A stretch of 64,000 bases of DNA from positions 1 to 64,000 of the IMG/VR virus record IMGVR_UViG_3300003690_000090, one strand, 5' to 3'. The stretch comes from a virus. Under the pieces are notes generated by a model. The model was given only the letters and a program-made list of their open reading frames with translations, had not been told where the DNA came from and did no database searches. The stretch's first letter is position 1, and each line of letters begins with the position of its first letter. Below, piece by piece: positions 1 through 64,000 of this stretch. The translations under genes and the position numbers were made by a program.

Positions 1-2
1 AT

Positions 3-233
3 GTTCGTAGATACAAGGAATTTCTTGAAAGATTCCCGGAACAAGAATCGATTGCAGATTCTGCGATGCCTGTCTATGAACCTCCGGGGTGGGAAGAGAA
101 ATGGATTCCTAGCAAGGCACCGCCCCAACCCACTGCCGAAGAAGAGAGGCTTATGTCTGAGCTGGAGGCGGCTTCCATGCCATTCGGGGATTTGCGCCCA
201 AGCAAACCACCCGTTGTTTCCGACGCTGAATAG
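3..233 (+). CDS. C-terminal end of an unknown protein (5' truncated by window)
   Basis: The frame beginning at base 3 is open from the window edge to a TAG at 231-233 and gives 76 hydrophilic residues rich in Glu and Pro, ending in PPVVSDAE. It sits 8 bp upstream of the giant virion gene on the same strand, so it is probably the last part of the preceding late gene. The alternative frame starting with the ATG at base 1 reads as a basic, low-complexity shadow and was not chosen. No domain can be recognised from this fragment. Confidence 0.6.
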   Translation, partial: VRRYKEFLERFPEQESIADSAMPVYEPPGWEEKWIPSKAPPQPTAEEERLMSELEAASMPFGDLRPSKPPVVSDAE

Positions 234-241
234 GAAGCGCT

Positions 242-3200
242 GTGCCCCGACAAACTGATGACCAGATTCTTGAGCGCTACCTCACAGAAGGCACTCGTCC
301 GGTTACGCGAGAACAGGCGGAAGAAGCTATCCGGATAGCATCTGAGTATGAATACCTCGGCGCAAAACCGGAGCTCGACGAGGAAGAGCCAGGGGAAGAG
401 CCGGAAGAAGGGCCGATAGATTCACGCATCTCTCGCATTCCAAATGAGCCAACAACGCTCGAGCGTGCCGAGGTAAAGTCTGCATTAAGGGCGGCGACCC
501 GAGCTGACACTGAGAGAACACCGGGCGTCACGCCTGCAGAAGCTCGTCGCAGAATGGACAGTATTGACAACAGGATGGAGTTCTATCCATGGGGTCATGC
601 TCCTACCTTGCCTGATCCGCCGAGCGTAGAACGGGTTCGAGAACTTCTTCCAGAGGATCCAGACGATAGACCCGCTGGCGGACCCAATCTAAGAGAAGTA
701 AGAACCCCGAGCGTTCGCAAGATCATTGAAGCGATCGATAGTGGTGCAAGCGATGAGGAAGTAGAGAAGCTCATTGGCGAAGCCCCAATCTCGGCCTGGC
801 CAGACGAAATCCTGATGACTCGCGGCCTTATGCAGGCCTGGGGTCGCGCTACCGGGCCTCGAACCATTGAGATGCCAAGAACGTCTTTCCAGCGCACCCC
901 GGAAGTGCGCTGGGCGCTTAAGCGTGAAAAGGAACGATATTTCCGAGAGATGCTGAAAGATGAGGGCGCCAGCACTGCAATGAGTGTTGTGTGGGCATCG
1001 AACGTCACCATGAGTCTTGAGGAAGCAGAGAAGCTCAAGCTCTATTTGCCTGACGCTCCCCAGTACGATGGGTGGGCCACAGCTGTATCCACCCTGTCTG
1101 GCGCTGGTGCCGGGATTCTTTCTGGTAGCGGTGTCACGCGATCTTTGATGTCCAAGATACCTGGTGGCACAACCTCGATGTCGCAGGCCGCACGGTTCGT
1201 TGGAAGCAAGGTTTTGCCTCGGCTTATTGTTGCTGGCGCAGCCGCCGTAGAGGGGGGTACGGCTGGCGCGGCTACCGGAACCCCAATGGGAATCGCTGCA
1301 GGCGCAATCATTGGCGGCGCCATTGGGTGGGCTAGCGGCAAGGTCTACGGGGAAATGACTCGCGGTGGCGAGGACTTCTGGAAGCCGGTTCCGGCGTTTG
1401 GAAAGGCGGCTCAAGACGATGGTTGGTATTTCGCTTTGCCTGCAGGCCTGGTCAATCTATCCTCAAGAGCTCAAATCAAGCTTGGGTTCGGTACCCAGAA
1501 CCTGATTCCACTTTTTCTAAGTGGGGATGACGCTGAACGATTCCGAGCTGAGATTGCCCGGTCTCGCCCAACAGAATCGTTCGAACAGATCGTTCGAGAA
1601 CTGCAGACCGCCAAAGAGAACGGGATGTCAGACGAGGAGATTCGCACGAATCTTGGCCCCACACTCGGTGGCATGGTTGCCAACAATGCTTGGGTAGATC
1701 TTCCCCCAGAAATGCGGCTTGGCAATCTGTCCACCACGAAAATGATCAGGTGGGCAAGACTCAATCCGCAAGCAGCTGACGACAAATCCCGGCCAGGCTT
1801 GGCAAGAATCGTAGATGTAATCAACAATGATGCGTACTCAGATACGACGTTGCTGAACGCTCTTGAGTCTGTGGCTTTGGGACAGCTTCCCGAGGCGGTT
1901 TGGCATAAAGCGATCCCGCCCACGGAATCCATGGCGGATGCCGTATTGATTGCTGCCGGGCTTACCATTGAAGCCATCGAGGCCACTGGCGGTGGAGCTG
2001 CTGGAAGCCGTGGCTTTGAGCAGACGTTTGGGCGCCTGATGCTTCGCACAGAGATAAGAGATGGACAGCCGGAAATTGTAGAAGGCTCCGTTGGCCAGGT
2101 CATGCGCGTCGTTGGTGCCGCTACCGAGTTCTATGCAGAGCTGCCGATTCCGTACATCACGCCGGCTGGGCGCGACTTCCAGCGCTCTGGCACGACGATG
2201 ATTCGTAGTCCAGACTCAACCTACCTAAGTCGCATTCTGGCGAATATCGAAACAGGCGAAATGGGTTTTGCCAGGCACATGACGGACGACGCTTTGGCTC
2301 GTGGTCATGAGCGCGGGTCGATGCAGTATGACGTACTGGGTGCGTTGGGCCTATTGTTGGATTGGACGGTTTACTGGGAGCGCCCCTTCATCGCTTCTGT
2401 AGGAATTCCAACAGGGATTGGGGTTCGGGCACATCGGCTATCCAAAGATTTCACGTCAAAGGAATGGGCTTTATCAGAACGGGCGAGGATGATTGCCGGT
2501 GGCTCATCTTCGTGGTTGTTTGTCAAGACACTCAACCCCGACGCCCTCCCCGTCCAGGCCGCGATCAATAGGCTCGAGGATCTTATTCCTGGTGAGAAAA
2601 CCCTTGCAGATGTCGAGGCTGCATTGGCAAGAACCGCAGAGGGTTCCTTGGGTGGGGTGGAACGCAAAGTGGCCCAACAAGTTCGGGACCACATGGAGGG
2701 TACCGGTGAGACCTATGCGGAAGCGCTGAATACCGTAGACAAAGCAATGGATGCGGATGTTCCCACGGTCGTGCGCTACCTGATGGAAACCGCCGTCAGG
2801 AACGCCATTCGTAGGGGCGATACGGACATTTGGGATCTGATCCCCAAAAAGTGGCACGACTCACTTCGTGCTGTGCTGAAAAACTCGGGCCAAGATGATC
2901 CAACGGGCCTCATTAATGAGATAAATCTCGTTTCCCAAAAGAACGGAAGGCTCCACCTGGCTGGGCTCGAGCGCCTTATGTCCGAGGGCGATCCGGGAAC
3001 GCAGCAGCTGCGAACCACGCCAGAGTACATTCGGGTGAAAGAAGGCATGCAGGCCTTGGTGGAAGCTGGCGATATCGAACAGCACCACGCGGCTTGGATT
3101 CTCGGCCTGATGGAGCAAAACGCCTGGCGTATGGCGGTGGACGAGGACGTCACGGCCATCAAAACACCCGTGGACTGGTTTCGCGCTATCGAAGTTCGGC

Positions 3201-6200
3201 GCAGAGGGAAGCCACCAGAGCCGCCTGATGATGTTGGCGGTGGACCAGGTGAGCCTGGCGTAGTTCCAGAACCGCCTCGGGTTGAGGAGCCTGAGCTACC
3301 ACTGCCCCGAGTAGAAGAAGCAGAAGCACCACCAGTCGAGGAGATGCCACCAGCATCGGAGTTGCTGGCGGGCGAGGGCGGGCTGACCGGTATTTACAAG
3401 TTCGATAAGGGTAGTTGGCAACCGATCAAGGCACGGCCAGCGCCATTGAGTCCCGACGCGCCGTTGTTTTCGTCGGTGCCTCGGAAGCTTGAGCACGTGA
3501 GTTGGGAGGGCGAGTCGTTTGGGTGGCGTCTCCCTACAGGCGAGGGTTTGGATTTCCCTCCCGACATGCAGGCGCTTGGCGTGGAGATCGCGCAGCAACC
3601 AGGCCGAAAAGATATTTTGCAAGCGCTTGGTCTCAATCAAAAGGAAGCCAGATACGTCAGAAGATTGGAAGCCGAACGCCCTGGCGAGGGAAGGCCTGTT
3701 GGCCTTGCTTGGTTTACTTCAGACGACCTTGCCGGCCTACGCGGCGGAACGCTCTACGGCTCGCTGCAGAAGTTGACAAAGGGCATTCGTGATTCTGCTC
3801 AAAATGCAACCGAAGCTCGAATCGAAATCGTGTATGCGGATGTGCTGGAAAAGGCCGTAACCGCACAAGAACGCAAAATTATACTTGATGACTTTGGCGA
3901 TCGAGCAACAAGGCTGTGGGGACAAAGAAACGAAACAGCACCCAGCGCGATGGTCACCATCATGCCTGGTCGCGCAAGCGAGATTGGTTCGTACACGCAC
4001 CTGGCTGACGACTTGTATGGCCTGCCTACGAAGACGAAATCGATAGAAACGGAAGACGGCTACACCATTGTCCTGGCAGAGCCGCATCCTCGCTGGGCCA
4101 AAGAGCGCGTAAAGGCCGAGGCGCCACCACCTCGAGTTGAGGAGCCAGAAGCCCCCACGATTGAGGAAGTGCCTACACCAAAGGTCAAGGTCAAGGTAAG
4201 CGAGCCAGAAGATGTTCCGGACAAGGTTCGGTCTGTTCCGGTCGGACAGACGCTTCGAGAGAGGGCGATGGGTGTTTTGAAGAAAGACCTGTCGAAGATG
4301 AAGAAGGCCCGTCTCGTCAAGATCATCGAAGATCTCGTCATCATTCCGTACAAGGACGCAGCAGAACTCAAACAGCACTCAAGAGATGAGCTGGCCGGAG
4401 CTGTGCAGCGCTGGGCCGAGCTCTATGGTCGGTATCCAATCCTCACCGGAAAGGAAGCACCTGGTCCGGTAGAAAGCGGTGCTGCCAATTTCCAGCGCAG
4501 AATGGCAATGTCCCATATTGACCAGATGTCATTCGATGGGCACATCAGCACTGAGGGGACGGCGATCCTTCACAAGGTAATGGATCGCTTGCCATCCGAA
4601 TGGTTCGAGCGGGTGGATTTTAGAGGCATCGAAGACCCCGACATGCTCGAGGATAGGCGCGTGTTCGGCAAGACCCGTCTAAAAAGGGCTGCAGACAGCC
4701 AGCTCGACGATGCGGCGCTTGTGCAGCAACTCAAAGCGATCACCACCATTCAAACGCGCAAGGCGACCAAGCTGAACCAGGCCACGGCCAAGAAGATGGC
4801 GGGCAAATCTGGTGATGAGCTGTTGTTAGAACTTTCAACGATGATCGATGAAAACCTGCTTCGGTTGGCGGACGAAAAGGCGTTCGTAAACAACGCCGGA
4901 TTCCGCTTGGACGACGACACTGACTTCATGAAAGCGGCCACTCCGTACTTTGTGGAAATCGCCAGGCGGTTGTTCGAAGACCCCGACGTCAAGATTCGGC
5001 ACGGCTGGAGTGGCATGCAGGAGATGCTGCAGGACTATGCCCGGCAAGGAAAAATACCGGCCAGCCTAGTTTCCGTCGGATTTGAGGGCTCCATACTCCG
5101 ATCAAACAGCCAGATAGAAACTATCCTGAGTTCTATAACGAATGAGTTCATGGGATTTCATGACAAGGACGTGTTGGTATTCCACGTTCTGCACGAGCTC
5201 GCTCATACGCTGATGAAGAACATCCTTACCGACGATGAGCTGTCGGCAATGCGCCGAGCTTTCGACGTTCACAGGAAGGCCGGGTTCAAGGGGTGGCACA
5301 GGCGTGAGGATGTCGCGGTCGTCAAGCAGAAGAGCATTGAGCCGGTGTTCAATGAGTGGGCAGCTGACATGTTGGCCTCGAACCTACTGGGCCACCGTGG
5401 GTTCGATGAGCTCATGGCTGCTATCGAAGCCGACGAGTTTGGCGATGTTGCGGCGTCACCCATGGCGGTGGATGTACCCGGGCGGGAAGTTGGTGTTGGG
5501 GATTTGTCCAGGCAACAACTTGAAGATCAGTTGAAAACCTTTGACGGAAACGGTCAACAGATTGCCGAATGGCTTTCTGAAAACGTAGACGACCCATCGT
5601 TCAAAGTAATTCTGAACCGGATCATTCCTCACCTTGAAGACACAGAAGTCAAGATTGTCAATAAGGGTGACCCGGTGCCGGGTGATGTTGTGCGACTTGG
5701 TTTAGCCTCGGGCTCGGCTCGTGGGGTTGCGATCGCCCCTAAAGGGGAAGCCCCCACTGTATGGCTTCGGGGGGCAGATCTGAACCACTCTGGCGTAAGT
5801 AGCGAGACCATCACCCATGAGTTTACTCATGCTGCAACAACGAAGAGAATGAACGACGGTAATCTTGTCGCCAATAGAGGCACGGCTCTTCACAAGGCCG
5901 TGGTGGATCTTGAAGAGCTAACGGATGTGATCATAAAGGAAAGAAACGCTTTAGTGAAAGCCGGGAAAACGCCGGTGGGGATGGCACTGGAAGGCATGCG
6001 GTTGAATACGGCAAAAGAAGTCGTTGCGTGGGGCCTCACAAACAAGGAGTTCCAGGCTTGGCTTCGGACGATCAAAGTCGAAGGCAACAAGACTGCATTC
6101 ACTCGGTTTGTCGAACTCATCAGGGATCTGCTTGGAATCGAGGCAAAGGAAACGAATGCTCTTACCGAGGTAATCAGGCTTACAGACGACCTTCTGACTG

Positions 6201-9200
6201 CTGATGTCGCTGGGCTTCCTGCTCGACGATGGACAGCACCAATAAGCTTTTCTGCGCAAGTGCGAGAGATTTTCCAGGGCCTCTTCGAGCGCATCGCCTC
6301 CATCCTCAAGCGCACCTATGGCGATGAGGGCATCATCAAGTCGCTCGACATCGACAAGGATGTTGCGGAGTACTTCACCGACTTCGTAGACCGGCTGATG
6401 AAGGGCGAGGTGGAAGTAGAGAACATTCGTAGGATCTACGAACGTCGTTCGAATGAGCCCAGGATGCTTTTCTCGATCTCATCCTCAAAGCGCATGAGGC
6501 CTCTCCGCGATGTTTCCGACGTAGAGCCTGCGAAGATGACGCGTGAAGAGCTCGACCAGGCGGTCCAAGACGCTGGCTTTATTGACCTGCCTGACGCCAA
6601 GCGTGCGATGCAGGACGCCTATCTCCCCTTTGAGGAATACGAGCACGTCTATGCCGTCTCAAGACAGGGGTTGGGTCCAGAAGATATTTGGGACATTCCT
6701 GTCAGCGGGAAAACAGCAGCTCGAGTCAATGACTTGAGGAAGCAATGGGAGTCTCTGACCGACGACATCATGATCAGGCATCAAGAGGGTCGGCTTGATG
6801 GCCTTGAAGAGATGGAGGCCGAGGCCGGGGGGTTGTTGGACAGCCTACATGCTGCAGTGGCCGAGCTGCAGACCGATCGAGATGGCATCTCATCTAGTGG
6901 GTGGGTTGGCACAGAAGAGAGCCTGTTCAAGATCTATCAAGAGTTTCTGAACTCCAGAGAGGATCCAAAGGCAAGGCTGCAGGCAGTTGGTCATCGCCGT
7001 GCAGAAGCGATGAAAGACAAGCCGATGTCCAAAAAGGAGTATGACTCCTACTTTGCCGAAAGGGTTCGGAGCATAATCAAGTCCAGCCCAGCCGCGCCTG
7101 GCGGTGAAACGGTGTTGCCGATGCCGCAACTGGCCAAGCTCCAGGCCAAGGCGCTGCTAAACAGGGCCAAGAAATCCTGGGAGAAACGCTCGGAGGTAAA
7201 GAAGAAGAACCCACAGGCGGAAAACTTCGTTGACGAGCACGCCCTGTCTGCTTGGAACCTGCAGCGCATCCAGGTCAACAGGCTGCCGGCAGAGGTACAA
7301 GCCGCGCTTGAGCTCACTGTGCGCGATGCTGGCGGGCCTCGGGCTCCGAAGCCGGAGATTCCTGGCGAATCAACCCCACCGAAGCCGTTCGAGATTCTGT
7401 TCCATGGCCCCAAGGGGGAAGAGCGTGGGTTCTTCAGTTTCGATTTCGAGACCTACCAAGCGCTTATCGATGTCCTGAAATACGGAAACTACGAAACCCT
7501 GGTTCGCGGCAATGCTTTGCTCTTTAGCAAGTTCATGGGCGATAAGTGGACGCAGGGGTTCATCAAGCATTTCGAGAACGTAAAGGACGATGCCGGCAGG
7601 GTCACGCTGACGGAACGGGGTGAGCGCCAGGCGGCAAGAGCGTTCGGATACTACATCAGGTCCGCGACCTCACCTCACGGAGGTCTCAAGCGATATTTCG
7701 ACCAGGCGTACATCACCCTGCAGGACTACTGGGCCAAGATTCGTGGGCAGGTATCGATTCTACCGCCAGAGGTGCGGAATTTCTTTGACCAGTTCCTTCG
7801 CCCGGAGCTGCGGTACGAAGGCGATGCCATCAAGCTGACGGAAAATATCACGCGGGAACCCCCGCTGGTCCGTCTTCCAGAAACCGCAGCGGAAAGGCTT
7901 CGTGAAGAAATCCAGCCAAGAATGGCAAAGCGCCGTGCATTTTGGGCTGTGAATACCGACCCAAGGGTGGTTCGTGCCGAGCTCGGTATTCAGGAAGGAC
8001 AGACCCACATCGATCCGGTCGATCTTCTAGTCGCAGCTGTTGGGTATGTCGCTGCGGAAAACGCCAAGAAGCTGCTCGGGCCTGGTCGTATTTTCATGAT
8101 GACGCCTCGGTCTATGGTGCCAGAATCGCGGCGAAGGGCTGTACTGGAACGCTTGAGTGCAAAGCTGCATGCATCTATTGGGACAAACACCCCTAAATGG
8201 AACAAAGTTACCGACGATATACCGGATAGCGAAAGGCCAACCCTGCCGACTGGGCGCAGATGGCGCAAAGAAAAAGAGGCTCATCTCGACTTTGGAGGCG
8301 AGTCTGGTTGGCATGAATTGGACCCAGCTCAACAGGCTGGAATGAAGGTGCTTGCGCAGGACTTGGCCAGGCACCCAATGGGCAACATCGTTCCAGATCG
8401 CTTTTTGGTTCCAGATGCGGATCTCAGCACGATATTTGTGGACGAATGGGCATCAATTATTGAGGCTGTGATTGATATCGAGGCGGGCGTTGGCGCAAGG
8501 CGGGCGCACTACTCGGAAGCCATCAACCCAACCCAAGCAACCGCGCTTTGGATGGCATTGAAGTCTGGTGTGGTGGACTTGTCGGATGCAAGCAACAGCG
8601 TAGATGGCCTAGTTAAAAACCTGAGGCGGATGTTCAAGCTGGAAGAGTTTGCTGGAGGAAAGCTTGGCCCGCTCTTCAGAACAGTTTTCGAGAAAAACAT
8701 CCGCATGATGGAGTTGGCCCCAAGAGAGATCTTGGCCCTTGCCAAAACAGCGCTGGAAGGAAAAAAAGAACTCAGCCTTCAAGGAATTTTCCTAGCATTG
8801 AAGGACACTCTTAGGCCTCCTGTTGATACGTCTGTTGTAGATGACATTGTAGGGACGATCGATCTTAAGCATATCGATAGAACGATGGACCACAAGAGCA
8901 CCGGGCTCCTTTCTCTTTTGAGAGAGTGGACCGGGGCAGAAAAGGCTCATTTGTACGGCGAGGGTACAGAAAAAACCTCCGCATTCTTGCGCGGCGAAGA
9001 ACAGATGGGACCTGGTTACCACTTCGCTACGACCGAAGAACTGCAGGGAATGAGCAAGGTCGAGTACATCGTTTCCAGCCATCACCAGTTCGAACGGATC
9101 CTTGCCGCGTCGAATCGGTACACGGATGAACAGCGCATCAACATTCTTCAACCTCTTCGTCGATACGCGATGGATCTTGAAGAGGCCAGGGCCCGTGGGG

Positions 9201-11824
9201 TGGATGGCGCAGATTGGGTGAAGGGTCTTACCGATGCTGATCGGATTGCTCTCGGAGATGTGATTGGGCGTCTCGAAATGGCCATGTCGTCCTCCTACAA
9301 CAGAATCCTAGAGGTAGGCAGTTGGATTGCTGTAGCGGCAGGTGGAGAGCGTGACGCCTCGATTTTGGTAGGCATGTTGGACCACGAAAAGGCTGCTTTC
9401 TACAAGTGGTTTTACGATGGCAAATTCAGAGAGATATTTGATTATCTCTTGGAATATGGCCGTGAGACCGGCCATGTTGTCCACAAGTTCACCAGCTATC
9501 AGCCCAACCAGGCCCTGTTGAACATGATTGTTCGCTTGCGGGCCTATGAGCTCATGGGCAACGTGTCCAAAGACCTGGCCCGCTACGGATTGCTAGAAGA
9601 CGTGACCCAACTGGGCAAAGACTTGCCGCTATTTGATGCCGCCACAGGGGCATACACGGGGTTCCGTATAGACTCACATGTCGAAATGGTGCAGTTCTAC
9701 ATTCAAATGGAACTGAATTACCGAGCCACTGGGTTCCTCTACACAAAGACTGTGGATGTGTTTGATGATGCCGGTAAGGCGGTGATGGGTCCGGACGGAA
9801 AACAAAAAACCCGCACCATCCAGACCAACCGCCCGCCGCCAGCCCCCACTAGCAAAGAAGGCAAGTCGTTGTTGTCTCCAAAACGGGCTGAATACGCCAA
9901 GAGCCAGGGTTGGAAACAAGATCCTCGCATTCCTGGCAACTTCCACGAAATGGCTGCGTATACCGAAGCCATGGAAATTCTCGATCGTGCTGGAGTGAAG
10001 GTCTCCACAGAAGGTTGGGAGAGGGTCACGTTCCATGATGGAACAGAAGCTCTCATGCCGGCTGGTGCGGCGAGGGAGTACTACGATGCTCTTGACCGAT
10101 TGTCTGAAATCGGAACTGCTCGAGCAGGAGCTGCGCCAGCTCGGGCTTGGATGATCGGCAAAAAGGGGCGACAGGCGCTGGCGGAACGTCCTACCGGCGT
10201 TGAGGTAGAGCAGTGGAACAAGGTACTGGCAAAGGGCCAGCTGGGTAAAGTTATTGACGACCTAATGAAGATCTTCCCCATGACGGCCCGTCATACGAGG
10301 ATGGGCGTCACGACCGGTATTTTCCTGCCGAACCCGGCGTACTACTTTGGCGTGGCGATTGGTGCCTACTTCCAGTTGTACGAAGGCTTGGGGCCGTGGG
10401 GGGCTCTCCGGGCTGTTGCGAGCAATAATGAAATGACCATGGCGCTTGTGGCGCGTATGTACAAGGAAGGGAAATACAAGCGGTACGCAAATCCAATTGT
10501 GTCAAAAACGGGCGAAACGCTGACTGTGGATCTTATGGAACAAGAGGTCCACGTTCATGGCATGAAGTCTAGCTACGCCTACGCAGAAACTGCGCAGGGT
10601 GTTGAAACCTTGATGCACAAGACTATTCGTGATGCTCGGGCTGGGCTGTTTGGTAAAACCATGCGGAAGGTGTTCGACCAAGAACGCCTAATCGAAACCT
10701 CTACCGCTATTGACAACTACTTCCGTGTTTCGGCCTACTTGGATGCACGCGTAAGAGGCATGTCTGCAACAAAATCAGCCGAGCTCGCAAGGAAGACCGG
10801 GTTTGACTACGCGGCATTGACCGAGTTCGAAAAGAAGTACATGCGGAGCACGATTCTGTTCTATTCCTACTTCAGGAAGAACATGGATCTCTTCTGGGAC
10901 ACGCTTCTTACAAACCCGGAGCGCATCATTGGCCAGCTGCGCCTGGTCCGTGGCATCCAGCAGATTGCGCTCGAAGACGACCCCGAGGTCGTTCTCAGGT
11001 CTTACGCACAAACCAGGCTACCAGTTTGGTTCAAAAAGGCTGCAGCCAATACGCATGTACAGAACCAGTGGATGTACATAGTTCCACCGCTTCCTTACGA
11101 TGACGCGATGATGTGGCCAATCGATTTATTCGATGCCCTCAGGGGAGAAAACGAGGCCATTCGGAGTTTGGTCGGACACGTTGCGCCGTGGTGGCAGGCG
11201 CCATTCGTATTTGCCCAGGAGAAGGACCTCTTCTGGGGCAAAGAGTTGGAACTCTACAACAGGGTGCCCACCTGGTTGGTCGAGTGGGACTTGAACATGA
11301 CTGGTGGAATGCTGGTCAAAGACGTTTTCGATGTCCAACTGAGAGCTCATGCAGACCCAAACAAGGCAGATGCGCCAGGCATGGACCGCTGGTACCACGC
11401 GAGAAACGGCAAGGCTTGGTGGATTTGGCGAAACCTGCTGCAATTCCCCACTGCTGGCCGGTCCATGGACACCATCAGTTCCCTTGATCGGGCCAATATC
11501 GGGGCTGTAGAGTGGATGAACGCCAAGACGAAAGAGCTGGGCAGGGGTTGGGATCCGGCTTCTGCAGCAAAAATGCGCCCGTCTGACTTCAATGAAGACA
11601 CCATGTCGCCACGGCGAGGCCTGGAATGGTACGACGAACTCCTTGGGTTGATTGGAATTCGCCCCTTGGTGGTTGAGCATGGCGACATTGTCAGCAAACG
11701 GAAAAAGCAGCGCCACATCGCAGCACTTAGACAGGCAACGTCAAGAGCGGAGCTTTCCGATCCCTACAGATACGAGGGTGGTATTCTCAGTTACGTTGGA
11801 CCAGGCTTCAAACCACCCAAGTAG
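242..11824 (+). CDS. Giant polyvalent virion protein (3860 aa) with two zinc-metallopeptidase motifs
   Basis: A single uninterrupted frame of 3860 codons starts at GTG 242, with AGGA at 232-235 as the ribosome site. Seen in order: a Gly/Ala-rich hydrophobic stretch at about residues 324-368 that could contact membrane; Pro/Glu-rich linkers at about 993-1043 and 1289-1325; HELAH at 1651-1655 with a downstream NEWAAD whose Glu1705 fits a third zinc ligand; a second site HEFTH at 1859-1863 followed by Glu1926 in a TAKEVVAW context; and near 3521-3546 a segment (DYAALTEFEKKYMRS, then FYSYFRKN) like the large polyvalent-protein-associated domains of phages. Proteins of this type are packaged internal proteins that may be ejected with DNA and are often the longest gene of the phage. 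The protease assignment rests on the motifs only; targets are unknown. It lies between the tail genes and the small structural proteins. Confidence 0.85.
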   Translation: MPRQTDDQILERYLTEGTRPVTREQAEEAIRIASEYEYLGAKPELDEEEPGEEPEEGPIDSRISRIPNEPTTLERAEVKSALRAATRADTERTPGVTPAEARRRMDSIDNRMEFYPWGHAPTLPDPPSVERVRELLPEDPDDRPAGGPNLREVRTPSVRKIIEAIDSGASDEEVEKLIGEAPISAWPDEILMTRGLMQAWGRATGPRTIEMPRTSFQRTPEVRWALKREKERYFREMLKDEGASTAMSVVWASNVTMSLEEAEKLKLYLPDAPQYDGWATAVSTLSGAGAGILSGSGVTRSLMSKIPGGTTSMSQAARFVGSKVLPRLIVAGAAAVEGGTAGAATGTPMGIAAGAIIGGAIGWASGKVYGEMTRGGEDFWKPVPAFGKAAQDDGWYFALPAGLVNLSSRAQIKLGFGTQNLIPLFLSGDDAERFRAEIARSRPTESFEQIVRELQTAKENGMSDEEIRTNLGPTLGGMVANNAWVDLPPEMRLGNLSTTKMIRWARLNPQAADDKSRPGLARIVDVINNDAYSDTTLLNALESVALGQLPEAVWHKAIPPTESMADAVLIAAGLTIEAIEATGGGAAGSRGFEQTFGRLMLRTEIRDGQPEIVEGSVGQVMRVVGAATEFYAELPIPYITPAGRDFQRSGTTMIRSPDSTYLSRILANIETGEMGFARHMTDDALARGHERGSMQYDVLGALGLLLDWTVYWERPFIASVGIPTGIGVRAHRLSKDFTSKEWALSERARMIAGGSSSWLFVKTLNPDALPVQAAINRLEDLIPGEKTLADVEAALARTAEGSLGGVERKVAQQVRDHMEGTGETYAEALNTVDKAMDADVPTVVRYLMETAVRNAIRRGDTDIWDLIPKKWHDSLRAVLKNSGQDDPTGLINEINLVSQKNGRLHLAGLERLMSEGDPGTQQLRTTPEYIRVKEGMQALVEAGDIEQHHAAWILGLMEQNAWRMAVDEDVTAIKTPVDWFRAIEVRRRGKPPEPPDDVGGGPGEPGVVPEPPRVEEPELPLPRVEEAEAPPVEEMPPASELLAGEGGLTGIYKFDKGSWQPIKARPAPLSPDAPLFSSVPRKLEHVSWEGESFGWRLPTGEGLDFPPDMQALGVEIAQQPGRKDILQALGLNQKEARYVRRLEAERPGEGRPVGLAWFTSDDLAGLRGGTLYGSLQKLTKGIRDSAQNATEARIEIVYADVLEKAVTAQERKIILDDFGDRATRLWGQRNETAPSAMVTIMPGRASEIGSYTHLADDLYGLPTKTKSIETEDGYTIVLAEPHPRWAKERVKAEAPPPRVEEPEAPTIEEVPTPKVKVKVSEPEDVPDKVRSVPVGQTLRERAMGVLKKDLSKMKKARLVKIIEDLVIIPYKDAAELKQHSRDELAGAVQRWAELYGRYPILTGKEAPGPVESGAANFQRRMAMSHIDQMSFDGHISTEGTAILHKVMDRLPSEWFERVDFRGIEDPDMLEDRRVFGKTRLKRAADSQLDDAALVQQLKAITTIQTRKATKLNQATAKKMAGKSGDELLLELSTMIDENLLRLADEKAFVNNAGFRLDDDTDFMKAATPYFVEIARRLFEDPDVKIRHGWSGMQEMLQDYARQGKIPASLVSVGFEGSILRSNSQIETILSSITNEFMGFHDKDVLVFHVLHELAHTLMKNILTDDELSAMRRAFDVHRKAGFKGWHRREDVAVVKQKSIEPVFNEWAADMLASNLLGHRGFDELMAAIEADEFGDVAASPMAVDVPGREVGVGDLSRQQLEDQLKTFDGNGQQIAEWLSENVDDPSFKVILNRIIPHLEDTEVKIVNKGDPVPGDVVRLGLASGSARGVAIAPKGEAPTVWLRGADLNHSGVSSETITHEFTHAATTKRMNDGNLVANRGTALHKAVVDLEELTDVIIKERNALVKAGKTPVGMALEGMRLNTAKEVVAWGLTNKEFQAWLRTIKVEGNKTAFTRFVELIRDLLGIEAKETNALTEVIRLTDDLLTADVAGLPARRWTAPISFSAQVREIFQGLFERIASILKRTYGDEGIIKSLDIDKDVAEYFTDFVDRLMKGEVEVENIRRIYERRSNEPRMLFSISSSKRMRPLRDVSDVEPAKMTREELDQAVQDAGFIDLPDAKRAMQDAYLPFEEYEHVYAVSRQGLGPEDIWDIPVSGKTAARVNDLRKQWESLTDDIMIRHQEGRLDGLEEMEAEAGGLLDSLHAAVAELQTDRDGISSSGWVGTEESLFKIYQEFLNSREDPKARLQAVGHRRAEAMKDKPMSKKEYDSYFAERVRSIIKSSPAAPGGETVLPMPQLAKLQAKALLNRAKKSWEKRSEVKKKNPQAENFVDEHALSAWNLQRIQVNRLPAEVQAALELTVRDAGGPRAPKPEIPGESTPPKPFEILFHGPKGEERGFFSFDFETYQALIDVLKYGNYETLVRGNALLFSKFMGDKWTQGFIKHFENVKDDAGRVTLTERGERQAARAFGYYIRSATSPHGGLKRYFDQAYITLQDYWAKIRGQVSILPPEVRNFFDQFLRPELRYEGDAIKLTENITREPPLVRLPETAAERLREEIQPRMAKRRAFWAVNTDPRVVRAELGIQEGQTHIDPVDLLVAAVGYVAAENAKKLLGPGRIFMMTPRSMVPESRRRAVLERLSAKLHASIGTNTPKWNKVTDDIPDSERPTLPTGRRWRKEKEAHLDFGGESGWHELDPAQQAGMKVLAQDLARHPMGNIVPDRFLVPDADLSTIFVDEWASIIEAVIDIEAGVGARRAHYSEAINPTQATALWMALKSGVVDLSDASNSVDGLVKNLRRMFKLEEFAGGKLGPLFRTVFEKNIRMMELAPREILALAKTALEGKKELSLQGIFLALKDTLRPPVDTSVVDDIVGTIDLKHIDRTMDHKSTGLLSLLREWTGAEKAHLYGEGTEKTSAFLRGEEQMGPGYHFATTEELQGMSKVEYIVSSHHQFERILAASNRYTDEQRINILQPLRRYAMDLEEARARGVDGADWVKGLTDADRIALGDVIGRLEMAMSSSYNRILEVGSWIAVAAGGERDASILVGMLDHEKAAFYKWFYDGKFREIFDYLLEYGRETGHVVHKFTSYQPNQALLNMIVRLRAYELMGNVSKDLARYGLLEDVTQLGKDLPLFDAATGAYTGFRIDSHVEMVQFYIQMELNYRATGFLYTKTVDVFDDAGKAVMGPDGKQKTRTIQTNRPPPAPTSKEGKSLLSPKRAEYAKSQGWKQDPRIPGNFHEMAAYTEAMEILDRAGVKVSTEGWERVTFHDGTEALMPAGAAREYYDALDRLSEIGTARAGAAPARAWMIGKKGRQALAERPTGVEVEQWNKVLAKGQLGKVIDDLMKIFPMTARHTRMGVTTGIFLPNPAYYFGVAIGAYFQLYEGLGPWGALRAVASNNEMTMALVARMYKEGKYKRYANPIVSKTGETLTVDLMEQEVHVHGMKSSYAYAETAQGVETLMHKTIRDARAGLFGKTMRKVFDQERLIETSTAIDNYFRVSAYLDARVRGMSATKSAELARKTGFDYAALTEFEKKYMRSTILFYSYFRKNMDLFWDTLLTNPERIIGQLRLVRGIQQIALEDDPEVVLRSYAQTRLPVWFKKAAANTHVQNQWMYIVPPLPYDDAMMWPIDLFDALRGENEAIRSLVGHVAPWWQAPFVFAQEKDLFWGKELELYNRVPTWLVEWDLNMTGGMLVKDVFDVQLRAHADPNKADAPGMDRWYHARNGKAWWIWRNLLQFPTAGRSMDTISSLDRANIGAVEWMNAKTKELGRGWDPASAAKMRPSDFNEDTMSPRRGLEWYDELLGLIGIRPLVVEHGDIVSKRKKQRHIAALRQATSRAELSDPYRYEGGILSYVGPGFKPPK

Positions 11825-11895
11825 TCTGCCTGATTCCTTTCACCGTGATATCCTTCTTTCGAATCACCACGTCTACTTTCTAGGAGACCACTACC

Positions 11896-12642
11896 ATGTC
11901 CCAACTTCCTGAACTTATGGGCGGACGCAGCCTGACTCATGACGCCATTAGCACTGGCTGGTACACCAAGGGGGTTGGCGACAAAGTTCAAATCTTTTCC
12001 GACTTTTTCGGTGGTGGCGCACTGCCGCTTGCTACCGCTGGTGGCGAGGGGTTCGTGAACCACGACACCTCGAGTTCCGGTGCGCCCACTTTCGCGTTTC
12101 AGGGTACTGCCGATGGCATCTACAGGATGCAGTTCGCTTCCACCAGTGAGGCCGAGCACCTGGCCACCTATCTTGGTGATGCGGTTTGCATTCCTCCCAC
12201 AGCAAAGGCAGTTTTCGAATGCCGTATCGCCATCACAGGCACACTCAGTGCCGATGACCGCGTTGTGTTCGGCCTTGCATCCGCTCGGAACGCCACCCTT
12301 GACAACATTGTTGACCACGTCTGGTTTCGCATGGAAGCTGCCAACAACAACATCCTGATTGAGGGTGACGACGGCACAAACGACAATGACGACAACGACA
12401 CTGGCGTTGATTGGGTCAGCGGCACCTACGTCAAGCTCAAGATCGACATGAGCGACACCAGCGACGTCAAGTTCTACATTGATGGCCAGGTGGTAGACCT
12501 GACATCCCACGAGAAGATTGATGTCTCCAATGCAGTGGCTGGCGATCTTCTGCAGCCGTACATCGAGATGCAGAAAGACTCCGGCACCGTCACTCACATT
12601 GTGGACATCGACTACATTTCAGTCCTTTGGGACCGCTCCTGA
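11896..12642 (+). CDS. Probable virion surface protein, lectin-like beta fold (248 aa)
   Basis: ATG 11896 is preceded by AGGAG at 11882-11886. The protein begins with a short segment resembling the start of coat proteins (FSDFFGGG), followed by a stretch typical of concanavalin/laminin-G-like beta sandwiches: alternating strands, FRMEAANNN, a Gly/Asp/Asn-rich loop (DDGTNDNDDND) and VKFYIDGQVVD near the end. Such domains decorate capsids or tail fibres and may bind glycans. There is no Cys pattern, signal or membrane segment. It starts the array of small structural genes after the giant virion protein. Function is inferred from composition and context. Confidence 0.65.
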   Translation: MSQLPELMGGRSLTHDAISTGWYTKGVGDKVQIFSDFFGGGALPLATAGGEGFVNHDTSSSGAPTFAFQGTADGIYRMQFASTSEAEHLATYLGDAVCIPPTAKAVFECRIAITGTLSADDRVVFGLASARNATLDNIVDHVWFRMEAANNNILIEGDDGTNDNDDNDTGVDWVSGTYVKLKIDMSDTSDVKFYIDGQVVDLTSHEKIDVSNAVAGDLLQPYIEMQKDSGTVTHIVDIDYISVLWDRS

Positions 12643-12671
12643 TCATTCCACCCTCTAACTAGGAGGCCGGA

Positions 12672-13100
12672 ATGCAGGGCTTCATTTGCAACGCCAATGC
12701 GACGACTGAAATCGTGGCTACCTACGGAAACGGTCTTCTTCTTGAGGCAAACACCGTTGACGCCAAGTCTCGAGCGATGCCGCAGTCATGCTATTTGTCG
12801 CACCTGGACTTGTCTCTCACCAATGCGAACTCCGCTGCCACCGTCTCTTGCTTTCTGACTTGGGACACCGGTAAGGACCACCCGATGACTGGTGAGGCCA
12901 CTGGTCAGAAGCTGAGCGCGGGAAGCACGAGTAATCTCAAGCATGTCTCGATTGCGCTGGATGCTTCTGTGACAGCTCCTACCGCGCAGACGACAGCTGG
13001 GAAGTGCTACCTGTGGGTCCTGGTCGATAACGCTACGGGAAGCCCAGAGATCGCCACGGCCAGGCTGCACTGGGCTGATTCAAGAGCTGGCAACCACTAG
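12672..13100 (+). CDS. Small beta-rich structural protein (142 aa)
   Basis: A strong ribosome site AGGAGG (12661-12666) precedes ATG 12672. The product is rich in Thr, Ala and Ser with alternating hydrophobic residues and no charged clusters, as in head-decoration or tail-accessory proteins. Its layout (SLTNANSAATVS, a Gly loop, then TAGKCYLWVLV and a final strand) resembles the other small proteins at 13.8 and 15.4-17.3 kb, which suggests a duplicated family. No enzymatic motif is visible. Confidence 0.6.
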   Translation: MQGFICNANATTEIVATYGNGLLLEANTVDAKSRAMPQSCYLSHLDLSLTNANSAATVSCFLTWDTGKDHPMTGEATGQKLSAGSTSNLKHVSIALDASVTAPTAQTTAGKCYLWVLVDNATGSPEIATARLHWADSRAGNH

Positions 13101-13108
13101 GGGGTAGC

Positions 13109-13756
13109 ATGGGTTTCAACAGTCCGTTCAACAGCAGCGGTGGGGCACAGATTCTCACCGACCTCGAGGTCGATGGCACCACCCTCGTGGTTGATGAGGT
13201 CAACAACCGGGTTGGTGTCGGGGTTGCAGCACCAACCTATGCCCTTGAGGTCGCCGGTAATGTTGGGTTCGACGAGTATCTGTACCACAACGACGACCCC
13301 GACACGTACATAAGACTCAAGGTTGATGCTTTTGATATCGCTTGTGGTGGACTCCTGCTGGCTAGTTACTACGAGACGGACGGGAGTGATTTCATCCATT
13401 TCAACATCAATAATTCGGATGTCAACTTCGCGGTTGATACGTCTGGAGTCGGCACTGCTGGAAACTTTACGTTTTTTGTTGATGGTGGCCTAAATAAGAT
13501 TGGAATGGGCACGAACACCCCCAAGACCAAGCTGACGATTGTGGGGGCGATTACTCTTGTAGAGCAAGCCGAGGCCGATACAAGCGTTGCGACCTACGGG
13601 CAGATTTGGGTGAACACGGCTACGCCAAACGAACTCTACTTCACGACAGATGCCGGGGATGATATCCAGCTTACGTCTGGTACTGCTGTCGCGGGTGGTG
13701 GTGGCGCAGATGCCAACGACCTGGATCACATCCTTCACCAACAAGTTTTCTCTTAG
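13109..13756 (+). CDS. Tail-fibre-like structural protein (215 aa)
   Basis: The gene starts 8 bp after its neighbour, with GGGGGTAG just upstream of ATG 13109. The sequence has the repeat style of phage fibre and needle shafts: short beta units such as NNRVGVGVAAPTYALEVAGN and GLNKIGMGTNTPKTKLTIVG, where 'VGxGxxxPxxxLxVxG' occurs twice (about residues 32-50 and 130-148). Similar units occur in fibre proteins carrying a C-terminal chaperone, but no chaperone domain is present here. It ends in a Gly-rich tail followed by DANDLDHILHQQVFS. Role inferred from this pattern and the late-gene context. Confidence 0.6.
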   Translation: MGFNSPFNSSGGAQILTDLEVDGTTLVVDEVNNRVGVGVAAPTYALEVAGNVGFDEYLYHNDDPDTYIRLKVDAFDIACGGLLLASYYETDGSDFIHFNINNSDVNFAVDTSGVGTAGNFTFFVDGGLNKIGMGTNTPKTKLTIVGAITLVEQAEADTSVATYGQIWVNTATPNELYFTTDAGDDIQLTSGTAVAGGGGADANDLDHILHQQVFS

Positions 13757-13765
13757 GATTTCATC

Positions 13766-14125
13766 ATGGCAGTATTGAAGAAACAGGAACTATCTGGGGG
13801 CGCTGATGGCATCGGTGTCAAGGTGGTCGCTACCGCATCAGCGGGCACCGTTATTCACACGGCTGACAGCACAACCACTGCGAATCTCTACGATGAGATT
13901 TGGTTGTATGCCACCAATACACACACCGGAACGGTGGTGTTGACTCTTCAGTTTGGCGGTGTCGTAGCGGTGACGAATGATATCAAGCATGTCATAAATC
14001 CTAACGAAACCGTCTTGGTGTGCCCTGGTTTTATCTTGCAGAACAGTCTCATTGTCAAAGCATACGCCAGCGAGGCGAATGTGGTCAGCATCCATGGATT
14101 CGTGAACAGGATTGCTGCCTCGTGA
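13766..14125 (+). CDS. Small beta-sandwich structural protein (119 aa)
   Basis: ATG 13766 follows the previous stop by 9 bp. The protein has DEIWLYATNTHTGTVVLTL in the middle and ends with ANVVSIHGFVNRIAAS. A clearly related protein is encoded far away on the other strand at 22573-22995 (DEVWLWMTNTSAAPVEVTM, ending ADVINVMGYVNRISAS), so the two are paralogues. The pattern fits a small capsid-decoration or tail-accessory protein. Its stop TGA overlaps the GTG start of the next gene. Confidence 0.65.
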   Translation: MAVLKKQELSGGADGIGVKVVATASAGTVIHTADSTTTANLYDEIWLYATNTHTGTVVLTLQFGGVVAVTNDIKHVINPNETVLVCPGFILQNSLIVKAYASEANVVSIHGFVNRIAAS

Positions 14126-15078
14126 GCCGACGATCACGAAAGCCAGGACCAATCAAAGAGGGGCCGACCGCTTCTGGGAGGCGGTTATTCGTGCCGGGAA
14201 TCGCTCCATGGATTTCAGTCAATCCGGTTCCTGGTGGTGTCTTGCCCACCGATGTCGGTGGCCTTACGAGTGACGACATTGACAATGGGACTCCGGGCCT
14301 TTGGTATTATTATGACCCGAATGAGACCATCGACATTAGTGGGCATGGAAGCGATTGGATTACCCAAGACTCGAATGGCGTCGAGTTTTATGGCGTCTTC
14401 GATCTGCTGAAGGATGCGAAGTATTCGTATAACTACTCCCAAGGTGGTCGAGTTTCTACTGCGTTGATGAAACCTGATGGTAGTGGTCAGTTCCAGTTTG
14501 GTGACCTGGCCGGGTTTCGTATTGAGTTTCTGATTGAGGCTGGCGAGACTCAACCGCATGCCGAAAATCAGGACATCGGTGTCTTTGTGGGCCTGTCTGA
14601 CAAGACGGTAATGAGTACCGTAAATGGTCGAGACACCTTTGGTCTTGGCGCATGGTACGAAAGCACCAGTGCTGGCGGGGCTGGGGTAGAAGCCAAATCA
14701 TGGAATCCGCATACTCACCAAAACCATACAGGAAGTACCCTCCGAAAGCATTGGGCAGGCTTCAACTTCTGGCTACAGGATGACGATGAGGTTGATTGTG
14801 GCTACCATTTGTTTACCAGTCTGGATGCAGATGGAGAGCATAACAACGTAAGGCAAGCCAAGCTCCACGGAAGCGAGAAGATGGCTCTTACAGATAAGGT
14901 TTACCTAACGGTTGGAGTTCATAGTTACACCAATGCTGGTAGTGGCGATGGCGTCAAGGTGACTGGTGCTTGGAAGATTTGGTACAGAATCACTTGGAGC
15001 CCAAAGGGCATCTCTCCAGATTACATCGCTGGCGGAAACAATATCAATTCGGGTTTTAGCTCTGGGTATTTTGATTGA
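14122..15078 (+). CDS. Probable tail/virion surface protein (318 aa)
   Basis: An open frame reaches back to 14020, but the stop of the previous gene and the GTG at 14122 overlap as GTGA, so translational coupling sets the start here. The product has a basic N-terminus (SRRSRKPG), then a beta-rich body with WYYYDPNETIDISGHGSDWIT, Gly and Asp loops, and a His/Asn-rich patch (WNPHTHQNHTGST). This suggests a carbohydrate-facing structural protein. Its TGA overlaps the next ATG by one base. No known domain is certain. Confidence 0.6.
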   Translation: MSRRSRKPGPIKEGPTASGRRLFVPGIAPWISVNPVPGGVLPTDVGGLTSDDIDNGTPGLWYYYDPNETIDISGHGSDWITQDSNGVEFYGVFDLLKDAKYSYNYSQGGRVSTALMKPDGSGQFQFGDLAGFRIEFLIEAGETQPHAENQDIGVFVGLSDKTVMSTVNGRDTFGLGAWYESTSAGGAGVEAKSWNPHTHQNHTGSTLRKHWAGFNFWLQDDDEVDCGYHLFTSLDADGEHNNVRQAKLHGSEKMALTDKVYLTVGVHSYTNAGSGDGVKVTGAWKIWYRITWSPKGISPDYIAGGNNINSGFSSGYFD

Positions 15079-15383
15079 TGGCTTCTTCACTTTCCAGGGA
15101 TGGTGTGCTGAAAGCGGCTGTTTGGCTGGTGCCGATCATCTTCACAGCAGGTGGGTTGATGTGGCAGTCGGGCGAGGTACGTGCCGACCTGGCCTCGCTT
15201 GGTGGTGACTTCGATGCCCATGAGAAGATAGAGGCGCACCCGATTGCTACCGTACAGTTGGAAGAACACCGCGCTGTTCTGGAAACACTCATGGTAGAAC
15301 AGAAGGCGATGAGAACTGAACAGACCGAACAGGCTGTGAACATCTCCGCTATCTGCCAGGCGACTGGCGCGAGGTGTAGATAA
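15078..15383 (+). CDS. Single-TM coiled-coil protein, inner spanin or holin candidate (101 aa)
   Basis: The start ATG 15078 shares a base with the upstream TGA; a TTG three bases earlier is possible but less likely. One transmembrane segment lies near residues 10-29 (LKAAVWLVPIIFTAGGLMW), followed by a hydrophilic, heptad-like helix (VQLEEHRAVLETLMVEQKAM) and a Cys-containing tail. This N-in, C-out topology with a coiled coil is that of Rz-type inner spanins and some small holins. It lies 2 kb upstream of the endolysin in the same operon, with a candidate outer-membrane lipoprotein at 18151, so a lysis role is reasonable but inferred. Confidence 0.5.
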   Translation: MASSLSRDGVLKAAVWLVPIIFTAGGLMWQSGEVRADLASLGGDFDAHEKIEAHPIATVQLEEHRAVLETLMVEQKAMRTEQTEQAVNISAICQATGARCR

Positions 15384-15772
15384 TGGCTGTCACGACTACC
15401 ACTGGGCTTGATCTGAATACACACGTCATCAAGAGCTCGGATATCGACGCAACGGTGGCCGACGACATCAAGCTATCCTCCGGTACACTCCATGCGGTTT
15501 CGCTGTCTGCTGCCACAAATGGCGGAACAGAGACTGGCTACATCAAGATCACCTTGACGGACAAAACAATCGTTGTTGCAACCGATGAGCCAGACATCAA
15601 GTTCCCCCTTCAGGAGGGGGGTGTCATTTCAGTCGATGTTACTGATGCGTCTACCAGCTCTACTGGTGGCGTGGCGTTTGATACTCTTGGTGTGTGGCAA
15701 GTCAGTGCTGCCGCCAAGGCCGGCGATACCGCTATTGGCGATACCATCACTGGTTGGTTCACGGTCAAGTAA
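15383..15772 (+). CDS. Small beta-rich structural protein (129 aa)
   Basis: The gene overlaps the previous one by a single base (TAATG). The protein is Thr/Ser/Ala/Gly-rich with a beta pattern, including GYIKITLTDKTIVVATDEPDI and a PLQEGGVISVDVTDAS segment, and has no Cys or membrane segment. It follows the general layout of the small structural proteins around it: a strand carrying an acidic loop, a Gly turn, then a long Ala/Thr stretch and a final strand. Most likely a decoration or tail-accessory protein. Confidence 0.55.
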   Translation: MAVTTTTGLDLNTHVIKSSDIDATVADDIKLSSGTLHAVSLSAATNGGTETGYIKITLTDKTIVVATDEPDIKFPLQEGGVISVDVTDASTSSTGGVAFDTLGVWQVSAAAKAGDTAIGDTITGWFTVK

Positions 15773-16167
15773 TGGCAACTTCAAAAACCACAGCTCTTAG
15801 TCCTCTTGCCACCTTCATGTGGAAAGACACTGCGGCTACAACCACCGTAGTTACGGTGACCGGCGCCACCAGCGGCTCACTGTTGCAGGCTGATATCGAC
15901 AACCAGGTGGGCAGTGTTGCTGTCTTTTTGAAGATGGCGTTCCCAAGCTCTGGCACGCCATCTGCCGGCTCTACCCCGGCAGACATTCAGTTCTATGCGC
16001 CTGCCGGTAAGCGCATTATCTATTCAATCCCACAAGGGATTCCATTGACTTGGATCAACGGTAGCGGTCAGCTGTACTACTGGGCCTCCACAAGCAATTC
16101 CGAGGCGAGCTCGGCAGCACCTACTTCTGGCGAAGAACCCACGGTGCGTATTACTATGACGTCGTGA
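15772..16167 (+). CDS. Small beta-sandwich structural protein (131 aa)
   Basis: The frame is open from 15694, but the TAATG overlap with the previous stop fixes ATG 15772. The core (VAVFLKMAF, then IQFYAPAGKRIIYSIPQGIPL, LYYWASTSNSEAS, VRITMTS) matches the layout of the proteins at 16542 and 16914: a strand, an Asp/Gly/Pro loop, a Pro-Gly turn, an 'ASTS' stretch and a final strand. I read these as divergent paralogues, probably particle-surface proteins. Confidence 0.55.
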   Translation: MATSKTTALSPLATFMWKDTAATTTVVTVTGATSGSLLQADIDNQVGSVAVFLKMAFPSSGTPSAGSTPADIQFYAPAGKRIIYSIPQGIPLTWINGSGQLYYWASTSNSEASSAAPTSGEEPTVRITMTS

Positions 16168-16185
16168 TTTCGCGGAGGTGATGCA

Positions 16186-16512
16186 GTGGAAGAAGTCACC
16201 TCATGGACGAATGTAATATCTGACGCAGGCATGGCTGGGGCGTTTATCGTATTCCTGGTCTATGACCGCCGTGAGCAAGCAAAGCGCATGGACGAGTATG
16301 TCAATCGCTTGCTCGAGACCCTGGCAAATATCGAGAGCGAGCGCGAGGCAGGATTCGAAACCATCAGGGACAGATACGATCAGGTCATAGAAAAATATGA
16401 CCGTGAGCGCGATAAGCTTCTGATCGATATTTCTGGTAAGATCGAAGAGATTTCGAAGGCAATACACGAAGTTTTCGAGGAAATAGAGCGGCCTGGTCGG
16501 GGCGGCTCATGA
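16186..16512 (+). CDS. Single-TM coiled-coil protein, holin/spanin candidate (108 aa)
   Basis: GTG 16186 is served by GGAGGTG at 16174-16180. One short hydrophobic segment (GMAGAFIVFLVY, about residues 15-26) is followed by a long, highly charged helix from residue 27 to the end with heptad spacing, including many E/R/K pairs. Together with the protein at 15078 and the lipoprotein at 18151 this gives three membrane-active candidates near the endolysin. Either this or the 15078 product may be the holin; the sequence does not decide. Confidence 0.5.
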   Translation: MEEVTSWTNVISDAGMAGAFIVFLVYDRREQAKRMDEYVNRLLETLANIESEREAGFETIRDRYDQVIEKYDRERDKLLIDISGKIEEISKAIHEVFEEIERPGRGGS

Positions 16513-16541
16513 TAAGAATCGGTAATGTCCAGAGGTAGATC

Positions 16542-16910
16542 ATGGCAACTTACGCTAGCAATCAGACAACCTCGATTAGTGCCGATATCATTTACGATTC
16601 GGCAGTGGTGTCCACTGCGGCTGTAGAGAATGTCACTGGTGGATCTGGTACCTGGTACACGGTTTTCATGAAGAACACAGATTCCGAGCTGGTGTACCTG
16701 CATCTTCATGATGCAACGACCCTCGACGCTGGAAATGATGAGCCAAACTGGATTCTCCAGTGCCCAGGAAGCGACTCTGTTTGCTGGACCGTGCCTGACG
16801 GCGTGACCTTTTCAAATGGCCTGAGTTACACCGCTTCTACATCCGCAGGAAAAACGGTTGGAGGAGCTATTGCCACGCTGACGATGTGGATCGTCATAAA
16901 GAGGGATTGA
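16542..16910 (+). CDS. Small beta-sandwich structural protein (122 aa)
   Basis: ATG 16542 has AGAGGTAG upstream. Key segments are WYTVFMKNTDSELVYLHLHD, a GNDEP loop, TVPDGVTFSNGLSYTAST and a final strand IATLTMWIVIK. The adjacent gene at 16914 shows the same order of elements, and the one at 15772 is related more distantly, so these are tandem duplications that have diverged. Similar small proteins in other phages are virion accessory proteins. Function not proven. Confidence 0.55.
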   Translation: MATYASNQTTSISADIIYDSAVVSTAAVENVTGGSGTWYTVFMKNTDSELVYLHLHDATTLDAGNDEPNWILQCPGSDSVCWTVPDGVTFSNGLSYTASTSAGKTVGGAIATLTMWIVIKRD

Positions 16911-16913
16911 GCT

Positions 16914-17324
16914 ATGGCTTCTACGTTCATTGTAAAACGGGAAAATTCCACCGCTCACATTGCCTACGAGGTGGTTGACACCGACGTAGACGAGGTCAGC
17001 AACAACGATCTTACCGGCACCGTGGGGGGCCTTGGGTTGGTAATGTACGAGATCGACAATACTGGCAATACCAGTACTGCAGTCCACCTGAAGGTGTACG
17101 ACGGCGCTGACCCGGCTGATGATGGTTCGGACGCCGTCCCCACTTGTCTTCGGGTTCAGGGGGGCGTGAAGCGCCAGTTCATTGGACTGAATGCAAGCGC
17201 TGCGGCTGCGAGCGCAACTCATGGAAATCTTTCGTTGCGATGCGTGACGGAGGCTGGTTCTGCTGGCACTACCGCCCCCACGGCAGCTGTGACGGTGCGC
17301 ATTCTCATCAAGGACATGTCGTAG
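16914..17324 (+). CDS. Small beta-sandwich structural protein (136 aa)
   Basis: The gene starts 3 bp after its paralogue at 16542. The protein contains YEIDNTGNTSTAVHLKVYDG, an Asp/Gly loop (ADPADDGSD), then LRVQGGVKRQFIGL and a final strand (AAVTVRILIKDMS). The shared layout with the preceding gene and the lack of catalytic or membrane motifs make it a likely particle-surface protein. It is followed 7 bp later by the endolysin gene. Confidence 0.55.
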   Translation: MASTFIVKRENSTAHIAYEVVDTDVDEVSNNDLTGTVGGLGLVMYEIDNTGNTSTAVHLKVYDGADPADDGSDAVPTCLRVQGGVKRQFIGLNASAAAASATHGNLSLRCVTEAGSAGTTAPTAAVTVRILIKDMS

Positions 17325-17331
17325 GTACATC

Positions 17332-18126
17332 ATGCTGATTCGGCGTGGAGCTCGGGGAGAGCGTGTTCGTGAGATCCAAAAAGTTTTGAACAGGCTTGGG
17401 TTTGGCCCTCTTGTCGAAGACGGGATCTACGGCCGGGCGAGTGTAAGTGCTGTTCGTTTGTTCCAAGTCGCCGAGCGATTGTCCGCAGACGGCATCATCG
17501 GCCCGAAGACCTTGGCGGCATTGAACGGCGACCCAGCGCCAAATACGGGCCAGGAAACGGCTGTCGAGCCAGACATCATCAAGGCGGTTCGGCAGAAAGG
17601 CTACCAAGTCCACGAAGACGGCCAATGCAATATCATCGGCGTCAGAAACTCGAACGGCCAGGTCAATAGCTTCGACGATGTCATCCACCTGGTTTGGAAG
17701 AGCAATGGATGGCAGCACAACCAATATCCATGCACTTGCGACCCAGGCAACTACTGGCTGGAGTCTCCAATGCGGGTGGAAGGTACTGCCATCATGGTGC
17801 CTGGGCAGTATGTCGATGCCTACTGCTGGGGCTTGCACCGTGGCCAGTATGAGACGTTGGTTCAACGTGGGCCTGGCGATCCGGTCAAGGTCTACCGAGA
17901 CGCCAACAAGGACGAGGTTCTGGACATGGACCCGTCAACGATTGAGCTTGGCCATGGCTTAAATCTACATCACGCCGGCACGGATTCAACGAACGTAGAG
18001 AAGTGGAGCGCCGGATGCCAGGTGTTCAAACGCCTTGCCGATTGGAAGGATGCAGTTAGAATCTGGAAATCCACACAGGCGGATCTCTTCACCTACACGT
18101 TGATTCTGGAAGACGACCTGCCATAA
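17332..18126 (+). CDS. Endolysin-like peptidoglycan hydrolase with N-terminal peptidoglycan-binding domain (264 aa)
   Basis: Residues 2-64 form a clear peptidoglycan-binding domain of the PG_binding_1 type (VREIQKVLNRLGFGPLVEDG ... DGIIGPKTLAAL). After a Pro-rich linker, the C-terminal domain has GLNLHHAG (His213/His214) and WSAGCQVF (Ser226 to Cys229), an H...SxGC arrangement like the catalytic motif of YkuD-type L,D-transpeptidase folds. Such domains can cut or exchange peptide cross-links in the cell wall. A Cys pair (CTC) lies near 134-136. No signal peptide is visible, so export would depend on a holin. The position after the membrane candidates supports a lysis role. The catalytic assignment is tentative. 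Confidence 0.7.
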   Translation: MLIRRGARGERVREIQKVLNRLGFGPLVEDGIYGRASVSAVRLFQVAERLSADGIIGPKTLAALNGDPAPNTGQETAVEPDIIKAVRQKGYQVHEDGQCNIIGVRNSNGQVNSFDDVIHLVWKSNGWQHNQYPCTCDPGNYWLESPMRVEGTAIMVPGQYVDAYCWGLHRGQYETLVQRGPGDPVKVYRDANKDEVLDMDPSTIELGHGLNLHHAGTDSTNVEKWSAGCQVFKRLADWKDAVRIWKSTQADLFTYTLILEDDLP

Positions 18127-18150
18127 ATCTCTGTGGAATAAGGAGACGTC

Positions 18151-18351
<201 letters not shown>

Positions 18352-18380
18352 TCCTCATTCGCGCCGCCCCTTGAGGTTGG

Positions 18381-19019
18381 TCAAACAGCCTCGATACCTT
18401 CCTTGGCCGTAGCATTCTTTGTGGGTGCTGCGGCCTGGCCGTCAGCCATCGTGCTGATGAGTTCCTTCAGAAGAACCTTGAGCTCATCGTCTCCGGTGCT
18501 TCGGCTCGTGAGCGCGTTCAGAACTTCGTCGGGAAGCGGCGAGGTCGTCACGTTGACGTTCACAGCAGGCGCACCGTTGTGGTACTGCAAGTCATCAGCG
18601 TTGTTCGCATCGACCCACCGGACCACAAGCATGATGCATTCATGGCCCGAACCGTCGCGCCGAATGTCGGCCTCGAACTCCATCGGCTTCCACTCGCCAT
18701 TGCCCTGGGTGTGCTCAATGTGCTTGAGCATATCCTTGAGTACGCCATCGACGCTCACCTCGAAACGGGACGAACCAATGTTGCCAAGCAAGCCAATAAG
18801 CTTCCACTTGCTATCCGTTAGGCGGGTACGGTGCTGCGACCAGGCCTTCGCAGTTTTCTTGTCGATCAGCACGCTTTCACCAACTGTACGGACGATTTTC
18901 AAGAACTCGTCCGCACGCATGATGACGTCTTCTTCCTCATCATCATTCTTCTTCTTGTTGCTGGGCTTCAAGCCGATCTTGTTGGCGTTGATGGTTTCCA
19001 TTTCAGTAAGCAAAGACAT
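18381..19019 (-). CDS. Unknown protein downstream of the recombination genes (212 aa)
   Basis: ATG 19019 has AAGGAG upstream. The protein has a charged N-terminal patch (KKKNDDEEEDV at about 22-32), a mixed alpha/beta middle and an Ala/Thr tail; no catalytic motif is recognised. It is cotranscribed with the RecT-type annealase and YqaJ-type exonuclease, 36 bp downstream of recT. A role as recombination partner, for example a single-strand DNA binding or loading factor, is possible from context only. Its end faces the end of the lipoprotein gene. Confidence 0.65.
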   Translation of the reverse strand: MSLLTEMETINANKIGLKPSNKKKNDDEEEDVIMRADEFLKIVRTVGESVLIDKKTAKAWSQHRTRLTDSKWKLIGLLGNIGSSRFEVSVDGVLKDMLKHIEHTQGNGEWKPMEFEADIRRDGSGHECIMLVVRWVDANNADDLQYHNGAPAVNVNVTTSPLPDEVLNALTSRSTGDDELKVLLKELISTMADGQAAAPTKNATAKEGIEAV

Positions 19020-19055
19020 GTAGGCACTCCTTAGGCCTGGTGGGTATATCTCGAT

Positions 19056-20009
19056 TTAGGCGAACGGGTCGACGTTGTCGGGTTCCTCCAGAACCTCTTC
19101 TTCCGGTTCTGGATGAAACAGTTCTACCGGTTCTACCTGTTCTGCCGGTGCAGCCTCGACAACCTTCTTGGCCCTGCTCTTCCGCTTTTTCGTCGGTTCC
19201 GGGGGGGCATCCGCATCAATGGTCTCGGTGGCGTTGAACAGTGCCTTCTCGCCGGCATCCTTCTCGAGATCCTTGCGAACGACTTCTGGCACAAACATGT
19301 CCTTGTCCTGGCCGGCGATGTCGGTCACGATATCGTGCTCGAGGGCCGCTTTGGCGTCAGCTGTGAGCGGCAGGTACTTGCAGATCCGGCGGATGACCGT
19401 CTTGCGCCACATCTCCTCGGTGTGTGTGACCCAGGGCCCAGAGTTTCCACTCCGAGCTGACTTGCGGATTGTTTCGATCTGGTCTCGGCGCATGACTTCG
19501 ACCTGTTTCTGTCCATCCTTGAAGAAGCAGACAGCGTAGGCAAGGATTAGTTGGCCAGGATCCCCGTTGTACTTGGGCTCATGATGAAGCACTTCGCCTT
19601 GTTCCAGATCAAACGAGTGCGTGAACACCTCGTTCTCATGAACGACGCGAGCCACGAAGTTCGCAACGTCGCCGGAGCGGCGCACCAGTTCCATCAGGCC
19701 GGTGTAGTCAATCCACAGCTCGGCCTCCATGCAGCTCCGTTTCTTGTTGTACAGGGGAACCAGGTGGGCTCGGTGGAGAACGCCTCCCGCAACAAGGTTG
19801 AGCTCACAGGCCTTGGCCAGTGAGGTGTAGATCGACTCTGGGCTGCAGTCCAAGAGCCGTTCGTTCTTGTAGGCCTCGAAGCAGGCCAGGCTGACGATGC
19901 GTTCAATGTCGGTGCCCTTGGGCGCGATTCGCTGAAGGGTCGGAGACTTTCTCTCCAGGTAGTCCTTGATGTTTCCTAGCTTTCTTTGAGGTGTAAGTGC
20001 TGTCGTCAT
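19056..20009 (-). CDS. recT: RecT-family single-strand DNA annealing protein (317 aa)
   Basis: The sequence carries the RecT pattern: LLDCSPESIYTSLAKACELN, LVAGGVLHRAHLVPLY, ELWIDYTGLMELVRRSGD, then SGPWVTHTEEMWRKT followed by VIRRICKYLP. RecT proteins anneal complementary single strands produced by a partner exonuclease and support phage recombination. The C-terminal 70 residues are a Lys/Glu/Pro-rich tail without clear structure. The ATG overlaps the stop of the exonuclease gene as ATGA, so the two are translationally coupled, as in many phage exonuclease/annealase pairs. Confidence 0.93.
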   Translation of the reverse strand: MTTALTPQRKLGNIKDYLERKSPTLQRIAPKGTDIERIVSLACFEAYKNERLLDCSPESIYTSLAKACELNLVAGGVLHRAHLVPLYNKKRSCMEAELWIDYTGLMELVRRSGDVANFVARVVHENEVFTHSFDLEQGEVLHHEPKYNGDPGQLILAYAVCFFKDGQKQVEVMRRDQIETIRKSARSGNSGPWVTHTEEMWRKTVIRRICKYLPLTADAKAALEHDIVTDIAGQDKDMFVPEVVRKDLEKDAGEKALFNATETIDADAPPEPTKKRKSRAKKVVEAAPAEQVEPVELFHPEPEEEVLEEPDNVDPFA

Positions 20010-20971
20010 GGTTTGGCTCCAAGCACGCGAAAGACCCGGGCGCCGTCGCGATCTGAAAGGTAGGACTCATAAAGATCCGGGTGGTCCTGTTGAAACTTCT
20101 TCTGGTCGAATCGCTTGGAACTCTTGTTTTGTTTCCAAGAAGCGATTCCATCAATGCCTTCACTGTCGCCGATTGCAGCCCTGAGCTTGTTTTCAATCTC
20201 ATTCTTTTCATCGGTGCTCGCTTTGACTTTCCGACGAACCTCGAGCAATCGTTCATGGAGCTCGATTTCCTCTCCCGTGGCTGCACGCAAAACGTGTTCC
20301 TTGACTCGGGGATGCATCATTGAAAGCGCACTCTTGGCGAAATCGCTTCCATCTGGCGATGGCGGTGCATTGCCATCAATGTGTTTTTCCCACCAGGCGA
20401 TGGCGGTGTCCAGAATCTGACCGCCCAGCTCCTTGTCTCTGTCGATCCTGTACTCGCGGTAGTCATCCATTCCAATGAGTACAGCCACATCCCAGAAGGG
20501 CATATCGGTGACTTCCATGTAGACGCGGCACTGTATTTCCACATCCAACGGAACTAGGCCTGTTCCGCTATCTCCCCACCCCTCACGCCTGCGACGTGTC
20601 TTGATTTCCAGACCCCAAGTCGAGTCGTCGTCCCCAACGATAATTCGATCCGGTGTTCCGAAGATCTTCGCCATGCCGGAGTGCCAAACCAGGCCGCACT
20701 CTTTGACCTTGATGCCTGTATGGTTTTCCGCGTAGATCTCGGACACGTACTTTTCCATGACCCGGCCGCGCTTCATGGCGGGATTGTCCGACTGTGCCTC
20801 GATCTCATGCCGCATCTTGTTTGACCAGAGCGCAAACAAGCTCTTGCCAAATGAGCCAACCTTCATCTCTTTGTCGGCTGAAGCGCAGATGATGGAGGCG
20901 ATGTCTGTGCCGCCTAGTCCCCCTTTTCGTTCTCGGAGCCAGGCTTCGCGTTCGTTGGTTGTCTGTTCCAT
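20006..20971 (-). CDS. YqaJ-type (lambda-exonuclease-like) recombination nuclease (321 aa)
   Basis: Near the N-terminus GGLGGTDIASI matches the conserved GIGGSDI element, followed by MKRGRVMEKYVSEIY, a GTPDRII motif and GLEIKT, the PD-(D/E)xK core, then a Gln-containing helix (DVEIQCRVYM). These enzymes chew one strand from DNA ends and hand single strands to the RecT partner. I start at ATG 20971 (MEQTTNERE) because a sigma70-like promoter ends just upstream; an ATG at 20995 would add eight residues but lies inside that promoter. There is no clear ribosome site, so the message may be nearly leaderless. Confidence 0.9.
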   Translation of the reverse strand: MEQTTNEREAWLRERKGGLGGTDIASIICASADKEMKVGSFGKSLFALWSNKMRHEIEAQSDNPAMKRGRVMEKYVSEIYAENHTGIKVKECGLVWHSGMAKIFGTPDRIIVGDDDSTWGLEIKTRRRREGWGDSGTGLVPLDVEIQCRVYMEVTDMPFWDVAVLIGMDDYREYRIDRDKELGGQILDTAIAWWEKHIDGNAPPSPDGSDFAKSALSMMHPRVKEHVLRAATGEEIELHERLLEVRRKVKASTDEKNEIENKLRAAIGDSEGIDGIASWKQNKSSKRFDQKKFQQDHPDLYESYLSDRDGARVFRVLGAKP

Positions 20972-20977
20972 GAAGCA

Positions 20978-21006
20978 ATCGTAGTCACCGCCCATTACCG
21001 TGTCAA
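20978..21006 (-). promoter_or_regulatory. Leftward promoter of the exonuclease/recT operon
   Basis: On the minus strand TTGACA (21006-21001) and TACGAT (20983-20978) are separated by exactly 17 bp. The -35 box is perfect and the -10 box matches 4 of 6. Predicted start is around 20971, at the exonuclease ATG. Confidence 0.6.
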
Positions 21007-21010
21007 GGAG

Positions 21011-21026
21011 CCACGCATGCGGGTGG
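21011..21026. promoter_or_regulatory. Candidate operator between divergent promoters
   Basis: CCACGCATGCGGGTGG is a near-palindrome centred on CGCATGCG (21014-21021). It lies between the -35 boxes of the leftward and rightward promoters and is next to a small HTH gene, the usual place for a repressor site. Binding is inferred. Confidence 0.45.
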
Positions 21027-21052
21027 ACAAATTATGGTCTACTGGGTATTCT
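21024..21052 (+). promoter_or_regulatory. Rightward promoter of the HTH gene
   Basis: TGGACA (21024-21029) and TATTCT (21047-21052) are separated by 17 bp. Transcription would start near 21059, just ahead of GGAG (21060-21063) and ATG 21073, which supports that start for the HTH gene. Confidence 0.5.
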
Positions 21053-21072
21053 TCCCGACGGAGACGGCGCTA

Positions 21073-21315
21073 ATGGCCACGGTTGAGCAATATCGAATGG
21101 CCCTTCCTGGGCGCAGTAGTCGTGCCGCGTTTACCGAATGGTTGAACGAACAGCTCGAACCAATGGATCAGGGTCTAAGTGTTCACTATCTAAGAGACCT
21201 AGAGCGGGGCAGAAAGATTCCATCACTATCATTGGCTGTCGCCATCTACCGCGCAACTAGCGGTGTGGTCTCACCCGCTGAGTGGCCTGGCCTCTCTTTC
21301 AAACTTCGGCTTTGA
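21073..21315 (+). CDS. Small helix-turn-helix regulator, Cro/CI-like (80 aa)
   Basis: I place the start at ATG 21073 with GGAG 9 bp upstream, because an in-frame ATG at 21034 lies inside the predicted promoter. The segment AAFTEWLNEQL ... LSVHYLRDLERGRKIPSLSL followed by AVAIYRATSGVVSP has the helix-turn-helix layout of Cro/YdaS-type phage repressors, where the 'LERGRKIPSL' loop is common. It is divergent from the recombination operon, with a palindrome in between. It may repress early genes or itself; there is no integrase in the window to indicate lysogeny. Confidence 0.65.
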   Translation: MATVEQYRMALPGRSSRAAFTEWLNEQLEPMDQGLSVHYLRDLERGRKIPSLSLAVAIYRATSGVVSPAEWPGLSFKLRL

Positions 21316-21513
21316 GTGGCGGCACCAGGTGCATACCTTGTTCAAGTCAATCAGCAACAGCACGGACCCTGGGCCACACTTGGCGCACCGGCCTGGGATT
21401 ACTTCTCCGGCCTGGCCATCGAGTGCGTATACGTCACCATGCCGAACAACCGTTTCATTGGGGATGTCTTCCCAGTTAATTACATGGCCTGGGAACGGTA
21501 CGATCACGCCTGA
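21316..21513 (+). CDS. Unknown small protein (65 aa)
   Basis: GTG 21316 directly follows the TGA of the HTH gene, so translation is probably coupled. The product is aromatic-rich (PWATLGAPAWDYFSGLAIECV ends near residue 37) without a recognised domain. A minus-strand frame over the same bases (21271-21522, GTG start) would give an 83-residue protein with CAKC and CTWC pairs. I prefer the plus frame because it lies between two plus-strand genes with tight spacing, but the choice is not secure. Confidence 0.4.
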   Translation: MAAPGAYLVQVNQQQHGPWATLGAPAWDYFSGLAIECVYVTMPNNRFIGDVFPVNYMAWERYDHA

Positions 21514-21550
21514 AGTTTTCACAAATCCATACTAACAAACGGAGCCGCAG

Positions 21551-21862
21551 ATGCCTCTCATCGATCGAGTCAAACTTCTACATATCAAACAGAACTGGAA
21601 ACGGATGAACCTAAGCAAGGTTCTGCCCGAGCTTCTGGCTTACATTCGTGAGCTCGAAGACATGTTGGAGTCTGGCCAAATCACCGTCAATGTTGGCGCC
21701 ATCAAGGCCACCATCGACGCCGGCCCCGACGGCAGGCTGGGCACCAAAGACGATTCCGTGAAGCTCAGTCGAGCCAAGAGGAAGCCTGCAGCCAAGAAGC
21801 GGGCACCGGCCAAGAAGCGGGCACCGGCCAAGAAGCGGGCACCGGCCAAGAAGAAGTCCTAG
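21551..21862 (+). CDS. DNA-binding-like protein with histone-H1-type Lys/Ala/Pro tail (103 aa)
   Basis: GGAG precedes ATG 21551 by 6 bp. Residues 1-50 are mixed helical (LSKVLPELLAYIRELEDML), residues about 55-72 contain an acidic Gly loop (DAGPDGRLGTKDD) that could bind a metal ion, and the C-terminal 30 residues are PAAKKRAPAKKRAPAKK-type repeats. Such tails neutralise DNA phosphate and occur in bacterial and phage histone-like proteins. The repeat is encoded by near-perfect 18-bp units. Its stop codon lies in the palindrome CCTAGG that also supplies the stop of the convergent gene. Confidence 0.6.
   Translation: MPLIDRVKLLHIKQNWKRMNLSKVLPELLAYIRELEDMLESGQITVNVGAIKATIDAGPDGRLGTKDDSVKLSRAKRKPAAKKRAPAKKRAPAKKRAPAKKKS
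21791..21856 (+). repeat. Tandem 18-bp units encoding the Lys/Ala/Pro tail
   Basis: Three identical copies of GCCAAGAAGCGGGCACCG start at 21791, 21809 and 21827, followed by a partial copy. Identity at the DNA level points to recent slippage expansion. Confidence 0.9.
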
Positions 21863-22038
21863 GACTCGATCTCTGTTCGCAGCGTAGCTGTCATCAACTG
21901 GAATTTTGAGAGCTCTTTGGTCAGCATCTCGTAGCTAGGCCCATAGGCGACCATGTCGCCATCTTCGTCCACTACAATCCAACCCTTCTCATTTCGATCG
22001 AGATTCCAGCCTTCTGGCAACGTGACTGGGGCACTCAT
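21859..22038 (-). CDS. Unknown small protein (59 aa)
   Basis: Although the frame is open to 22245, ATG 22038 overlaps the upstream TGA as ATGA and gives a compact protein (MSAPVTLPEGWNL start). It contains GWIVVDEDGDMVAYGPSYE, which resembles short domains found in phage proteins that display substrates, but I cannot name a family. It is the last gene of the leftward early operon and ends within the stop codon of the convergent basic protein. Confidence 0.6.
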   Translation of the reverse strand: MSAPVTLPEGWNLDRNEKGWIVVDEDGDMVAYGPSYEMLTKELSKFQLMTATLRTEIES

Positions 22039-22568
22039 CGCAGCGTCGGACATCCCTCGTAGGGCACCAGGTTGTTCATGTAGTCCATCACGAACGCCTC
22101 GTGCCAAGCTCTCGCTGACTCCATGAAGGAGCGCACGAAGCATTCCTCGGACAGAAGGTTCCAGAACGTCTCCTCTTCTCGTCCCAGCATACGACGGGAT
22201 TCGTTTGCGTGCTTCCACAACTGGTATGGACGCATCGACAACCATTCCTGTATCCCGGCCAACTCAACGTCATTTGGCAATTCATCATCGCGCTCGAGGT
22301 TGAAGAGCGCATCACCAACGGCCAGGTAGACATCGCTCATGAGCTCGGGCTGTATGTCTTCCGTGTCCCAAACAGGATCCGGCAACATCGCATTGATTCC
22401 GATCATGATGATCTTCAGCAGTGCGCCGCTTTCGACCATGGATTCGATTTCAGTGGCCGTTGAATCGTAGCGACCAAACAGCGCCCTGACGGAGCAAGGA
22501 AAGCCCAGCTCGGATTGCAAATCAATCTTGTCGGATTTCGATAGGTATGTTTCTACTTGTTCGTTCAT
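22035..22568 (-). CDS. Unknown acidic protein (177 aa)
   Basis: ATG 22568 (MNEQVETYLSK) follows a CCTAGGAC ribosome-site region; the longer open frame to 22643 overlaps the upstream gene and is not used. The protein is acidic and helical, with aromatic and Met-rich segments (EETFWNLLSEE, MESARAWHEAFVMDYMNN). No domain is recognised. It is coupled at its end to the 59-residue gene. Confidence 0.6.
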   Translation of the reverse strand: MNEQVETYLSKSDKIDLQSELGFPCSVRALFGRYDSTATEIESMVESGALLKIIMIGINAMLPDPVWDTEDIQPELMSDVYLAVGDALFNLERDDELPNDVELAGIQEWLSMRPYQLWKHANESRRMLGREEETFWNLLSEECFVRSFMESARAWHEAFVMDYMNNLVPYEGCPTLR

Positions 22569-22572
22569 AGTC

Positions 22573-22995
22573 CTAGGACGGGTCTGCGAGGTTGTCTCTT
22601 GTTGCAGCAGAGGCGGAAATCCTGTTGACGTAGCCCATGACATTGATCACGTCGGCGCTGCCGGCATAGGCTGCGATTCGCCTGGCCGTAGTGCCATTGC
22701 CCTTGAGTGGTTGACCCGGCAGCACAAGCATCCACCCGCTCTTTGGCGGTACTGTGAAGATGCTTCTTTGGTCTACCGCAGCTGTTGCTGTGGATAGGTA
22801 CCCAACATGCATCGTGACCTCCACAGGAGCTGCCGATGTGTTGGTCATCCAAAGCCACACCTCATCCTTGCGTCTCTTCGAAATCAAAGTGTCGTGAATG
22901 AATGTCCCATTGCCGCTGGTATCGGTGATCTTGATGGGCTCGCCGTCACCTTCCGTGCCCCCTGGGCTGAGATTGATTTTAATGTAGGCAGGCAT
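22573..22995 (-). CDS. Structural-protein paralogue embedded in the replication operon (140 aa)
   Basis: AGGA lies just upstream of ATG 22995. The sequence KDEVWLWMTNTSAAPVEVTM and the C-terminal ADVINVMGYVNRISASA closely match the late-region protein at 13766-14125 (DEIWLYATNTHTGTVVLTL, ANVVSIHGFVNRIAAS). This one carries an insertion (PPKSGWMLVLPGQPL) and a longer tail. A decoration-type protein in the early/replication operon is unexpected: it may be a duplicate with a new role, or be expressed early. It lies 8 bp downstream of the helicase gene. Confidence 0.65.
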   Translation of the reverse strand: MPAYIKINLSPGGTEGDGEPIKITDTSGNGTFIHDTLISKRRKDEVWLWMTNTSAAPVEVTMHVGYLSTATAAVDQRSIFTVPPKSGWMLVLPGQPLKGNGTTARRIAAYAGSADVINVMGYVNRISASAATRDNLADPS

Positions 22996-23003
22996 GTTGA
23001 ATC

Positions 23004-24362
23004 CTAGAAGTATGACCCGTCATCTTCGACCTCTTTCGGCCTGTCTATGGCAATGATATCGCCTGGCTTTGACCAGAGATAGGTGCGGGTTCCTTTGTGC
23101 ATCTTTCTCACCCTCTCGTAACCGAGAGAACGCATGATCGTTCCAACCCGCATTTCGGCTGGCTTGCTCATCTGGTATGGCTCCAGCTTTAGGGGGTCTT
23201 GCATGATCTCTTGGGTCGTGATCTGGTTCGTATACTTGGCAGCCAACCAAACGATTAGCATTTCTTCCCACGGATCTTGCTGTCGGTATTCATCCGAGAC
23301 CTGCTGCAGGTCTTCTTCCAGATCGCTCTGCAGCCACCAGGCCTCATTGTTTCGGTAGGCTACTACCGCCTCTGCCCACAACTGTTCTCGGTTGGCATTG
23401 AGCCAATCAAGATTCACAGTACCAACCTCGACGGGCCAGAAGCGCCTCGAGCCAGTCATGTCCGAAATGAAGGACTTCTCGTTGGTGGTGCCGCAGAACA
23501 CACAGTGCCGCTTCTTCGTGACTGCGTGGCGCCCGTATGCTGGGCGGTAGGTGTCTTCTTGAGCTGACAGAAATGCCTTGGTAGCGGAGTTCGCACTCTT
23601 ACGAATGGAGTCGAGCTCGGCCACCTCGTAGATCCAGGTGCGCTGGATCTGCGCATAGGCGTTTGGTGAACCGATATCCATCGGGGTATCGCAGAAGTAC
23701 TGCTCACCAGCCAGGGTGCGAAACGCTGTGCTCTTGCGGGCACCCTGCTTGCCGATCAGGATGAGGACGGTGTCTGCCTTGCATCCTGGTTGCATTGCGC
23801 GTGCAACGGCCTGAATCAGCCAGCGACGGCCCACATCCCGATGTAGTTCATTGTCTGCCGCCCCGACGCCCCTGATCAGCCACTCCGAAATGCGCGGCGT
23901 TCCATCCCAACTGCAGGCCTCGAGCCATTCTATCAGTGGGTTCCGCTTGCGTTCTTCGCCAATGAGAGACGCAACCTCGGTGACCAGGCCTGTATTAAGC
24001 CGTACATCGTAGACTTCCTCCAGCCAGATGGCGATGCGGGTGTCGTCTGTGTCTCGATACTCCTGGTCAGCAAGCATCAGCACGTTTCGAAAGTCGTCTT
24101 TCCAGACCTTCTTACGCCAACGCCGGTCATGAGAAATGATCAGGTAAGCGTTTCTCTTGGTGGGGCGAACGGCCTGTGTTCCATCCTTGGTGGTCATCAT
24201 CTGCAGCATAGACAGGACGCTGCTGCTGGCTTGCGCTTCTTGGTTTGGACTGCCCGTAGGTATGCCGTCTTTGCCCACAGGCCCAGCATCCACGGCTGCC
24301 TCCATGAGCTCAACAAGAGTGGGTGCGTTTGCTTCGGTCAGGGTTTCAGACAGGTCAGGCAA
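23004..24362 (-). CDS. VapE/VirE-type replicative helicase (452 aa)
   Basis: The Walker A motif GKQGARKST is at 204-212, followed by WIYEVAELD (about 243-251) as the Walker B region and a GTTNEKSFISDMTGSRRFWP segment with the arginines expected of an SF3/AAA-type motor. This is the pattern of virulence-associated-protein-E helicases, which unwind DNA at phage and island origins together with a primase. The N-terminal 190 residues are family-specific. The gene overlaps the upstream primase by 8 bp, so the primase and helicase activities are split between two adjacent proteins. Confidence 0.88.
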   Translation of the reverse strand: MPDLSETLTEANAPTLVELMEAAVDAGPVGKDGIPTGSPNQEAQASSSVLSMLQMMTTKDGTQAVRPTKRNAYLIISHDRRWRKKVWKDDFRNVLMLADQEYRDTDDTRIAIWLEEVYDVRLNTGLVTEVASLIGEERKRNPLIEWLEACSWDGTPRISEWLIRGVGAADNELHRDVGRRWLIQAVARAMQPGCKADTVLILIGKQGARKSTAFRTLAGEQYFCDTPMDIGSPNAYAQIQRTWIYEVAELDSIRKSANSATKAFLSAQEDTYRPAYGRHAVTKKRHCVFCGTTNEKSFISDMTGSRRFWPVEVGTVNLDWLNANREQLWAEAVVAYRNNEAWWLQSDLEEDLQQVSDEYRQQDPWEEMLIVWLAAKYTNQITTQEIMQDPLKLEPYQMSKPAEMRVGTIMRSLGYERVRKMHKGTRTYLWSKPGDIIAIDRPKEVEDDGSYF

Positions 24363-25380
24363 GGGTTCGCTCCAGTGGAAGCCTATAGACCTTGCGTGGC
24401 GCTAAGGTCTTGGCGATCGTGCTAGCGTATTCATCACCTTGTTCGTCTGGGTCACACCCGATGTAAATGGTTGCGTTGTCTGGCACGTTGAGAGAGGAGA
24501 GTGAGGAGAAGGATCCGGAGGCACCGGAGATAATAGCGAGGTTGGTATTGGCCTTTGTAACTTCCGAGCAAGCCATGAGAAGGTCTGTGATGCCTTCGCA
24601 GATCAAAAGGCCGTATAGATCCTTTGCTGGGTTGCCCTTCATCAACATCATCCCTTCGCGGTTGGCCATAAAAAGACCGCCGGCCTCGACGCCCATAGGC
24701 CACCTGGTCTTCGGGGCATCGTCTCGGTCAAAGACTGACCTGGCGTGAATGCTGGCAAAGGTGCCATCGATTTCGAACGCCGGAACGATGATCTTCCACT
24801 GGGAGCTCCATCGCTTGGGCCACCACTGTGGCCAGTGGTGTTGGTCTGGGTGTGGCAGCACCTTGGCCACACCCGACTTGATCAGCGATGGTATGTCGAG
24901 CTGTCTGCGTTCGAGAAACCGCAACACCGCTGCGTCTGCTCCTGAATCCGTGAGTGTCTCTATCTTCCTGCTTGCAGCCCAGAGAGCCAGAACCTCTTCC
25001 TGCTTGGGTCGCTGTCTCTCCCTGGGTTCGCGTCGTTTGGGTTGCGCCACCGGGGTACCGTTTGTGTGCTGCGCGATCCATCCGCGCTGGAGGTACCACT
25101 CTCTCACAGTCCGCTTCTTCTCTGCGGTCAGATTTCGGAGCCTGTCGCCCTCCAGCTTCATAGCCACCAGATCGACCCCATCACCGCCCGTACCGCAGGC
25201 GTGGCACTTCCATCCACGGTCATCCATGGCCACACCAACCGGTCCGCGCCGGTCATTACTTCCCCGAGTCTCGGCTCCACAATGCGGGCATGGGCTCAAA
25301 GATCTACCGCGCCCCGGGTTCAGGCCGACAGCAGTAGCTATGGTGCCAAGTGGCACCTCTTTTGCCGACTGAATCCACAT
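24355..25380 (-). CDS. DNA primase with CHC2 zinc finger and TOPRIM core (341 aa)
   Basis: The N-terminus carries a zinc finger, CPHC at 31-34 and CHAC at 59-62, typical of phage and bacterial primases. Near the C-terminus a TOPRIM domain shows LLICEGITDLL (catalytic Glu) and IYIGCDPDEQGDEY (DxD-type metal ligands). Such proteins make RNA primers for replication. Ribosome site CGGAG precedes ATG 25380. It is short compared with bacterial DnaG (no helicase-binding domain), which fits its pairing with the separate VapE-like helicase. Confidence 0.88.
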   Translation of the reverse strand: MWIQSAKEVPLGTIATAVGLNPGRGRSLSPCPHCGAETRGSNDRRGPVGVAMDDRGWKCHACGTGGDGVDLVAMKLEGDRLRNLTAEKKRTVREWYLQRGWIAQHTNGTPVAQPKRREPRERQRPKQEEVLALWAASRKIETLTDSGADAAVLRFLERRQLDIPSLIKSGVAKVLPHPDQHHWPQWWPKRWSSQWKIIVPAFEIDGTFASIHARSVFDRDDAPKTRWPMGVEAGGLFMANREGMMLMKGNPAKDLYGLLICEGITDLLMACSEVTKANTNLAIISGASGSFSSLSSLNVPDNATIYIGCDPDEQGDEYASTIAKTLAPRKVYRLPLERTLA

Positions 25381-25403
25381 GGTGTCTCCGTGGAAGATTC
25401 GCC

Positions 25404-25423
25404 GACTGACGCTATAGTCAGTC
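25404..25423. promoter_or_regulatory. Perfect inverted repeat upstream of the primase gene
   Basis: GACTGAC (25404-25410) and GTCAGTC (25417-25423) flank a 6-bp loop, and the second arm runs on into further GTCA units. It covers the stop codon of the HTH-like gene and lies 24 bp before the primase. It could be an operator or a weak hairpin; there is no U-run. Confidence 0.45.
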
Positions 25424-25702
25424 AGTCAGTTCCAGGGAGAAGTCGAGTTCGCCAGCGGGGTTGACAGTAAAGCTCATTTCGATGCCAACTTCCTTCTTGG
25501 CCCGTTTGGCGTACTTGATCATCGTGTCCAACAGTGGTGCTGGGCGGGTGCCTTGAATCATGTGCCAAAGCGCTGTGTGGCTCGTGCCAATGACCCTGGC
25601 GACAGGCCGGTACCCGCCACCCACTGCGTCGACCAGCGCTTGAAGTGCTGGGACTGTGTTGACTCGTTCTTTCGCTGCTACGTATTTGCTGCTGCCTGAC
25701 AT
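25418..25702 (-). CDS. Probable helix-turn-helix regulator (94 aa)
   Basis: AAGGA lies upstream of ATG 25702. The middle section (GYRPVARVIGTSHTALWHMI) has the spacing of a helix-turn-helix, with RVIGTSHTAL as turn and recognition helix. The protein is basic in the first half and ends acidic (FSLELTD). Its stop lies inside an inverted repeat in front of the primase gene, so autoregulation or control of the replication genes is possible. No close family is recognised. Confidence 0.55.
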   Translation of the reverse strand: MSGSSKYVAAKERVNTVPALQALVDAVGGGYRPVARVIGTSHTALWHMIQGTRPAPLLDTMIKYAKRAKKEVGIEMSFTVNPAGELDFSLELTD

Positions 25703-25705
25703 GAT

Positions 25706-26092
25706 CTATCCTTGAAACAGGTGGTAAACGGTTTTGCTTTCGGTGCTTTGCTCGGAGCGCTCTGCCATCAGGATCACTTCTCCGGCATCGTCGCCGTGGT
25801 AGTCGGTCACCATCTTTCGGATTGAGATCGTCTCTCCAAGATTGTAGGGTTCGTCGCTCTTGGGCAGCTCGATGACGATGTCATCGAATGCCAGGTCAAT
25901 CATCGGAACGATGTTCGTGTGAATGCCTCGGGTGCCCATGCATTCGTAAGACCCGATCCCATGGTCCTCAAAGCGGATTGGGCTTTCTGCGAGAACGCCG
26001 CAGAGCTTATCGTGAATCAGGTCACACACATCGAGTTCGTAGTTCTTGTCGTACTGAACAAGAAAGCGTCTTTGCGGATGTTTGCCGTCCAT
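25706..26092 (-). CDS. Unknown protein (128 aa)
   Basis: Two starts compete. ATG 26158 overlaps the upstream stop as ATGA and gives 150 residues. ATG 26092 has GAGG six bases upstream and lies just after a predicted promoter (26145-26117) with the conserved ACACAAACACGAGG leader, so I choose 26092. The product (start MDGKHPQRRF) has mixed alpha/beta sequence with DFL/VQYDKNYELDV and an IVIELPKSDEPYNL region; no family is recognised. Confidence 0.6.
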   Translation of the reverse strand: MDGKHPQRRFLVQYDKNYELDVCDLIHDKLCGVLAESPIRFEDHGIGSYECMGTRGIHTNIVPMIDLAFDDIVIELPKSDEPYNLGETISIRKMVTDYHGDDAGEVILMAERSEQSTESKTVYHLFQG

Positions 26093-26116
26093 TTTGTTCC
26101 TCGTGTTTGTGTAGTC

Positions 26117-26145
26117 AATGTAGGTAACCCCCTGCTGTCTGTCAA
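26117..26145 (-). promoter_or_regulatory. Promoter with accessory-type leader
   Basis: TTGACA (26145-26140) and TACATT (26122-26117) are 17 bp apart on the minus strand. The region also contains GGGGGTTAC and a downstream ACACAAACACGAGG leader, linking it to the promoter family of the 31.9-43 kb cassettes. Confidence 0.6.
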
Positions 26146-26154
26146 GGTAACAGC

Positions 26155-27147
26155 TCATTTCTCTGATCCGGTGTCGCACATCCCCCACCGCACGCATCCC
26201 TGGTGGCCTGTTGGGTCCGTGAAGAGCTCTACTTGGTCCATGCTCCCGCCTCGTGTCGTGCGTGCCCACTTGATCACTTTGTCGATGGGCCAGGTGTCTC
26301 CGGCCCTCTTGCCGGTCTTGGGGTCTGTGCGAGAGATCGGGTTCTGAAACCACGTCGGTGGCTGGTATCCAAGCGACTCAAAGGTCTCCCCCTTGGCGGC
26401 GTACCGCTTCTTCGCGGCCTCCATGATGACCTTCTCCAGCTCGCCCAGAAGCTCAATGCGTTCTGGTGCGTAGTCGCTCATCGCTCGCAGCTCTGACTTG
26501 CGGGCGAAAATGCATGGGTAGCACCCCACTCGGGTACTCCCTTGTTCCAGATAGAGCCGGCAAGGACGGACCCCGTGGCGGTGGTGGATGGCAATGACAT
26601 CCTTCTCGGACCAGTCGATCAGGGGTCGCCACACATCGCACTTGAACGTCCCGCTGTACTCCCACTCCAGCATCATCGAGCGAGCGGCGGACTCCTGGGC
26701 GCGGATGCCGACCACGTTGATGACCTGGCCCTCGCGCTCCAGCAGGTAGTCCCGAGCCGGATACACCTTGAGGTGCTGGGTACACCACCGCCTGACACGA
26801 GAGGGGAACATCCCCTTCTTGATGCACAGCCGGACCATCGAGGAGTATTCCACGCCGAGCAATCTCTCGAAGTGTTCTGCCACCGGAACCATTTCCTCTG
26901 GAATGTCGATCTTTGCCGACAACCTAGTGACGGGCCCAACCACTGCGGGCAGGTCGTTCTCTACGTATTGGTACAAATAGTCATGTTCCCAACCCGTATC
27001 GAAGAAGATGCGGTCGTAGTCGTCGGGGCCGTACCCAAGGTCCATCAGGTGCAGACAGCAGGCCGTGGAGTCCTTGCCGCCGGAGACGGACACTACCAGG
27101 CGGCGCCCATCCAGTTTTTCATCGAGCTCTTCGCGTGTCATCTGCAT
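26155..27147 (-). CDS. PAPS-reductase-like PP-loop ATPase (330 aa)
   Basis: The PP-loop SGGKDST (22-28) and the phrase FFDTGWEHDY are hallmarks of the phosphoadenosine-phosphosulfate-reductase/adenine-hydrolase fold. Later elements include a WCTQHLKVYPARDYL segment, VVGIRAQESAAR and a GCYPC Cys pair (about residue 209) that may bind zinc or iron. Phage members of this family occur beside DNA-modifying genes. Whether this one reduces sulfate, adenylates a base or takes part in DNA modification cannot be told. It overlaps the methyltransferase by 10 bp. ATG 27141, with AAGGGA upstream, is an alternative start. Confidence 0.8.
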   Translation of the reverse strand: MQMTREELDEKLDGRRLVVSVSGGKDSTACCLHLMDLGYGPDDYDRIFFDTGWEHDYLYQYVENDLPAVVGPVTRLSAKIDIPEEMVPVAEHFERLLGVEYSSMVRLCIKKGMFPSRVRRWCTQHLKVYPARDYLLEREGQVINVVGIRAQESAARSMMLEWEYSGTFKCDVWRPLIDWSEKDVIAIHHRHGVRPCRLYLEQGSTRVGCYPCIFARKSELRAMSDYAPERIELLGELEKVIMEAAKKRYAAKGETFESLGYQPPTWFQNPISRTDPKTGKRAGDTWPIDKVIKWARTTRGGSMDQVELFTDPTGHQGCVRWGMCDTGSEK

Positions 27148-27989
27148 TCCCTTACGTTTCGAAACAATGGCGCATCGCTGCGGATTCGTCTGCGAGATTC
27201 CTCTGCGTACTGCTGGTTGAGCTCAACGCCAAGAAAGTTTCTGCCCAGCCTGTTCGCTACTAATCCGGTTGTTCCGGCTCCAGCGAATGGGTCGAGTACC
27301 AGGTCTCCGATTGCACTCCCGGCCTTGATGCAGCGCTCGGCCAGGTCGGGAACCATCACAGCTACGTGACTGCCGGCGTACCTGGCCACCGGCAAAGACC
27401 ACACGTCCCTCGGTCGACGCCCCTCGAGTTCCCCGGCGTTGTATACGCGCCCGCTGTAGGTCTCGTTACCGCTTTGCTTGTGTCCGCCAAAGCCAGCTGA
27501 TATCGTCACGTCCGGATGCTTTAGTGGCTCGAGTACAGCCTGCATGTCGAAGTAGTAGTGCGGGTTCTTTGCCAGCAGGAAGACGTGCTCATGAGCTGGG
27601 GTGAATCGGTCGGTGACTCCCCCGCCTGCAGGAATGGTGTTGGTCTTGTGCCAGATGATTTCCGAGCGCAGCACCCAGCCTCGTTCTTGCAAAGCAAGGG
27701 CAACTCGCCACGGAACACCCATGAGTTGCTTGTCGACATAGCAGTCTCCAAGGTTCAGCCACAGCGTGCCGTCTTCTGCCAGCACATGCTTCACCTGGTC
27801 CATGCGTGCGCAAATGTTGAACACGTACTCTTCGAGAGTATGTTCCGACCCGAGCTCGTTCTCGGTCCCGTAGGAACGGAGATTCCAGTAGGGTGGGCTC
27901 GTGACGCAGCACCTGGCCACACCAGCCTTCTGGCGTTGAAGCTCGTCGAGACAGTCACCGTGTAGTACTACAGCCCAGGTGTCAGCCAT
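27138..27989 (-). CDS. Beta-class DNA methyltransferase, N4-cytosine or N6-adenine (283 aa)
   Basis: Motif IV SPPY is at 31-34 and precedes motif I DPFAGAGTT at 233-241, the order of beta-class amino-methyltransferases. SPPYW is more common in N4-cytosine enzymes but does not exclude adenine. A frame open to 28100 is not used, because ATG 27989 overlaps the QueC stop by 8 bp and gives a normal start (MADTWAVVLHGDC). No partner restriction gene is present, so it probably protects phage DNA. It is coupled to queC upstream and to the PP-loop gene downstream. The recognition site is unknown. Confidence 0.9.
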   Translation of the reverse strand: MADTWAVVLHGDCLDELQRQKAGVARCCVTSPPYWNLRSYGTENELGSEHTLEEYVFNICARMDQVKHVLAEDGTLWLNLGDCYVDKQLMGVPWRVALALQERGWVLRSEIIWHKTNTIPAGGGVTDRFTPAHEHVFLLAKNPHYYFDMQAVLEPLKHPDVTISAGFGGHKQSGNETYSGRVYNAGELEGRRPRDVWSLPVARYAGSHVAVMVPDLAERCIKAGSAIGDLVLDPFAGAGTTGLVANRLGRNFLGVELNQQYAEESRRRIRSDAPLFRNVRECR

Positions 27990-28584
27990 TGGATGCCCCA
28001 TTGATGGCATTGATGCGCAACACGCAGGAGTTACAGGTTCCGCATGGTTCGCCTGATTTTGCATTTGCAGAGTAGCAACTCCAAGTAGTTTCCAAATCAA
28101 TGCCCAGACCGATGGCTCGGGCGATCACCTCTGGCTTCCGAAGTTCTATTAGCGGGGCGACTATGCGAACGCCTGTGTCCTGCTCAACAAGCCTGCAGAT
28201 ATCAGAGACGAAGCCTGGCCTGCAGTCCGGGTAGTCCTCCCAGTCGTCTCTGGTCGGGCCATACCAAACCTCTTGAATGCCTTTGGCGGCGGCATAGTTG
28301 ACTGCCAGCGAAAGCATGATCAGGTTCCGGCCTGGGATCATCCTTGAACCAGGCTCGCCGGATGACGCCTTCATGGGCTCCATCCCGCGAATCGTTGGCA
28401 TCAATCGCAACATCTCGACATCGTGTTTGCGAGCCCATTCTGCTGCAACTCGAAACTCATCGGGTCCGGATGGTTGCATGTAGGAGAAGTGGAGCAGTGA
28501 ATGCAGCACTCCCCCCTGGTGCGCCATGGTTGCTAGGACGGTGGAATCCACTCCACCGCTGAACAGAACTGCGACTGACTTCAT
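27982..28584 (-). CDS. queC: QueC-like 7-cyano-7-deazaguanine (preQ0) synthase (200 aa)
   Basis: The PP-loop SGGVDS is at 9-14; later come GRNLIMLSLA, DDWEDYPDCRPGF and a zinc site with four cysteines (C-x10-C-x2-C-x2-C at the C-terminus, CYSA ... CGTCNSC). This is the QueC family, which converts carboxy-deazaguanine to preQ0 using ATP and ammonia. The ATG at 28584 overlaps the dpdA stop (ATGA), so it is translated after the transglycosylase. FolE, QueD and QueE are not in the window, so the substrate probably comes from the host or from phage genes outside it. Together with DpdA it implies deazaguanine in the phage DNA. Confidence 0.9.
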   Translation of the reverse strand: MKSVAVLFSGGVDSTVLATMAHQGGVLHSLLHFSYMQPSGPDEFRVAAEWARKHDVEMLRLMPTIRGMEPMKASSGEPGSRMIPGRNLIMLSLAVNYAAAKGIQEVWYGPTRDDWEDYPDCRPGFVSDICRLVEQDTGVRIVAPLIELRKPEVIARAIGLGIDLETTWSCYSANAKSGEPCGTCNSCVLRINAINGASNG

Positions 28585-29194
28585 ATGATTTCCCATAGGG
28601 GTAGTTGGTTTTTGGCATTGGTGAGTAGGGGAATGCTGACTGCAAACCTGCTTGCGCTTGTGCCATCAAACGAATCCGCACCAGCGAACTGGCATAGGCG
28701 TATTCTCCTGGCGGTGTTCACTCGCCCCACATGGAAATAAGCGCCGGTCTCCCGTGCCAGCTGCCCCCATTGCCGCATCGTATCCAACTTCCAGTCTGTT
28801 GTGCCGCCCAAGAAAATGCCGATTTCATCGCACAACAGGGAACGGATATCGCCTGGTGTCATGCCATCCTGAACGGCTATGAGTTGCCTGTGTCCCACGC
28901 CGCGCAGCCTGGGCAGCCACTCTTCTGAAAAGCGTAGCGACTCGTGCCCCCCCCAACGATGTCGGGCACGACGATGAACTCGGCGTTGTCGCCAAGAGAT
29001 TCGACGACGGCCTCAAAGGCCGGGACATCGAATGGAAGGCCTTTCTGGTAGGCGGTCCAAGCTCCATTGTCTATTGCGTATGGAAAGCCTTCATGTCGGT
29101 GCTTACCTGTGGCGGACACCAATATGTGCCATCCAGATTTGCGCAGGGCATCAAGGTTTCGACGTGTTCCTGTTCGGCTTGCATAGGGAATCAT
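28581..29194 (-). CDS. dpdA: DpdA-like DNA guanine transglycosylase, frame interrupted at a G8 tract
   Basis: Two frames together read as one phage DpdA. The first, from ATG 29194 (AGGA just upstream), has YASRTG at 4-9, DNGAW at 42-46 and PDIV at 77-80, then runs into eight Gs and ends at a stop in 28877-28879. The second, from the other side of the Gs, continues HESLRFSEEWLPRLRG, GHRQLIAVQDGM, FLGGTTDWK, HVGRVN and FDGTSASRF, all expected downstream. A -1 shift on the G8 tract (or one extra G) joins them into exactly 205 codons. The enzyme swaps guanine for preQ0 in DNA. The break may be programmed frameshifting, transcriptional slippage, a mutation or a sequencing error. A GTG at 29224 could add ten residues. 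Confidence 0.8.
28947..28954 (-). other. G8 slippery tract in dpdA
   Basis: On the coding strand the bases after GTT are eight Gs, giving a G-GGG-GGG slippery heptamer. A -1 shift at this point exactly restores the frame of the downstream DpdA half. Confidence 0.8.
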
Positions 29195-29216
29195 CGTCCT
29201 GGTTGCAGCCCAGGTG

Positions 29217-29396
29217 TCAGCCACGCGCTGCTACCTCGAGCATCGTGCGGATGCATCCCATACAGATCTTTGCGCGAACCTTTGGCCTGGCATCCCAGTT
29301 GTGAAACACGATGAGTTCATCGAACCGGCCTCGACAGATGAGGCATCTGCGCCTGTGGCTAAGTCCGTATGTGTTGTGTTCTGGGGCTTTTGGCAT
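29217..29396 (-). CDS. Small zinc-ribbon protein (59 aa)
   Basis: ATG 29396 has GAGG six bases upstream, and the TGA overlaps the dpdA leader. The translation has CLIC at about 19-22 and CMGC at about 45-48, a four-cysteine zinc ribbon, with FDELIVFHNWDAR between the pairs. The start lies close behind the tiny membrane gene. The tight, overlapping position in the operon and the CxxC pairs support it as a real gene. Probable nucleic-acid or protein-binding role; no named family. Confidence 0.7.
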   Translation of the reverse strand: MPKAPEHNTYGLSHRRRCLICRGRFDELIVFHNWDARPKVRAKICMGCIRTMLEVAARG

Positions 29397-29403
29397 CGTT
29401 GCC

Positions 29404-29472
29404 TCATGTCCAGGGGTCGATCAGCATCGTTACTGCGATCCAAAAGATGATTAGAATTATGACGGCCTTCAT
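29404..29472 (-). CDS. Tiny single-TM membrane peptide (22 aa)
   Basis: ATG 29472 overlaps the stop of the upstream gene as ATGA and has GGGGGAAG upstream. The product is essentially one transmembrane helix (KAVIILIIFWIAVTMLI) with a short DPWT tail. Peptides this small can modulate membrane complexes or exclude other phages. Existence is supported by the ribosome site and coupling; function is unknown. Confidence 0.5.
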   Translation of the reverse strand: MKAVIILIIFWIAVTMLIDPWT

Positions 29473-29867
29473 GCTTCCCCCACCGTTGATGCCCTGTCTG
29501 CCAGCGAGCGTTGGTAGTCGATGGCTTCCTCGGCTTCCCGTTCCCTCTCTACGCGGATCTCCTCCCGAAGCCTGGCGACCAGGTGGTCCTCCCACTCACA
29601 CCGGATGACGGACAACTGCTCGGTCACCCTGGGCTCACGGGGATCTCCGTGGTGCTCGAGGCAGTAGTGCAGGAAGTCCTCGGCCATTTCGTCTGGCTCC
29701 TCGGGAATCTCAATCCCGTGGTACTTCCGCCACAGTTCCTGGTAGGCATCGTTGTCACTGATCTCCCTGAACGCATCACGAATGCCTGGCCCGAATGCCA
29801 CGCAGTTCGTGTTGCAGTAGAACACCGCAATGCCTTTTCGCTTGTCGTATAGAATGTCAATCGCCAT
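29469..29867 (-). CDS. Unknown acidic protein (132 aa)
   Basis: GAGG lies eight bases ahead of ATG 29867, 3 bp after the helicase stop. The N-terminal part has a short beta-like section with a Cys pair (CNTNC, about 18-22), then an acidic helical region and a long charged helix (LVARLREEIRVEREREAEEA). No domain is recognised. It lies between the SF2 helicase and the DNA-modification genes. Confidence 0.65.
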   Translation of the reverse strand: MAIDILYDKRKGIAVFYCNTNCVAFGPGIRDAFREISDNDAYQELWRKYHGIEIPEEPDEMAEDFLHYCLEHHGDPREPRVTEQLSVIRCEWEDHLVARLREEIRVEREREAEEAIDYQRSLADRASTVGEA

Positions 29868-29870
29868 GTC

Positions 29871-31256
29871 TCAAACCTCGCATCCGAGCTCTCGGTAGAG
29901 CTTCATTCGTTTCTTGGAGAGCGCGAAGAACGCGCCAGATCTGTCAATGCAATCCACTACCAGTGGGGTCTGCTTGTTCTCGGCCACGCGCATGATGCGA
30001 CCGATGCGTTGCTGCACACGACCCATCGCCTTGGTTGGCGAGGTCAGCACCACGGTGTCCAGGCCGGGAAGGTCAAGCCCCTCGTCGGCAACCGTGGTGG
30101 CGAAGATGGCACGAAGTTCGCCGGAGTCAGCGGCCTCGAGCACGGCTGCCCGCTTCTTCTTTGACATCGTGCCGACCAGTGCCGCAGAGCTGTAGCCCAA
30201 CTCTGCCAGTACCTCGGCCATGTCAATGCAGTGCTGCACCCTGTCGGACAGCACGAGCACCTGGCGACCAGCATTCAACAGCTCACAGATCTTGTTGATG
30301 ATCTTGTCGTTGCGGTCCTCGTCCTTGCACATCTTGTTGATCAGCACAGGCCAGTCCACTCGTGTCTTCGGCGGTTCCCACCCGGTGAACAGTTGCTCGA
30401 CCCTGGGTGCCATGACTCGCCCTGCCGCTACCAGGTTCTTGGTGCTGATTTCCTTGAGCACGTCACCGAAGTGCCAGTACAGCAGGTCAGTCAGTCCGTC
30501 GTTGCGTTCCGGCGTTGCCGTCAGTCCCAGCCGGTAGGTCGCGGGGATGGCCATCAGCACACGAGAGAAGGTGTGCGCCGGCACATGGTGTGCCTCGTCG
30601 AGGATGCACAGCCCGAAGGCGTTCTCCTGGCTGGATGCCCAGCGGTACAGATCGTCCCAGCGTCTGCGAATCAAGCTCTGGATGGTGGCCACGACCACGC
30701 GTCCCGTGTCGTCGTTGTCCCCCCCGCCGATGACGGTAGCCTCAATGCCCAGTTGCTCGCGGCACCGGGCGACCCATTGCATGGCGAGGTCAAGGGTGTG
30801 TACCAGCACAAGCGCCCGAGTCGGCAGCGCAGCTATGGCACCGATACCGATGGTGGTCTTGCCCGCACCACAGGGTGCCACTACCAGGCCACTGCCTTTC
30901 TTCAGGAGCTCCTTCACGGCCTGCTGTTGGTAGTCACGAAGGGTGATGTGTTCGGCTATGTGTACGTCGTCGGCCTCACCGCACACCGTGTGTCTAATGA
31001 TGTTCAGGTCCAGGTCATCGTGGTTCACGGCTCTCGGAACCATCAGCCCACCGTACCAGGGATGCCACATCGGAAACTCCTGTGGTCCGTAGACCCAGCG
31101 TTCCGGCATGGGCACTCGCTTGCCCTGGCTGCGGAGTCGCATGGCTTGCTGCCACTCGGGACTCTCGAGCCTGTACTTGTCCTTGAGTTGGTTGAGGTAT
31201 GGCGAGTCAGGTGGCAGGTACAAGCCGCCGGCAAGCACTGCGCGTAGGTCGGTCAC
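29871..31256 (-). CDS. SF2 DEAD/DEAH-type helicase (461 aa)
   Basis: Walker A APCGAGKTT is at 128-136, DEAH at 220-223, TATPER at 246-251, and QRIGRIMR (motif VI) near the end, so all core SF2 motifs are present. The first 110 residues are family-specific; a short LRDYQQQAV segment just before motif I is the Q-motif region. Phage proteins of this type (UvsW/RadD-like) branch-migrate or unwind recombination intermediates and R-loops. It overlaps the coiled-coil gene upstream by 4 bp. Confidence 0.9.
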   Translation of the reverse strand: MTDLRAVLAGGLYLPPDSPYLNQLKDKYRLESPEWQQAMRLRSQGKRVPMPERWVYGPQEFPMWHPWYGGLMVPRAVNHDDLDLNIIRHTVCGEADDVHIAEHITLRDYQQQAVKELLKKGSGLVVAPCGAGKTTIGIGAIAALPTRALVLVHTLDLAMQWVARCREQLGIEATVIGGGDNDDTGRVVVATIQSLIRRRWDDLYRWASSQENAFGLCILDEAHHVPAHTFSRVLMAIPATYRLGLTATPERNDGLTDLLYWHFGDVLKEISTKNLVAAGRVMAPRVEQLFTGWEPPKTRVDWPVLINKMCKDEDRNDKIINKICELLNAGRQVLVLSDRVQHCIDMAEVLAELGYSSAALVGTMSKKKRAAVLEAADSGELRAIFATTVADEGLDLPGLDTVVLTSPTKAMGRVQQRIGRIMRVAENKQTPLVVDCIDRSGAFFALSKKRMKLYRELGCEV

Positions 31257-31492
31257 TTCGCACCCACTTCTGGTGTGAGTTCGTCGATACGCCTAAGCGC
31301 ATCCCGCAGCAAATCATCCTGTTGGTTGTCCTGCTTTGCGATGATTCCATTGAGCTCGTCGATCTGCTTGAGGGCCTGGGCCAACGCCTTTCCCTTGCGC
31401 CTATTCCAGGTGTTGAGGTGCTCGATCTTCTTCTGCATGTCGTTGTAGACAGCAACCGGGATGACGATGTCAGTGGGTTTGATTCCGCTCAT
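31253..31492 (-). CDS. Coiled-coil protein (79 aa)
   Basis: ATG 31492 overlaps the upstream small gene as ATGA, and the stop overlaps the helicase start. After a short N-terminal segment (SGIKPTDIVIPVAVY) the rest is a continuous amphipathic helix with heptad spacing and many K/D/E/Q residues, typical of a dimeric coiled coil. No catalytic motif. A partner role for the adjacent helicase is possible from context. Confidence 0.6.
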   Translation of the reverse strand: MSGIKPTDIVIPVAVYNDMQKKIEHLNTWNRRKGKALAQALKQIDELNGIIAKQDNQQDDLLRDALRRIDELTPEVGAK

Positions 31493-31644
31493 GAGGCACC
31501 GCCATCAGAGCCCGTGCCCAGTGCGATGGAGACCTGTGCCTTCAGGATCTCTTTGATGGCTTCCGCCTTGGCCCCGACCCGCAACGTCTTGGCGATGTCT
31601 CGGATCTTGCTCACGGTGTTGGTTTCCGCGCCAAGCACCCGCAT
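31489..31644 (-). CDS. Small unknown helical protein (51 aa)
   Basis: The start ATG at 31644 shares a base with the upstream TGA, and the stop overlaps the next ATG as ATGA. The product is helical and basic in the middle (VSKIRDIAKTLRVGAKAEAIK) with a Gly/Ser-rich end. Double overlap with both neighbours and normal codon use support a real gene. No family is recognised. Confidence 0.55.
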   Translation of the reverse strand: MRVLGAETNTVSKIRDIAKTLRVGAKAEAIKEILKAQVSIALGTGSDGGAS

Positions 31645-31871
31645 CAAGATTGCCGCGTCATTGAGGACCCCCGCAGGCGCAGCCGTGCGTTGGCCTCGGT
31701 GTGCCCTGCCGCGCAGAAGTGGTGCGGGTACGTGCCCTCTTTGACCACGACCAACAGCTCTGCCAGGTACACCCCTTCGTCTTCTTTGACCGTCACGACG
31801 TCCAGGCGGGACAGAAGGTCTTCATCGATTTCGATGGCCGGGATGGTGTTGCTTAGTTCGTTGCGGTTCAT
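31644..31871 (-). CDS. Unknown protein (75 aa)
   Basis: The leader ACAACACGAGG is followed by ATG 31871, and a promoter-like element lies just upstream (31935-31907). The protein has an acidic N-terminal half (EIDEDLLSRLDVVTVKEDEG) and a beta-like segment with a His/Cys group (YPHHFCAAGH) that could bind metal. It opens the leftward operon that contains the helicase and the modification genes. Function unknown. Confidence 0.6.
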   Translation of the reverse strand: MNRNELSNTIPAIEIDEDLLSRLDVVTVKEDEGVYLAELLVVVKEGTYPHHFCAAGHTEANARLRLRGSSMTRQS

Positions 31872-31900
31872 GAGTTGTCCTCGTGTTGTTTGTTGTTGTC

Positions 31901-32032
31901 CTATAGTAAATAGTCGAACCTGATAACGGTGTCAAGCAAGATTACACTACCCACCGAAGCACACCCCACCAGCCAGGCCAGCATGCTGCCTGCCATCGCG
32001 CATTCCACCAAGTCAAAGTCGTATCTGTACAT
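31901..32032 (-). CDS. Small membrane protein (43 aa)
   Basis: GGAGG lies seven bases ahead of ATG 32032, right after the stop of the upstream gene. The product has one hydrophobic segment (about 13-35, MAGSMLAWLVGCASVGSVI) flanked by acidic and aromatic residues (MYRYDFDLVE ... VIRFDYLL). The gene's last part contains the promoter of the next gene, which is unusual but seen in compact phage genomes. Function unknown. Confidence 0.5.
   Translation of the reverse strand: MYRYDFDLVECAMAGSMLAWLVGCASVGSVILLDTVIRFDYLL
31907..31935 (-). promoter_or_regulatory. Promoter of the helicase/modification operon
   Basis: TTGACA (31935-31930) and TATTTA (31912-31907) are 17 bp apart. The spacer holds GTTATCAG, and the downstream leader reads AACAACACGAGG, both shared with the accessory-region promoter family. 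It lies inside the small membrane gene. Confidence 0.55.
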
Positions 32033-32033
32033 G

Positions 32034-32588
32034 TCATTCCTCCGCGCCGAATGGATTCTCGGCCACGGCTTGTATCTCTTTGGATGCCTCCCGGTACCAC
32101 CTGGTCGCACGCACCCCACCGCGCATGTTCCGCTTGGGATACCAGCCGAGATCGCGCAGCGCAGTAGCCACCAGCATCTCCTTCTGCTTGAGCGAGTTCA
32201 CGGCCTGGACAACAGGGTAGTCGCCGACCTCGAGCAGCACATCCCCAACCGTCATGCCAGGAGTTGCCCGGTCCAAGTAGTCATCCACCGCAGCCGTCAG
32301 CCCAGCATCCGGAGTCGCATGGGGCTCGCGCTTTGCCTTGTGCTTGCCAGTGCGCTTCTCGGCTCCCGTCAGCATGCCCAGCCGAATGATGTCCGGGTGC
32401 GCGTTGACCCCATGCTTGTCGTATAGATACAAAACCATCCTCGCCAGGCCAACCTCGGTCATCTCCCGACCCTGCCAATACAGACGAGCTTGGCCCGCGC
32501 TGGTTACTTGGTACGACAACCGACCCGCGAACACTGGGTCTGTCAACACCGCGTTGGATACGTCCCGAATCGTGCTTTTCTCAGTCAA
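32034..32588 (-). CDS. Unknown protein with possible C-terminal winged helix (184 aa)
   Basis: The longest frame begins at 32699, but a strong ribosome site AAGGAGG sits five bases ahead of TTG 32588, which gives MTEKSTIRDV and is my start. The C-terminal third (LKQKEMLVATALRDLGWYPK, then GVRATRWYREA) looks like a winged helix of the kind found in phage replication proteins. A basic stretch (GAEKRTGKHKAKREPH) lies in the middle. It is directly downstream of the iteron-like repeat region, so an origin-binding role is worth considering, but this is inference. Confidence 0.6.
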   Translation of the reverse strand: MTEKSTIRDVSNAVLTDPVFAGRLSYQVTSAGQARLYWQGREMTEVGLARMVLYLYDKHGVNAHPDIIRLGMLTGAEKRTGKHKAKREPHATPDAGLTAAVDDYLDRATPGMTVGDVLLEVGDYPVVQAVNSLKQKEMLVATALRDLGWYPKRNMRGGVRATRWYREASKEIQAVAENPFGAEE

Positions 32589-32640
32589 AACCACCTCCTT
32601 AGGGGGTAGCCATACCTGCTTGTGCCCGACCTGTCTACCT

Positions 32641-33059
32641 TTTGCCACACCTTTGCGTTTTTGGCAGGAATCTGGGGAGGTATGGTAAATCCCACCCAAA
32701 ACCGAGGTAGTTTGCCCCTCAGTGTGCTACGTGGCCCCGTAGTAGTGGGCAAAAGTGGCTCAACGGGGGGCAGTTGTAAGTCCACGCATTCCCTGGTGTT
32801 TTCTGCTATTGTCCCTCCTGCCCTACCTTATTCCCTAAAACAAAGATTACAGAAAGGGGGTAGAGGGGAGAGGGTAGGGAAGAGAGGAAGAAAAGTAGAA
32901 CAGATATCCCTTAAAGGGAATCCGCTGGGCCAGGTAGGGCAAACCGGGTTTTAGGTGGGATAAGTACCCGAGATTGTTAGCGAAAACGCTTGCCCTACCT
33001 CGGAAATGGAGGTGGGGCAAATCTGAAAAGCAGAGGGGCAGGCCAAAAGGTGGGGCAAA
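32641..33059. repeat. Iteron-like repeat cluster in a 480-bp gene-free stretch, candidate origin or control region
   Basis: Between the genes ending at 33071 and starting at 32588 I find no convincing gene. Repeats of GGTRGGGCAAA occur at 32933, 33011 and 33049 on the plus strand and, on the minus strand or degenerate, at 32641, 32711, 32743, 32819 and 32990. An A-rich, possibly easily melted stretch (CCTAAAACAAAGATTACAGAAAG, about 32834-32856) and a perfect inverted repeat TCCCTT-A-AAGGGA (32906-32918) lie among them. This is the layout of an iteron origin or a multi-site operator. No function can be shown from sequence alone. Confidence 0.55.
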
Positions 33060-33070
33060 TCCTGCCTAAA

Positions 33071-33562
33071 TCACTCCTCGGGCTGAGCTGTGTCAAGAGG
33101 TTTAGAACCAGGTGTGAACGGCTTGGGACCGTACTCAATACCGTCGCCAAGATACGGCTCTATGACTCCGTCTGGTCGAAGAAGGATGTACACAACCACA
33201 CCGTCGTGATGACTCCAGTGAGCTGTCAGACGGCATGCCCAATGACGTATGGTCTCGATGCGGTAACGGCCTCGAGCTCGATGACCCACCAGGCTGTAAG
33301 CAATGCGACTCTCGTGCTCACCAATCACCGACGAGAAAGATGGCAAACCACCCGGGCGTCCAGCTGCTTCCTCGCGCTCAATGAACATCATGTACAAACG
33401 AAACAAACACGCCTGCAGTTCGTCTGCCCAGTCAATACCCAGAAGGTGATGCTCAACTGCTCGGTAGAAGGAGGAGAGCTTGGCGTCAGATAAAACGTCG
33501 TCGGCCGCTACAATGGGCAACGCCCGGAGGAGCTCCAACGATGGCTTCGCTCGCTTGACCAT
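33071..33562 (-). CDS. Unknown protein (163 aa)
   Basis: ATG 33562 starts a protein with a helical first half (ELLRALPIVAADDVLSDAKL, FRLYMMFIEREEA) and a beta-rich second half (GVVVYILLRPDGVIEPYLG). No known domain. There is no clear ribosome site; TAGAAT lies just before the start and might serve as a -10 box for a nearly leaderless message. It is bounded upstream by array A of the 18-bp repeat and downstream by the iteron-like region. Confidence 0.6.
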   Translation of the reverse strand: MVKRAKPSLELLRALPIVAADDVLSDAKLSSFYRAVEHHLLGIDWADELQACLFRLYMMFIEREEAAGRPGGLPSFSSVIGEHESRIAYSLVGHRARGRYRIETIRHWACRLTAHWSHHDGVVVYILLRPDGVIEPYLGDGIEYGPKPFTPGSKPLDTAQPEE

Positions 33563-33944
33563 GGTGATATTCTAAGGCCATGGCGGTAAGATTTTCCACT
33601 CTGGCACCTCAACTTTATGACCCTTGGGTGAAGGGTATGGTTAGGGGGAGTGGAGACGGGGGCCTCGCAGCCTGTGGAAATGTACCCCACCTGGCAGTGA
33701 GTAGGTGCGTGGCCGGCATGAGGCGTAAAATCAGTGATTCCAACCAGTTACGGCGCAATTATGCCCTCGCCGGAGGCCTCAACCACGCGATTCAGCATGG
33801 CCCCGTGGAGATACCCCGTGTTCAAATTTTGCGCACGCACCGACGAGGCCGGAAAAGGAGGTAGCCGCTGACGCCTGGCCCCGCGTGTCCCCCAATGGTG
33901 TGTGCCTGGTCCGGTATCAGCTCGGCCACGCCCCACATGGGATG

Positions 33945-34159
33945 GAGTTCTACCCGGGCCGCGCCATGTACGGAATCCGAATCTCGTTCGGACTCACCAC
34001 GAATCTCGTTCGGATTTTGCGGGCGCCGCAAGTGCTACCTGGTGCACCCCCACTGCTACCCGGTCCGAGATCGGGGAGGGGGGAGGGCTACCTGGCCTGC
34101 GCCCTGGGCCTTTGTTGAAGTGCTACCTGGCCCGCTGCGCCAAGTGCTACCCGGCGCGG
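33945..34159 (+). repeat. 18-bp repeat array A (about six degenerate copies)
   Basis: The stretch 33563-34337 has no convincing gene. It holds copies of AAGYGCTACCYGGMCCGC at 33945, 34030, 34051, 34083, 34118 and 34142, all in plus orientation and more diverged than in the arrays to the right. The array lies upstream of the leftward gene at 33071-33562. Further direct repeats are described separately. Confidence 0.75.
33973..34014. repeat. Two direct copies of an inverted repeat
   Basis: CGAATCTCGTTCGGA occurs at 33978-33992 and 34000-34014, 22 bp apart. The first forms the palindrome TCCGAA-TCTCG-TTCGGA. Two copies on two helix turns suggest a cooperative operator. No adjacent regulator gene is visible. 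Confidence 0.65.
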
Positions 34160-34337
34160 AATCAAAGGGGCAGCTCCTGTGTGTGCCAGGCCCGGAAGTC
34201 TTTCGACCAGGCGGTGGAGCCGCCAATCTCGTAGAGCTCAACCAGCTGGCGCCACCCACGGGCTTCCGCCCAGGCTCGAGCAGTACCTGGCGGGCAGAAC
34301 GATGCCGCCCATACCAGGTACATGCTTGTCAGGTCCA

Positions 34338-34658
34338 CTACTTGGCCTCCGGCTTGTGGAACTCAGTGAGCGCATCGCCAAGCGCCTGGCGCAACACTCG
34401 CTTGCATGGAGCGGGGACCAACTCATCGTCGTCGTCCCACATCTCGAGGTACGGAGACTCCGGGAAGTCGTCCTCGCTGCCGACGCAGATGTCGTCGGTG
34501 ATGACGGAGACGGCGTACTGTTCTTGGTTGAGTGGAGGGGGGTCACCCTCTACCCACCAATCTAAGCCGCCAATCTGCGCCTCGCACTTGAGCCCCATGT
34601 CGTGGGCGTTGTCGCATGCTGCGTTCAGGCCGTTGAGAATGAATTCGCTGGGGGTCAT
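34338..34658 (-). CDS. Unknown acidic protein (106 aa)
   Basis: GGAGGTGAAGTC precedes ATG 34658, which overlaps the stop of the gene upstream (ATGA). The product is very acidic (ITDDICVGSEDDFPE, EMWDDDDELVP) with two Cys near the N-terminus. Strongly acidic small phage proteins can mimic DNA or bind host enzymes, but no family is recognised. It is the last gene of the operon that starts at 36050. Confidence 0.6.
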   Translation of the reverse strand: MTPSEFILNGLNAACDNAHDMGLKCEAQIGGLDWWVEGDPPPLNQEQYAVSVITDDICVGSEDDFPESPYLEMWDDDDELVPAPCKRVLRQALGDALTEFHKPEAK

Positions 34659-35080
34659 GACTTCACCTCCGGCACAGCCTTGGCCTTGGCGATCACTGCA
34701 AGCCCGCGTTCTCTAAGTTCTGCAACTCGCTTCGCAAAGGCCTCCCGGTCCTTGTATCTTGGACCGCGCCCCATCCAACCCAGTTCCGTTGTCACTTCCT
34801 TGACGAAGGACATCACCCCCGGCCAGCAGTCGTCGTGTTGTCGGTCGCGCTCATCGTCGTAGACTGGCTTCTCGCAGTCGGCGCAGCGGACCTCTGGGAC
34901 CTCTGGCATCCGCACCCAGCACAGCACCCATCGCTCGTCGACCTCGAGGCCCAAACTCATCACGGAGATCCCGTCCGGCGGTAGCGGCAGTCCCTCGTCT
35001 GCCCCGGTCATGACGTGAACAACCAGGCCGTCGGTGTTCTCGATGTGCTTCATCTCATGCAACTTGATTGTGTCGCTCAT
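34655..35080 (-). CDS. Unknown protein with a partial Cys/His site (141 aa)
   Basis: The start overlaps the upstream stop (ATGA). Residues about 66-78 contain RCADCEKPVYDDE with a CxxC pair, followed by HDDCW, so a single zinc site C-x2-C ... H-x2-C is possible. The C-terminal part is a basic helix (REAFAKRVAELRERGLAV). Unknown function, middle of a four-gene accessory operon. Confidence 0.6.
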   Translation of the reverse strand: MSDTIKLHEMKHIENTDGLVVHVMTGADEGLPLPPDGISVMSLGLEVDERWVLCWVRMPEVPEVRCADCEKPVYDDERDRQHDDCWPGVMSFVKEVTTELGWMGRGPRYKDREAFAKRVAELRERGLAVIAKAKAVPEVKS

Positions 35081-35322
35081 GACGCACCCCCACCACCGTG
35101 CTTGAGGGTTTCCAGTTCGTTCTCAAACCTGTCGTAGAGTCGACAGGCTGTGTCGAGGTGGGTTTGCATGACCTCTTGGACCTCCTTGTCGATGTCGTCC
35201 TCGGGGTCACCGAACATGGTGATGTTGTCCTCCGCTTTCTGGATGTAGTCCTCGAGCATGAAGAGGACGTCTGCGACCTCGTCCGGGACAAAGAACACCA
35301 TGATTTCTTGGTGAGCCATCAT
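35077..35322 (-). CDS. Unknown acidic helical protein (81 aa)
   Basis: The open frame runs back to 35532, but GGAGGTGC and the ATGA overlap fix ATG 35322. The product is acidic and helical (PDEVADVLFMLEDYIQKAED, DIDKEVQEVMQTHLDTACR) and ends in GGGGAS. No domain. It belongs to the operon 36050-34338. Confidence 0.6.
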   Translation of the reverse strand: MMAHQEIMVFFVPDEVADVLFMLEDYIQKAEDNITMFGDPEDDIDKEVQEVMQTHLDTACRLYDRFENELETLKHGGGGAS

Positions 35323-36050
35323 GCACCTCCCTTCGACAGCCATTCGTTGATTTTCCAGGCACCATCCTCGTCGACGCCGTACTCCTCGAGGAGGTCTTCG
35401 CACAGTTTCTCCTCGAGGTTGAAGACGGCGTTGGCGTGTGCATCGCCAGCATAGTTGTCGACAACCAGAAGGGCGACCTGCACCGGCACCGTCATGGTCA
35501 CGAACGCGCCATCCTCGATGAGGGCTTTCCACTTCGCCTTGGTGGCGTCATCCGGGTGCAGCGGGTTGCTGGTGTCGTCCTCCGGATCCTCTGCGTCACA
35601 CTCCTCGGCAAACGCACGGCGCTCGTCCTCAAGTTGCTGGTCGGTGCTGGTGTCGTCCTCCGGAAGAAGCATGTTGATGTGCTCGGGGTCACAGGGTGGC
35701 CTGCCAAGGTAGCCATTGATGGCAGCATCGCACTCATCCTTGGCGGTGGCGTCATCAATCTCGCCCTCGTCCCATCGACCGTGCGCACGGTCAATCGACA
35801 CCCACAGGTCATCGATGGCACCCACGCGCCCCTTGCCGTCGACGAGTGCTTCGATCATCCCAAGCAACCGAGTCGCATCGCCGGGGCGGGGGCCTGGGTC
35901 GTCGCAGTCCGTGGCCGTGAAAAAGTAGTTGTCGTCCAACTCCGTGCGGTGTCGTGCGACCTCCTCTGCAAGGACAACGATGTCCCTGAGTGCCGGCATG
36001 TCGCCCTCTCCGAACTGTCCGTACTGTTGAAGTTTCTTACTGAGTTCCAT
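35319..36050 (-). CDS. Unknown acidic protein, first gene of an accessory operon (243 aa)
   Basis: AGGAGG lies just upstream of ATG 36050 (MELSKKLQQYG), and the repeated promoter-like element at 36067-36101 precedes it; the longer frame to 36095 would run into that element. The protein is acidic, with long Asp/Glu stretches (LLPEDDTSTDQQLEDERRA) and no catalytic motif. It ends KGGA, where the last codons overlap the next ribosome site. Confidence 0.6.
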   Translation of the reverse strand: MELSKKLQQYGQFGEGDMPALRDIVVLAEEVARHRTELDDNYFFTATDCDDPGPRPGDATRLLGMIEALVDGKGRVGAIDDLWVSIDRAHGRWDEGEIDDATAKDECDAAINGYLGRPPCDPEHINMLLPEDDTSTDQQLEDERRAFAEECDAEDPEDDTSNPLHPDDATKAKWKALIEDGAFVTMTVPVQVALLVVDNYAGDAHANAVFNLEEKLCEDLLEEYGVDEDGAWKINEWLSKGGA

Positions 36051-36066
36051 GACATCCTCCTGTGTT

Positions 36067-36101
36067 GTGGTGTCACAGGTAACGTAACCTACCATGACAA
36101 C
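36067..36101 (-). promoter_or_regulatory. Repeated promoter-like element, copy c
   Basis: On the minus strand TTGTCATGG..GGTTACGTTACC..GTGACACCAC is followed by ACACAGGAGG and ATG 36050. The 35 bp match copy d at 38481-38515 with two mismatches. Between it and the gene ending at 36529 lies repeat array B. Confidence 0.65.
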
Positions 36102-36251
36102 ACCCGCAAAAGAAAGATGGGGTCAGGGGGGACACCACGACCTCCCTGACCCCTGGACTCGAGCAGGTCACTACCAACCTGAAGCCCAACAGTAATCCTA
36201 TTGCGTGCCCCAGCCGTGGTCAAGGGTGACACCGCAGCTCGTACCTGGCAG

Positions 36252-36335
36252 AAGCGCTACCTGGCCCGCCCCCGCCTGGGCACGGTCGAGTGCTACCTGG
36301 CCCGCGACCACCAGGCCGAGAGCTACCCGGTCTGT
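36252..36335 (+). repeat. 18-bp repeat array B (three copies)
   Basis: Copies of the AAGYGCTACCYGGMCCGC family start at 36252, 36288 and 36318, all on the plus strand, in the gene-free stretch 36102-36528. The array lies upstream of promoter-like copy c with respect to leftward transcription. The rest of the stretch contains nothing I can name. Confidence 0.75.
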
Positions 36336-36528
36336 GAGCTGTGCTTCAGGCCCGCCACCAGCTGGATGGAGCCGGAACTCTAAGCTCGTGGGCGGACGAC
36401 CAGGCCAGTGTTGATGGATGAAAGAAGTCCGGCACGAACCCGCCCAACCACCCTCCACTTTGTTTAGGCCTGGACGCCCACAAGAGCCGGAGACTGGGCA
36501 GAACCCAGCCCCCGGGTTTGACCTGGTA

Positions 36529-36888
36529 CTACACACCACTGAAGCCTTTGCGCTTGGCGAGGCCCCATGCCTTGTTGATCAGGTCAAGGGTCACATCGGG
36601 ATGGATGGATCCGAGAGGCCGGTCTTCGTCCTCGTCGTCTACCAGTTCAGGTTCGGCACCCGTCAGGTTCTCCCAAGCATTGCATATGGCTTGGTTCGAG
36701 TCGCAGTGATCTCCAGTGGCGCAGTACTTGTCGCCATGCCCTTGTTCCAAGAAGGCGAGGTTCTGCTTGTCAATGAGCAGGAGGGTCTCGGGTTCATTCG
36801 TGAACCACGCCTGCATGACGCTGCGGAACTCTTCCGCCAGCGCCTCTGGTGTCGGGGGAAGAGGGTCAGTAGAGAGTCGGTCGGTCAT
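36529..36888 (-). CDS. Unknown acidic protein (119 aa)
   Basis: GGAGGTGACGTCATGA supplies both the ribosome site and the overlap with the upstream stop at ATG 36888. The product has three cysteines in YCATGDHCDSNQAIC and a stretch of acidic residues (VDDEDEDRP). A metal site is possible but not certain. It is the last gene of the operon starting at 38145. Confidence 0.6.
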   Translation of the reverse strand: MTDRLSTDPLPPTPEALAEEFRSVMQAWFTNEPETLLLIDKQNLAFLEQGHGDKYCATGDHCDSNQAICNAWENLTGAEPELVDDEDEDRPLGSIHPDVTLDLINKAWGLAKRKGFSGV

Positions 36889-37052
36889 GACGTCACCTCC
36901 TCTTCATGCCCAGCGCTGCACTTCGGGCACGCCTCCGCGTGGCACTTCTTGCACAGCATCGTGTCGTCGTCGTCGCCAATCCACTCGGCAGACCAGATGC
37001 TCACGACCTCGCCGCATCGGTTGCAGGGATCCCATTCTTCTGGAAACGTCAT
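36885..37052 (-). CDS. Small zinc-ribbon protein (55 aa)
   Basis: The junction GGAGGTGACGTCATGA sets ATG 37052. CNRC, CKKC and CPKC pairs within 55 residues, plus His, give one or two zinc ribbons. The end reads HEEEVTS, where EVTS is encoded by the junction of the next gene. Likely a nucleic-acid or protein-binding adaptor. Confidence 0.65.
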   Translation of the reverse strand: MTFPEEWDPCNRCGEVVSIWSAEWIGDDDDTMLCKKCHAEACPKCSAGHEEEVTS

Positions 37053-37285
37053 GACGTCACCTCCGCAACGATGTCTTGTGCTTCCCACGCTGCGTCGTCG
37101 AACCCTCGTCCGCCAAGCGGGTCGTCTTCGTGGTCCGTGACGAACTCGTCGGAGTCCGAGTGGTCCTGTCCGTTGTTCAGCCAGTCCTCTGCCTTCGCCT
37201 TGGCCTCCTCCGGGGAGGAAGCCAAGACGGTGACGTCTGCGAACTCAATCTTGGTTCTTACCAGTGGAACTGTGTACTCCCTCAT
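37049..37285 (-). CDS. Unknown acidic protein (78 aa)
   Basis: ATG 37285 is set by the same GGAGGTGACGTCATGA junction. The N-terminal part forms a beta-alpha pattern (YTVPLVRTKIEFADVTVLA, then SSPEEAKAKAEDWLNN), as in small alpha/beta domains with an 'EEAkakAe' helix; the rest is acidic. Unknown function. Confidence 0.6.
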   Translation of the reverse strand: MREYTVPLVRTKIEFADVTVLASSPEEAKAKAEDWLNNGQDHSDSDEFVTDHEDDPLGGRGFDDAAWEAQDIVAEVTS

Positions 37286-38145
37286 GACGTCACCTCCGAC
37301 CACTCGCCGTTGTCGGTCTCTTCATGCGCGGCGTCCTCGGATTCCCAGCACCAACTCATGCCGCCGACGGACCACACGGGCTCGTCGATGCCTTCGATGG
37401 TTTGGGGAAACCAGACCTCGGGCTCGTCCAAGGTCTCGCCATTCACGCACGGGACATGCACGTTGCCTTCATGCCAGTCCATCTCGTTGTCGTAGCCAGC
37501 GTTGCACTGGGTCATCACCGCTTCCATCTGCGCCTTGGTGAAGTAGGGCACGCGCCATCCGTTACACGTCTGGCCAAGGCAGTAGCCTTCGACGGTATAG
37601 TCGAAGAACTCCATGTAGAAGTGCTTGATGGTTGCCTTGTACTTCGGGGTGCTTGGCAGCCTGCCCATGTGGATGTCGACTTGCTCTGGCGTCCACAGTG
37701 GTTGGCGCACGCGGATGGTGATGCCAACCTCATGGTCGGCGTTCTCTCCTGCCTCGTTCAACACCTCCACGTCACAGCGCGAGAGGTACACATGCAACTC
37801 CTCTGGCACAACGCCATTGGTGGTGCGGAACTGTGCCGGCGGGTTGTCGTCGTGCATCCGATTAAGCATTGCGAAGAACTCGCAGAGTTCGACATGCTCG
37901 TCTGCCTCGTCGGGTTGACGATCTGAACCCCAGGGACGAGTCCGGTCAGGGTCAGCGGGGCGAGAGGTGATGCCGTAGTCACCAGACCGTTGGAGTGCGG
38001 CGCTGACGATAGAGGCAAGCACGCCTTCTCGGCTGATGGACCGGCACATTTCTCTGCCGTCACAGTAGCCAGTCCAAATCAGTTCGGGCGGTCGCTGGTC
38101 AGTGCTTCCAGTAGCAAGGTGGTTGGTGAGTTCGTTGATGTCCAT
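37282..38145 (-). CDS. Unknown protein (287 aa), first gene of an accessory operon
   Basis: ATG 38145 (MDINELTNHL) follows the conserved leader GACACCACACACAACATGAGG; the frame open to 38193 includes leader sequence and is not used. The protein is acidic with scattered Cys, and a central alpha/beta region (KYKATIKHFYMEFFDYTVEG, QTCNGWRVPYFTKAQMEAVM). It ends GEWSEVTS at the repeated junction. No domain recognised. Confidence 0.6.
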   Translation of the reverse strand: MDINELTNHLATGSTDQRPPELIWTGYCDGREMCRSISREGVLASIVSAALQRSGDYGITSRPADPDRTRPWGSDRQPDEADEHVELCEFFAMLNRMHDDNPPAQFRTTNGVVPEELHVYLSRCDVEVLNEAGENADHEVGITIRVRQPLWTPEQVDIHMGRLPSTPKYKATIKHFYMEFFDYTVEGYCLGQTCNGWRVPYFTKAQMEAVMTQCNAGYDNEMDWHEGNVHVPCVNGETLDEPEVWFPQTIEGIDEPVWSVGGMSWCWESEDAAHEETDNGEWSEVTS

Positions 38146-38174
38146 GGTGTCCTCATGTTGTGTGTGGTGTCGGC

Positions 38175-38191
38175 GGGGGAAGCCCTCCCCC
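38175..38191. other. Hairpin in the leader of the 38145 operon
   Basis: GGGGGA (38175-38180) and TCCCCC (38186-38191) form a 6-bp stem with a 5-nt loop. It lies 30 bp ahead of the start codon and could act as an mRNA stabiliser or as the terminator of the gene ending at 38224. No U-run. Confidence 0.4.
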
Positions 38192-38223
38192 AAGGGATAA
38201 GTATCACGGTAGGCAACGGCGGG

Positions 38224-38463
38224 CTACCTCCACGACCCGGGGCATGCCTGCTTGGCGGCGAGCACGGAGGCATAGGAATGCTCGACGCAGTTGTCGCGCC
38301 ACACCTCGGCGACCGGCACGATGCGCCCGCTGGTCAGTACGGTGTACCCGGGTAGGGGACACACGCTTTGGTCGGTCACCTCGTCCCACTCGGGGGAGGT
38401 CTCGTAGCACATGGCGCCCCCGACGAGGACGGCAACAGCGTAGGGGAATCTATCGGTAGTCAT
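38224..38463 (-). CDS. Unknown small protein (79 aa)
   Basis: ATG 38463 (MTTDRFPYAVAV) has the leader ACACAACGAGGACAATC and promoter-like copy d upstream. The first 25 residues include a moderately hydrophobic stretch (YAVAVLVGGAMC) that might be a weak signal or membrane segment, followed by several Cys and Trp residues. It is a single-gene cassette with its own promoter and repeat array C. Function unknown. Confidence 0.6.
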   Translation of the reverse strand: MTTDRFPYAVAVLVGGAMCYETSPEWDEVTDQSVCPLPGYTVLTSGRIVPVAEVWRDNCVEHSYASVLAAKQACPGSWR

Positions 38464-38480
38464 GATTGTCCTCGTTGTGT

Positions 38481-38515
38481 GTGGTGTCACAGGTAACGTA
38501 ACCCGCCATGACAAC
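38481..38515 (-). promoter_or_regulatory. Repeated promoter-like element, copy d
   Basis: Almost identical to copy c (33 of 35 bases): TTGTCATGG, CGGGTTACGTTACC, GTGACACCAC on the minus strand, followed by the ACAACGAGG leader of the 38463 gene. Confidence 0.65.
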
Positions 38516-38532
38516 GGCGCAACACAGCGGGG

Positions 38533-38698
38533 CAGCGCTACCCGGTCCGCCGCCCCCTGGGCAGAGCTACATGGACCGCCGCCCGCAAGGCAAGCGCTAC
38601 CCGGCCTGCCACCAGCCGGAGCTCCTGTTGGAGCCGCGCATGAGCTGGGCAAGCGCTACCCGGACCGCTCCCAACTGGGCGAGTACTACCCGGACCGC
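38533..38698 (+). repeat. 18-bp repeat array C (five copies)
   Basis: Copies start at 38533, 38562, 38592, 38651 and 38681, all on the plus strand, in the gene-free stretch 38516-38844 and immediately upstream of promoter-like copy d. After the last copy comes TTACTATCATC, a short motif also seen after array E (41157) and before the methyltransferase gene (42990). Confidence 0.8.
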
Positions 38699-38783
38699 TG
38701 CCCACCGTTGTTACTATCATCCGCCTGGTCAACTCGAACCCGGGCAGTTCCGATCTCGCCGGCCTGGGCTCGAGACGCAAAGA

Positions 38784-38813
38784 AGCCCAGCCGACCTAGT
38801 GGCCGACTGGGCT
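38784..38813. terminator. Hairpin after the 38845 gene
   Basis: AGCCCAG (38784-38790) and CTGGGCT (38807-38813) form a perfect 7-bp stem with a 16-nt loop, preceded by CGCAAAGA. It lies 30 bp past the stop of the leftward gene, so it may end that transcript. There is no long U-run. Confidence 0.4.
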
Positions 38814-38844
38814 CGGGTGCCGGGCTAAGCCCGGGGACACCACC

Positions 38845-39153
38845 CTATGGCTCTGGCATGTTGTGCTCATCGCCGAAGAAGTAGCCCTGATCTGGCGCGT
38901 TCAGCGAGACCTGGTATTCGGTCGGCTTGCCTGCTTTCTCCCAACACGCGACATGGTAGCAGCACACCTCCATCACGTTGGATACCTCCGCGCCATCCAC
39001 GCGCCCATACCCGTCGTACTCGCCTTGGCGGATCGTGCCGTCCTTCTCGATCACGACCACCTGGCGCATCCAATTGTTGATCGGGCTTGTCGCCCATTCA
39101 CTCAGCATGGGGTGCTGGCATGCGTTGCAGTTAGCGCTGAAAAATCCCATCAT
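38845..39153 (-). CDS. Unknown protein with Cys sites (102 aa)
   Basis: GGGGGTGC precedes ATG 39153, which overlaps the upstream stop (ATGA). CNAC near the N-terminus and CCYHVAC in the middle could together bind zinc. The middle (VVVIEKDGTIRQGEYDGYGR) reads like a small beta sheet. It is the last gene of the operon starting at 40072. Confidence 0.6.
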   Translation of the reverse strand: MMGFFSANCNACQHPMLSEWATSPINNWMRQVVVIEKDGTIRQGEYDGYGRVDGAEVSNVMEVCCYHVACWEKAGKPTEYQVSLNAPDQGYFFGDEHNMPEP

Positions 39154-39326
39154 GCACCCCCTTCGGTCTTGTGGGGCGTTGTCTTGGGTGCCTTGTACCA
39201 AAACCGTTCTTCCTTGCACCACGACAGCCCGGTGTAGATAATGATCTGCCCCTCGTTGTCCGTGTCTATCGTTGCAAGGGGCAGCAATTGTGCGAGTGCT
39301 TGTACCAATTGATCCATAGTCATCAT
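39150..39326 (-). CDS. Unknown small protein (58 aa)
   Basis: The frame open to 39497 is a shadow of its neighbour; the real start is ATG 39326, overlapping the upstream stop (ATGA) with GGGGGTGC ahead. It has a helical start (MDQLVQALAQLLPLATI) and a beta-like end with W, C and Y (IIIYTGLSWCKEERFWY), ending KTEGGA. Unknown function. Confidence 0.55.
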   Translation of the reverse strand: MMTMDQLVQALAQLLPLATIDTDNEGQIIIYTGLSWCKEERFWYKAPKTTPHKTEGGA

Positions 39327-40072
39327 GCACCCCCTTCTGCCTTGCGCCACCCGGTGTACCGGTTGACCTTCGGACCGTGCGCGACGATGGCCACCGACGG
39401 GCGACGGGCACCCCTCGAGGTACCATCGCACTGCCTGCAGGATGCGCAGTCCAGCACCTTGCCTGCTTCCTCTGCAGCCGGGCACACCCGTTCCCACGGT
39501 TGCAAGGCTTCGGTTGCAAGGCGCGTTCTAAACGTCCGCCATCCCAGCGAATGAGCGATCGTCGCTTCGGCGGGTGTGTCGACCGACGCCATGACAAGAT
39601 CCGCCCATTCGGACGCGTCCAGATCTGGCCACCTATGATCGTATCCGGTCCACCCCTTGGCATCCTGCAGCATCGCACGCCATGTGGGAGAGGGTACGAC
39701 CGACGGGTTTCCATAGGTACCCATCCGAACCATGCGACCGTCAAGGTGCGCGGGCAATTCCGAGACGTCCGGGCGGATCACGTTGCCCCGGTGGTACGCT
39801 TGCCAGACTGCAAGCGGACCCCGGAAGGCGAGCACGTAGCACGCGCCAGACCCGCCCGATGCGACCGAACGGTGTCCGCAGTCCCCGCAGACTGCGACGT
39901 CATCCCCGGACCGGATAGCGTCATGTGGTGCGATATCCCTGTGCATAAGGTAGGTCTGGACCAGATCGCCCGTCTTGGCATTGGCGGACTGGTAGTCAAG
40001 GTCCTGCGTGATCCCGATAATCGGTGATCCGTCTATGGGCGATGGCCCCTCATAGAATACGATGCGTCGCAT
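39323..40072 (-). CDS. Conserved phage protein with CGDC motif (249 aa)
   Basis: ATG 40072 (MRRIVFYEGPSPIDGSPIIG) follows the GGACACACCAC leader. The combination PSPIDGSPIIGI, SANAKTGDLVQTYLM, DDVAVCGDCGHR and ACYVLAFRGPLAVWQAYHRG resembles a family seen in many phages, in which a CxxC-containing site is followed by a CYV/W-aromatic region; the activity of the family is unknown to me. A second Cys group (CASCRQC) near the C-terminus may bind metal. Promoter-like copy e lies upstream. Confidence 0.65.
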   Translation of the reverse strand: MRRIVFYEGPSPIDGSPIIGITQDLDYQSANAKTGDLVQTYLMHRDIAPHDAIRSGDDVAVCGDCGHRSVASGGSGACYVLAFRGPLAVWQAYHRGNVIRPDVSELPAHLDGRMVRMGTYGNPSVVPSPTWRAMLQDAKGWTGYDHRWPDLDASEWADLVMASVDTPAEATIAHSLGWRTFRTRLATEALQPWERVCPAAEEAGKVLDCASCRQCDGTSRGARRPSVAIVAHGPKVNRYTGWRKAEGGA

Positions 40073-40114
40073 GTGGTGTGTCCGTTGTTTGTGGTGTCCG
40101 ACGGGTAGCCCGTC

Positions 40115-40141
40115 CCATGTAATGTAACCCGCCCTGATAAC
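40115..40141 (-). promoter_or_regulatory. Repeated promoter-like element, copy e
   Basis: On the minus strand GTTATCAGGGCGGGTTACATTACATGG, matching copies f and g. Downstream, a 6-bp stem GACGGG/CCCGTC (40100-40114) lies in the leader of the 40072 gene. Confidence 0.6.
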
Positions 40142-40156
40142 GGGGCAACCCGTCGC

Positions 40157-40325
40157 AAGCGCTACCCGGACCGCCGCCCACATGCCGGGAGGCCTGGCAC
40201 AATGCAAGCGCTACCCGGACCGCCGCCCACATGCCGAGGCGCAAGCGCTACCCGGACCGCTATGAGCTGGCACAATGCAAGCGCTACCCGGCCCGCTGCT
40301 GGCAAGCAAGCGCTACCCGGTCCGC
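40157..40325 (+). repeat. 18-bp repeat array D (five copies between divergent promoters)
   Basis: Copies start at 40157, 40206, 40243, 40279 and 40308. Three are identical to AAGCGCTACCCGGACCGC; two differ at one base. Spacers also share pieces (CGCCCACATGCCG, CTGGCACAATGC). The array lies between the leftward copy e and the rightward copy f of the promoter-like element, so it may serve both directions. No gene is seen in 40142-40392. Confidence 0.85.
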
Positions 40326-40392
40326 TGCCCGCTGGGCACGACCTTGTGGAGCCGGAGACCTGGTCTCGCATGCGTGTCTCGATGGGTGCCCC

Positions 40393-40423
40393 GTTATCAG
40401 AACAGGTTACATTATCCATGGAC
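40393..40423 (+). promoter_or_regulatory. Repeated promoter-like element, copy f
   Basis: GTTATCAGAACAGGTTACATTATCCATGGAC, 27 of 31 bases identical to copy g at 42421. It is followed by ACACAAACCACGGAGG and ATG 40443. Confidence 0.65.
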
Positions 40424-40442
40424 ACAAACCACGGAGGTCCAC

Positions 40443-40766
40443 ATGAAACCCCCCACCTTTGAAACCCACAACGACACCAAGGTCGACATCAATGGCACGC
40501 ACCTGCAGGGGCACATCGACACCACGTTCGGTGCCCTCGTTTGCACGTTCGGAGAACCGACAGTCGGTGACGAATACAAGATCGACTGGGAATGGGAGAT
40601 TGAGTTTGCAGATGGCACCGTTGCCACTGTCTACAACTGGAAGAATGGCCCCAACTATTGCAGGTCCGGAGGGAAACGCGCCAACCAGATCACCGATTGG
40701 CACGTTGGCGGTCACAAGGGTGAAGCGTTGGCGCTGGTGCAGCAGGCGCTGGGAGGTCTGGCATGA
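40443..40766 (+). CDS. Unknown protein (107 aa)
   Basis: GGAGG lies five bases ahead of ATG 40443 (MKPPTFETHN); the frame open from 40275 runs through repeat array D and is not used. The protein has a beta-rich layout (YKIDWEWEIEFADGTVATVY) with a His-rich C-terminal part (ITDWHVGGHKGEALAL). Unknown function. Its stop overlaps the next ATG (ATGA). Confidence 0.6.
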   Translation: MKPPTFETHNDTKVDINGTHLQGHIDTTFGALVCTFGEPTVGDEYKIDWEWEIEFADGTVATVYNWKNGPNYCRSGGKRANQITDWHVGGHKGEALALVQQALGGLA

Positions 40767-40987
40767 TCTATCGAGGTAGCCTCGCAGAAGGTCCAGCGCG
40801 TGAGTCCGACGGGTTCCCCAAGTGGATTGAATGGAAGGGGGTGCAGTACCAGACACCCCACTATGACGTCATCCATGAATGGGTCTATGACAGCATTGTG
40901 GATGCCATCGACGGCACCCCCATCGAGCCCGATGGGATCACCTGTGAGGGTTGCCCCTCATGGCTGCTGGCATTGGGTCTGATCTAA
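40763..40987 (+). CDS. Unknown small protein (74 aa)
   Basis: The start overlaps the upstream TGA as ATGA. The product is rich in Trp, Tyr and Asp (WIEWKGVQYQTPHYDVIHEW) with a CEGC pair near the C-terminus. No family is recognised. It ends the two-gene rightward cassette driven by promoter-like copy f. Confidence 0.6.
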   Translation: MIYRGSLAEGPARESDGFPKWIEWKGVQYQTPHYDVIHEWVYDSIVDAIDGTPIEPDGITCEGCPSWLLALGLI

Positions 40988-41076
40988 ACACGACACCGGG
41001 AGGTAGGGATGGAATAGCGCATCCGCCCCGTCATCCGCAAGGGTGGCGGGGTTTCCTATTGGCCTGGTGCAAGCGC

Positions 41077-41142
41077 AAGCGCTACCCGGACCGCCCCCGC
41101 CTGGGCACGGGACCGTGGAGCCGTAAGCGCTACCCGGCCCGC
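41077..41142 (+). repeat. 18-bp repeat array E (two copies)
   Basis: AAGCGCTACCCGGACCGC at 41077 and AAGCGCTACCCGGCCCGC at 41125, plus orientation, in the gap between a rightward gene end and a leftward gene end. CTACTATCATC follows at 41156, as after array C. Confidence 0.8.
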
Positions 41143-41217
41143 CACCGGTTGTGTCTACTATCATCACACCAGCTGGCAGCTCCGACCTGGTAGAGCTCAA
41201 GCCCAGCACAAAGAGAA

Positions 41218-41246
41218 GCCCCGCCGAGCTTGGAGCCGGGCGGGGC
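41218..41246. terminator. Strong hairpin between convergent genes
   Basis: GCCCCGCC (41218-41225) and GGCGGGGC (41239-41246) make an 8-bp GC stem with a 13-nt loop, 32 bp past the stop of the leftward micro-gene. It could end transcription from either side. No U-run. Confidence 0.5.
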
Positions 41247-41278
41247 GGTTGGCCTGGTCGAACGTTAGGCCGGTGAGA

Positions 41279-41374
41279 TCAGTCGTCGGGTGGCCTGGGC
41301 AGAATTGCCATGGCGCAGAAGAAGAGAACGACAAGGGCAGTGCATGCCAAGGTGGTCATGAGGAAGTCGAACAT
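41279..41374 (-). CDS. Tiny single-TM membrane protein (31 aa)
   Basis: The minus-strand frame from ATG 41374 gives MFDFLMTTLACTALVVLFF and then CAMAILPRPPDD, a single transmembrane helix with a short acidic tail. The ribosome site is weak (AGG seven bases upstream). It lies 92 bp downstream of the 42093 gene and ahead of a strong hairpin, in keeping with the end of a transcript. The hydrophobic run between charged ends supports a real gene, but it is short. Confidence 0.4.
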   Translation of the reverse strand: MFDFLMTTLACTALVVLFFCAMAILPRPPDD

Positions 41375-41430
41375 GTGGGGCCTGGTCTTGTGGTGAGTGA
41401 GTTGTTTTGATTTGGTTTGGGGGTGCGGGA

Positions 41431-41450
41431 CGGGAGGAACCACCCTCCCG
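41431..41450. other. Hairpin after the 41467 gene
   Basis: CGGGAGG (41431-41437) and CCTCCCG (41444-41450) form a 7-bp stem with a 6-nt loop, 16 bp past the stop of the leftward gene. It may be a terminator or a processing site before the micro-gene. Confidence 0.4.
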
Positions 41451-41466
41451 CCCCGGGTTGTACAAC

Positions 41467-42093
41467 CTACCCAAGCATTTCCTCTGCGCCGATGGACTTG
41501 CCGCCCATGACCAGACTGTCAAAGTTGGAACCATCCAGGCGCAGACCGTAGTTCCTCCAGTACCGTTGGCGCAGGTCAAAGGTGTGCTTGACCCACGGCT
41601 TGATGCCGGTGGTGATCTTGGTGCGCACGGTTTCGGCACGCTTGACTTCGGTTCCCTCTGCTGCTGCGCCCTTCCACATTTCCAGACCGACCACAAGAAC
41701 CTCGTCCTCATTCTTGGGGTTGCGCATCAGGCGACCGTCAACCACGGTGACCAATTCAGTCTTGCGGTCATGCTCACCGGCAAGGGACTTGCTTGCGCTT
41801 GCGATCAATTCATCAATCGCAACGGCGATATCAGCAGCAGTGGGAACCATGCGGATAGGGTCCGCGCCCTTCTGGCGAACCAGCGGGTTGACCATGTCAG
41901 GGTGTGCAGCCAGTGCCACGGGGTCAAGGGACCGGAGGGTTTCCAAATCCTTTCGGATGACGTTCTTGTACGACACGCCGATCTGCAATTTGCGATGCCG
42001 GCTTTCGCCTTCTTTCGTGACATGTCCACGGATGAAGGCGATCTGTCCGCCTCCGGTTTCGGCAATCATGGTTTCGATGGTGGGGGTGGCCAT
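41467..42093 (-). CDS. Unknown phage protein (208 aa)
   Basis: The frame is open far upstream through array F, giving repeated AVRVALG shadow residues, but GGAGG and ATG 42093 (MATPTIETMIAETGGG) mark the true start. The protein has a basic middle (GESRHRKLQIGVSYKNVIRK) and mixed alpha/beta sequence (DIAVAIDELIASASKSLAGE, RYWRNYGLRLDGSNFDSL). No domain is recognised. A degenerate promoter-like element lies at 42141-42170. Confidence 0.65.
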   Translation of the reverse strand: MATPTIETMIAETGGGQIAFIRGHVTKEGESRHRKLQIGVSYKNVIRKDLETLRSLDPVALAAHPDMVNPLVRQKGADPIRMVPTAADIAVAIDELIASASKSLAGEHDRKTELVTVVDGRLMRNPKNEDEVLVVGLEMWKGAAAEGTEVKRAETVRTKITTGIKPWVKHTFDLRQRYWRNYGLRLDGSNFDSLVMGGKSIGAEEMLG

Positions 42094-42140
42094 GGTTGGC
42101 CTCCATTGGTTTGGGTTGTCACCGGAGGGTTCCGGTACAA

Positions 42141-42170
42141 ACAACCTATCGTCATGGGTGATAACGTCAA
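42141..42170 (-). promoter_or_regulatory. Degenerate promoter-like element, copy h
   Basis: TTGACG directly joined to TTATCACCCATGACGATAGG on the minus strand keeps the GTTATCA part of the family but lacks GGTTACATTA. It lies 48 bp upstream of ATG 42093. Confidence 0.35.
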
Positions 42171-42249
42171 GGGCACAGCCCGACCCCTGGCCCCCATGCC
42201 CCATGCCGGCATGCCCCCACACCCCCGCGTTACCTGGCATACACCCACC

Positions 42250-42363
42250 AAGTGCTACTCGGACCGCCACCAATTGACCAAGAGCTACCCGGACCGCCAT
42301 CAATTGAGACCAACCAAGCGCTACCCGGACCGCCATCAATTGACGGAGTGCTACCTGGCGTTC
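42250..42363 (+). repeat. 18-bp repeat array F (four copies)
   Basis: Copies start at 42250, 42280, 42316 and 42346 (last one diverged). Here the unit extends to about 30 bp because CCRYCAATTGA follows each of the first three copies. The array lies in the gene-free stretch between the leftward gene at 42093 and the rightward gene at 42470, next to promoter-like copy g. Confidence 0.85.
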
Positions 42364-42420
42364 AGCCGTTCCAGCTCATGTGGTGTGGTGGGAAGCAGCT
42401 GGGTTGTGGAGCAATGCACC

Positions 42421-42451
42421 GTTATCAGAACGGGTTACATTATGTATAGAC
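42421..42451 (+). promoter_or_regulatory. Repeated promoter-like element, copy g
   Basis: GTTATCAGAACGGGTTACATTATGTATAGAC; TTATCA and TATAGA are 17 bp apart, so this copy looks like a sigma70 promoter. It is followed by the AACAAACACGAGG leader and ATG 42470. Confidence 0.65.
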
Positions 42452-42469
42452 AACAAACACGAGGTGAAC

Positions 42470-42718
42470 ATGGGAAAGCAAGTAGTAGTATTCGAACTTC
42501 CTGACTGCGATATCTGCGCTGATGGAACCAAAGCAAAGTACGACGCGAAGACTCGAAGGGGTCCGTGGGGCAACCTGTGCGAGCCGTGCTGGAAGCGACA
42601 CACCTATCGCCACCTTGGCACGGGGTTCGGTCAGGAACTGGTTCTGAAGGTCACGGACGGATCAGACCACCTGCGCAATGTCCGGGCTGTTCTGGACATG
42701 TTGGGGGACAAGTCATGA
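42470..42718 (+). CDS. Small zinc-ribbon protein (82 aa)
   Basis: GAGG lies six bases upstream of ATG 42470 (MGKQVVVFELPDCDIC). CDIC and CEPC pairs about 26 residues apart, followed by WKRHTYRHLGTG, fit a zinc ribbon of the phage 'treble-clef' type. The C-terminal helix ends in GDKS. Its stop overlaps the next start (ATGA). Confidence 0.65.
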   Translation: MGKQVVVFELPDCDICADGTKAKYDAKTRRGPWGNLCEPCWKRHTYRHLGTGFGQELVLKVTDGSDHLRNVRAVLDMLGDKS

Positions 42719-42906
42719 TCGACTACCACGCCACGGTGAGCAAGTGTGACGTTTGTGGGTTGCACGACTACGACGAGGACATCGTTGTGGTCACCGACGA
42801 GGAGGACGGGGAGGACGTCACCCTGTGCGCCGATTGCGCGAGGGACTGGGATGGTTGCGAGACCGGTAGTGGGGGGGACGAAACCGCCCACTACCGAGGC
42901 TACTAG
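42715..42906 (+). CDS. Small zinc-ribbon protein (63 aa)
   Basis: The ATGA overlap sets ATG 42715 (MIDYHATVSKCDVCG). CDVC and CADC pairs flank an acidic beta-like stretch (DEDIVVVTDEEDGEDVTL), and a last Cys follows at DWDGCE. With the gene before it this is a pair of different small zinc proteins in one rightward cassette. Partner unknown. Confidence 0.65.
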   Translation: MIDYHATVSKCDVCGLHDYDEDIVVVTDEEDGEDVTLCADCARDWDGCETGSGGDETAHYRGY

Positions 42907-42959
42907 TCAACCGGGCTGGCATCCCAAACTGCCTCCTTCTTCTTCTCTTTGCCTCCACA

Positions 42960-42983
42960 GGTAGCCTCCACGGTAGCCTCCAC
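42960..42983 (+). repeat. Two tandem copies of a 12-bp unit
   Basis: GGTAGCCTCCAC occurs at 42960 and 42972, followed by a diverged third piece (GGTTGGCACTATCATC). It lies 60 bp upstream of the methyltransferase gene, next to TTGGCA and TACGTA boxes that could form its promoter. Confidence 0.6.
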
Positions 42984-43045
42984 GGTTGGCACTATCATCA
43001 AGGTGTGGCTACGTAGTTATCATGACAACCAACACCGAGGGATAC

Positions 43046-44311
43046 ATGGAAGAGGACGTGAGATACACCACGCTTGATCTGTTTGCGGGTGCAGGGGGAG
43101 CATCATTGGGACTACGAGACGCAGGGTTTCATCATGCGTTGTGTGTAGAGTGGGATGAGGATGCAACGGAGACGTTGTTGGCAGCAGACTTTCCAGCAGC
43201 GAATGCAGACGTCAGGGAGTTGGATGTCTACAAGACAATCGAGAGAGTCGATCTGTTGTGGGCATCGCCACCATGCCAGGCGTTCTCAACTGCTGGGCAG
43301 AGGAGGGGTGCGGAGGATGACAGGAACGGATGGCCGTGGACTCTTGAGGTGATTGACCACTTGATGGAGCGTGGTGTTGGTCCGAGGTACGTCGTCTGTG
43401 AGAATGTACAGGGACTGACGTACCACCAGGCGGAGTGTGTTGGGGGGAACAGTGGTTGTGCTGGTTGCTATTGGGAAGGGTGGATCATTCCAGAGTTCAA
43501 GAAGCGCTTTGCGTGGGTAGGTCATACGACGTTGGATGCTGCAGGCTTTGGAGTACCACAGCATAGGAAGCGTGTGTTCTTGGTGGCGGGTGATGGACCG
43601 ATACGGTGGCCAGTACCAACGCATGGACCACCGAATGCAGCGAAGCAGGGTGCATTGTTTGGTGGTGGTGTCAGGCCGTATGTCACGGTGCGTGATGCAT
43701 TGAACATTGACGCATGGGCTACGGAGACGAACACGAGCTCGGGTATGGCTCGAGTAGCGAGGAGTGCAGATACTCCATCGTGTTCACCAGTAGCGGGAGG
43801 CAAGGCGCTGGGTGGATTGCTTGAGGTAGACACTAGGGTGATGGGTGTCTCATGCAATCCATTCAAGAAGGATGAGAACGGAGGTCCACTCAAGGAAGAC
43901 AGAACGTACAAGGACATCACGGATACACCAGCTGGGTGTGTGAGTTCTCGTGGTCCATTGGACAATCAAGGTCCATTCGTAGTGAGCGATGGTGCTTCAG
44001 TACCAGGTCCAGGCAGTGAGCCATGGAGACTGGATGAACCATCAGCAACTGTGACTACTACAGAGGAGAAGGGTACGAGGGGGAAGCATATGAGTGGTGG
44101 ACCAGACAGAGCTGCTGACACTATGTGGCGTGGTGCTGGTGTGAGACGATTGACATGGCAGGAGTGTGCAGCGTTGCAGTCGTTTCCAGTGGAACATCCA
44201 TTTCAGGGGAAGACGAAGAAGAGTCTGTATCGCCAGGTAGGGAATGCAGTACCACCACCGTTGTCTCGTGTCTTAGGTCAGGCCGTGAAGGAGGCATTGG
44301 ATGCAGGCTGA
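43046..44311 (+). CDS. C5-cytosine DNA methyltransferase (421 aa)
   Basis: The frame opens at 42986, but GAGG followed by ATG 43046 (MEEDVRYTTL) after the CAACACCGAGG leader is the better start. Motif I DLFAGAGG is at 11-18, the catalytic PPCQ at 75-78 (Cys77), ENV at 119-121, QHRKR at 172-176, and GNAVPPPLSR near the end, so all core motifs of the C5 family are present. It methylates cytosine at an unknown site. Codon use is unusual (G+T-rich), as in the four genes that follow. No restriction partner is present, so it probably protects phage DNA. Confidence 0.93.
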   Translation: MEEDVRYTTLDLFAGAGGASLGLRDAGFHHALCVEWDEDATETLLAADFPAANADVRELDVYKTIERVDLLWASPPCQAFSTAGQRRGAEDDRNGWPWTLEVIDHLMERGVGPRYVVCENVQGLTYHQAECVGGNSGCAGCYWEGWIIPEFKKRFAWVGHTTLDAAGFGVPQHRKRVFLVAGDGPIRWPVPTHGPPNAAKQGALFGGGVRPYVTVRDALNIDAWATETNTSSGMARVARSADTPSCSPVAGGKALGGLLEVDTRVMGVSCNPFKKDENGGPLKEDRTYKDITDTPAGCVSSRGPLDNQGPFVVSDGASVPGPGSEPWRLDEPSATVTTTEEKGTRGKHMSGGPDRAADTMWRGAGVRRLTWQECAALQSFPVEHPFQGKTKKSLYRQVGNAVPPPLSRVLGQAVKEALDAG

Positions 44312-44591
44312 TGTAGTGGATGTAGAGGATGGAGAGTTCTTTCCATTGAGTGAGGCGGAGTTGGGAATAGACATCGTCTGGTTCATCGATGGATTGATTG
44401 ATGCAGTGACGAGCGGGTTGGAGAGCACATCGAAAGGATTGTTAGTGGGTGAGCCATTGTGTGAGGAGGTACCAGCGACAGGGGTTCTATCTGTGTACGT
44501 ACCGGTGTCGTACTGTTGGATGGAACCAATGTGTGTTCGTATAGCGCAGGTAGGTGCTGGGTACTGGCAGTGGGGTGGTGAGGGAGACTGA
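44301..44591 (+). CDS. Unknown protein (96 aa)
   Basis: GGAGG lies upstream of ATG 44301, and the gene overlaps the methyltransferase by 11 bp. The product is acidic at the N-terminus (DVEDGEFFPLSEAELGID), otherwise with three Cys and several Trp residues near the C-terminus. It shares the G+T-rich codon use of its neighbours. No domain is recognised. Confidence 0.55.
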   Translation: MQADVVDVEDGEFFPLSEAELGIDIVWFIDGLIDAVTSGLESTSKGLLVGEPLCEEVPATGVLSVYVPVSYCWMEPMCVRIAQVGAGYWQWGGEGD

Positions 44592-45523
44592 TGCTTGGGT
44601 ATGAGATTGTATTGAGCCAGTTCTTTCCATCTGACGGAGTGTTGGGTGTAGACGAACGACACATGGACATCTCTGGTGTAGAGCCGGAGGTGATGGACCG
44701 TATTGGTGCGATGGTTGGTGGTGGACCAGTCGAGCTGACGGAGATTGTTCGAGCTCGTGGGAAGGCAGGACATCACTTGCTACCAGGCGATGTGGTGTGT
44801 CGGTATGCTGGTATAGGTGAGCAGCGTTGTGATGTGATTCGGTTGTTACGGGATGTTGTGTATGCGGACGGTGGTGGAGTCTCCAGTGAGCAGCAGCGAG
44901 CGATAGAGGAGCTGCGTCAGCGCTGTGTAGAGGAGCATCGTTGGGGGGTGGTACGTCGTGATGAGTTGATGGTGATCATGGATGCGTTTGGTAGGGGGGT
45001 GGTGTTCAGTAGTTACGGTGCATTTCGGTGGTGGAGAAAGCCGATGGAGATGTTGTCTAGCAGGCAGCGTCATACTGATCCAACGCCGGAGAGGGTAGCT
45101 GCTGCTTGGTGTGCGATACGTGCAGTGCATGGTCATTTGCACGAGGTGTATGGGGGTGGTGGTTCTGTGGGTATGGGTGCTTTCACAAGGACTGAGCGTA
45201 TAGCCAGGCTGGTGTACAACTTGCGGATGCGGTTGGGGTGTGTGGCTGGTGATGGGGAGGTAGTGAAGATGCACTACTTCTGGGGTTTGAAGCATGCTCC
45301 GTGGTGGGACCGAGTGTTTGATCGTCATGCTGCTGGGTTGTTTCTACCGAAGCCATTGCTTCACGTATGTGGTCAACGGTCGACGAAGTGGGTGAAGTCG
45401 AGCGTGGTGGACATGGACTTGGTTTATCGATTTGCTGGTTGGCCGGAGTGGGTTGGCCAGGGTCCATTGAAGTTCACGAGGGTAGACAAAGATGATGTTC
45501 GAGGTAGTTGGTACTGGAGATGA
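44591..45523 (+). CDS. Unknown protein (310 aa)
   Basis: The start overlaps the previous stop by one base (TGATG). The N-terminal half is acidic/helical, the middle is rich in Arg and His (IEELRQRCVEEHRWGVVRRD), and a Gly-rich loop (YGGGGSVGMG) precedes a basic Trp-rich C-terminus. The many Arg/Trp residues suggest nucleic-acid contact, but I recognise no family. Codon use is strongly biased to G and T. Confidence 0.55.
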   Translation: MLGYEIVLSQFFPSDGVLGVDERHMDISGVEPEVMDRIGAMVGGGPVELTEIVRARGKAGHHLLPGDVVCRYAGIGEQRCDVIRLLRDVVYADGGGVSSEQQRAIEELRQRCVEEHRWGVVRRDELMVIMDAFGRGVVFSSYGAFRWWRKPMEMLSSRQRHTDPTPERVAAAWCAIRAVHGHLHEVYGGGGSVGMGAFTRTERIARLVYNLRMRLGCVAGDGEVVKMHYFWGLKHAPWWDRVFDRHAAGLFLPKPLLHVCGQRSTKWVKSSVVDMDLVYRFAGWPEWVGQGPLKFTRVDKDDVRGSWYWR

Positions 45524-45845
45524 GGCTGGTATTCATGCATTGAAGCGTGAGCTTCGTCAGTTTGTAGGTGCATGGCACTTGTTTCTGTCGGGTGAGGTTG
45601 TTGAGGAGCATCGGTGGCGGTGTGTACCTGGCTGGGCGAAGAAGGTTCCTGGGATGCTGGACGAGGAATGGATCTTGTTTGATTTGGACAAGCATGTTGG
45701 TAATCCGTGGCGGATTCGGTTTTTGCGTAGTGTGTTGGACCAGGTGGTTGGTTGGAGTGCGAGTGGAGATCTGATCGAGGGTGTATTGCCGTCGATTGAC
45801 ACAGCGGTAGAGATGTTCGAGGAGTTGTTTGGTGTTGAAGAATGA
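45492..45845 (+). CDS. Unknown protein (117 aa)
   Basis: The gene overlaps its upstream neighbour by 32 bp, more than usual here; ATG 45492 is followed by a second ATG. The product has an acidic, Trp-rich middle (VGAWHLFLSGEVVEEHRW, DEEWILFDLDKHV) and a helical end. No known motif. It lies between an unknown gene and the RusA resolvase and shares their codon bias. Confidence 0.5.
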   Translation: MMFEVVGTGDEAGIHALKRELRQFVGAWHLFLSGEVVEEHRWRCVPGWAKKVPGMLDEEWILFDLDKHVGNPWRIRFLRSVLDQVVGWSASGDLIEGVLPSIDTAVEMFEELFGVEE

Positions 45846-46275
45846 GCTGTTGCTGGCAGCGTTAGTGCCAGGTGATCCGATTGGTAAGGGCAGGCCGCGT
45901 GGCACTGTGCGTGGTGGATATGTGAAGATGTACACGCCGAAGCGGACAGCTGATTGGGAGAGGGCTGCGGCGTTGCTGGTCCGGAATGCATGGAAGCGTG
46001 CGCCGTATGAGGGTCCAGTGCATGTGGAGTTTGATGCTGTATTTCACCGGCCGAAGCGATTGCTTCGCAAGCGAGATCCTGAGCAAAGGGTCTGGCACAC
46101 GTCCAAGCCAGACATAGATAATGTTGCGAAGAGTGGATTGGACAGCTTGGTTATGGCTGGAATGATCCGAGATGATGTGCAGTGTGTCTCATTGCAATGT
46201 CGGTCAATGTATTCATCGAAAGTAGAGGGTCCTTGTTTGGAGGTGCGTGTGTATTCAGTTGACGAGCTTCCTTGA
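45832..46275 (+). CDS. rusA: RusA-family Holliday-junction resolvase (147 aa)
   Basis: GAGGAG lies seven bases ahead of GTG 45832, overlapping the previous gene by 14 bp. The pattern PGDPIGKGRPRGT, MYTPKRTADWE, SKPDIDNVAKSGLDSL and RDDVQCV matches RusA endonucleases, where KPDIDN and DD supply metal-binding acidic residues. RusA dimers cut four-way junctions formed in recombination and replication. It ends the G+T-rich block and is followed by two terminators. Confidence 0.88.
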   Translation: MLKNELLLAALVPGDPIGKGRPRGTVRGGYVKMYTPKRTADWERAAALLVRNAWKRAPYEGPVHVEFDAVFHRPKRLLRKRDPEQRVWHTSKPDIDNVAKSGLDSLVMAGMIRDDVQCVSLQCRSMYSSKVEGPCLEVRVYSVDELP

Positions 46276-46333
46276 CAGGGCTACGTTTCGATCGAGGTCA
46301 CTTTCATTTGTGATCCTCGTGTTTGTGTTGTCG

Positions 46334-46369
46334 GGAGCCCCCACAGTCCAGTGGGGGTTCCTTTTTTTT
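46334..46369 (+). terminator. Rho-independent terminator after rusA
   Basis: A stem GGAGCCCCCAC (46334-46344) / GTGGGGGTTCC (46351-46361) with a 6-nt loop is followed by eight T residues. This is a canonical intrinsic terminator for the rightward genes 43046-46275. Confidence 0.9.
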
Positions 46370-46455
46370 GCGCAAACGGTTGCTTGCGTTATTCTTGTTA
46401 TGTCAAGCTACCAGCCTGTCCTCGGTTAGCGGACCACACGCCGCTTGCCTCCCTA

Positions 46456-46492
46456 AAGCCCCCAGGTGCTCAACAGCGGCCTGGGGGCTTTT
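46456..46492. terminator. Second terminator, possibly bidirectional
   Basis: AAGCCCCCAGG (46456-46466) and CCTGGGGGCTT (46480-46490) form a perfect 11-bp stem with a 13-nt loop, followed by a short T stretch. It isolates the accessory block from the virion genes. The bases 46276-46538 otherwise hold no gene. Confidence 0.85.
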
Positions 46493-46538
46493 CATTCTTG
46501 GGTAACGGGGTATTATTGGACATCGATCCGGAGGGGAC

Positions 46539-48332
46539 GTGGCCTCGAGTAAAGAATCATATGACGCCCTTCTTAGGCAGATCAATAGTGGGGGCAACAT
46601 CTCTCGACTTGGGGGAACGTCGGAATGGTCCCGAGGTGGCCCTGGGGCCAGGAGTAACTGGGAGATGCTTTCTGACGGCTTCGACGACATGCTTCGAGAA
46701 GTGCAAGCCGATGTGAATAGCGGCAGGATGAGTAAAGAGGCTGCGGAGGAATATGTAGAGGCTCGTGTGGTCGCCACAAAGAGGATCTTTATTGAAAGGA
46801 CAGACACAAAGTTTGAGGGAAGTATTCGTGGTGGGCCGGGAGGGCTACGGTGGATGGATGCCCCCGAAACAGAGGCCGGGCGCATGATGGAGGCGAGCGC
46901 GGCGCAGGCGGAAAGAAAAGTTCCTGGCTCGCGGCAGACCTTGGCAAATGTACGGGTTCCAAAACGGGGACTGGGTGGCTTCTCATTGGAGGACCTTCTG
47001 AAAATAGGCAAGAAAGGGGCCAAAGCAGTGCCTTTGTTTGGTCTTGCAGCGGAGTTCGCTGACATCCCCGAGGCGCAAGCCAGCACGATGGGTTCGAGGT
47101 ACGAGAGTGCCCCCAAGGCAAGAGAAAGGCAGGAGCGGGACATTGAATCTGAACAGTTCCTGGCCGATGAGCCCCCGTCTGGCATGACCCGGTTCGCTGG
47201 GCCGGGAGGGGGGAAACGATACGCCGCCGAGCGATTTGGAACGAGCCAGGTTGACGTGATCCGAGAAGCGGAGCGCAGTTACCTGCAGGGCATTGCGAAT
47301 GCTACGGGTGGCGAATCGCGGTTTACGATTGAGGAGATGCAGCAGGCGTTGGCCGAGGGACCGCCGCAGGAGACTGTAGAGCGCAAAGAGCTGGAGGAAT
47401 CGGGATTTCTCGAGCCGACGCAGCGGATGCGTGGATTCTTTGAAGAGATTGGGATGACTGGCGAGCATGGTCCGGTGGAGGAACCGGATGCGCCTCCGGA
47501 GGTTGAGGCTCGCATAGCGATTGGATCGAGTGCGATTATTGGTGGTCCGGGTGCGGGGACGATGACGCAGAAGAACTTTGTGGACTTGGTGAATCGCCAG
47601 ACGAAGCAACCGATTGGTCGGTTCCGTGTTGGTGACTACGTGCCTGGTCTGGGCAACATCGACGACATTGGCGAGCGTGTTTCGCGCCGACCTGGCCGTC
47701 CGGAGATTGACGTACCTGCGATTCGGATTGTCCCGGACGACAAGTCAGTGAAGCCGTACTGGATCATGGGTCACGACTTGGTGCCACCTGGTACGGAAGA
47801 TGTCTTGGCGCAGTGGATGGAGCCAGAGGGAAGATGGGGGCGGGGGAGGGACGCTGAACGAGCATTCGGGAACCTTATGCTTCAGCAGGAAGAGGTGCAC
47901 GAAGCGGACATGTCGTTTGATCCAACCGCCTACTTCCCATTCGGGGAGAAACCGCCTGGACTAAGGCTCGATCCTTCACTAAGCGACTATGAACATATGG
48001 AATCCGGCGACCAAGTCCCCTGGGAGTCCGACCTGTATGATTACAGTCAAGTCCCCTCCTGGCAGTCCGACCTGGACCAGGGATTGTTGGCCGACGACCA
48101 GCAAGTTGCAGACGATGAGCTCTTGCAGGACCTGATGGGTCTCGAGGCCGGCAGCTCGGAAGAGGCTGCGATGCGGTCTATGCGCCGCGAGAATGGTGGT
48201 GTTGCGGCGGAAGAGGTTTACGGCGTGAGCTTTGATGGCGAGGACTTTGTGGCTGTGGACACAGCTGGCAGGGGAACGTACTACTACAACTCAGATACTG
48301 GCGAAAGTTTTTGGGGTGACACGGAGGGTTGA
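46539..48332 (+). CDS. Probable virion-associated protein (597 aa)
   Basis: GGAGGGG lies just upstream of GTG 46539. The sequence is hydrophilic with many Gly, Glu and Pro segments and helical stretches (EVQADVNSGRMSKEAAEEY, FTIEEMQQALAEGPPQE), a short mildly hydrophobic part (VPLFGLAAEFADI) and an acidic C-terminus. There is no catalytic motif I recognise. It is the first gene of the rightward late module after the terminators, and is probably a structural or internal particle protein. Confidence 0.55.
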   Translation: MASSKESYDALLRQINSGGNISRLGGTSEWSRGGPGARSNWEMLSDGFDDMLREVQADVNSGRMSKEAAEEYVEARVVATKRIFIERTDTKFEGSIRGGPGGLRWMDAPETEAGRMMEASAAQAERKVPGSRQTLANVRVPKRGLGGFSLEDLLKIGKKGAKAVPLFGLAAEFADIPEAQASTMGSRYESAPKARERQERDIESEQFLADEPPSGMTRFAGPGGGKRYAAERFGTSQVDVIREAERSYLQGIANATGGESRFTIEEMQQALAEGPPQETVERKELEESGFLEPTQRMRGFFEEIGMTGEHGPVEEPDAPPEVEARIAIGSSAIIGGPGAGTMTQKNFVDLVNRQTKQPIGRFRVGDYVPGLGNIDDIGERVSRRPGRPEIDVPAIRIVPDDKSVKPYWIMGHDLVPPGTEDVLAQWMEPEGRWGRGRDAERAFGNLMLQQEEVHEADMSFDPTAYFPFGEKPPGLRLDPSLSDYEHMESGDQVPWESDLYDYSQVPSWQSDLDQGLLADDQQVADDELLQDLMGLEAGSSEEAAMRSMRRENGGVAAEEVYGVSFDGEDFVAVDTAGRGTYYYNSDTGESFWGDTEG

Positions 48333-48335
48333 GAC

Positions 48336-48869
48336 ATGAGCAGGACACCACAGCAGCTTTTGGCGGATGGCCGAGAAGTGCATGAAAAAATGGAAGAGGA
48401 TGGGCTTGATCCGAGCGAGGAAGAGCGCCGCCGCAATCCATTGGCAGATGCTGCGTACCAGAAACGCGTAGCGGCAGTAAGCCGCAAGCAGGCCGTTGAG
48501 GAGAAACGCGCCGGCCAGACAGCCAATTTCTACAAGGGCATGGAGTTGGCGGGCCAGGCCGCAAAGACCTTTGGTCCTGAGTTGACAAAGGGGGTTGCCA
48601 CCTTGCAGGCTCGCGGTGGGGAGTTTGATCAGAGACGGATGGGGGCGATCGGAACCGAGGCCCGCCAGGACATTCTTCAAGATCCGAGAGTGGATGTGAA
48701 CACCTTGGGTGCTGATTTTCTCTCGCAGCCGAGCTCGGTGGATATGACGCGAAACCCCGAGCTGTATGCGCAGCAGACCGGCGTTGACTACTCTCCCACG
48801 CAAGTGGAGCTAACCCCCGGCCAGACCACGGGGATTCGGGCGGCGTTTGCGAGGATTTTCGGTGCCTAA
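48336..48869 (+). CDS. Unknown, probably virion-related protein (177 aa)
   Basis: The gene starts 3 bp after its neighbour. The product is helical and Gln/Arg/Glu-rich at the N-terminus (HEKMEEDGLDPSEEERRRNP), then Gly/Ala-rich (GMELAGQAAKTFGPELTKG). Similar hydrophilic proteins occur near the terminase genes of many marine phages. Function not assigned. It overlaps the next gene by 8 bp. Confidence 0.5.
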   Translation: MSRTPQQLLADGREVHEKMEEDGLDPSEEERRRNPLADAAYQKRVAAVSRKQAVEEKRAGQTANFYKGMELAGQAAKTFGPELTKGVATLQARGGEFDQRRMGAIGTEARQDILQDPRVDVNTLGADFLSQPSSVDMTRNPELYAQQTGVDYSPTQVELTPGQTTGIRAAFARIFGA

Positions 48870-49185
48870 GCGAAGCAAACAATCTCACGCGGAGAAACCA
48901 GAACAAAGGAAGCGACGGGCTGGGAACAACAAAGCCAACGACATTCTGAGGAGCTTGGGCCGCATGAAGAAGGGTGATGGAAATGATGCTCACCACAAAG
49001 ACGGCAATCCGCTCAATAATGCAGTATCGAACCTGGTAGCGAGGAAGCGCGGTCCCAATCGCGCTGATAAGCGGGATCACGGGTGGATTGTCTCAAAGGC
49101 CAAGCACCTCATGAGCAAAGAAGGAAAATCCAAGAAGGCTGCATTCGCCCAAGCCTATTCCATGGAGAAAGAACGTCGTGGCTGA
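48862..49185 (+). CDS. HNH-like basic protein (107 aa)
   Basis: GAGGA followed by GTG 48862 gives MPKRSKQSHAEKPEQ. The protein is very basic and contains DAHHKDGNPLNNAVSNLVARKRG, which keeps the HH...N...N pattern of HNH-type folds; no second Cys pair is present. Proteins of this kind beside the terminase can be nicking endonucleases that aid packaging or only DNA-binding relics. The final helix (KAKHLMSKEGKSKKAAFAQAY) is basic. Confidence 0.6.
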   Translation: MPKRSKQSHAEKPEQRKRRAGNNKANDILRSLGRMKKGDGNDAHHKDGNPLNNAVSNLVARKRGPNRADKRDHGWIVSKAKHLMSKEGKSKKAAFAQAYSMEKERRG

Positions 49186-49543
49186 TCCTGTTGGCGACAG
49201 CGTTCTTCAGGCGGCAATGCAGATGCCCTTGAAAAAGGGTGCCATTGAACTGGCGAGGCGAGCAGCACCGGTCGCGGCGCCTGCGTTGAGAACTCTTGGG
49301 CGGGCAAGCACTGTTGGGACAGTTCTATCTCTGCTCGAGTCCAGGCCAGTCGGCGAGGGTTCCACGATGACCCCTAAGGATTGGAAAGAACTAGAGTGGA
49401 CCGCTGATCAGAAAAACTGGGTGGAGCAACAGCCTGGCTACGAACCACTTGGGGCGCCTCCAGCGAGTTTCCAGCAGCAGACCAGGGCCCAACTCACGGG
49501 CGCACCCCCCTCCAGACCACCCTCCACACCCGATAAGACGTAG
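49178..49543 (+). CDS. Unknown, probably virion-related protein (121 aa)
   Basis: GTG 49178 overlaps the HNH-like gene by 8 bp, with GGAG nearby. The N-terminal half is Ala/Leu/Arg-rich and could form amphipathic helices (ELARRAAPVAAPALRTLGRA); the C-terminal half is rich in Gln and Pro. No motif. Its end overlaps the open frame of the next large gene, whose true start is uncertain. Confidence 0.5.
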   Translation: MADPVGDSVLQAAMQMPLKKGAIELARRAAPVAAPALRTLGRASTVGTVLSLLESRPVGEGSTMTPKDWKELEWTADQKNWVEQQPGYEPLGAPPASFQQQTRAQLTGAPPSRPPSTPDKT

Positions 49544-52532
49544 CGAAGACGAGGAAGCGCTCGAGGCCACCACGGAGATCCCCAAAGAGACTGGTGTGTT
49601 CTTGGGTTGGCCAGCCCTGGAGTTGACGAAGGGGTTGGCGTCTGGATTGGAGCGTCAACTTGCCGAAGAAGTAGGACCGATTGCGGATGATATTCAAGAG
49701 CGTTCGCTGGACATCATGGTGGCAATGGAAGACCTTGAATCGGAACGTGTTGAATTGCTTGACATGGGCCCGGACCCCGAAAGAGGTCGCGGAAGTGGAA
49801 CAGGAGATTGGAACCGCCAAGAGCAGCGCCTGGTCGAGATCACCAATGAGTTGAAGGAACAGCAGGAGCTGCTTGACATAGAAACTGACGTGGCCGCAAA
49901 CGCTCGTCAAAGAGCACGCGGCAAGCCGCACAGTGTGTTCGTGGTCGATAAGCTGACGCCTGGTGAGGCCCGGTGGTTTGAAACGATGAACCGGGCAGAC
50001 CTTGAGGACATGGCCGAACACGGCATCACCAGGCTGGACGATGGTTCGATCCATGTTGCGGATATGGACCGGGCGTTTCAGTACATTGATGATGTGGTGA
50101 TGAGTCACATGAGCGATCCGGCTGATGTCCGCCCGCCGCCGTCATTTTGGAAGAACACGTTTCTCAACAAGGCAGTGAAGACCACCGTGCCGGGCCGTCC
50201 GCCCATTCCAAGCCTTACAGCGAGCCCGGAAGGTCGCGGAGCAATGGAAGCCGCGCTCATCAACATGGAAGCACCGAGTCCGTTTAAGGGCGTTTCACAA
50301 GCAGACTTTGCGCTGGCAGATGAGATTCTTCGCCAGAGCATGGGTGATGACGCCTACCGGGCATTCAAAGACGTTTCCCGCCAAACGCGTGAGTTGCGCA
50401 TGCATGCGGGTCTTTCTTCTGGAGATCTGGCGCAAGAGTTGGAACAACTAGCGAAGGATCTGCTCGAGAGCCACGAGGCAGAGGTTCGCGTCCAGCAGCT
50501 GGAGGGCGCCCGGTTCATGCCTGGCGATGCGGCGAAACAGACGATTGAGGCATTGAAAGCCGAGCGTATTGGCATTGGGTATCGGTCTGTTGGGAATCTG
50601 GCCCAGTCGTTTCGCCAGCAAGTGTTTGATACTTGGCCAGGTGGCCGTGATCTGATGTCCGAGGAGTTGGTGAAGCGCATTGAGCAAGAGGTGGATGAGA
50701 TTCAAAAGCGCGTGGATTGGGCTGTGGAGAAATCGTACACGAACGATCCTGCGGCGAAAAAGGCGATATCAGAGGCGATTGAGCGCTTTGGATCTTTGCA
50801 GACGCATGTTGCGAGACAGCACGCAACAGCAGCTGGAGACGCGGCGGTAGCAAAGGCGGGCATGCGCCTGGATGACCCGGATCTTCGCTGGACCGGCGAG
50901 GGCGAGGCGGTGCGTGTTCCGGACAAGAAGATTTCAGAGCACAAGCAAGGCTACCGGTACCGGGCGAACCGTGGATTTCCCCATTCGGTTGCAGTTGAGG
51001 GTCCGGACGGAAAGATGCTGGGCTTCATGAGCGTGGAAGACTTGCCTGGAGATTACAAGCGCGTTGGCGACATTCCTGGGTTGATGGAGCCTGGTGGCGT
51101 CTGGGAGCCTGTGGCCGCCAAGAAAGTCTTGACCACGGTTGAGGTGTTGGGTTCGGAAGTCAATATCGGGTTTAGGGACCTGGACGCGAAGATGGAGGCT
51201 TTGCAGGCGAAACTGAAGATGCATGATCCGTTTTCGAATGCAGCCGAATTGATTGAGAGCGAGATCGAGATGGTGCATGTGGAGATGTCTGGTCGTATTC
51301 AGAAACAGCGGGCCTATAAGTTTCTAAAAAATCCTCTCAGCCTTGTTCAAATGGCCCAGGAAGCCCTGGAAGCTGGAACGCTTCGAGACGCGGGTGGCGC
51401 GTCTGCCGAACAAATTATTGACGCCTGGGAGAGGGCGCAAGCTCTACCTGCTGTAGAACCTCCGGCGCCCCGTCTTCCAGCCCCAGAAGCACCTGCGCCC
51501 AGTGGTGCAATGGCCCCATCGTTCACTGGCGAGTACAAAGTGTTCATCGAGCCTCTTGAGGGGTTTGCCGATCACATTGAGATCCACGATCAGAACCAAA
51601 AGCTAATTTATCGAGGAACTAGTCGTGCCGACGGGGTCCGCGCCATTCAGGCGCATGTAAAAGAGGCCGGACATAGCGACTGGTATGCCGACTACTATGG
51701 CGATCCGGTTGATCGGCCAGGCGAGCCTACTGGCAGATGGACCCGTTCCAGCATGGGGACGTTTCCGAGCGCCAGAGCCGAACAACCAACCGCCGCACCA
51801 GAAGCCCCCCGTCTTCCAGCCCCAGAAGCACCTGCGCCTATTGCGCCAGCAGAACGCAACCTGGTCCAAATGACCCTAAACGAGTTGGATGAATCGACTC
51901 GACGTATGATCTGGGAGGACGCCAACACGGTGTTTGGTGAACACGGGCTTCTCGATCGTGAACAAATGATCAAGAAGATCCAAGAAGGCGCTAAACGCGC
52001 CGGGGTTCCCGAGGAAAGAATCGCTCAAGTGATCGATGGGGTGATCGATTCCTACAAGCCAGCTGTGGAACGGGTCAGGCTGGGCAGACCAAAGCATGTG
52101 ATTCCCCGCCTACCGCCCCCAATAGCACCTAAAACCAGCCTTACCAAGCCTGTTCTTAGGTCTGTCGCCAGTGCGTTTCCGACAGCCGTAAAGTGGACGC
52201 CACTCGATTTGCTAGTCGAAACAACGGGCTTCAAATTGCCGACGGGCATGACTCCTCCGCTGATGCGGACAGCGGGAGAGCCATACGATGTATACCAAGA
52301 ACGCACGATAGAACGAGAGGCTGGAGCTAAGGCTCGTTTTGCCGAAGAAGAGTACTGGCGCACCCATACTGTCGATCTCAACCAAATGTCTCCGGCAGAG
52401 CGGATTCGGTACGACGCCTGGCAGAAACGAGAGGCAGAGACCGAAGAATTGCTACAGCAATACCTGTTCAATCCTGATTTGGGTCCTGATTCTCCCCGTC
52501 CGGGGTATCTTCCGTATCTGGACGAGGACTAG
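49449..52532 (+). CDS. Large probable virion protein with Pro/Ala linkers (up to 1027 aa)
   Basis: The frame is open from TTG 49449, but this would overlap the previous gene by 95 bp; GTG 49596 is a later alternative and neither has a good ribosome site. The first 600 residues are largely helical (VDEIQKRVDWAVEKSYTND and similar), then two copies of a linker (APRLPAPEAPAP, near 680 and 790) flank a small alpha/beta domain (YKVFIEPLEGFADHIEIH). The C-terminus is acidic. It is likely an internal or tail-associated virion protein. No catalytic motif is recognised. Confidence 0.6.
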   Translation: MGRLQRVSSSRPGPNSRAHPPPDHPPHPIRRSEDEEALEATTEIPKETGVFLGWPALELTKGLASGLERQLAEEVGPIADDIQERSLDIMVAMEDLESERVELLDMGPDPERGRGSGTGDWNRQEQRLVEITNELKEQQELLDIETDVAANARQRARGKPHSVFVVDKLTPGEARWFETMNRADLEDMAEHGITRLDDGSIHVADMDRAFQYIDDVVMSHMSDPADVRPPPSFWKNTFLNKAVKTTVPGRPPIPSLTASPEGRGAMEAALINMEAPSPFKGVSQADFALADEILRQSMGDDAYRAFKDVSRQTRELRMHAGLSSGDLAQELEQLAKDLLESHEAEVRVQQLEGARFMPGDAAKQTIEALKAERIGIGYRSVGNLAQSFRQQVFDTWPGGRDLMSEELVKRIEQEVDEIQKRVDWAVEKSYTNDPAAKKAISEAIERFGSLQTHVARQHATAAGDAAVAKAGMRLDDPDLRWTGEGEAVRVPDKKISEHKQGYRYRANRGFPHSVAVEGPDGKMLGFMSVEDLPGDYKRVGDIPGLMEPGGVWEPVAAKKVLTTVEVLGSEVNIGFRDLDAKMEALQAKLKMHDPFSNAAELIESEIEMVHVEMSGRIQKQRAYKFLKNPLSLVQMAQEALEAGTLRDAGGASAEQIIDAWERAQALPAVEPPAPRLPAPEAPAPSGAMAPSFTGEYKVFIEPLEGFADHIEIHDQNQKLIYRGTSRADGVRAIQAHVKEAGHSDWYADYYGDPVDRPGEPTGRWTRSSMGTFPSARAEQPTAAPEAPRLPAPEAPAPIAPAERNLVQMTLNELDESTRRMIWEDANTVFGEHGLLDREQMIKKIQEGAKRAGVPEERIAQVIDGVIDSYKPAVERVRLGRPKHVIPRLPPPIAPKTSLTKPVLRSVASAFPTAVKWTPLDLLVETTGFKLPTGMTPPLMRTAGEPYDVYQERTIEREAGAKARFAEEEYWRTHTVDLNQMSPAERIRYDAWQKREAETEELLQQYLFNPDLGPDSPRPGYLPYLDED

Positions 52533-52707
52533 CGCTGAATGTTCGGTATGCTTCGGCAAATCGGTTGGTCAATCGGACCATATAGCCGTCCGGGTCTTTC
52601 TCGAAGCTATCCCCGCCAGCCTTGCTGTCTGCCAGCACTTTTTCGTAGATTTCGCCCGCCGGAAGGTAGTCAACTCCAGCCTTTGGCTTGTCCTTGGTGT
52701 TAGCCAT
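52468..52707 (-). CDS. Small unknown protein on the opposite strand inside the late module (79 aa)
   Basis: The frame from ATG 52707 gives MANTKDKPKAGVDYLPAGEI and continues with a helical segment (GYMVRLTNRFAEAYRTFSA) and an acidic Pro-rich tail. It is hydrophilic and reads as a natural protein, while the plus frames here do not. It fills the otherwise empty stretch between 52532 and 52737 and overlaps the preceding gene's end by 65 bp tail to tail. There is no clear ribosome site. Confidence 0.5.
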   Translation of the reverse strand: MANTKDKPKAGVDYLPAGEIYEKVLADSKAGGDSFEKDPDGYMVRLTNRFAEAYRTFSASPRPDTEDTPDGENQDPNQD

Positions 52708-52736
52708 GGTAAATATGGTAACAAACGGAGACGCCA

Positions 52737-53240
52737 ATGGACACCACGAAAAAAGGCGATCGGCCATCTGAAGTTGTGCAATGGATCGATCCAGAAGCCT
52801 ACAACTTCGAACCCACGGACCGGCAAAAGGCATTTCGCAGGCATGTTAGGCACTGCGTAACCAACGGAATCTTTCTCAAGAGCCGCTGGTACACCGAGTG
52901 CCTGAAATCAAACGCCGACAAGCTGAAGAAGCACCCAGTTGGCTCGAGTGATTGGCGGCAGTGGGTCAAAAAGGCTGGATTTCTGGCCTGGTTCTACGAA
53001 GAGTTCCCAGAGGTTGACCCCATTTCGGACGAAGAGCTCCGGATGATGGACAACAAGTGGTGGGATGGCGTACTGCAGGCCATGCACGAAGGAGAAGAGT
53101 GGGCGTACAAGATTTTCGCTCGCGTGCGCTTCCACAATGCCGAGATTGTACAAGCCAAAGAAGAAACCAAAGAACTCAAAGACTACCTCGGGCGCGACAG
53201 TGCGGGCGGGGCATGGCGGCTTCCATCTGCTGAGGCCTAA
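52737..53240 (+). CDS. Probable small terminase subunit (167 aa)
   Basis: CGGAG precedes ATG 52737. The protein is helical, has a basic N-terminal half with DRQKAFRRHVRHCVTNGIF and ends acidic; its size and position directly before the large terminase (overlapping it by one base) match small terminase subunits, which bind the packaging site. The sequence itself is not diagnostic, so the call rests mostly on context. Confidence 0.6.
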   Translation: MDTTKKGDRPSEVVQWIDPEAYNFEPTDRQKAFRRHVRHCVTNGIFLKSRWYTECLKSNADKLKKHPVGSSDWRQWVKKAGFLAWFYEEFPEVDPISDEELRMMDNKWWDGVLQAMHEGEEWAYKIFARVRFHNAEIVQAKEETKELKDYLGRDSAGGAWRLPSAEA

Positions 53241-54802
53241 TGCACCCCGATCTGGACAGGCGCATCCAAGCGCTGGCTGATGACCCACGGGAATTCATCG
53301 CCAGGCTGAAGCTCGTGGACGAAAAAGGCCAGGAGAGAAGGTTTGATACGCCATTTCCAGAGCAAGTGCTTGCATTGGACGATTTTATGTCCGATGCCAA
53401 GACGATCATCCACTACAAGCCCAGGCAGATCGGCGATACCACCGTTTCATGCGCCTACAACTACGACTACACCTACTGGGCCACGGATCCAGTGCGAACA
53501 TTGGTGGTTGCGCACACCTATGACACGACTGATGCCATTTTCGACAAGTTCAAGCACTTCCACCGGTCATTGCCGCATGCCATGCAGCGCGACACGGACA
53601 GATCCAACCGAAAGGAGTTGATCTTCTCGGATACGCAGGCGGGGTTCCGATGCCTGACTGCCGGTGGTCGCGGCCAGGGTAGAGCATGGACCTACCAGCG
53701 ACTACACGCCGACGAGCTCGCGTTCTGGCCGAATGCTCATGAAGTCTGGGCATCAATCACGTCGACCATGCACGAGGGACCGCACCTCAAGAGCATCATC
53801 CTATCGACGGCGAATGGACCAGGAAATCTCTTTCATGAGAAGGTACTTGCGGCGATTGAGGCGCAGCGGCAGGGCGACACTAGCATTCAGTTTCGATTTT
53901 TCCGATGGTGCGATCATTCGTCCTATGCAAGAGAGCCCGCACCTGGTTGGGAGCCGGATCAGGAAGAATATGATCTTGCCCAAACCCACGGGCTAACTCT
54001 CAATCAGTTGTACTGGCGGCATCACAAGATCCACGGTGTAGATGGAATTGGCATTACCAATTTCCGCCGTGAGTATCCCCTTACAGTTGAAGACGGGTTC
54101 GCCCATTTTGATGGCTCTTGGTTCGATTCTGACTACCTGAACGAGGTTCTTTCAAGCATACGACCAAGAGAGGGCGAACTTCGAATATACGAGCGGCCAG
54201 AGCCCGGCATGACCTATTCAATGGGTGTTGACCCATCTTGGTGTAACGGTGGGGACTATGCGGTGGCCCAAGTGCTTTCTCATGACGGAAGGCAGGTCGC
54301 TACGTTGTCTATGAACATGGGCGGTGAGATTCTCTTTGCCACCAAAGCAGCCGAGCTGGCCATGCATTTCAACAAGGCCAGAACGCTTATCGAGTCCAAC
54401 CCCGGCGGGGCAGGCACTGTCGTCCTGCGGGAATTCATCAAGGCAGGCATTCCGCTATGGACGAAACCAGCACCGCCTGGTCGTGTAGCCTACAAGACCC
54501 CAAAGTATTGGACGACTACTCGAGGAGCGAAGGAAGAGGGGTATGCGCATTTGCGCCAAATGGTAAATAGTGACGCAATGACCCTGAATGATTCTTCCAC
54601 CGTTCAGGAACTGATGCACATCCGCGAGGTTATCGGTAAAATCGAGGGCCAAGATGGCTACCATGATGATCATGCGGATGCGATTATGCTAGCCGAGTGG
54701 AACCGCAGAACACTGCCGCAGGCTAAGATACTTCCGCTTGGTGGCCGGCGTCGTTATGTTGCCCACCGAAACCCGTTTGCTTCTGCCAATAGGCCGCACT
54801 GA
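53240..54802 (+). CDS. terL: Terminase large subunit (520 aa)
   Basis: The ATPase part has the deviant Walker A KPRQIGDTTV at 60-69 and Walker B LHADELAFW (Asp158, Glu159). The nuclease part shows GVDPSWCNGGDYAV near 330 and DDHADAIMLAEW near the C-terminus, the acidic residues of the RNase-H-like headful or cos nuclease. The motor pumps DNA into the prohead and cuts it. It overlaps the small subunit and the portal gene by one base each, so the three are coupled. Confidence 0.95.
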   Translation: MHPDLDRRIQALADDPREFIARLKLVDEKGQERRFDTPFPEQVLALDDFMSDAKTIIHYKPRQIGDTTVSCAYNYDYTYWATDPVRTLVVAHTYDTTDAIFDKFKHFHRSLPHAMQRDTDRSNRKELIFSDTQAGFRCLTAGGRGQGRAWTYQRLHADELAFWPNAHEVWASITSTMHEGPHLKSIILSTANGPGNLFHEKVLAAIEAQRQGDTSIQFRFFRWCDHSSYAREPAPGWEPDQEEYDLAQTHGLTLNQLYWRHHKIHGVDGIGITNFRREYPLTVEDGFAHFDGSWFDSDYLNEVLSSIRPREGELRIYERPEPGMTYSMGVDPSWCNGGDYAVAQVLSHDGRQVATLSMNMGGEILFATKAAELAMHFNKARTLIESNPGGAGTVVLREFIKAGIPLWTKPAPPGRVAYKTPKYWTTTRGAKEEGYAHLRQMVNSDAMTLNDSSTVQELMHIREVIGKIEGQDGYHDDHADAIMLAEWNRRTLPQAKILPLGGRRRYVAHRNPFASANRPH

Positions 54803-57060
54803 TGCCCGAATATCAGCTCAGCGATTTCGACGATGATGCGCTCTCGCCGCTACTGGTGATGGAACAGCTCAAGGCGCACGACAAGCGCATGCGCCATGGA
54901 AGGCCCCAGTGGGCGCTCGCAAAAGCCGCCTACATGACTCGCTACTGGGAGCATATTCGCGGCGACAAGAAGACGGACGACAAGAACCAGCCCACAGGTG
55001 TTGATGTAGAGGTGAACAGGTTGTGGGGTGTATTGAGTTCCTATCTCGGAGCTCTATACCCACGAGCAAACCGAGCCGTCTTTGGTGCGGATCCGGATGG
55101 TACCGGCGAGCCAGACAAAGCAGAGTTGGCGACGAACAGACTTTTGAGTTCCGCAAGAATCCACAGTCGAATCATGTCTGGATTGCGCCAGGCGCTTCTG
55201 TATCCAGGTTGCGGAGGGAAAGTTGGGTACCACCCTGGGCATGGTTCTGCGCTCGACAGAGTATGGATTCGCGTCATCCCATGGTGGGAGATGGTGCTTG
55301 ATTCCGACGTGACTGACGCGGCAGATGAGAGATTCCGCTGCCACGCCTATTACCAACCCAAGAAGGAAGTAGAAAAGGAATACGACCTTGAGGACCTGGT
55401 GGGGACCTCGAGGCAGGACTTTCTTGATTCTTCCGGCCTGTCAGAATCTAGCAACCAAACCCGTAGTTTTCGAAAAAACCAGCGGAAAGCCCCAAGCGAT
55501 GAGGGTGCCTTCGTGCGCGTGCTTGAGGTGTGCAATCTGAAAGACACCATCAAGGACGATCACGATGATTCCATCACCTACCAAGGTCGTCTAGAGATTT
55601 ACGTCCTCGGCCAGGGAGAGATGTCCAAGGTTCCGATATGGATGGGTCCGCTGCCCTTTGCGTCTCCAGACGGAACGCCACTTCCACATATTGTTCCTTT
55701 GGTATTCAACCATGAGCCTGAGTTTCCGCTGCGTGGAGTAGCGCACTCGACGCGCATCCTTCCGCAGATTCAGGAGTTGAACGCCTACCGATCGTTCATG
55801 GCGATGGCCACCCGCAAGGACACCAGGCAGTACGTCACGCGCAAGGGGACGTTCAACTCCGATGAGCTCACGGAACTGACAGAAGGTAGTGATGGCTTGA
55901 TTCTGCAGGTTTCTGAAGACTTCGAGCGCCCGCTGTCTGAGGCGGTGTACCCGATTCCTACCGCACCCATCTCTGCAAACATTGATCGGTATCTTAAGGA
56001 AGTAGAGCACGATTTGGATCGTGCGATTGGCACTTCCCCGTCAGCACGAGGCATTGTAACCAAGGCCACCGCATTCGAAGTGCAAACAGTTCAGCAGTAC
56101 ACAGAATCCGATTTTGGTATGCACGCCATGATCAAGGATGAATGGCTGGCAGATATTGTTCGCGTAGTGCTTCGTGCGCTTATTGCGGCCATGCAGGATT
56201 TTGGTGATTCAGCTGGCGCGTATGACGAGCAAGAAGTCGAGCTCGCGGAAGTGGGTGCCATCGCTGACGAAGATGGCTCGCCTGGCGAGGAAGACGTCGA
56301 GGAACAAGAAGAGGCGGCAGAGGAGGCAGAGGAGGAAGGTTCCGCAGCTCCTCATGTTGATGATGAAGAGATTGAAGATATTCGCCCCGAGGAAGACGAA
56401 GAGACTGATGATGTTCGCCCTGAAGAAGACGAAGAGACTGATCTTGCTGTTGAGGCACAGGCCTTGGTGCTACGCGATCGCAACAACATGGTCGAGGTTT
56501 CGGTTGAGGATCTGGACGCCAACTTCGAGATTAGCTTTGTCGAGGGTGGCCGAACGCCGCTAAACGATACGGCCATGCAGCAGAACCTGATCGGCCTTCT
56601 CGAGCCGTACATGGCGCTGTGGGATCAAGCCCAGAAGGGCGGACCCATGGGGATCTTTGCCAGAAACTACATGAAGACGATTGCTGAAAGGTTCGATCTC
56701 CCCCGCGATTTGCATCCAGAAGAGATGGAAGCAGCCACTGATGAGGAGAAGGAAACACAGGAAGAAATGTCCCCCGAGGACGCAGAAATGGCCGAGGCCG
56801 CGCAACCGCAACAGGGCGGTAGCCTCGATGCGCTATTGCAGTTGCCACCCGAACAAGCCATTGCCCAGTTGAGGCAAGTCTTTGCGGACGATCCAAAGGT
56901 CCAGCAGATGCTTGACCAGATTGAACAACTGCCCCCCGAGCAGCAAGCAGAGGTTATCGCACAGTTGGTGAGCGGTGGTGCAGAGCAACAACCCGCAGGG
57001 CAGCCGCCTGCCGAGCAACCACCAACGCCGCCCCCTGGAGGCCCAGTTGGCCCTGTATAG
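54802..57060 (+). CDS. Portal protein (752 aa)
   Basis: Directly downstream of the large terminase with one shared base, this large protein has portal features: an N-terminal wing region (RMRHGRPQWALAKAAYMTRY), VIPWWEMVLDSD, a long central helix and a Glu/Asp-rich insertion at about 493-548, then a Gln/Pro-rich tail. Portals form the dodecameric ring through which DNA passes. The insertion contains two copies of a 33-bp repeat. The assignment rests on size, order and these segments. Confidence 0.8.
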   Translation: MPEYQLSDFDDDALSPLLVMEQLKAHDKRMRHGRPQWALAKAAYMTRYWEHIRGDKKTDDKNQPTGVDVEVNRLWGVLSSYLGALYPRANRAVFGADPDGTGEPDKAELATNRLLSSARIHSRIMSGLRQALLYPGCGGKVGYHPGHGSALDRVWIRVIPWWEMVLDSDVTDAADERFRCHAYYQPKKEVEKEYDLEDLVGTSRQDFLDSSGLSESSNQTRSFRKNQRKAPSDEGAFVRVLEVCNLKDTIKDDHDDSITYQGRLEIYVLGQGEMSKVPIWMGPLPFASPDGTPLPHIVPLVFNHEPEFPLRGVAHSTRILPQIQELNAYRSFMAMATRKDTRQYVTRKGTFNSDELTELTEGSDGLILQVSEDFERPLSEAVYPIPTAPISANIDRYLKEVEHDLDRAIGTSPSARGIVTKATAFEVQTVQQYTESDFGMHAMIKDEWLADIVRVVLRALIAAMQDFGDSAGAYDEQEVELAEVGAIADEDGSPGEEDVEEQEEAAEEAEEEGSAAPHVDDEEIEDIRPEEDEETDDVRPEEDEETDLAVEAQALVLRDRNNMVEVSVEDLDANFEISFVEGGRTPLNDTAMQQNLIGLLEPYMALWDQAQKGGPMGIFARNYMKTIAERFDLPRDLHPEEMEAATDEEKETQEEMSPEDAEMAEAAQPQQGGSLDALLQLPPEQAIAQLRQVFADDPKVQQMLDQIEQLPPEQQAEVIAQLVSGGAEQQPAGQPPAEQPPTPPPGGPVGPV
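56377..56442 (+). repeat. Two tandem 33-bp units in the portal gene
   Basis: A 33-bp unit encoding DIRPEEDEETD / DVRPEEDEETD starts at 56377 and 56410. It extends the acidic insertion in frame. Confidence 0.85.
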
Positions 57061-57628
57061 TTTCTTTTGCCCCGCGAACCACGAGACGGAGCACATCTCG
57101 TCTCAAGAAAATCGACCCGCATCAATTGTTTGTCGGGAGTGTGGAGATGCGGCCAGGTATCGCTTGACGGTGGCCAAGAACAATGGCTGGGCGAATCGTT
57201 CTACTGACGTTTCGAACTACAGGGGTCTCGCGTTGCATGATTTTCGATGCAGAGATTGTGGAGAGGTTTTCGAGGAAATCATTGATTTTTCCGAGGGCGA
57301 ATCCGTGCATGACGGGCAAGAGTGCCCGAAGTGCCCGGGTCATTCCACTTGGGTGCCGTCGGTTCAAATCGATCGTTGGGGTGAGCAGTTTCCCTACTAC
57401 GACCGTGGATTGGGGGTCATGCTCAAAAACAAGGCGCACAGGCGTCAAATCTGCAAGGAGCGCGGCCTTACTCCAGTAGAGGGCGATTATGACGTTGAGC
57501 GCGAGTACTCAAAGTGGGATACTCGTGTTGCAGAAGAAACTGCAGAATACGAAGACTATTGCGATAAACTCGATAACCACCCTGGGTTCAAAGAGCTGAG
57601 AAAAGCTCAAGATCAGGGACGCCTCTAG
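57047..57628 (+). CDS. Zinc-ribbon protein between portal and scaffold genes (193 aa)
   Basis: A strong GGAGG (57037-57041) five bases ahead of TTG 57047 gives MALYSFFCPANHETEH, overlapping the portal end by 14 bp; the frame open from 56975 is not used. CREC, CRDC and CPKC pairs indicate FmdB-like or rubredoxin-like zinc ribbons. The C-terminal half is charged and helical (YEDYCDKLDNHPGFKELRKA). Such genes recur beside phage head genes; the role is unknown. Confidence 0.65.
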   Translation: MALYSFFCPANHETEHISSQENRPASIVCRECGDAARYRLTVAKNNGWANRSTDVSNYRGLALHDFRCRDCGEVFEEIIDFSEGESVHDGQECPKCPGHSTWVPSVQIDRWGEQFPYYDRGLGVMLKNKAHRRQICKERGLTPVEGDYDVEREYSKWDTRVAEETAEYEDYCDKLDNHPGFKELRKAQDQGRL

Positions 57629-57639
57629 GGAGACACCAA

Positions 57640-58275
57640 ATGCCTATCGATCCCGCCACCGGACAACAACTGCCTTACGCTGGTGACCCCGGAGCCCCTG
57701 CCGGCGCACCCCCGATGCCGCCTGGTGGACCAGGTGCTGCGCCTGGTGGACCCGAGCCGACTCCAGAAGAGCTCGCCGAGCTTGAGGCCGGCAACGCTGA
57801 AATGCGTGGGGACGTGATGGCTGCAGCCGCGCCGCAGCCGGAGAAGCCCTACAGCACCAAGGCAATCGATACCTTGATTGGTGATTTCAACGACACCTTG
57901 GAGGCCTTGGCGGGCTCCGAGTTGCCTGATGTTGAGTGGGCACCCCCGGAGGGAGGCGGCGCAAAGTGGCCGAACCCGCTGCCCCAAGAGATTTTTGTGC
58001 CGCTGGTAGCGCTCACAGAAGCCCTGAAGATCGTCGGCGACGGTTCATTCTATGAGAAGCATGGCTTTGAACCCATGGAACTCACGAGTGACGCCGAACT
58101 TCGGAAGGCATCCGCAAATATGCGGAAAATGGCCAAGGACAAGGACTTGGCAGAGGCCATGCAAGCACCTATGGGGGCGGCTGGCCCGGGAGCACCTCCC
58201 GAGGGTGAAGAAATGCCGCCACCTCCTGGTGGATTTGAAGAAGAAGATGAGCTCTTGGCGCAGAACTTGACATAA
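57640..58275 (+). CDS. Probable head-assembly protein, Pro/Gly-rich (211 aa)
   Basis: The gene starts 11 bp after the zinc-ribbon gene. The N-terminal 65 residues are Pro/Gly/Ala-rich (APAGAPPMPPGGPG), followed by a compact helical domain (AIDTLIGDFNDTLEALAG, EIFVPLVALTEALKIVG) and an acidic end. It lies between portal and scaffold, so a role in prohead assembly is likely. No family is recognised. Confidence 0.55.
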   Translation: MPIDPATGQQLPYAGDPGAPAGAPPMPPGGPGAAPGGPEPTPEELAELEAGNAEMRGDVMAAAAPQPEKPYSTKAIDTLIGDFNDTLEALAGSELPDVEWAPPEGGGAKWPNPLPQEIFVPLVALTEALKIVGDGSFYEKHGFEPMELTSDAELRKASANMRKMAKDKDLAEAMQAPMGAAGPGAPPEGEEMPPPPGGFEEEDELLAQNLT

Positions 58276-58331
58276 GTTGCGCCGACTATAATGGGGGTGG
58301 TAGAGTCGTCCCCAATACGACTAGGTGATTT

Positions 58332-59357
58332 GTGGAAGACACGCAGATTGAAAATGCAGAACAACCTGTAGAGCCTACTGAATCTGTTGCTACTACAGGC
58401 GACGACCAGGCCCTTTCATCTTCTGAAACAAACGAGCCTGTTGCTGCACCTGAATATACGGACGACCAGGCCGATGCGGAAATCAACCGCATGTACGGGA
58501 CTGCGCAAGTAGACGAGTCGCCAGAAGAGCAGCAATCCGCGCCACCTATTGATGAGGGCGCCAAGCATGTTTTCAATGCGCTCGACAGTGAGCTCGGTCA
58601 AATCGAAGAGCTGGAGCATGATGGTTTCTACGGTGACATCACCGAGGACCACATCAAGGAGCTCCCGACTGTAGCCCGCCGCATTCTCCACAACTTCCGC
58701 ATCGATCGGAAGAAGCAGGAGCAGCGACACCTTCGGGAAATGTCGTCCATTCGGAGCGAAACCGAAGACCGGGAGCAGGGCCTGGCCAAGGCAGAGCGAG
58801 AGTTTTCTCGTCGTCAATCCGAGTTCGCTGCGCTGATCGATGACCCAAAGGTCCAATCGATTCTCAACCAGCCCGACACTGAAATGCCCGATGTCTTCAC
58901 AGAAGAAGGCATTAATGCTCGCATTCAGCGTGGAATCGCGCAGGGCTTGAACACCATCTTGTCTCCGATGAAGGATGCAGCGGATCAAAAGGGACGCGAG
59001 AGCGCCTATCTTGATTTTGTCAGCGGCCACCCGGAAATGCGCAAGCCGTCTTTCAAGAAGGCTGTTGTCGGGCTCGTTCGCAATCGAGCCCAGGCTGGCA
59101 ATCCTGTTTCAACGCAAGACGCCTATCAGCTGGTGAAAGCCCAGCAGATGATTGCCGACCAGCAGGCTCGATCTGCGCGTGAAACGAGAGCAAGGCAGCA
59201 ATCCGCCAAGCGCATTGGAAGAAATGTCGCCAGCGGCACGCCAGATTCTGCTACCATTCCGCCTGATGTCCAAAAGCGAGGAGCTTATGCTATCGCCCAG
59301 TGGCTTCAAGCAAACCCAGAAGCCGCAAAGACGATAGATAGACAGATTCGGTCCTGA
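58332..59357 (+). CDS. Probable capsid scaffolding protein (341 aa)
   Basis: GTG 58332 starts an acidic N-terminus followed by a long charged helical region (HLREMSSIRSETEDREQGLA, KAEREFSRRQSEFAALIDDP) and a basic C-terminus, the usual layout of scaffolding proteins, whose basic end binds the coat protein. The position just upstream of the major capsid gene supports this. There is no protease motif. Confidence 0.75.
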   Translation: MEDTQIENAEQPVEPTESVATTGDDQALSSSETNEPVAAPEYTDDQADAEINRMYGTAQVDESPEEQQSAPPIDEGAKHVFNALDSELGQIEELEHDGFYGDITEDHIKELPTVARRILHNFRIDRKKQEQRHLREMSSIRSETEDREQGLAKAEREFSRRQSEFAALIDDPKVQSILNQPDTEMPDVFTEEGINARIQRGIAQGLNTILSPMKDAADQKGRESAYLDFVSGHPEMRKPSFKKAVVGLVRNRAQAGNPVSTQDAYQLVKAQQMIADQQARSARETRARQQSAKRIGRNVASGTPDSATIPPDVQKRGAYAIAQWLQANPEAAKTIDRQIRS

Positions 59358-59391
59358 CACCACCTTTTCCCTCCCCCGGAGACGCTAGACC

Positions 59392-60441
59392 ATGGCCACT
59401 ACCACCCTAACCATTGGAAATGAACTTCTTTCTACCACGATGCATATCGTGGCGAAGGAGTGGCGCGATACCCTGCATGAGTCTGTGGCGTTTCTTGACG
59501 CATCTGCTCGTGTCCACGGCGAGGGCAACCCGACCCAAGCTGGTGGTACCCGTATCGTAGTGCCCATCGGAACTGGCGAGCACTCCTCGACCACCCGCAT
59601 GCAGACCGGTTTTGAGCGAATCAACCTGTCTGTGTCCGATGTGTTCCAGCCGGCCGTGTACTCGTGGGGACACGTTGTGCGGCCTGTGGCCATCTCGGCA
59701 GAAGAAGAGATGATCAACCAGGGCGATGCCGCTGTGTTGTCCATCCTCGAGTCTCGCGTCAAGATGACCGCGAATGCCCTTAAGCGTGACTTTGTGCAGC
59801 AAATCGTTCAGGGCTCCGTCGTCGGTTGGGAAGACTGGTCGACCCTCAATGGCGTTGATGGCAACTTTGGTGCCGCCAACACCGGCTTCCTCGAGGAACT
59901 GGCCACCACAGCTCAAACCAACACGGTTGGAGGCATCGCCAAAATCACTACCGGCACCGGTTGGGTGAACCAGCGTTTCGACGGTGGTGCATCTTTCAAC
60001 GCCAATGGCCTGGCGGGACTCTACGACCTCATGGTCGAGATCAACGCGGTCAGCCCCTCCGGACCCCCCAACGTGATTCTTGCCTCCAGAAGTGGATTCA
60101 AGAACCTCAAGCGTTCGCTGTCGGCCCAGGAGCGCTACGTCGATCAGAGCTCGCTCGACGGTGGCCGGATGGTCCAGTTGTGGGACGGCATTCAGATTGA
60201 TGTCGAATACAACATGCCTGTTGCTGGTACGAACACCACAGCAGATCCCATCAGCTTCTACTTCCTGAACCTGGACGACATTCACGTTCTGTGGGATCCG
60301 GCGGGCTACTTTGACCTGTCCGATTTCGAGACCGTGTCTGGTGAGTACGATGTTCGCGCCGCCAAGTTGCGCGTGCGTGGTCAGCTGCTTGCCAAGCACC
60401 TTGGTTCCAGCGGAATCGCTTTCGACCTCGAAACCTTCTAG
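59392..60441 (+). CDS. Major capsid protein (349 aa)
   Basis: ATG 59392 follows GGAGACGC. The protein has an MCP-like N-terminal helix (MHIVAKEWRDTLHESVAFLD), conserved-looking domain segments (ISAEEEMINQGDAAVLSILE, NVILASRSGFKNLKRSLSA) and a beta-rich C-terminal part (GQLLAKHLGSSGIAFDLETF). Size and order (scaffold before, decoration after) fit the HK97-fold coat protein. Codon use is rich in C-ending codons, as expected for a very highly expressed gene. A strong hairpin follows. Confidence 0.85.
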   Translation: MATTTLTIGNELLSTTMHIVAKEWRDTLHESVAFLDASARVHGEGNPTQAGGTRIVVPIGTGEHSSTTRMQTGFERINLSVSDVFQPAVYSWGHVVRPVAISAEEEMINQGDAAVLSILESRVKMTANALKRDFVQQIVQGSVVGWEDWSTLNGVDGNFGAANTGFLEELATTAQTNTVGGIAKITTGTGWVNQRFDGGASFNANGLAGLYDLMVEINAVSPSGPPNVILASRSGFKNLKRSLSAQERYVDQSSLDGGRMVQLWDGIQIDVEYNMPVAGTNTTADPISFYFLNLDDIHVLWDPAGYFDLSDFETVSGEYDVRAAKLRVRGQLLAKHLGSSGIAFDLETF

Positions 60442-60451
60442 GTCAACATTT

Positions 60452-60478
60452 GGGCTGGGGGCATTCCGTCCCCAGCCC
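60452..60478 (+). terminator. Strong hairpin after the major capsid gene
   Basis: GGGCTGGGG (60452-60460) and CCCCAGCCC (60470-60478) form a perfect 9-bp stem with a 9-nt loop, 10 bp past the stop. No U-run follows, so it may stabilise the capsid message or attenuate readthrough rather than end it. Confidence 0.6.
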
Positions 60479-60518
60479 TCCCAACAGCCCAATCAATCAA
60501 AAGAGGGAGGATTGAAAC

Positions 60519-60971
60519 ATGGCAGTTCATAAAATTGATGGTGGCCCTGGCGGCGAAAACGACCATTTTCCAAAGAAGTATGTGACCTTGTACGGCACGG
60601 GGGCAATCACCGCTGGTGACTGGGTTCATCTTGAAACCGGAACCGGAGTGACCGACTACGACCTGAACGGTGTTGGCGCGTCTGTGACGACAGCTGGCGC
60701 TGTCGCCAACGGAAACATGGCGGTCCTCGGTGTTGCAACCGAGACCACCACCGCCGCTGGATATCTCACCATCCAGATTGCGGGCAAATATGCCAGCGCA
60801 AATGTTGCAACCAGTGTGGCTGCTGGTGCTGGGCTCATTGTCGATGCCACCTCGGCTGGACGGGCGGTCCTGACGACAGCATCTGATGTCGGGAATGCTT
60901 GTGGCGTTTGCCTCGTTCTCGCCGCCAGCAACCAGGCCGATGTGATGATCATCAACCAGGGCTTCTTTTAG
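60519..60971 (+). CDS. Probable capsid decoration protein (150 aa)
   Basis: GGGAGG precedes ATG 60519. The product is Ala/Gly/Thr-rich with a beta pattern (GYLTIQIAGKYASANVATSV, NQADVMIINQGFF), similar to lambda gpD-type or other trimeric stabilising proteins, and directly follows the major capsid gene. It has two Cys (CGVC). Assigned from context and composition. Confidence 0.65.
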   Translation: MAVHKIDGGPGGENDHFPKKYVTLYGTGAITAGDWVHLETGTGVTDYDLNGVGASVTTAGAVANGNMAVLGVATETTTAAGYLTIQIAGKYASANVATSVAAGAGLIVDATSAGRAVLTTASDVGNACGVCLVLAASNQADVMIINQGFF

Positions 60972-60991
60972 GCCACCGCCTCGACACCACC

Positions 60992-61014
60992 CCGGAGACT
61001 CTCATCCTCTCCGG
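60992..61014 (+). terminator. Hairpin after the decoration gene
   Basis: CCGGAGA (60992-60998) and TCTCCGG (61008-61014) form a perfect 7-bp stem with a 9-nt loop. Like the hairpin after the capsid gene it lacks a U-run. Confidence 0.5.
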
Positions 61015-61073
61015 AATCATCCGGCGGCTGGGGTACAATCACCCTGGTCGCCGGATTTCTTTTAGGAGGCACT

Positions 61074-62402
61074 GTGAATTTCAAAGAGCTCAGGCAAGAA
61101 GTCAACAGTGCGCTGGACTACAACCCTGATCTCGCGGCCTACCGGGACCAGGTTTCACGCGTTGTGAATCGGCACTACATCCGCATTAGCGCCCAGTACC
61201 CCTGGCTGTTTCTCCAAAAGGCCGAGGACATGAACCTCAAGGCCAAGGTTGAGGGAAGCGCTGGCGTTACGGCCGCAGTGGCCGCTGGAAACAACCGCCT
61301 GGTGGTTGGAGTCAATACGACATTTGACGCCAGCTGGGAAGGACAGACCTTCATTATTGGTGGAGACGAGTACACCATCGGAAAGGTGACCACCACCACC
61401 GCCATGTACGTCACCCAAGAGATACCGACGACTACCGCTACCACATCATGGAGCGTAGAGTTCCGCCGATACGCATTGCCCACACAATGCTCCGAGATTC
61501 TTGGAATCATGAGCCGCGCTGATGATCGCGGGCGCCTGATGTTCATCGACCGCCGAAAGGAAGAAGAGCACTACCTTGATCGGGACACCACGGGCGATCC
61601 GATTCTGTTCATCGAAGATGATCACATGACGACCAGAGCTCCTATTGAGGCACCAAACCTAACGGTTGGTACAGCGAGCGTTTCCCCCACGACAGCATTG
61701 AAAAACAGCAACGAATACGAGTACTGCTATACCTTTGATTTTGAAGGAATCGAAAGCCCACCATCGCTTGTTGCGACCGCGACAACCAACTCAACTGGAA
61801 ACCCACAGATTACTGTCGATAGGCTGGAGGATACCCAGTGGTGGGACTCAGATACCGGTGCGGGATCGGGGGCGCTTGTATTGTCCGGAAAGTACAAGAA
61901 CCTGTACCGACGGGACAAGACGAATTCTGGTAGATGGGTTCGTATTGCTTCTTTGACTTCTGCACTCAAGGGATTCACCGACGACGAGATCCTTATCGGA
62001 AACAGTGGCGAAACCGGCAAGCTGGATGTCTACAATCACGATGACTACTTCACGCTCTATTCCCTCCAACCGGTTCAACACATCCGGGCCTGGTACACCG
62101 CCGGTACTGACATCGCTGTGGAGATTCGATACGCAGCAGCTGTGCAGAGAATGCAGGCGGACTTTGATGTTCCGGAATGGCCTACTCAATACCACCACTT
62201 GCTCGTCTACAAGTCTCTCGAGGACATCTGCATGCAACACGGGATGATCGGGCAGTCTCAGCTCTATGAGCGCCGATCTCGTGAAATGCTGAGAGCCATG
62301 AAGGACAAGTGGTTGGCTCGCCAGGCCAGGCAGTTCATCCGGCGCGGATTTGACGACAAACTCTTCCAGAGTGAGCGCTGGGGAACCCCTTCTAAGGCCT
62401 AA
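61074..62402 (+). CDS. Probable head-tail connector/neck protein (442 aa)
   Basis: AGGAGG (61064-61069) precedes GTG 61074. The N-terminus (MNFKELRQEVNSALDY, then DQVSRVVNRHYIRISAQYPW) resembles the first helices of phage adaptor proteins. A fibronectin-III-like insertion (EYEYCYTFDFEGIESPPSLVA, about 210-260) is followed by a helical C-terminus. Between head and tail genes, such proteins join the portal to the tail. The insertion may face outward. Family not certain. Confidence 0.6.
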   Translation: MNFKELRQEVNSALDYNPDLAAYRDQVSRVVNRHYIRISAQYPWLFLQKAEDMNLKAKVEGSAGVTAAVAAGNNRLVVGVNTTFDASWEGQTFIIGGDEYTIGKVTTTTAMYVTQEIPTTTATTSWSVEFRRYALPTQCSEILGIMSRADDRGRLMFIDRRKEEEHYLDRDTTGDPILFIEDDHMTTRAPIEAPNLTVGTASVSPTTALKNSNEYEYCYTFDFEGIESPPSLVATATTNSTGNPQITVDRLEDTQWWDSDTGAGSGALVLSGKYKNLYRRDKTNSGRWVRIASLTSALKGFTDDEILIGNSGETGKLDVYNHDDYFTLYSLQPVQHIRAWYTAGTDIAVEIRYAAAVQRMQADFDVPEWPTQYHHLLVYKSLEDICMQHGMIGQSQLYERRSREMLRAMKDKWLARQARQFIRRGFDDKLFQSERWGTPSKA

Positions 62403-62404
62403 GA

Positions 62405-64000
62405 ATGAAAACCCAAACCTTTCAGGTTCTACAACTTCGCGGAATGAACGAGCGCTGGGTTCCAGAGCCCAACGAGGCCGAGCTGATCCGCGACATGACG
62501 TGGGACGGAAAGGATGGGTGGAAGGACTCTGGCGGCTATCGTGCGATCGCAACCAAGTTCACTACGGAAGGGACTGGAAAGGAAGGGGCGCTCGAAAGTT
62601 CTGGAAATCCCTTTTCCCTTTTCGGGAACCGATACAGCATCACCAGCATTCATTGGTTTGCTCAACACAACGGAGCTCGGCAGTGGATGGTTTACGAAAC
62701 CGAAAATGGGCGGCTTCGCGCTTTCGACGGGGCGCGGGCACCGTATGACAACCCATGGAGGGATCTAAAGCAGATCAACTACACGGGTGATTCCTCGTTT
62801 TCGACAACCAACAACATCACTAAACGACAGTTCGACCCCCTCGGTTTTGGCACTCAATACCAAGTCTGGGGTGGGCGCCTGTACATGGTCAATGGCCTCA
62901 ACGAGCCGTTGGTGTTCGACGGCGAGAAAGTCGAAAGGGCGGGATTCCATACAGCTCCCGCCCAGGGTCAAGGCTCAACAAACTATGAGTTCGCCGCAAC
63001 CTCTTGTGGCTGGCCGGAACAGCATGAAGCTCACAACACAGTGGACGCTACCGGCAGCGGGGGCGACCTTAGGGACTGGGTCGTTACCGGCCTCAGAATG
63101 CGCACGGAACTAGACGGCGGCGGCGACGACGCAAAAAATGGTGCCGTGTTTTTCAACGAGATTCCGGGCCTTGGTCTTGGCTACAAGCACATTCCGGAAA
63201 ACCCAATCAATTACGAACCCAACCACCTTATCGATCCACAGTTCCTGAGAAAGGATCTCTACCAATACAGGGTCACGTTTGTGAATGAGCGCGGCCAGGA
63301 ATCGCCGCCATCCATTCCAACAGACGGCGTTCAGATTCGCAACGGAATTGGTGAACAGTCTACAGACGGCGGCGCCACCGGCAACTTCGAAAGATCGAAG
63401 TCTGGTTGCCAAAAAGGTGGCCGGGGCCTCATCTGGCTCCAGATTCCTACTGGTGGCCCAGAAGTTGTCGCCAGGCGGGTTTATAGAACGCGGCAGCAGA
63501 TGGACAGTGACGGAAACCTGGTGAGTCTTAGCCGGGGTACGAAGTACTATTTTGTTAGAGAGATTCAAGACAACGCCACTACTGGGTTTCTTGATGGAGC
63601 TCCGGATACCCAGCTTGGCAGCTTGCTCGATGAGAGTGACTTTGGGCCATTTCCAAGCGATGCGGCCTACATCGCTGTGTTCAAGAACACCATGTTTGCC
63701 GCTGGTTCCAACGACAACCTGCTCCGGTTCTCTGCGCCGTTGATGCCCGAAGTTTTTCCGCTCGACAATACCTTCAACATTGGTGATTCCGTTGGCGGTC
63801 CGATCACAGGCATGAAGGCCACCAAGAATGCTTTGGTTGTCTTCAAGCGTCGTGGCATCTACCTCGTCAAGGGAGACACGTTCAATGGATTTTACACCGA
63901 GACGCTAACCCAAGACGCTGGTTGTGTAGCGCCGAATTCCATTGCTGAAATTCCTAGCCTGGGCACAGTGTTTCTTTCGGAACAAGGCGTCATGATGTTG
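62405..64000 (+). CDS. Tail (nozzle-like) protein, cut by the window end (532+ aa)
   Basis: From ATG 62405, 2 bp after the connector gene, the frame is open to the last base. The sequence shows beta-propeller-like repeats (YQVWGGRLYMVNGLNEPLVF), a fibronectin-like insertion (YRVTFVNERGQESPPSIPTD) and VFKRRGIYLVKGDTF, a pattern seen in podovirus tail nozzles and related tail proteins. The C-terminus is not in the window. The particle type is inferred partly from this gene. Confidence 0.6.
   Translation, partial: MKTQTFQVLQLRGMNERWVPEPNEAELIRDMTWDGKDGWKDSGGYRAIATKFTTEGTGKEGALESSGNPFSLFGNRYSITSIHWFAQHNGARQWMVYETENGRLRAFDGARAPYDNPWRDLKQINYTGDSSFSTTNNITKRQFDPLGFGTQYQVWGGRLYMVNGLNEPLVFDGEKVERAGFHTAPAQGQGSTNYEFAATSCGWPEQHEAHNTVDATGSGGDLRDWVVTGLRMRTELDGGGDDAKNGAVFFNEIPGLGLGYKHIPENPINYEPNHLIDPQFLRKDLYQYRVTFVNERGQESPPSIPTDGVQIRNGIGEQSTDGGATGNFERSKSGCQKGGRGLIWLQIPTGGPEVVARRVYRTRQQMDSDGNLVSLSRGTKYYFVREIQDNATTGFLDGAPDTQLGSLLDESDFGPFPSDAAYIAVFKNTMFAAGSNDNLLRFSAPLMPEVFPLDNTFNIGDSVGGPITGMKATKNALVVFKRRGIYLVKGDTFNGFYTETLTQDAGCVAPNSIAEIPSLGTVFLSEQGVMML

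Follow-up and report, generated by a model that had tools for sequence, protein, structure and literature searches.

The DpdA protein of Enterobacteria phage 9g is a tested DNA transglycosylase (PMC6884629), and the same phage carries folE, queD, queE and gat-queC. Smaller DpdA-like phage proteins are represented by PHROG 15826 and by gp40 of Arthrobacter phage Aoka. The gene considered here lies in the first 64,000 nucleotides (hereafter the window) of the 72,988-base virus record IMGVR_UViG_3300003690_000090, and its product shares with this small family a length of about 200 aa and the same conserved residues. Aoka gp40, one of the small DpdA-like actinophage proteins with which the product groups by sequence, gave a profile match with an E-value of 1.5e-24, and proteins of Erythrobacter phages R6L and ZS04 showed 50% identity. 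The product and the DpdA of phage 9g are both annotated as TGT-like, but the latter is 317 aa long as opposed to 204 aa here, and the profile comparison between them gave a weak match (hhalign probability 10%, E 0.003).

The dpdA-like gene runs from 29194 to 28581 on the minus strand and is interrupted by a frame break at a tract of eight Gs (C8 on the plus strand) located at exactly 28947-28954. The genes around it form a cassette of a known type:

28877-29194, minus strand: first half of the dpdA-like gene, frame 0, with its ATG at 29194; matches PHROG 15826 positions 1-87.
28947-28954, minus strand: G8 tract, the site of the frame break; relatives read GGGGGTGGG, and one T (A on the plus strand) is absent here.
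28581-28946, minus strand: second half of the dpdA-like gene, -1 frame; matches PHROG 15826 positions 88-200 (E 1.1e-29).
27982-28584, minus strand: queC-like gene (7-cyano-7-deazaguanine synthase family; Pfam QueC, E 5.9e-42), with a likely start at ATG 28584.
27138-28100, minus strand: DNA methyltransferase (N6_N4_Mtase; Pfam E 4.7e-43), next in the cassette.
26155-27147, minus strand: PAPS-reductase-like gene (Pfam PF01507, E 6e-19), next in the cassette.

Read in frame 0 from ATG 29194, a start that agrees with the family N-terminus MIxYASxTGTxRN, the gene as written gives 105 aa (MIPYASRTGTRRN...FIVVPDIVG) and stops at 28877-28879; similarity to the family ends at the G8 tract, and the last ~22 aa are out of frame. 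The -1 frame, which reads GGHESLRFSEEWLPRL...NQLPLWEII, is open from before the tract through to TGA 28581-28583. Joined by a -1 change, the two halves form a protein of 204 aa plus stop, or 205 codons, which matches PHROG 15826 over profile positions 1-200 (E 2.3e-47), and the terminal TGA overlaps the in-frame ATG of queC (ATGA, 28581-28584). The preliminary description, made from the sequence alone, had reported both the split across two frames at G8 and the 205-codon product overlapping queC, and frame mapping, together with the matches of each half and of the join to PHROG 15826, agrees with it on both points. Of the homopolymers of at least five bases in the stretch, only this tract would allow a -1 switch. 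It is not rare for the composition of the window, in which one G8/C8 run was observed against 3.8 expected from dinucleotide shuffles. Translation of the second half might in theory restart internally at GTG 28898, close to where frame 0 stops, an option that was considered and set aside; it would yield half a barrel.

When the joined protein was used to scan IMG/VR, 23 relatives were found, the two nearest of which (L002 and L003, with 97 and 95% amino acid identity, respectively) read GTT GGG GGT GGG CAC at this site and have a single open frame for the same 204-aa protein. Without this T, the G5-T-G3 of the relatives becomes G8 in the window. Alignment to the closest contig (G001) covered 9.95 kb of the window (19384-29337) at 92% nucleotide identity and revealed 11 indels, all of which are in frame or cancel locally except for the missing base at 28950, the sole uncompensated indel whose length is not a multiple of three. 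A 35-kb contig (G002) shows the same single-base difference at the tract, and the change of frame falls at the same codon there. Degenerate DNA patterns allowing run lengths of 8 to 11 or others at the site recovered only the two known relatives and no second G8, in searches that may leave out records very close to the window, and no phage record matched the region by megablast. Elsewhere in the region aligned to G001, a short in-frame repeat (AAGAAGCGGGCACCGGCC-like) lies at 21807-21842, and a 36-base stretch of it is absent in G001.

The frame break is, very probably, a non-programmed loss of one base that is private to the present record. The ancestral GTT GGG GGT GGG CAC would have lost its T, either directly or through a GGT to GGG change followed by contraction of G9 to G8, and the loss would have left the G8 tract and displaced the downstream codons by one.

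Intact relatives also inform the likely function of the gene. The predicted model of the L002 protein is a TIM barrel (pLDDT 92.6) that matched many TGT entries at E-values of about 1e-4 (prob 1.00), with other TIM barrels, ribulose-phosphate epimerases first, ranking above them. The dpdA-like product is, on this model, predicted to have a TGT-like TIM-barrel fold, which supports the DpdA-like identity proposed previously; a search by sequence for a solved structure of an intact relative found none. The 105-aa fragment should be inactive, since it would lack the greater part of the TIM barrel as well as the conserved residues of the second half.

The small DpdA-like family may modify DNA, and it adjoins queC in several viral loci. 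The ATGA overlap of dpdA and queC, the methyltransferase and the PAPS-reductase-like gene are common to L002 and L003, and queC also directly follows the dpdA-like gene in viral loci L005, L006, L015, L018 and L019. The queC-like protein matched TIGR00364 below the cut-off. No match to FolE, QueD or radical-SAM profiles (PF01227, PF01242, PF04055) was found in the whole 72,988-base record, which is possibly incomplete, and so, unlike in phage 9g with its own folE, queD and queE, the modification pathway, if working, would need a host precursor. Besides the N6/N4 methyltransferase of the cassette, the window encodes, at 42986-44311 on the plus strand, a DNA methylase of the C-5 cytosine type (PF00145, E 1.5e-44).

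The 23 IMG/VR relatives were combined with 58 bacterial genome loci, among them Burkholderiales, Pseudomonas and sphingomonads, into a survey set of 81 loci, 78 of which are open throughout in one frame. None of the 81 has a frame break at the G8 site, and no G run at the aligned position exceeds six bases, a length reached in a single locus. The three broken loci (L065, L083 and L086) are all damaged at sites other than the tract, one by an internal stop, one by an early stop and one by two frame changes, which shows that loss of the small DpdA-like gene recurs. The preliminary description asked whether the G run and the frame change recur in relatives. They do not, as the two nearest carry G5-T-G3 in a plain frame and none of the 81 family loci is broken there. 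A conserved recoding site would show the opposite pattern, and the survey thus argues against one.

This bears directly on the proposal that programmed -1 ribosomal frameshifting at the G tract sets the fraction of full-length enzyme. The G run does lie at the junction, the direction of the shift is right, the second half is undecayed and the ATGA overlap couples the gene to queC, but neither the site nor the frame change is conserved in the 81 loci. The slippery sequence had been given as G-GGG-GGG; since the zero-frame codons across the tract are GTT GGG GGG GGC, the true in-phase heptamer is G_GGG_GGC. The tRNA that reads GGC would, once slipped, face GGG, a G.G wobble clash according to decoding rules. 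In a systematic study of heptamers in E. coli, no heptamer scored lower than G_GG.G_GG.U (0.018%), and G_GG.G_GG.C does not appear among the motifs listed as exceeding 0.10% (PMC4066793). Heptamers of the all-G kind rank with the weakest in that host, and G_GGG_GGC is a poor slippery site. No downstream stimulatory RNA structure was found in the 66-115 nt folded without pseudoknots (z = 0.02, -0.52, 0.52), and Rfam and tRNA scans of the window gave no matches. The locus thus has neither a conserved frame change, nor an efficient in-phase slippery heptamer, nor a downstream structure, and programmed frameshifting here is extremely improbable. Control of enzyme dose by such frameshifting or by RNA-polymerase slippage, as first suggested, finds no support given the open frames of relatives, the lack of structure and the poor heptamer.

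The same comparison speaks to the possibility that the tract acts as a contingency switch, with changes in its length during replication producing a phage population with on and off versions of the enzyme. Phase variation at homopolymers is known in bacterial DNA-modification genes (PMC3711429), and this is the sole G8/C8 in the window. However, the run of the nearest relatives is interrupted by a T, a long run is kept in none of the 81 loci, and eight bases is short for a switch, all of which makes this reading very unlikely.

The second half of the gene has a dN/dS of 0.08 between the window and L002 (11 synonymous and 3 replacement changes). Of the changes private to the window, 8 are synonymous and 1 is a replacement, stop codon excluded, a ratio with a P of about 1e-4 to 3e-4 under neutrality, and selection has therefore acted on the second half for nearly all of the time since the viruses split. 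Judged by its codons, the second half is intact and displays no decay. This would place the loss very recently, or make it an assembly or sequencing error. An undecayed second half is compatible with recoding as well as with an error or a very recent mutation, but a recoded gene is disfavored because the frame change is not conserved.

A further possibility is that a genuine recent deletion is partly rescued, with slippage of the polymerase or ribosome on the new G8 giving a small, accidental dose of full-length enzyme. A one-base insertion in the mRNA would restore the frame, and a low level of frameshifting can occur when G runs are decoded, as in the rescue at a G7 run among the G-run variants of herpesvirus thymidine kinase described in a recoding review (PMC5009743). 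The study of slippage by bacterial and T7 polymerases, however, covers A/T runs only (PMC6260861), and the undecayed second half, which also suits a rescued gene, is accounted for equally well by recency or error. We consider such leaky correction improbable, and the non-programmed loss would most likely go without rescue by recoding; if leaky correction were true, it would be a rare phage case of a compensated frameshift in a DNA-modification gene.

As to how the base came to be missing, a very recent real mutation and an assembly or sequencing error are close to evenly balanced, with error slightly ahead, and the earlier caveat concerning such error stands. In contigs from Illumina metagenomes, homopolymer errors affect 0.32-1.02% of genes, or about 3% when other errors are included (PMC3277595), and from these published rates one affected gene would be expected in a record of ~100 genes, about as many as this one contains. 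The authors of GeneTack likewise regarded frameshifts that have protein support but fall into no cluster as mostly sequencing errors (PMC3711429). As relatives carry a T inside the run, a pure homopolymer miscount would need a prior T to G change, the alternative being that the T was dropped directly. In favor of a real mutation, genuine breaks do occur in the small DpdA-like family (3 of 81 loci).

A possible second one-base break lies at 31489-31871 on the minus strand, where two pieces, of 75 aa and 52 aa and offset by one frame, are joined near CGGGGGTCC (about 31660, a G5 run), with a TGATG stop/start overlap. A relative on contig G002 (L029:2-637) has one continuous 212-aa frame matching these pieces. 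Since identity is only 44-56% and this is a single relative, the pieces may equally well be a natural pair of coupled genes; a break near 31660, if confirmed, would favor error as the cause at G8. A codon-usage HMM applied across the record to find further frame breaks was too weak to be of use and called much of the dpdA/queC region non-coding. The window also holds a single open frame of 3860 aa at 242-11824 on the plus strand, near structural genes and without a Pfam match.

The significance of the locus is mainly one of annotation, in that it holds a frame-broken copy of a dpdA-like gene with intact close relatives and not a recoding site. A by-product of the survey is a broad family of DpdA-like proteins of about 200 aa, with putative activity, that extends from viruses to the genomes of Burkholderiales, Pseudomonas and sphingomonads. 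In comparison with the described members of this family, the copies in phages Aoka, R6L and ZS04 are open, whereas that in the window is broken. The break itself resembles the singleton frameshifts described with GeneTack (PMC3711429), being present in one genome only and having halves that match one intact family, and its cause is of an ordinary, already known kind, namely a recent indel or a sequencing error.
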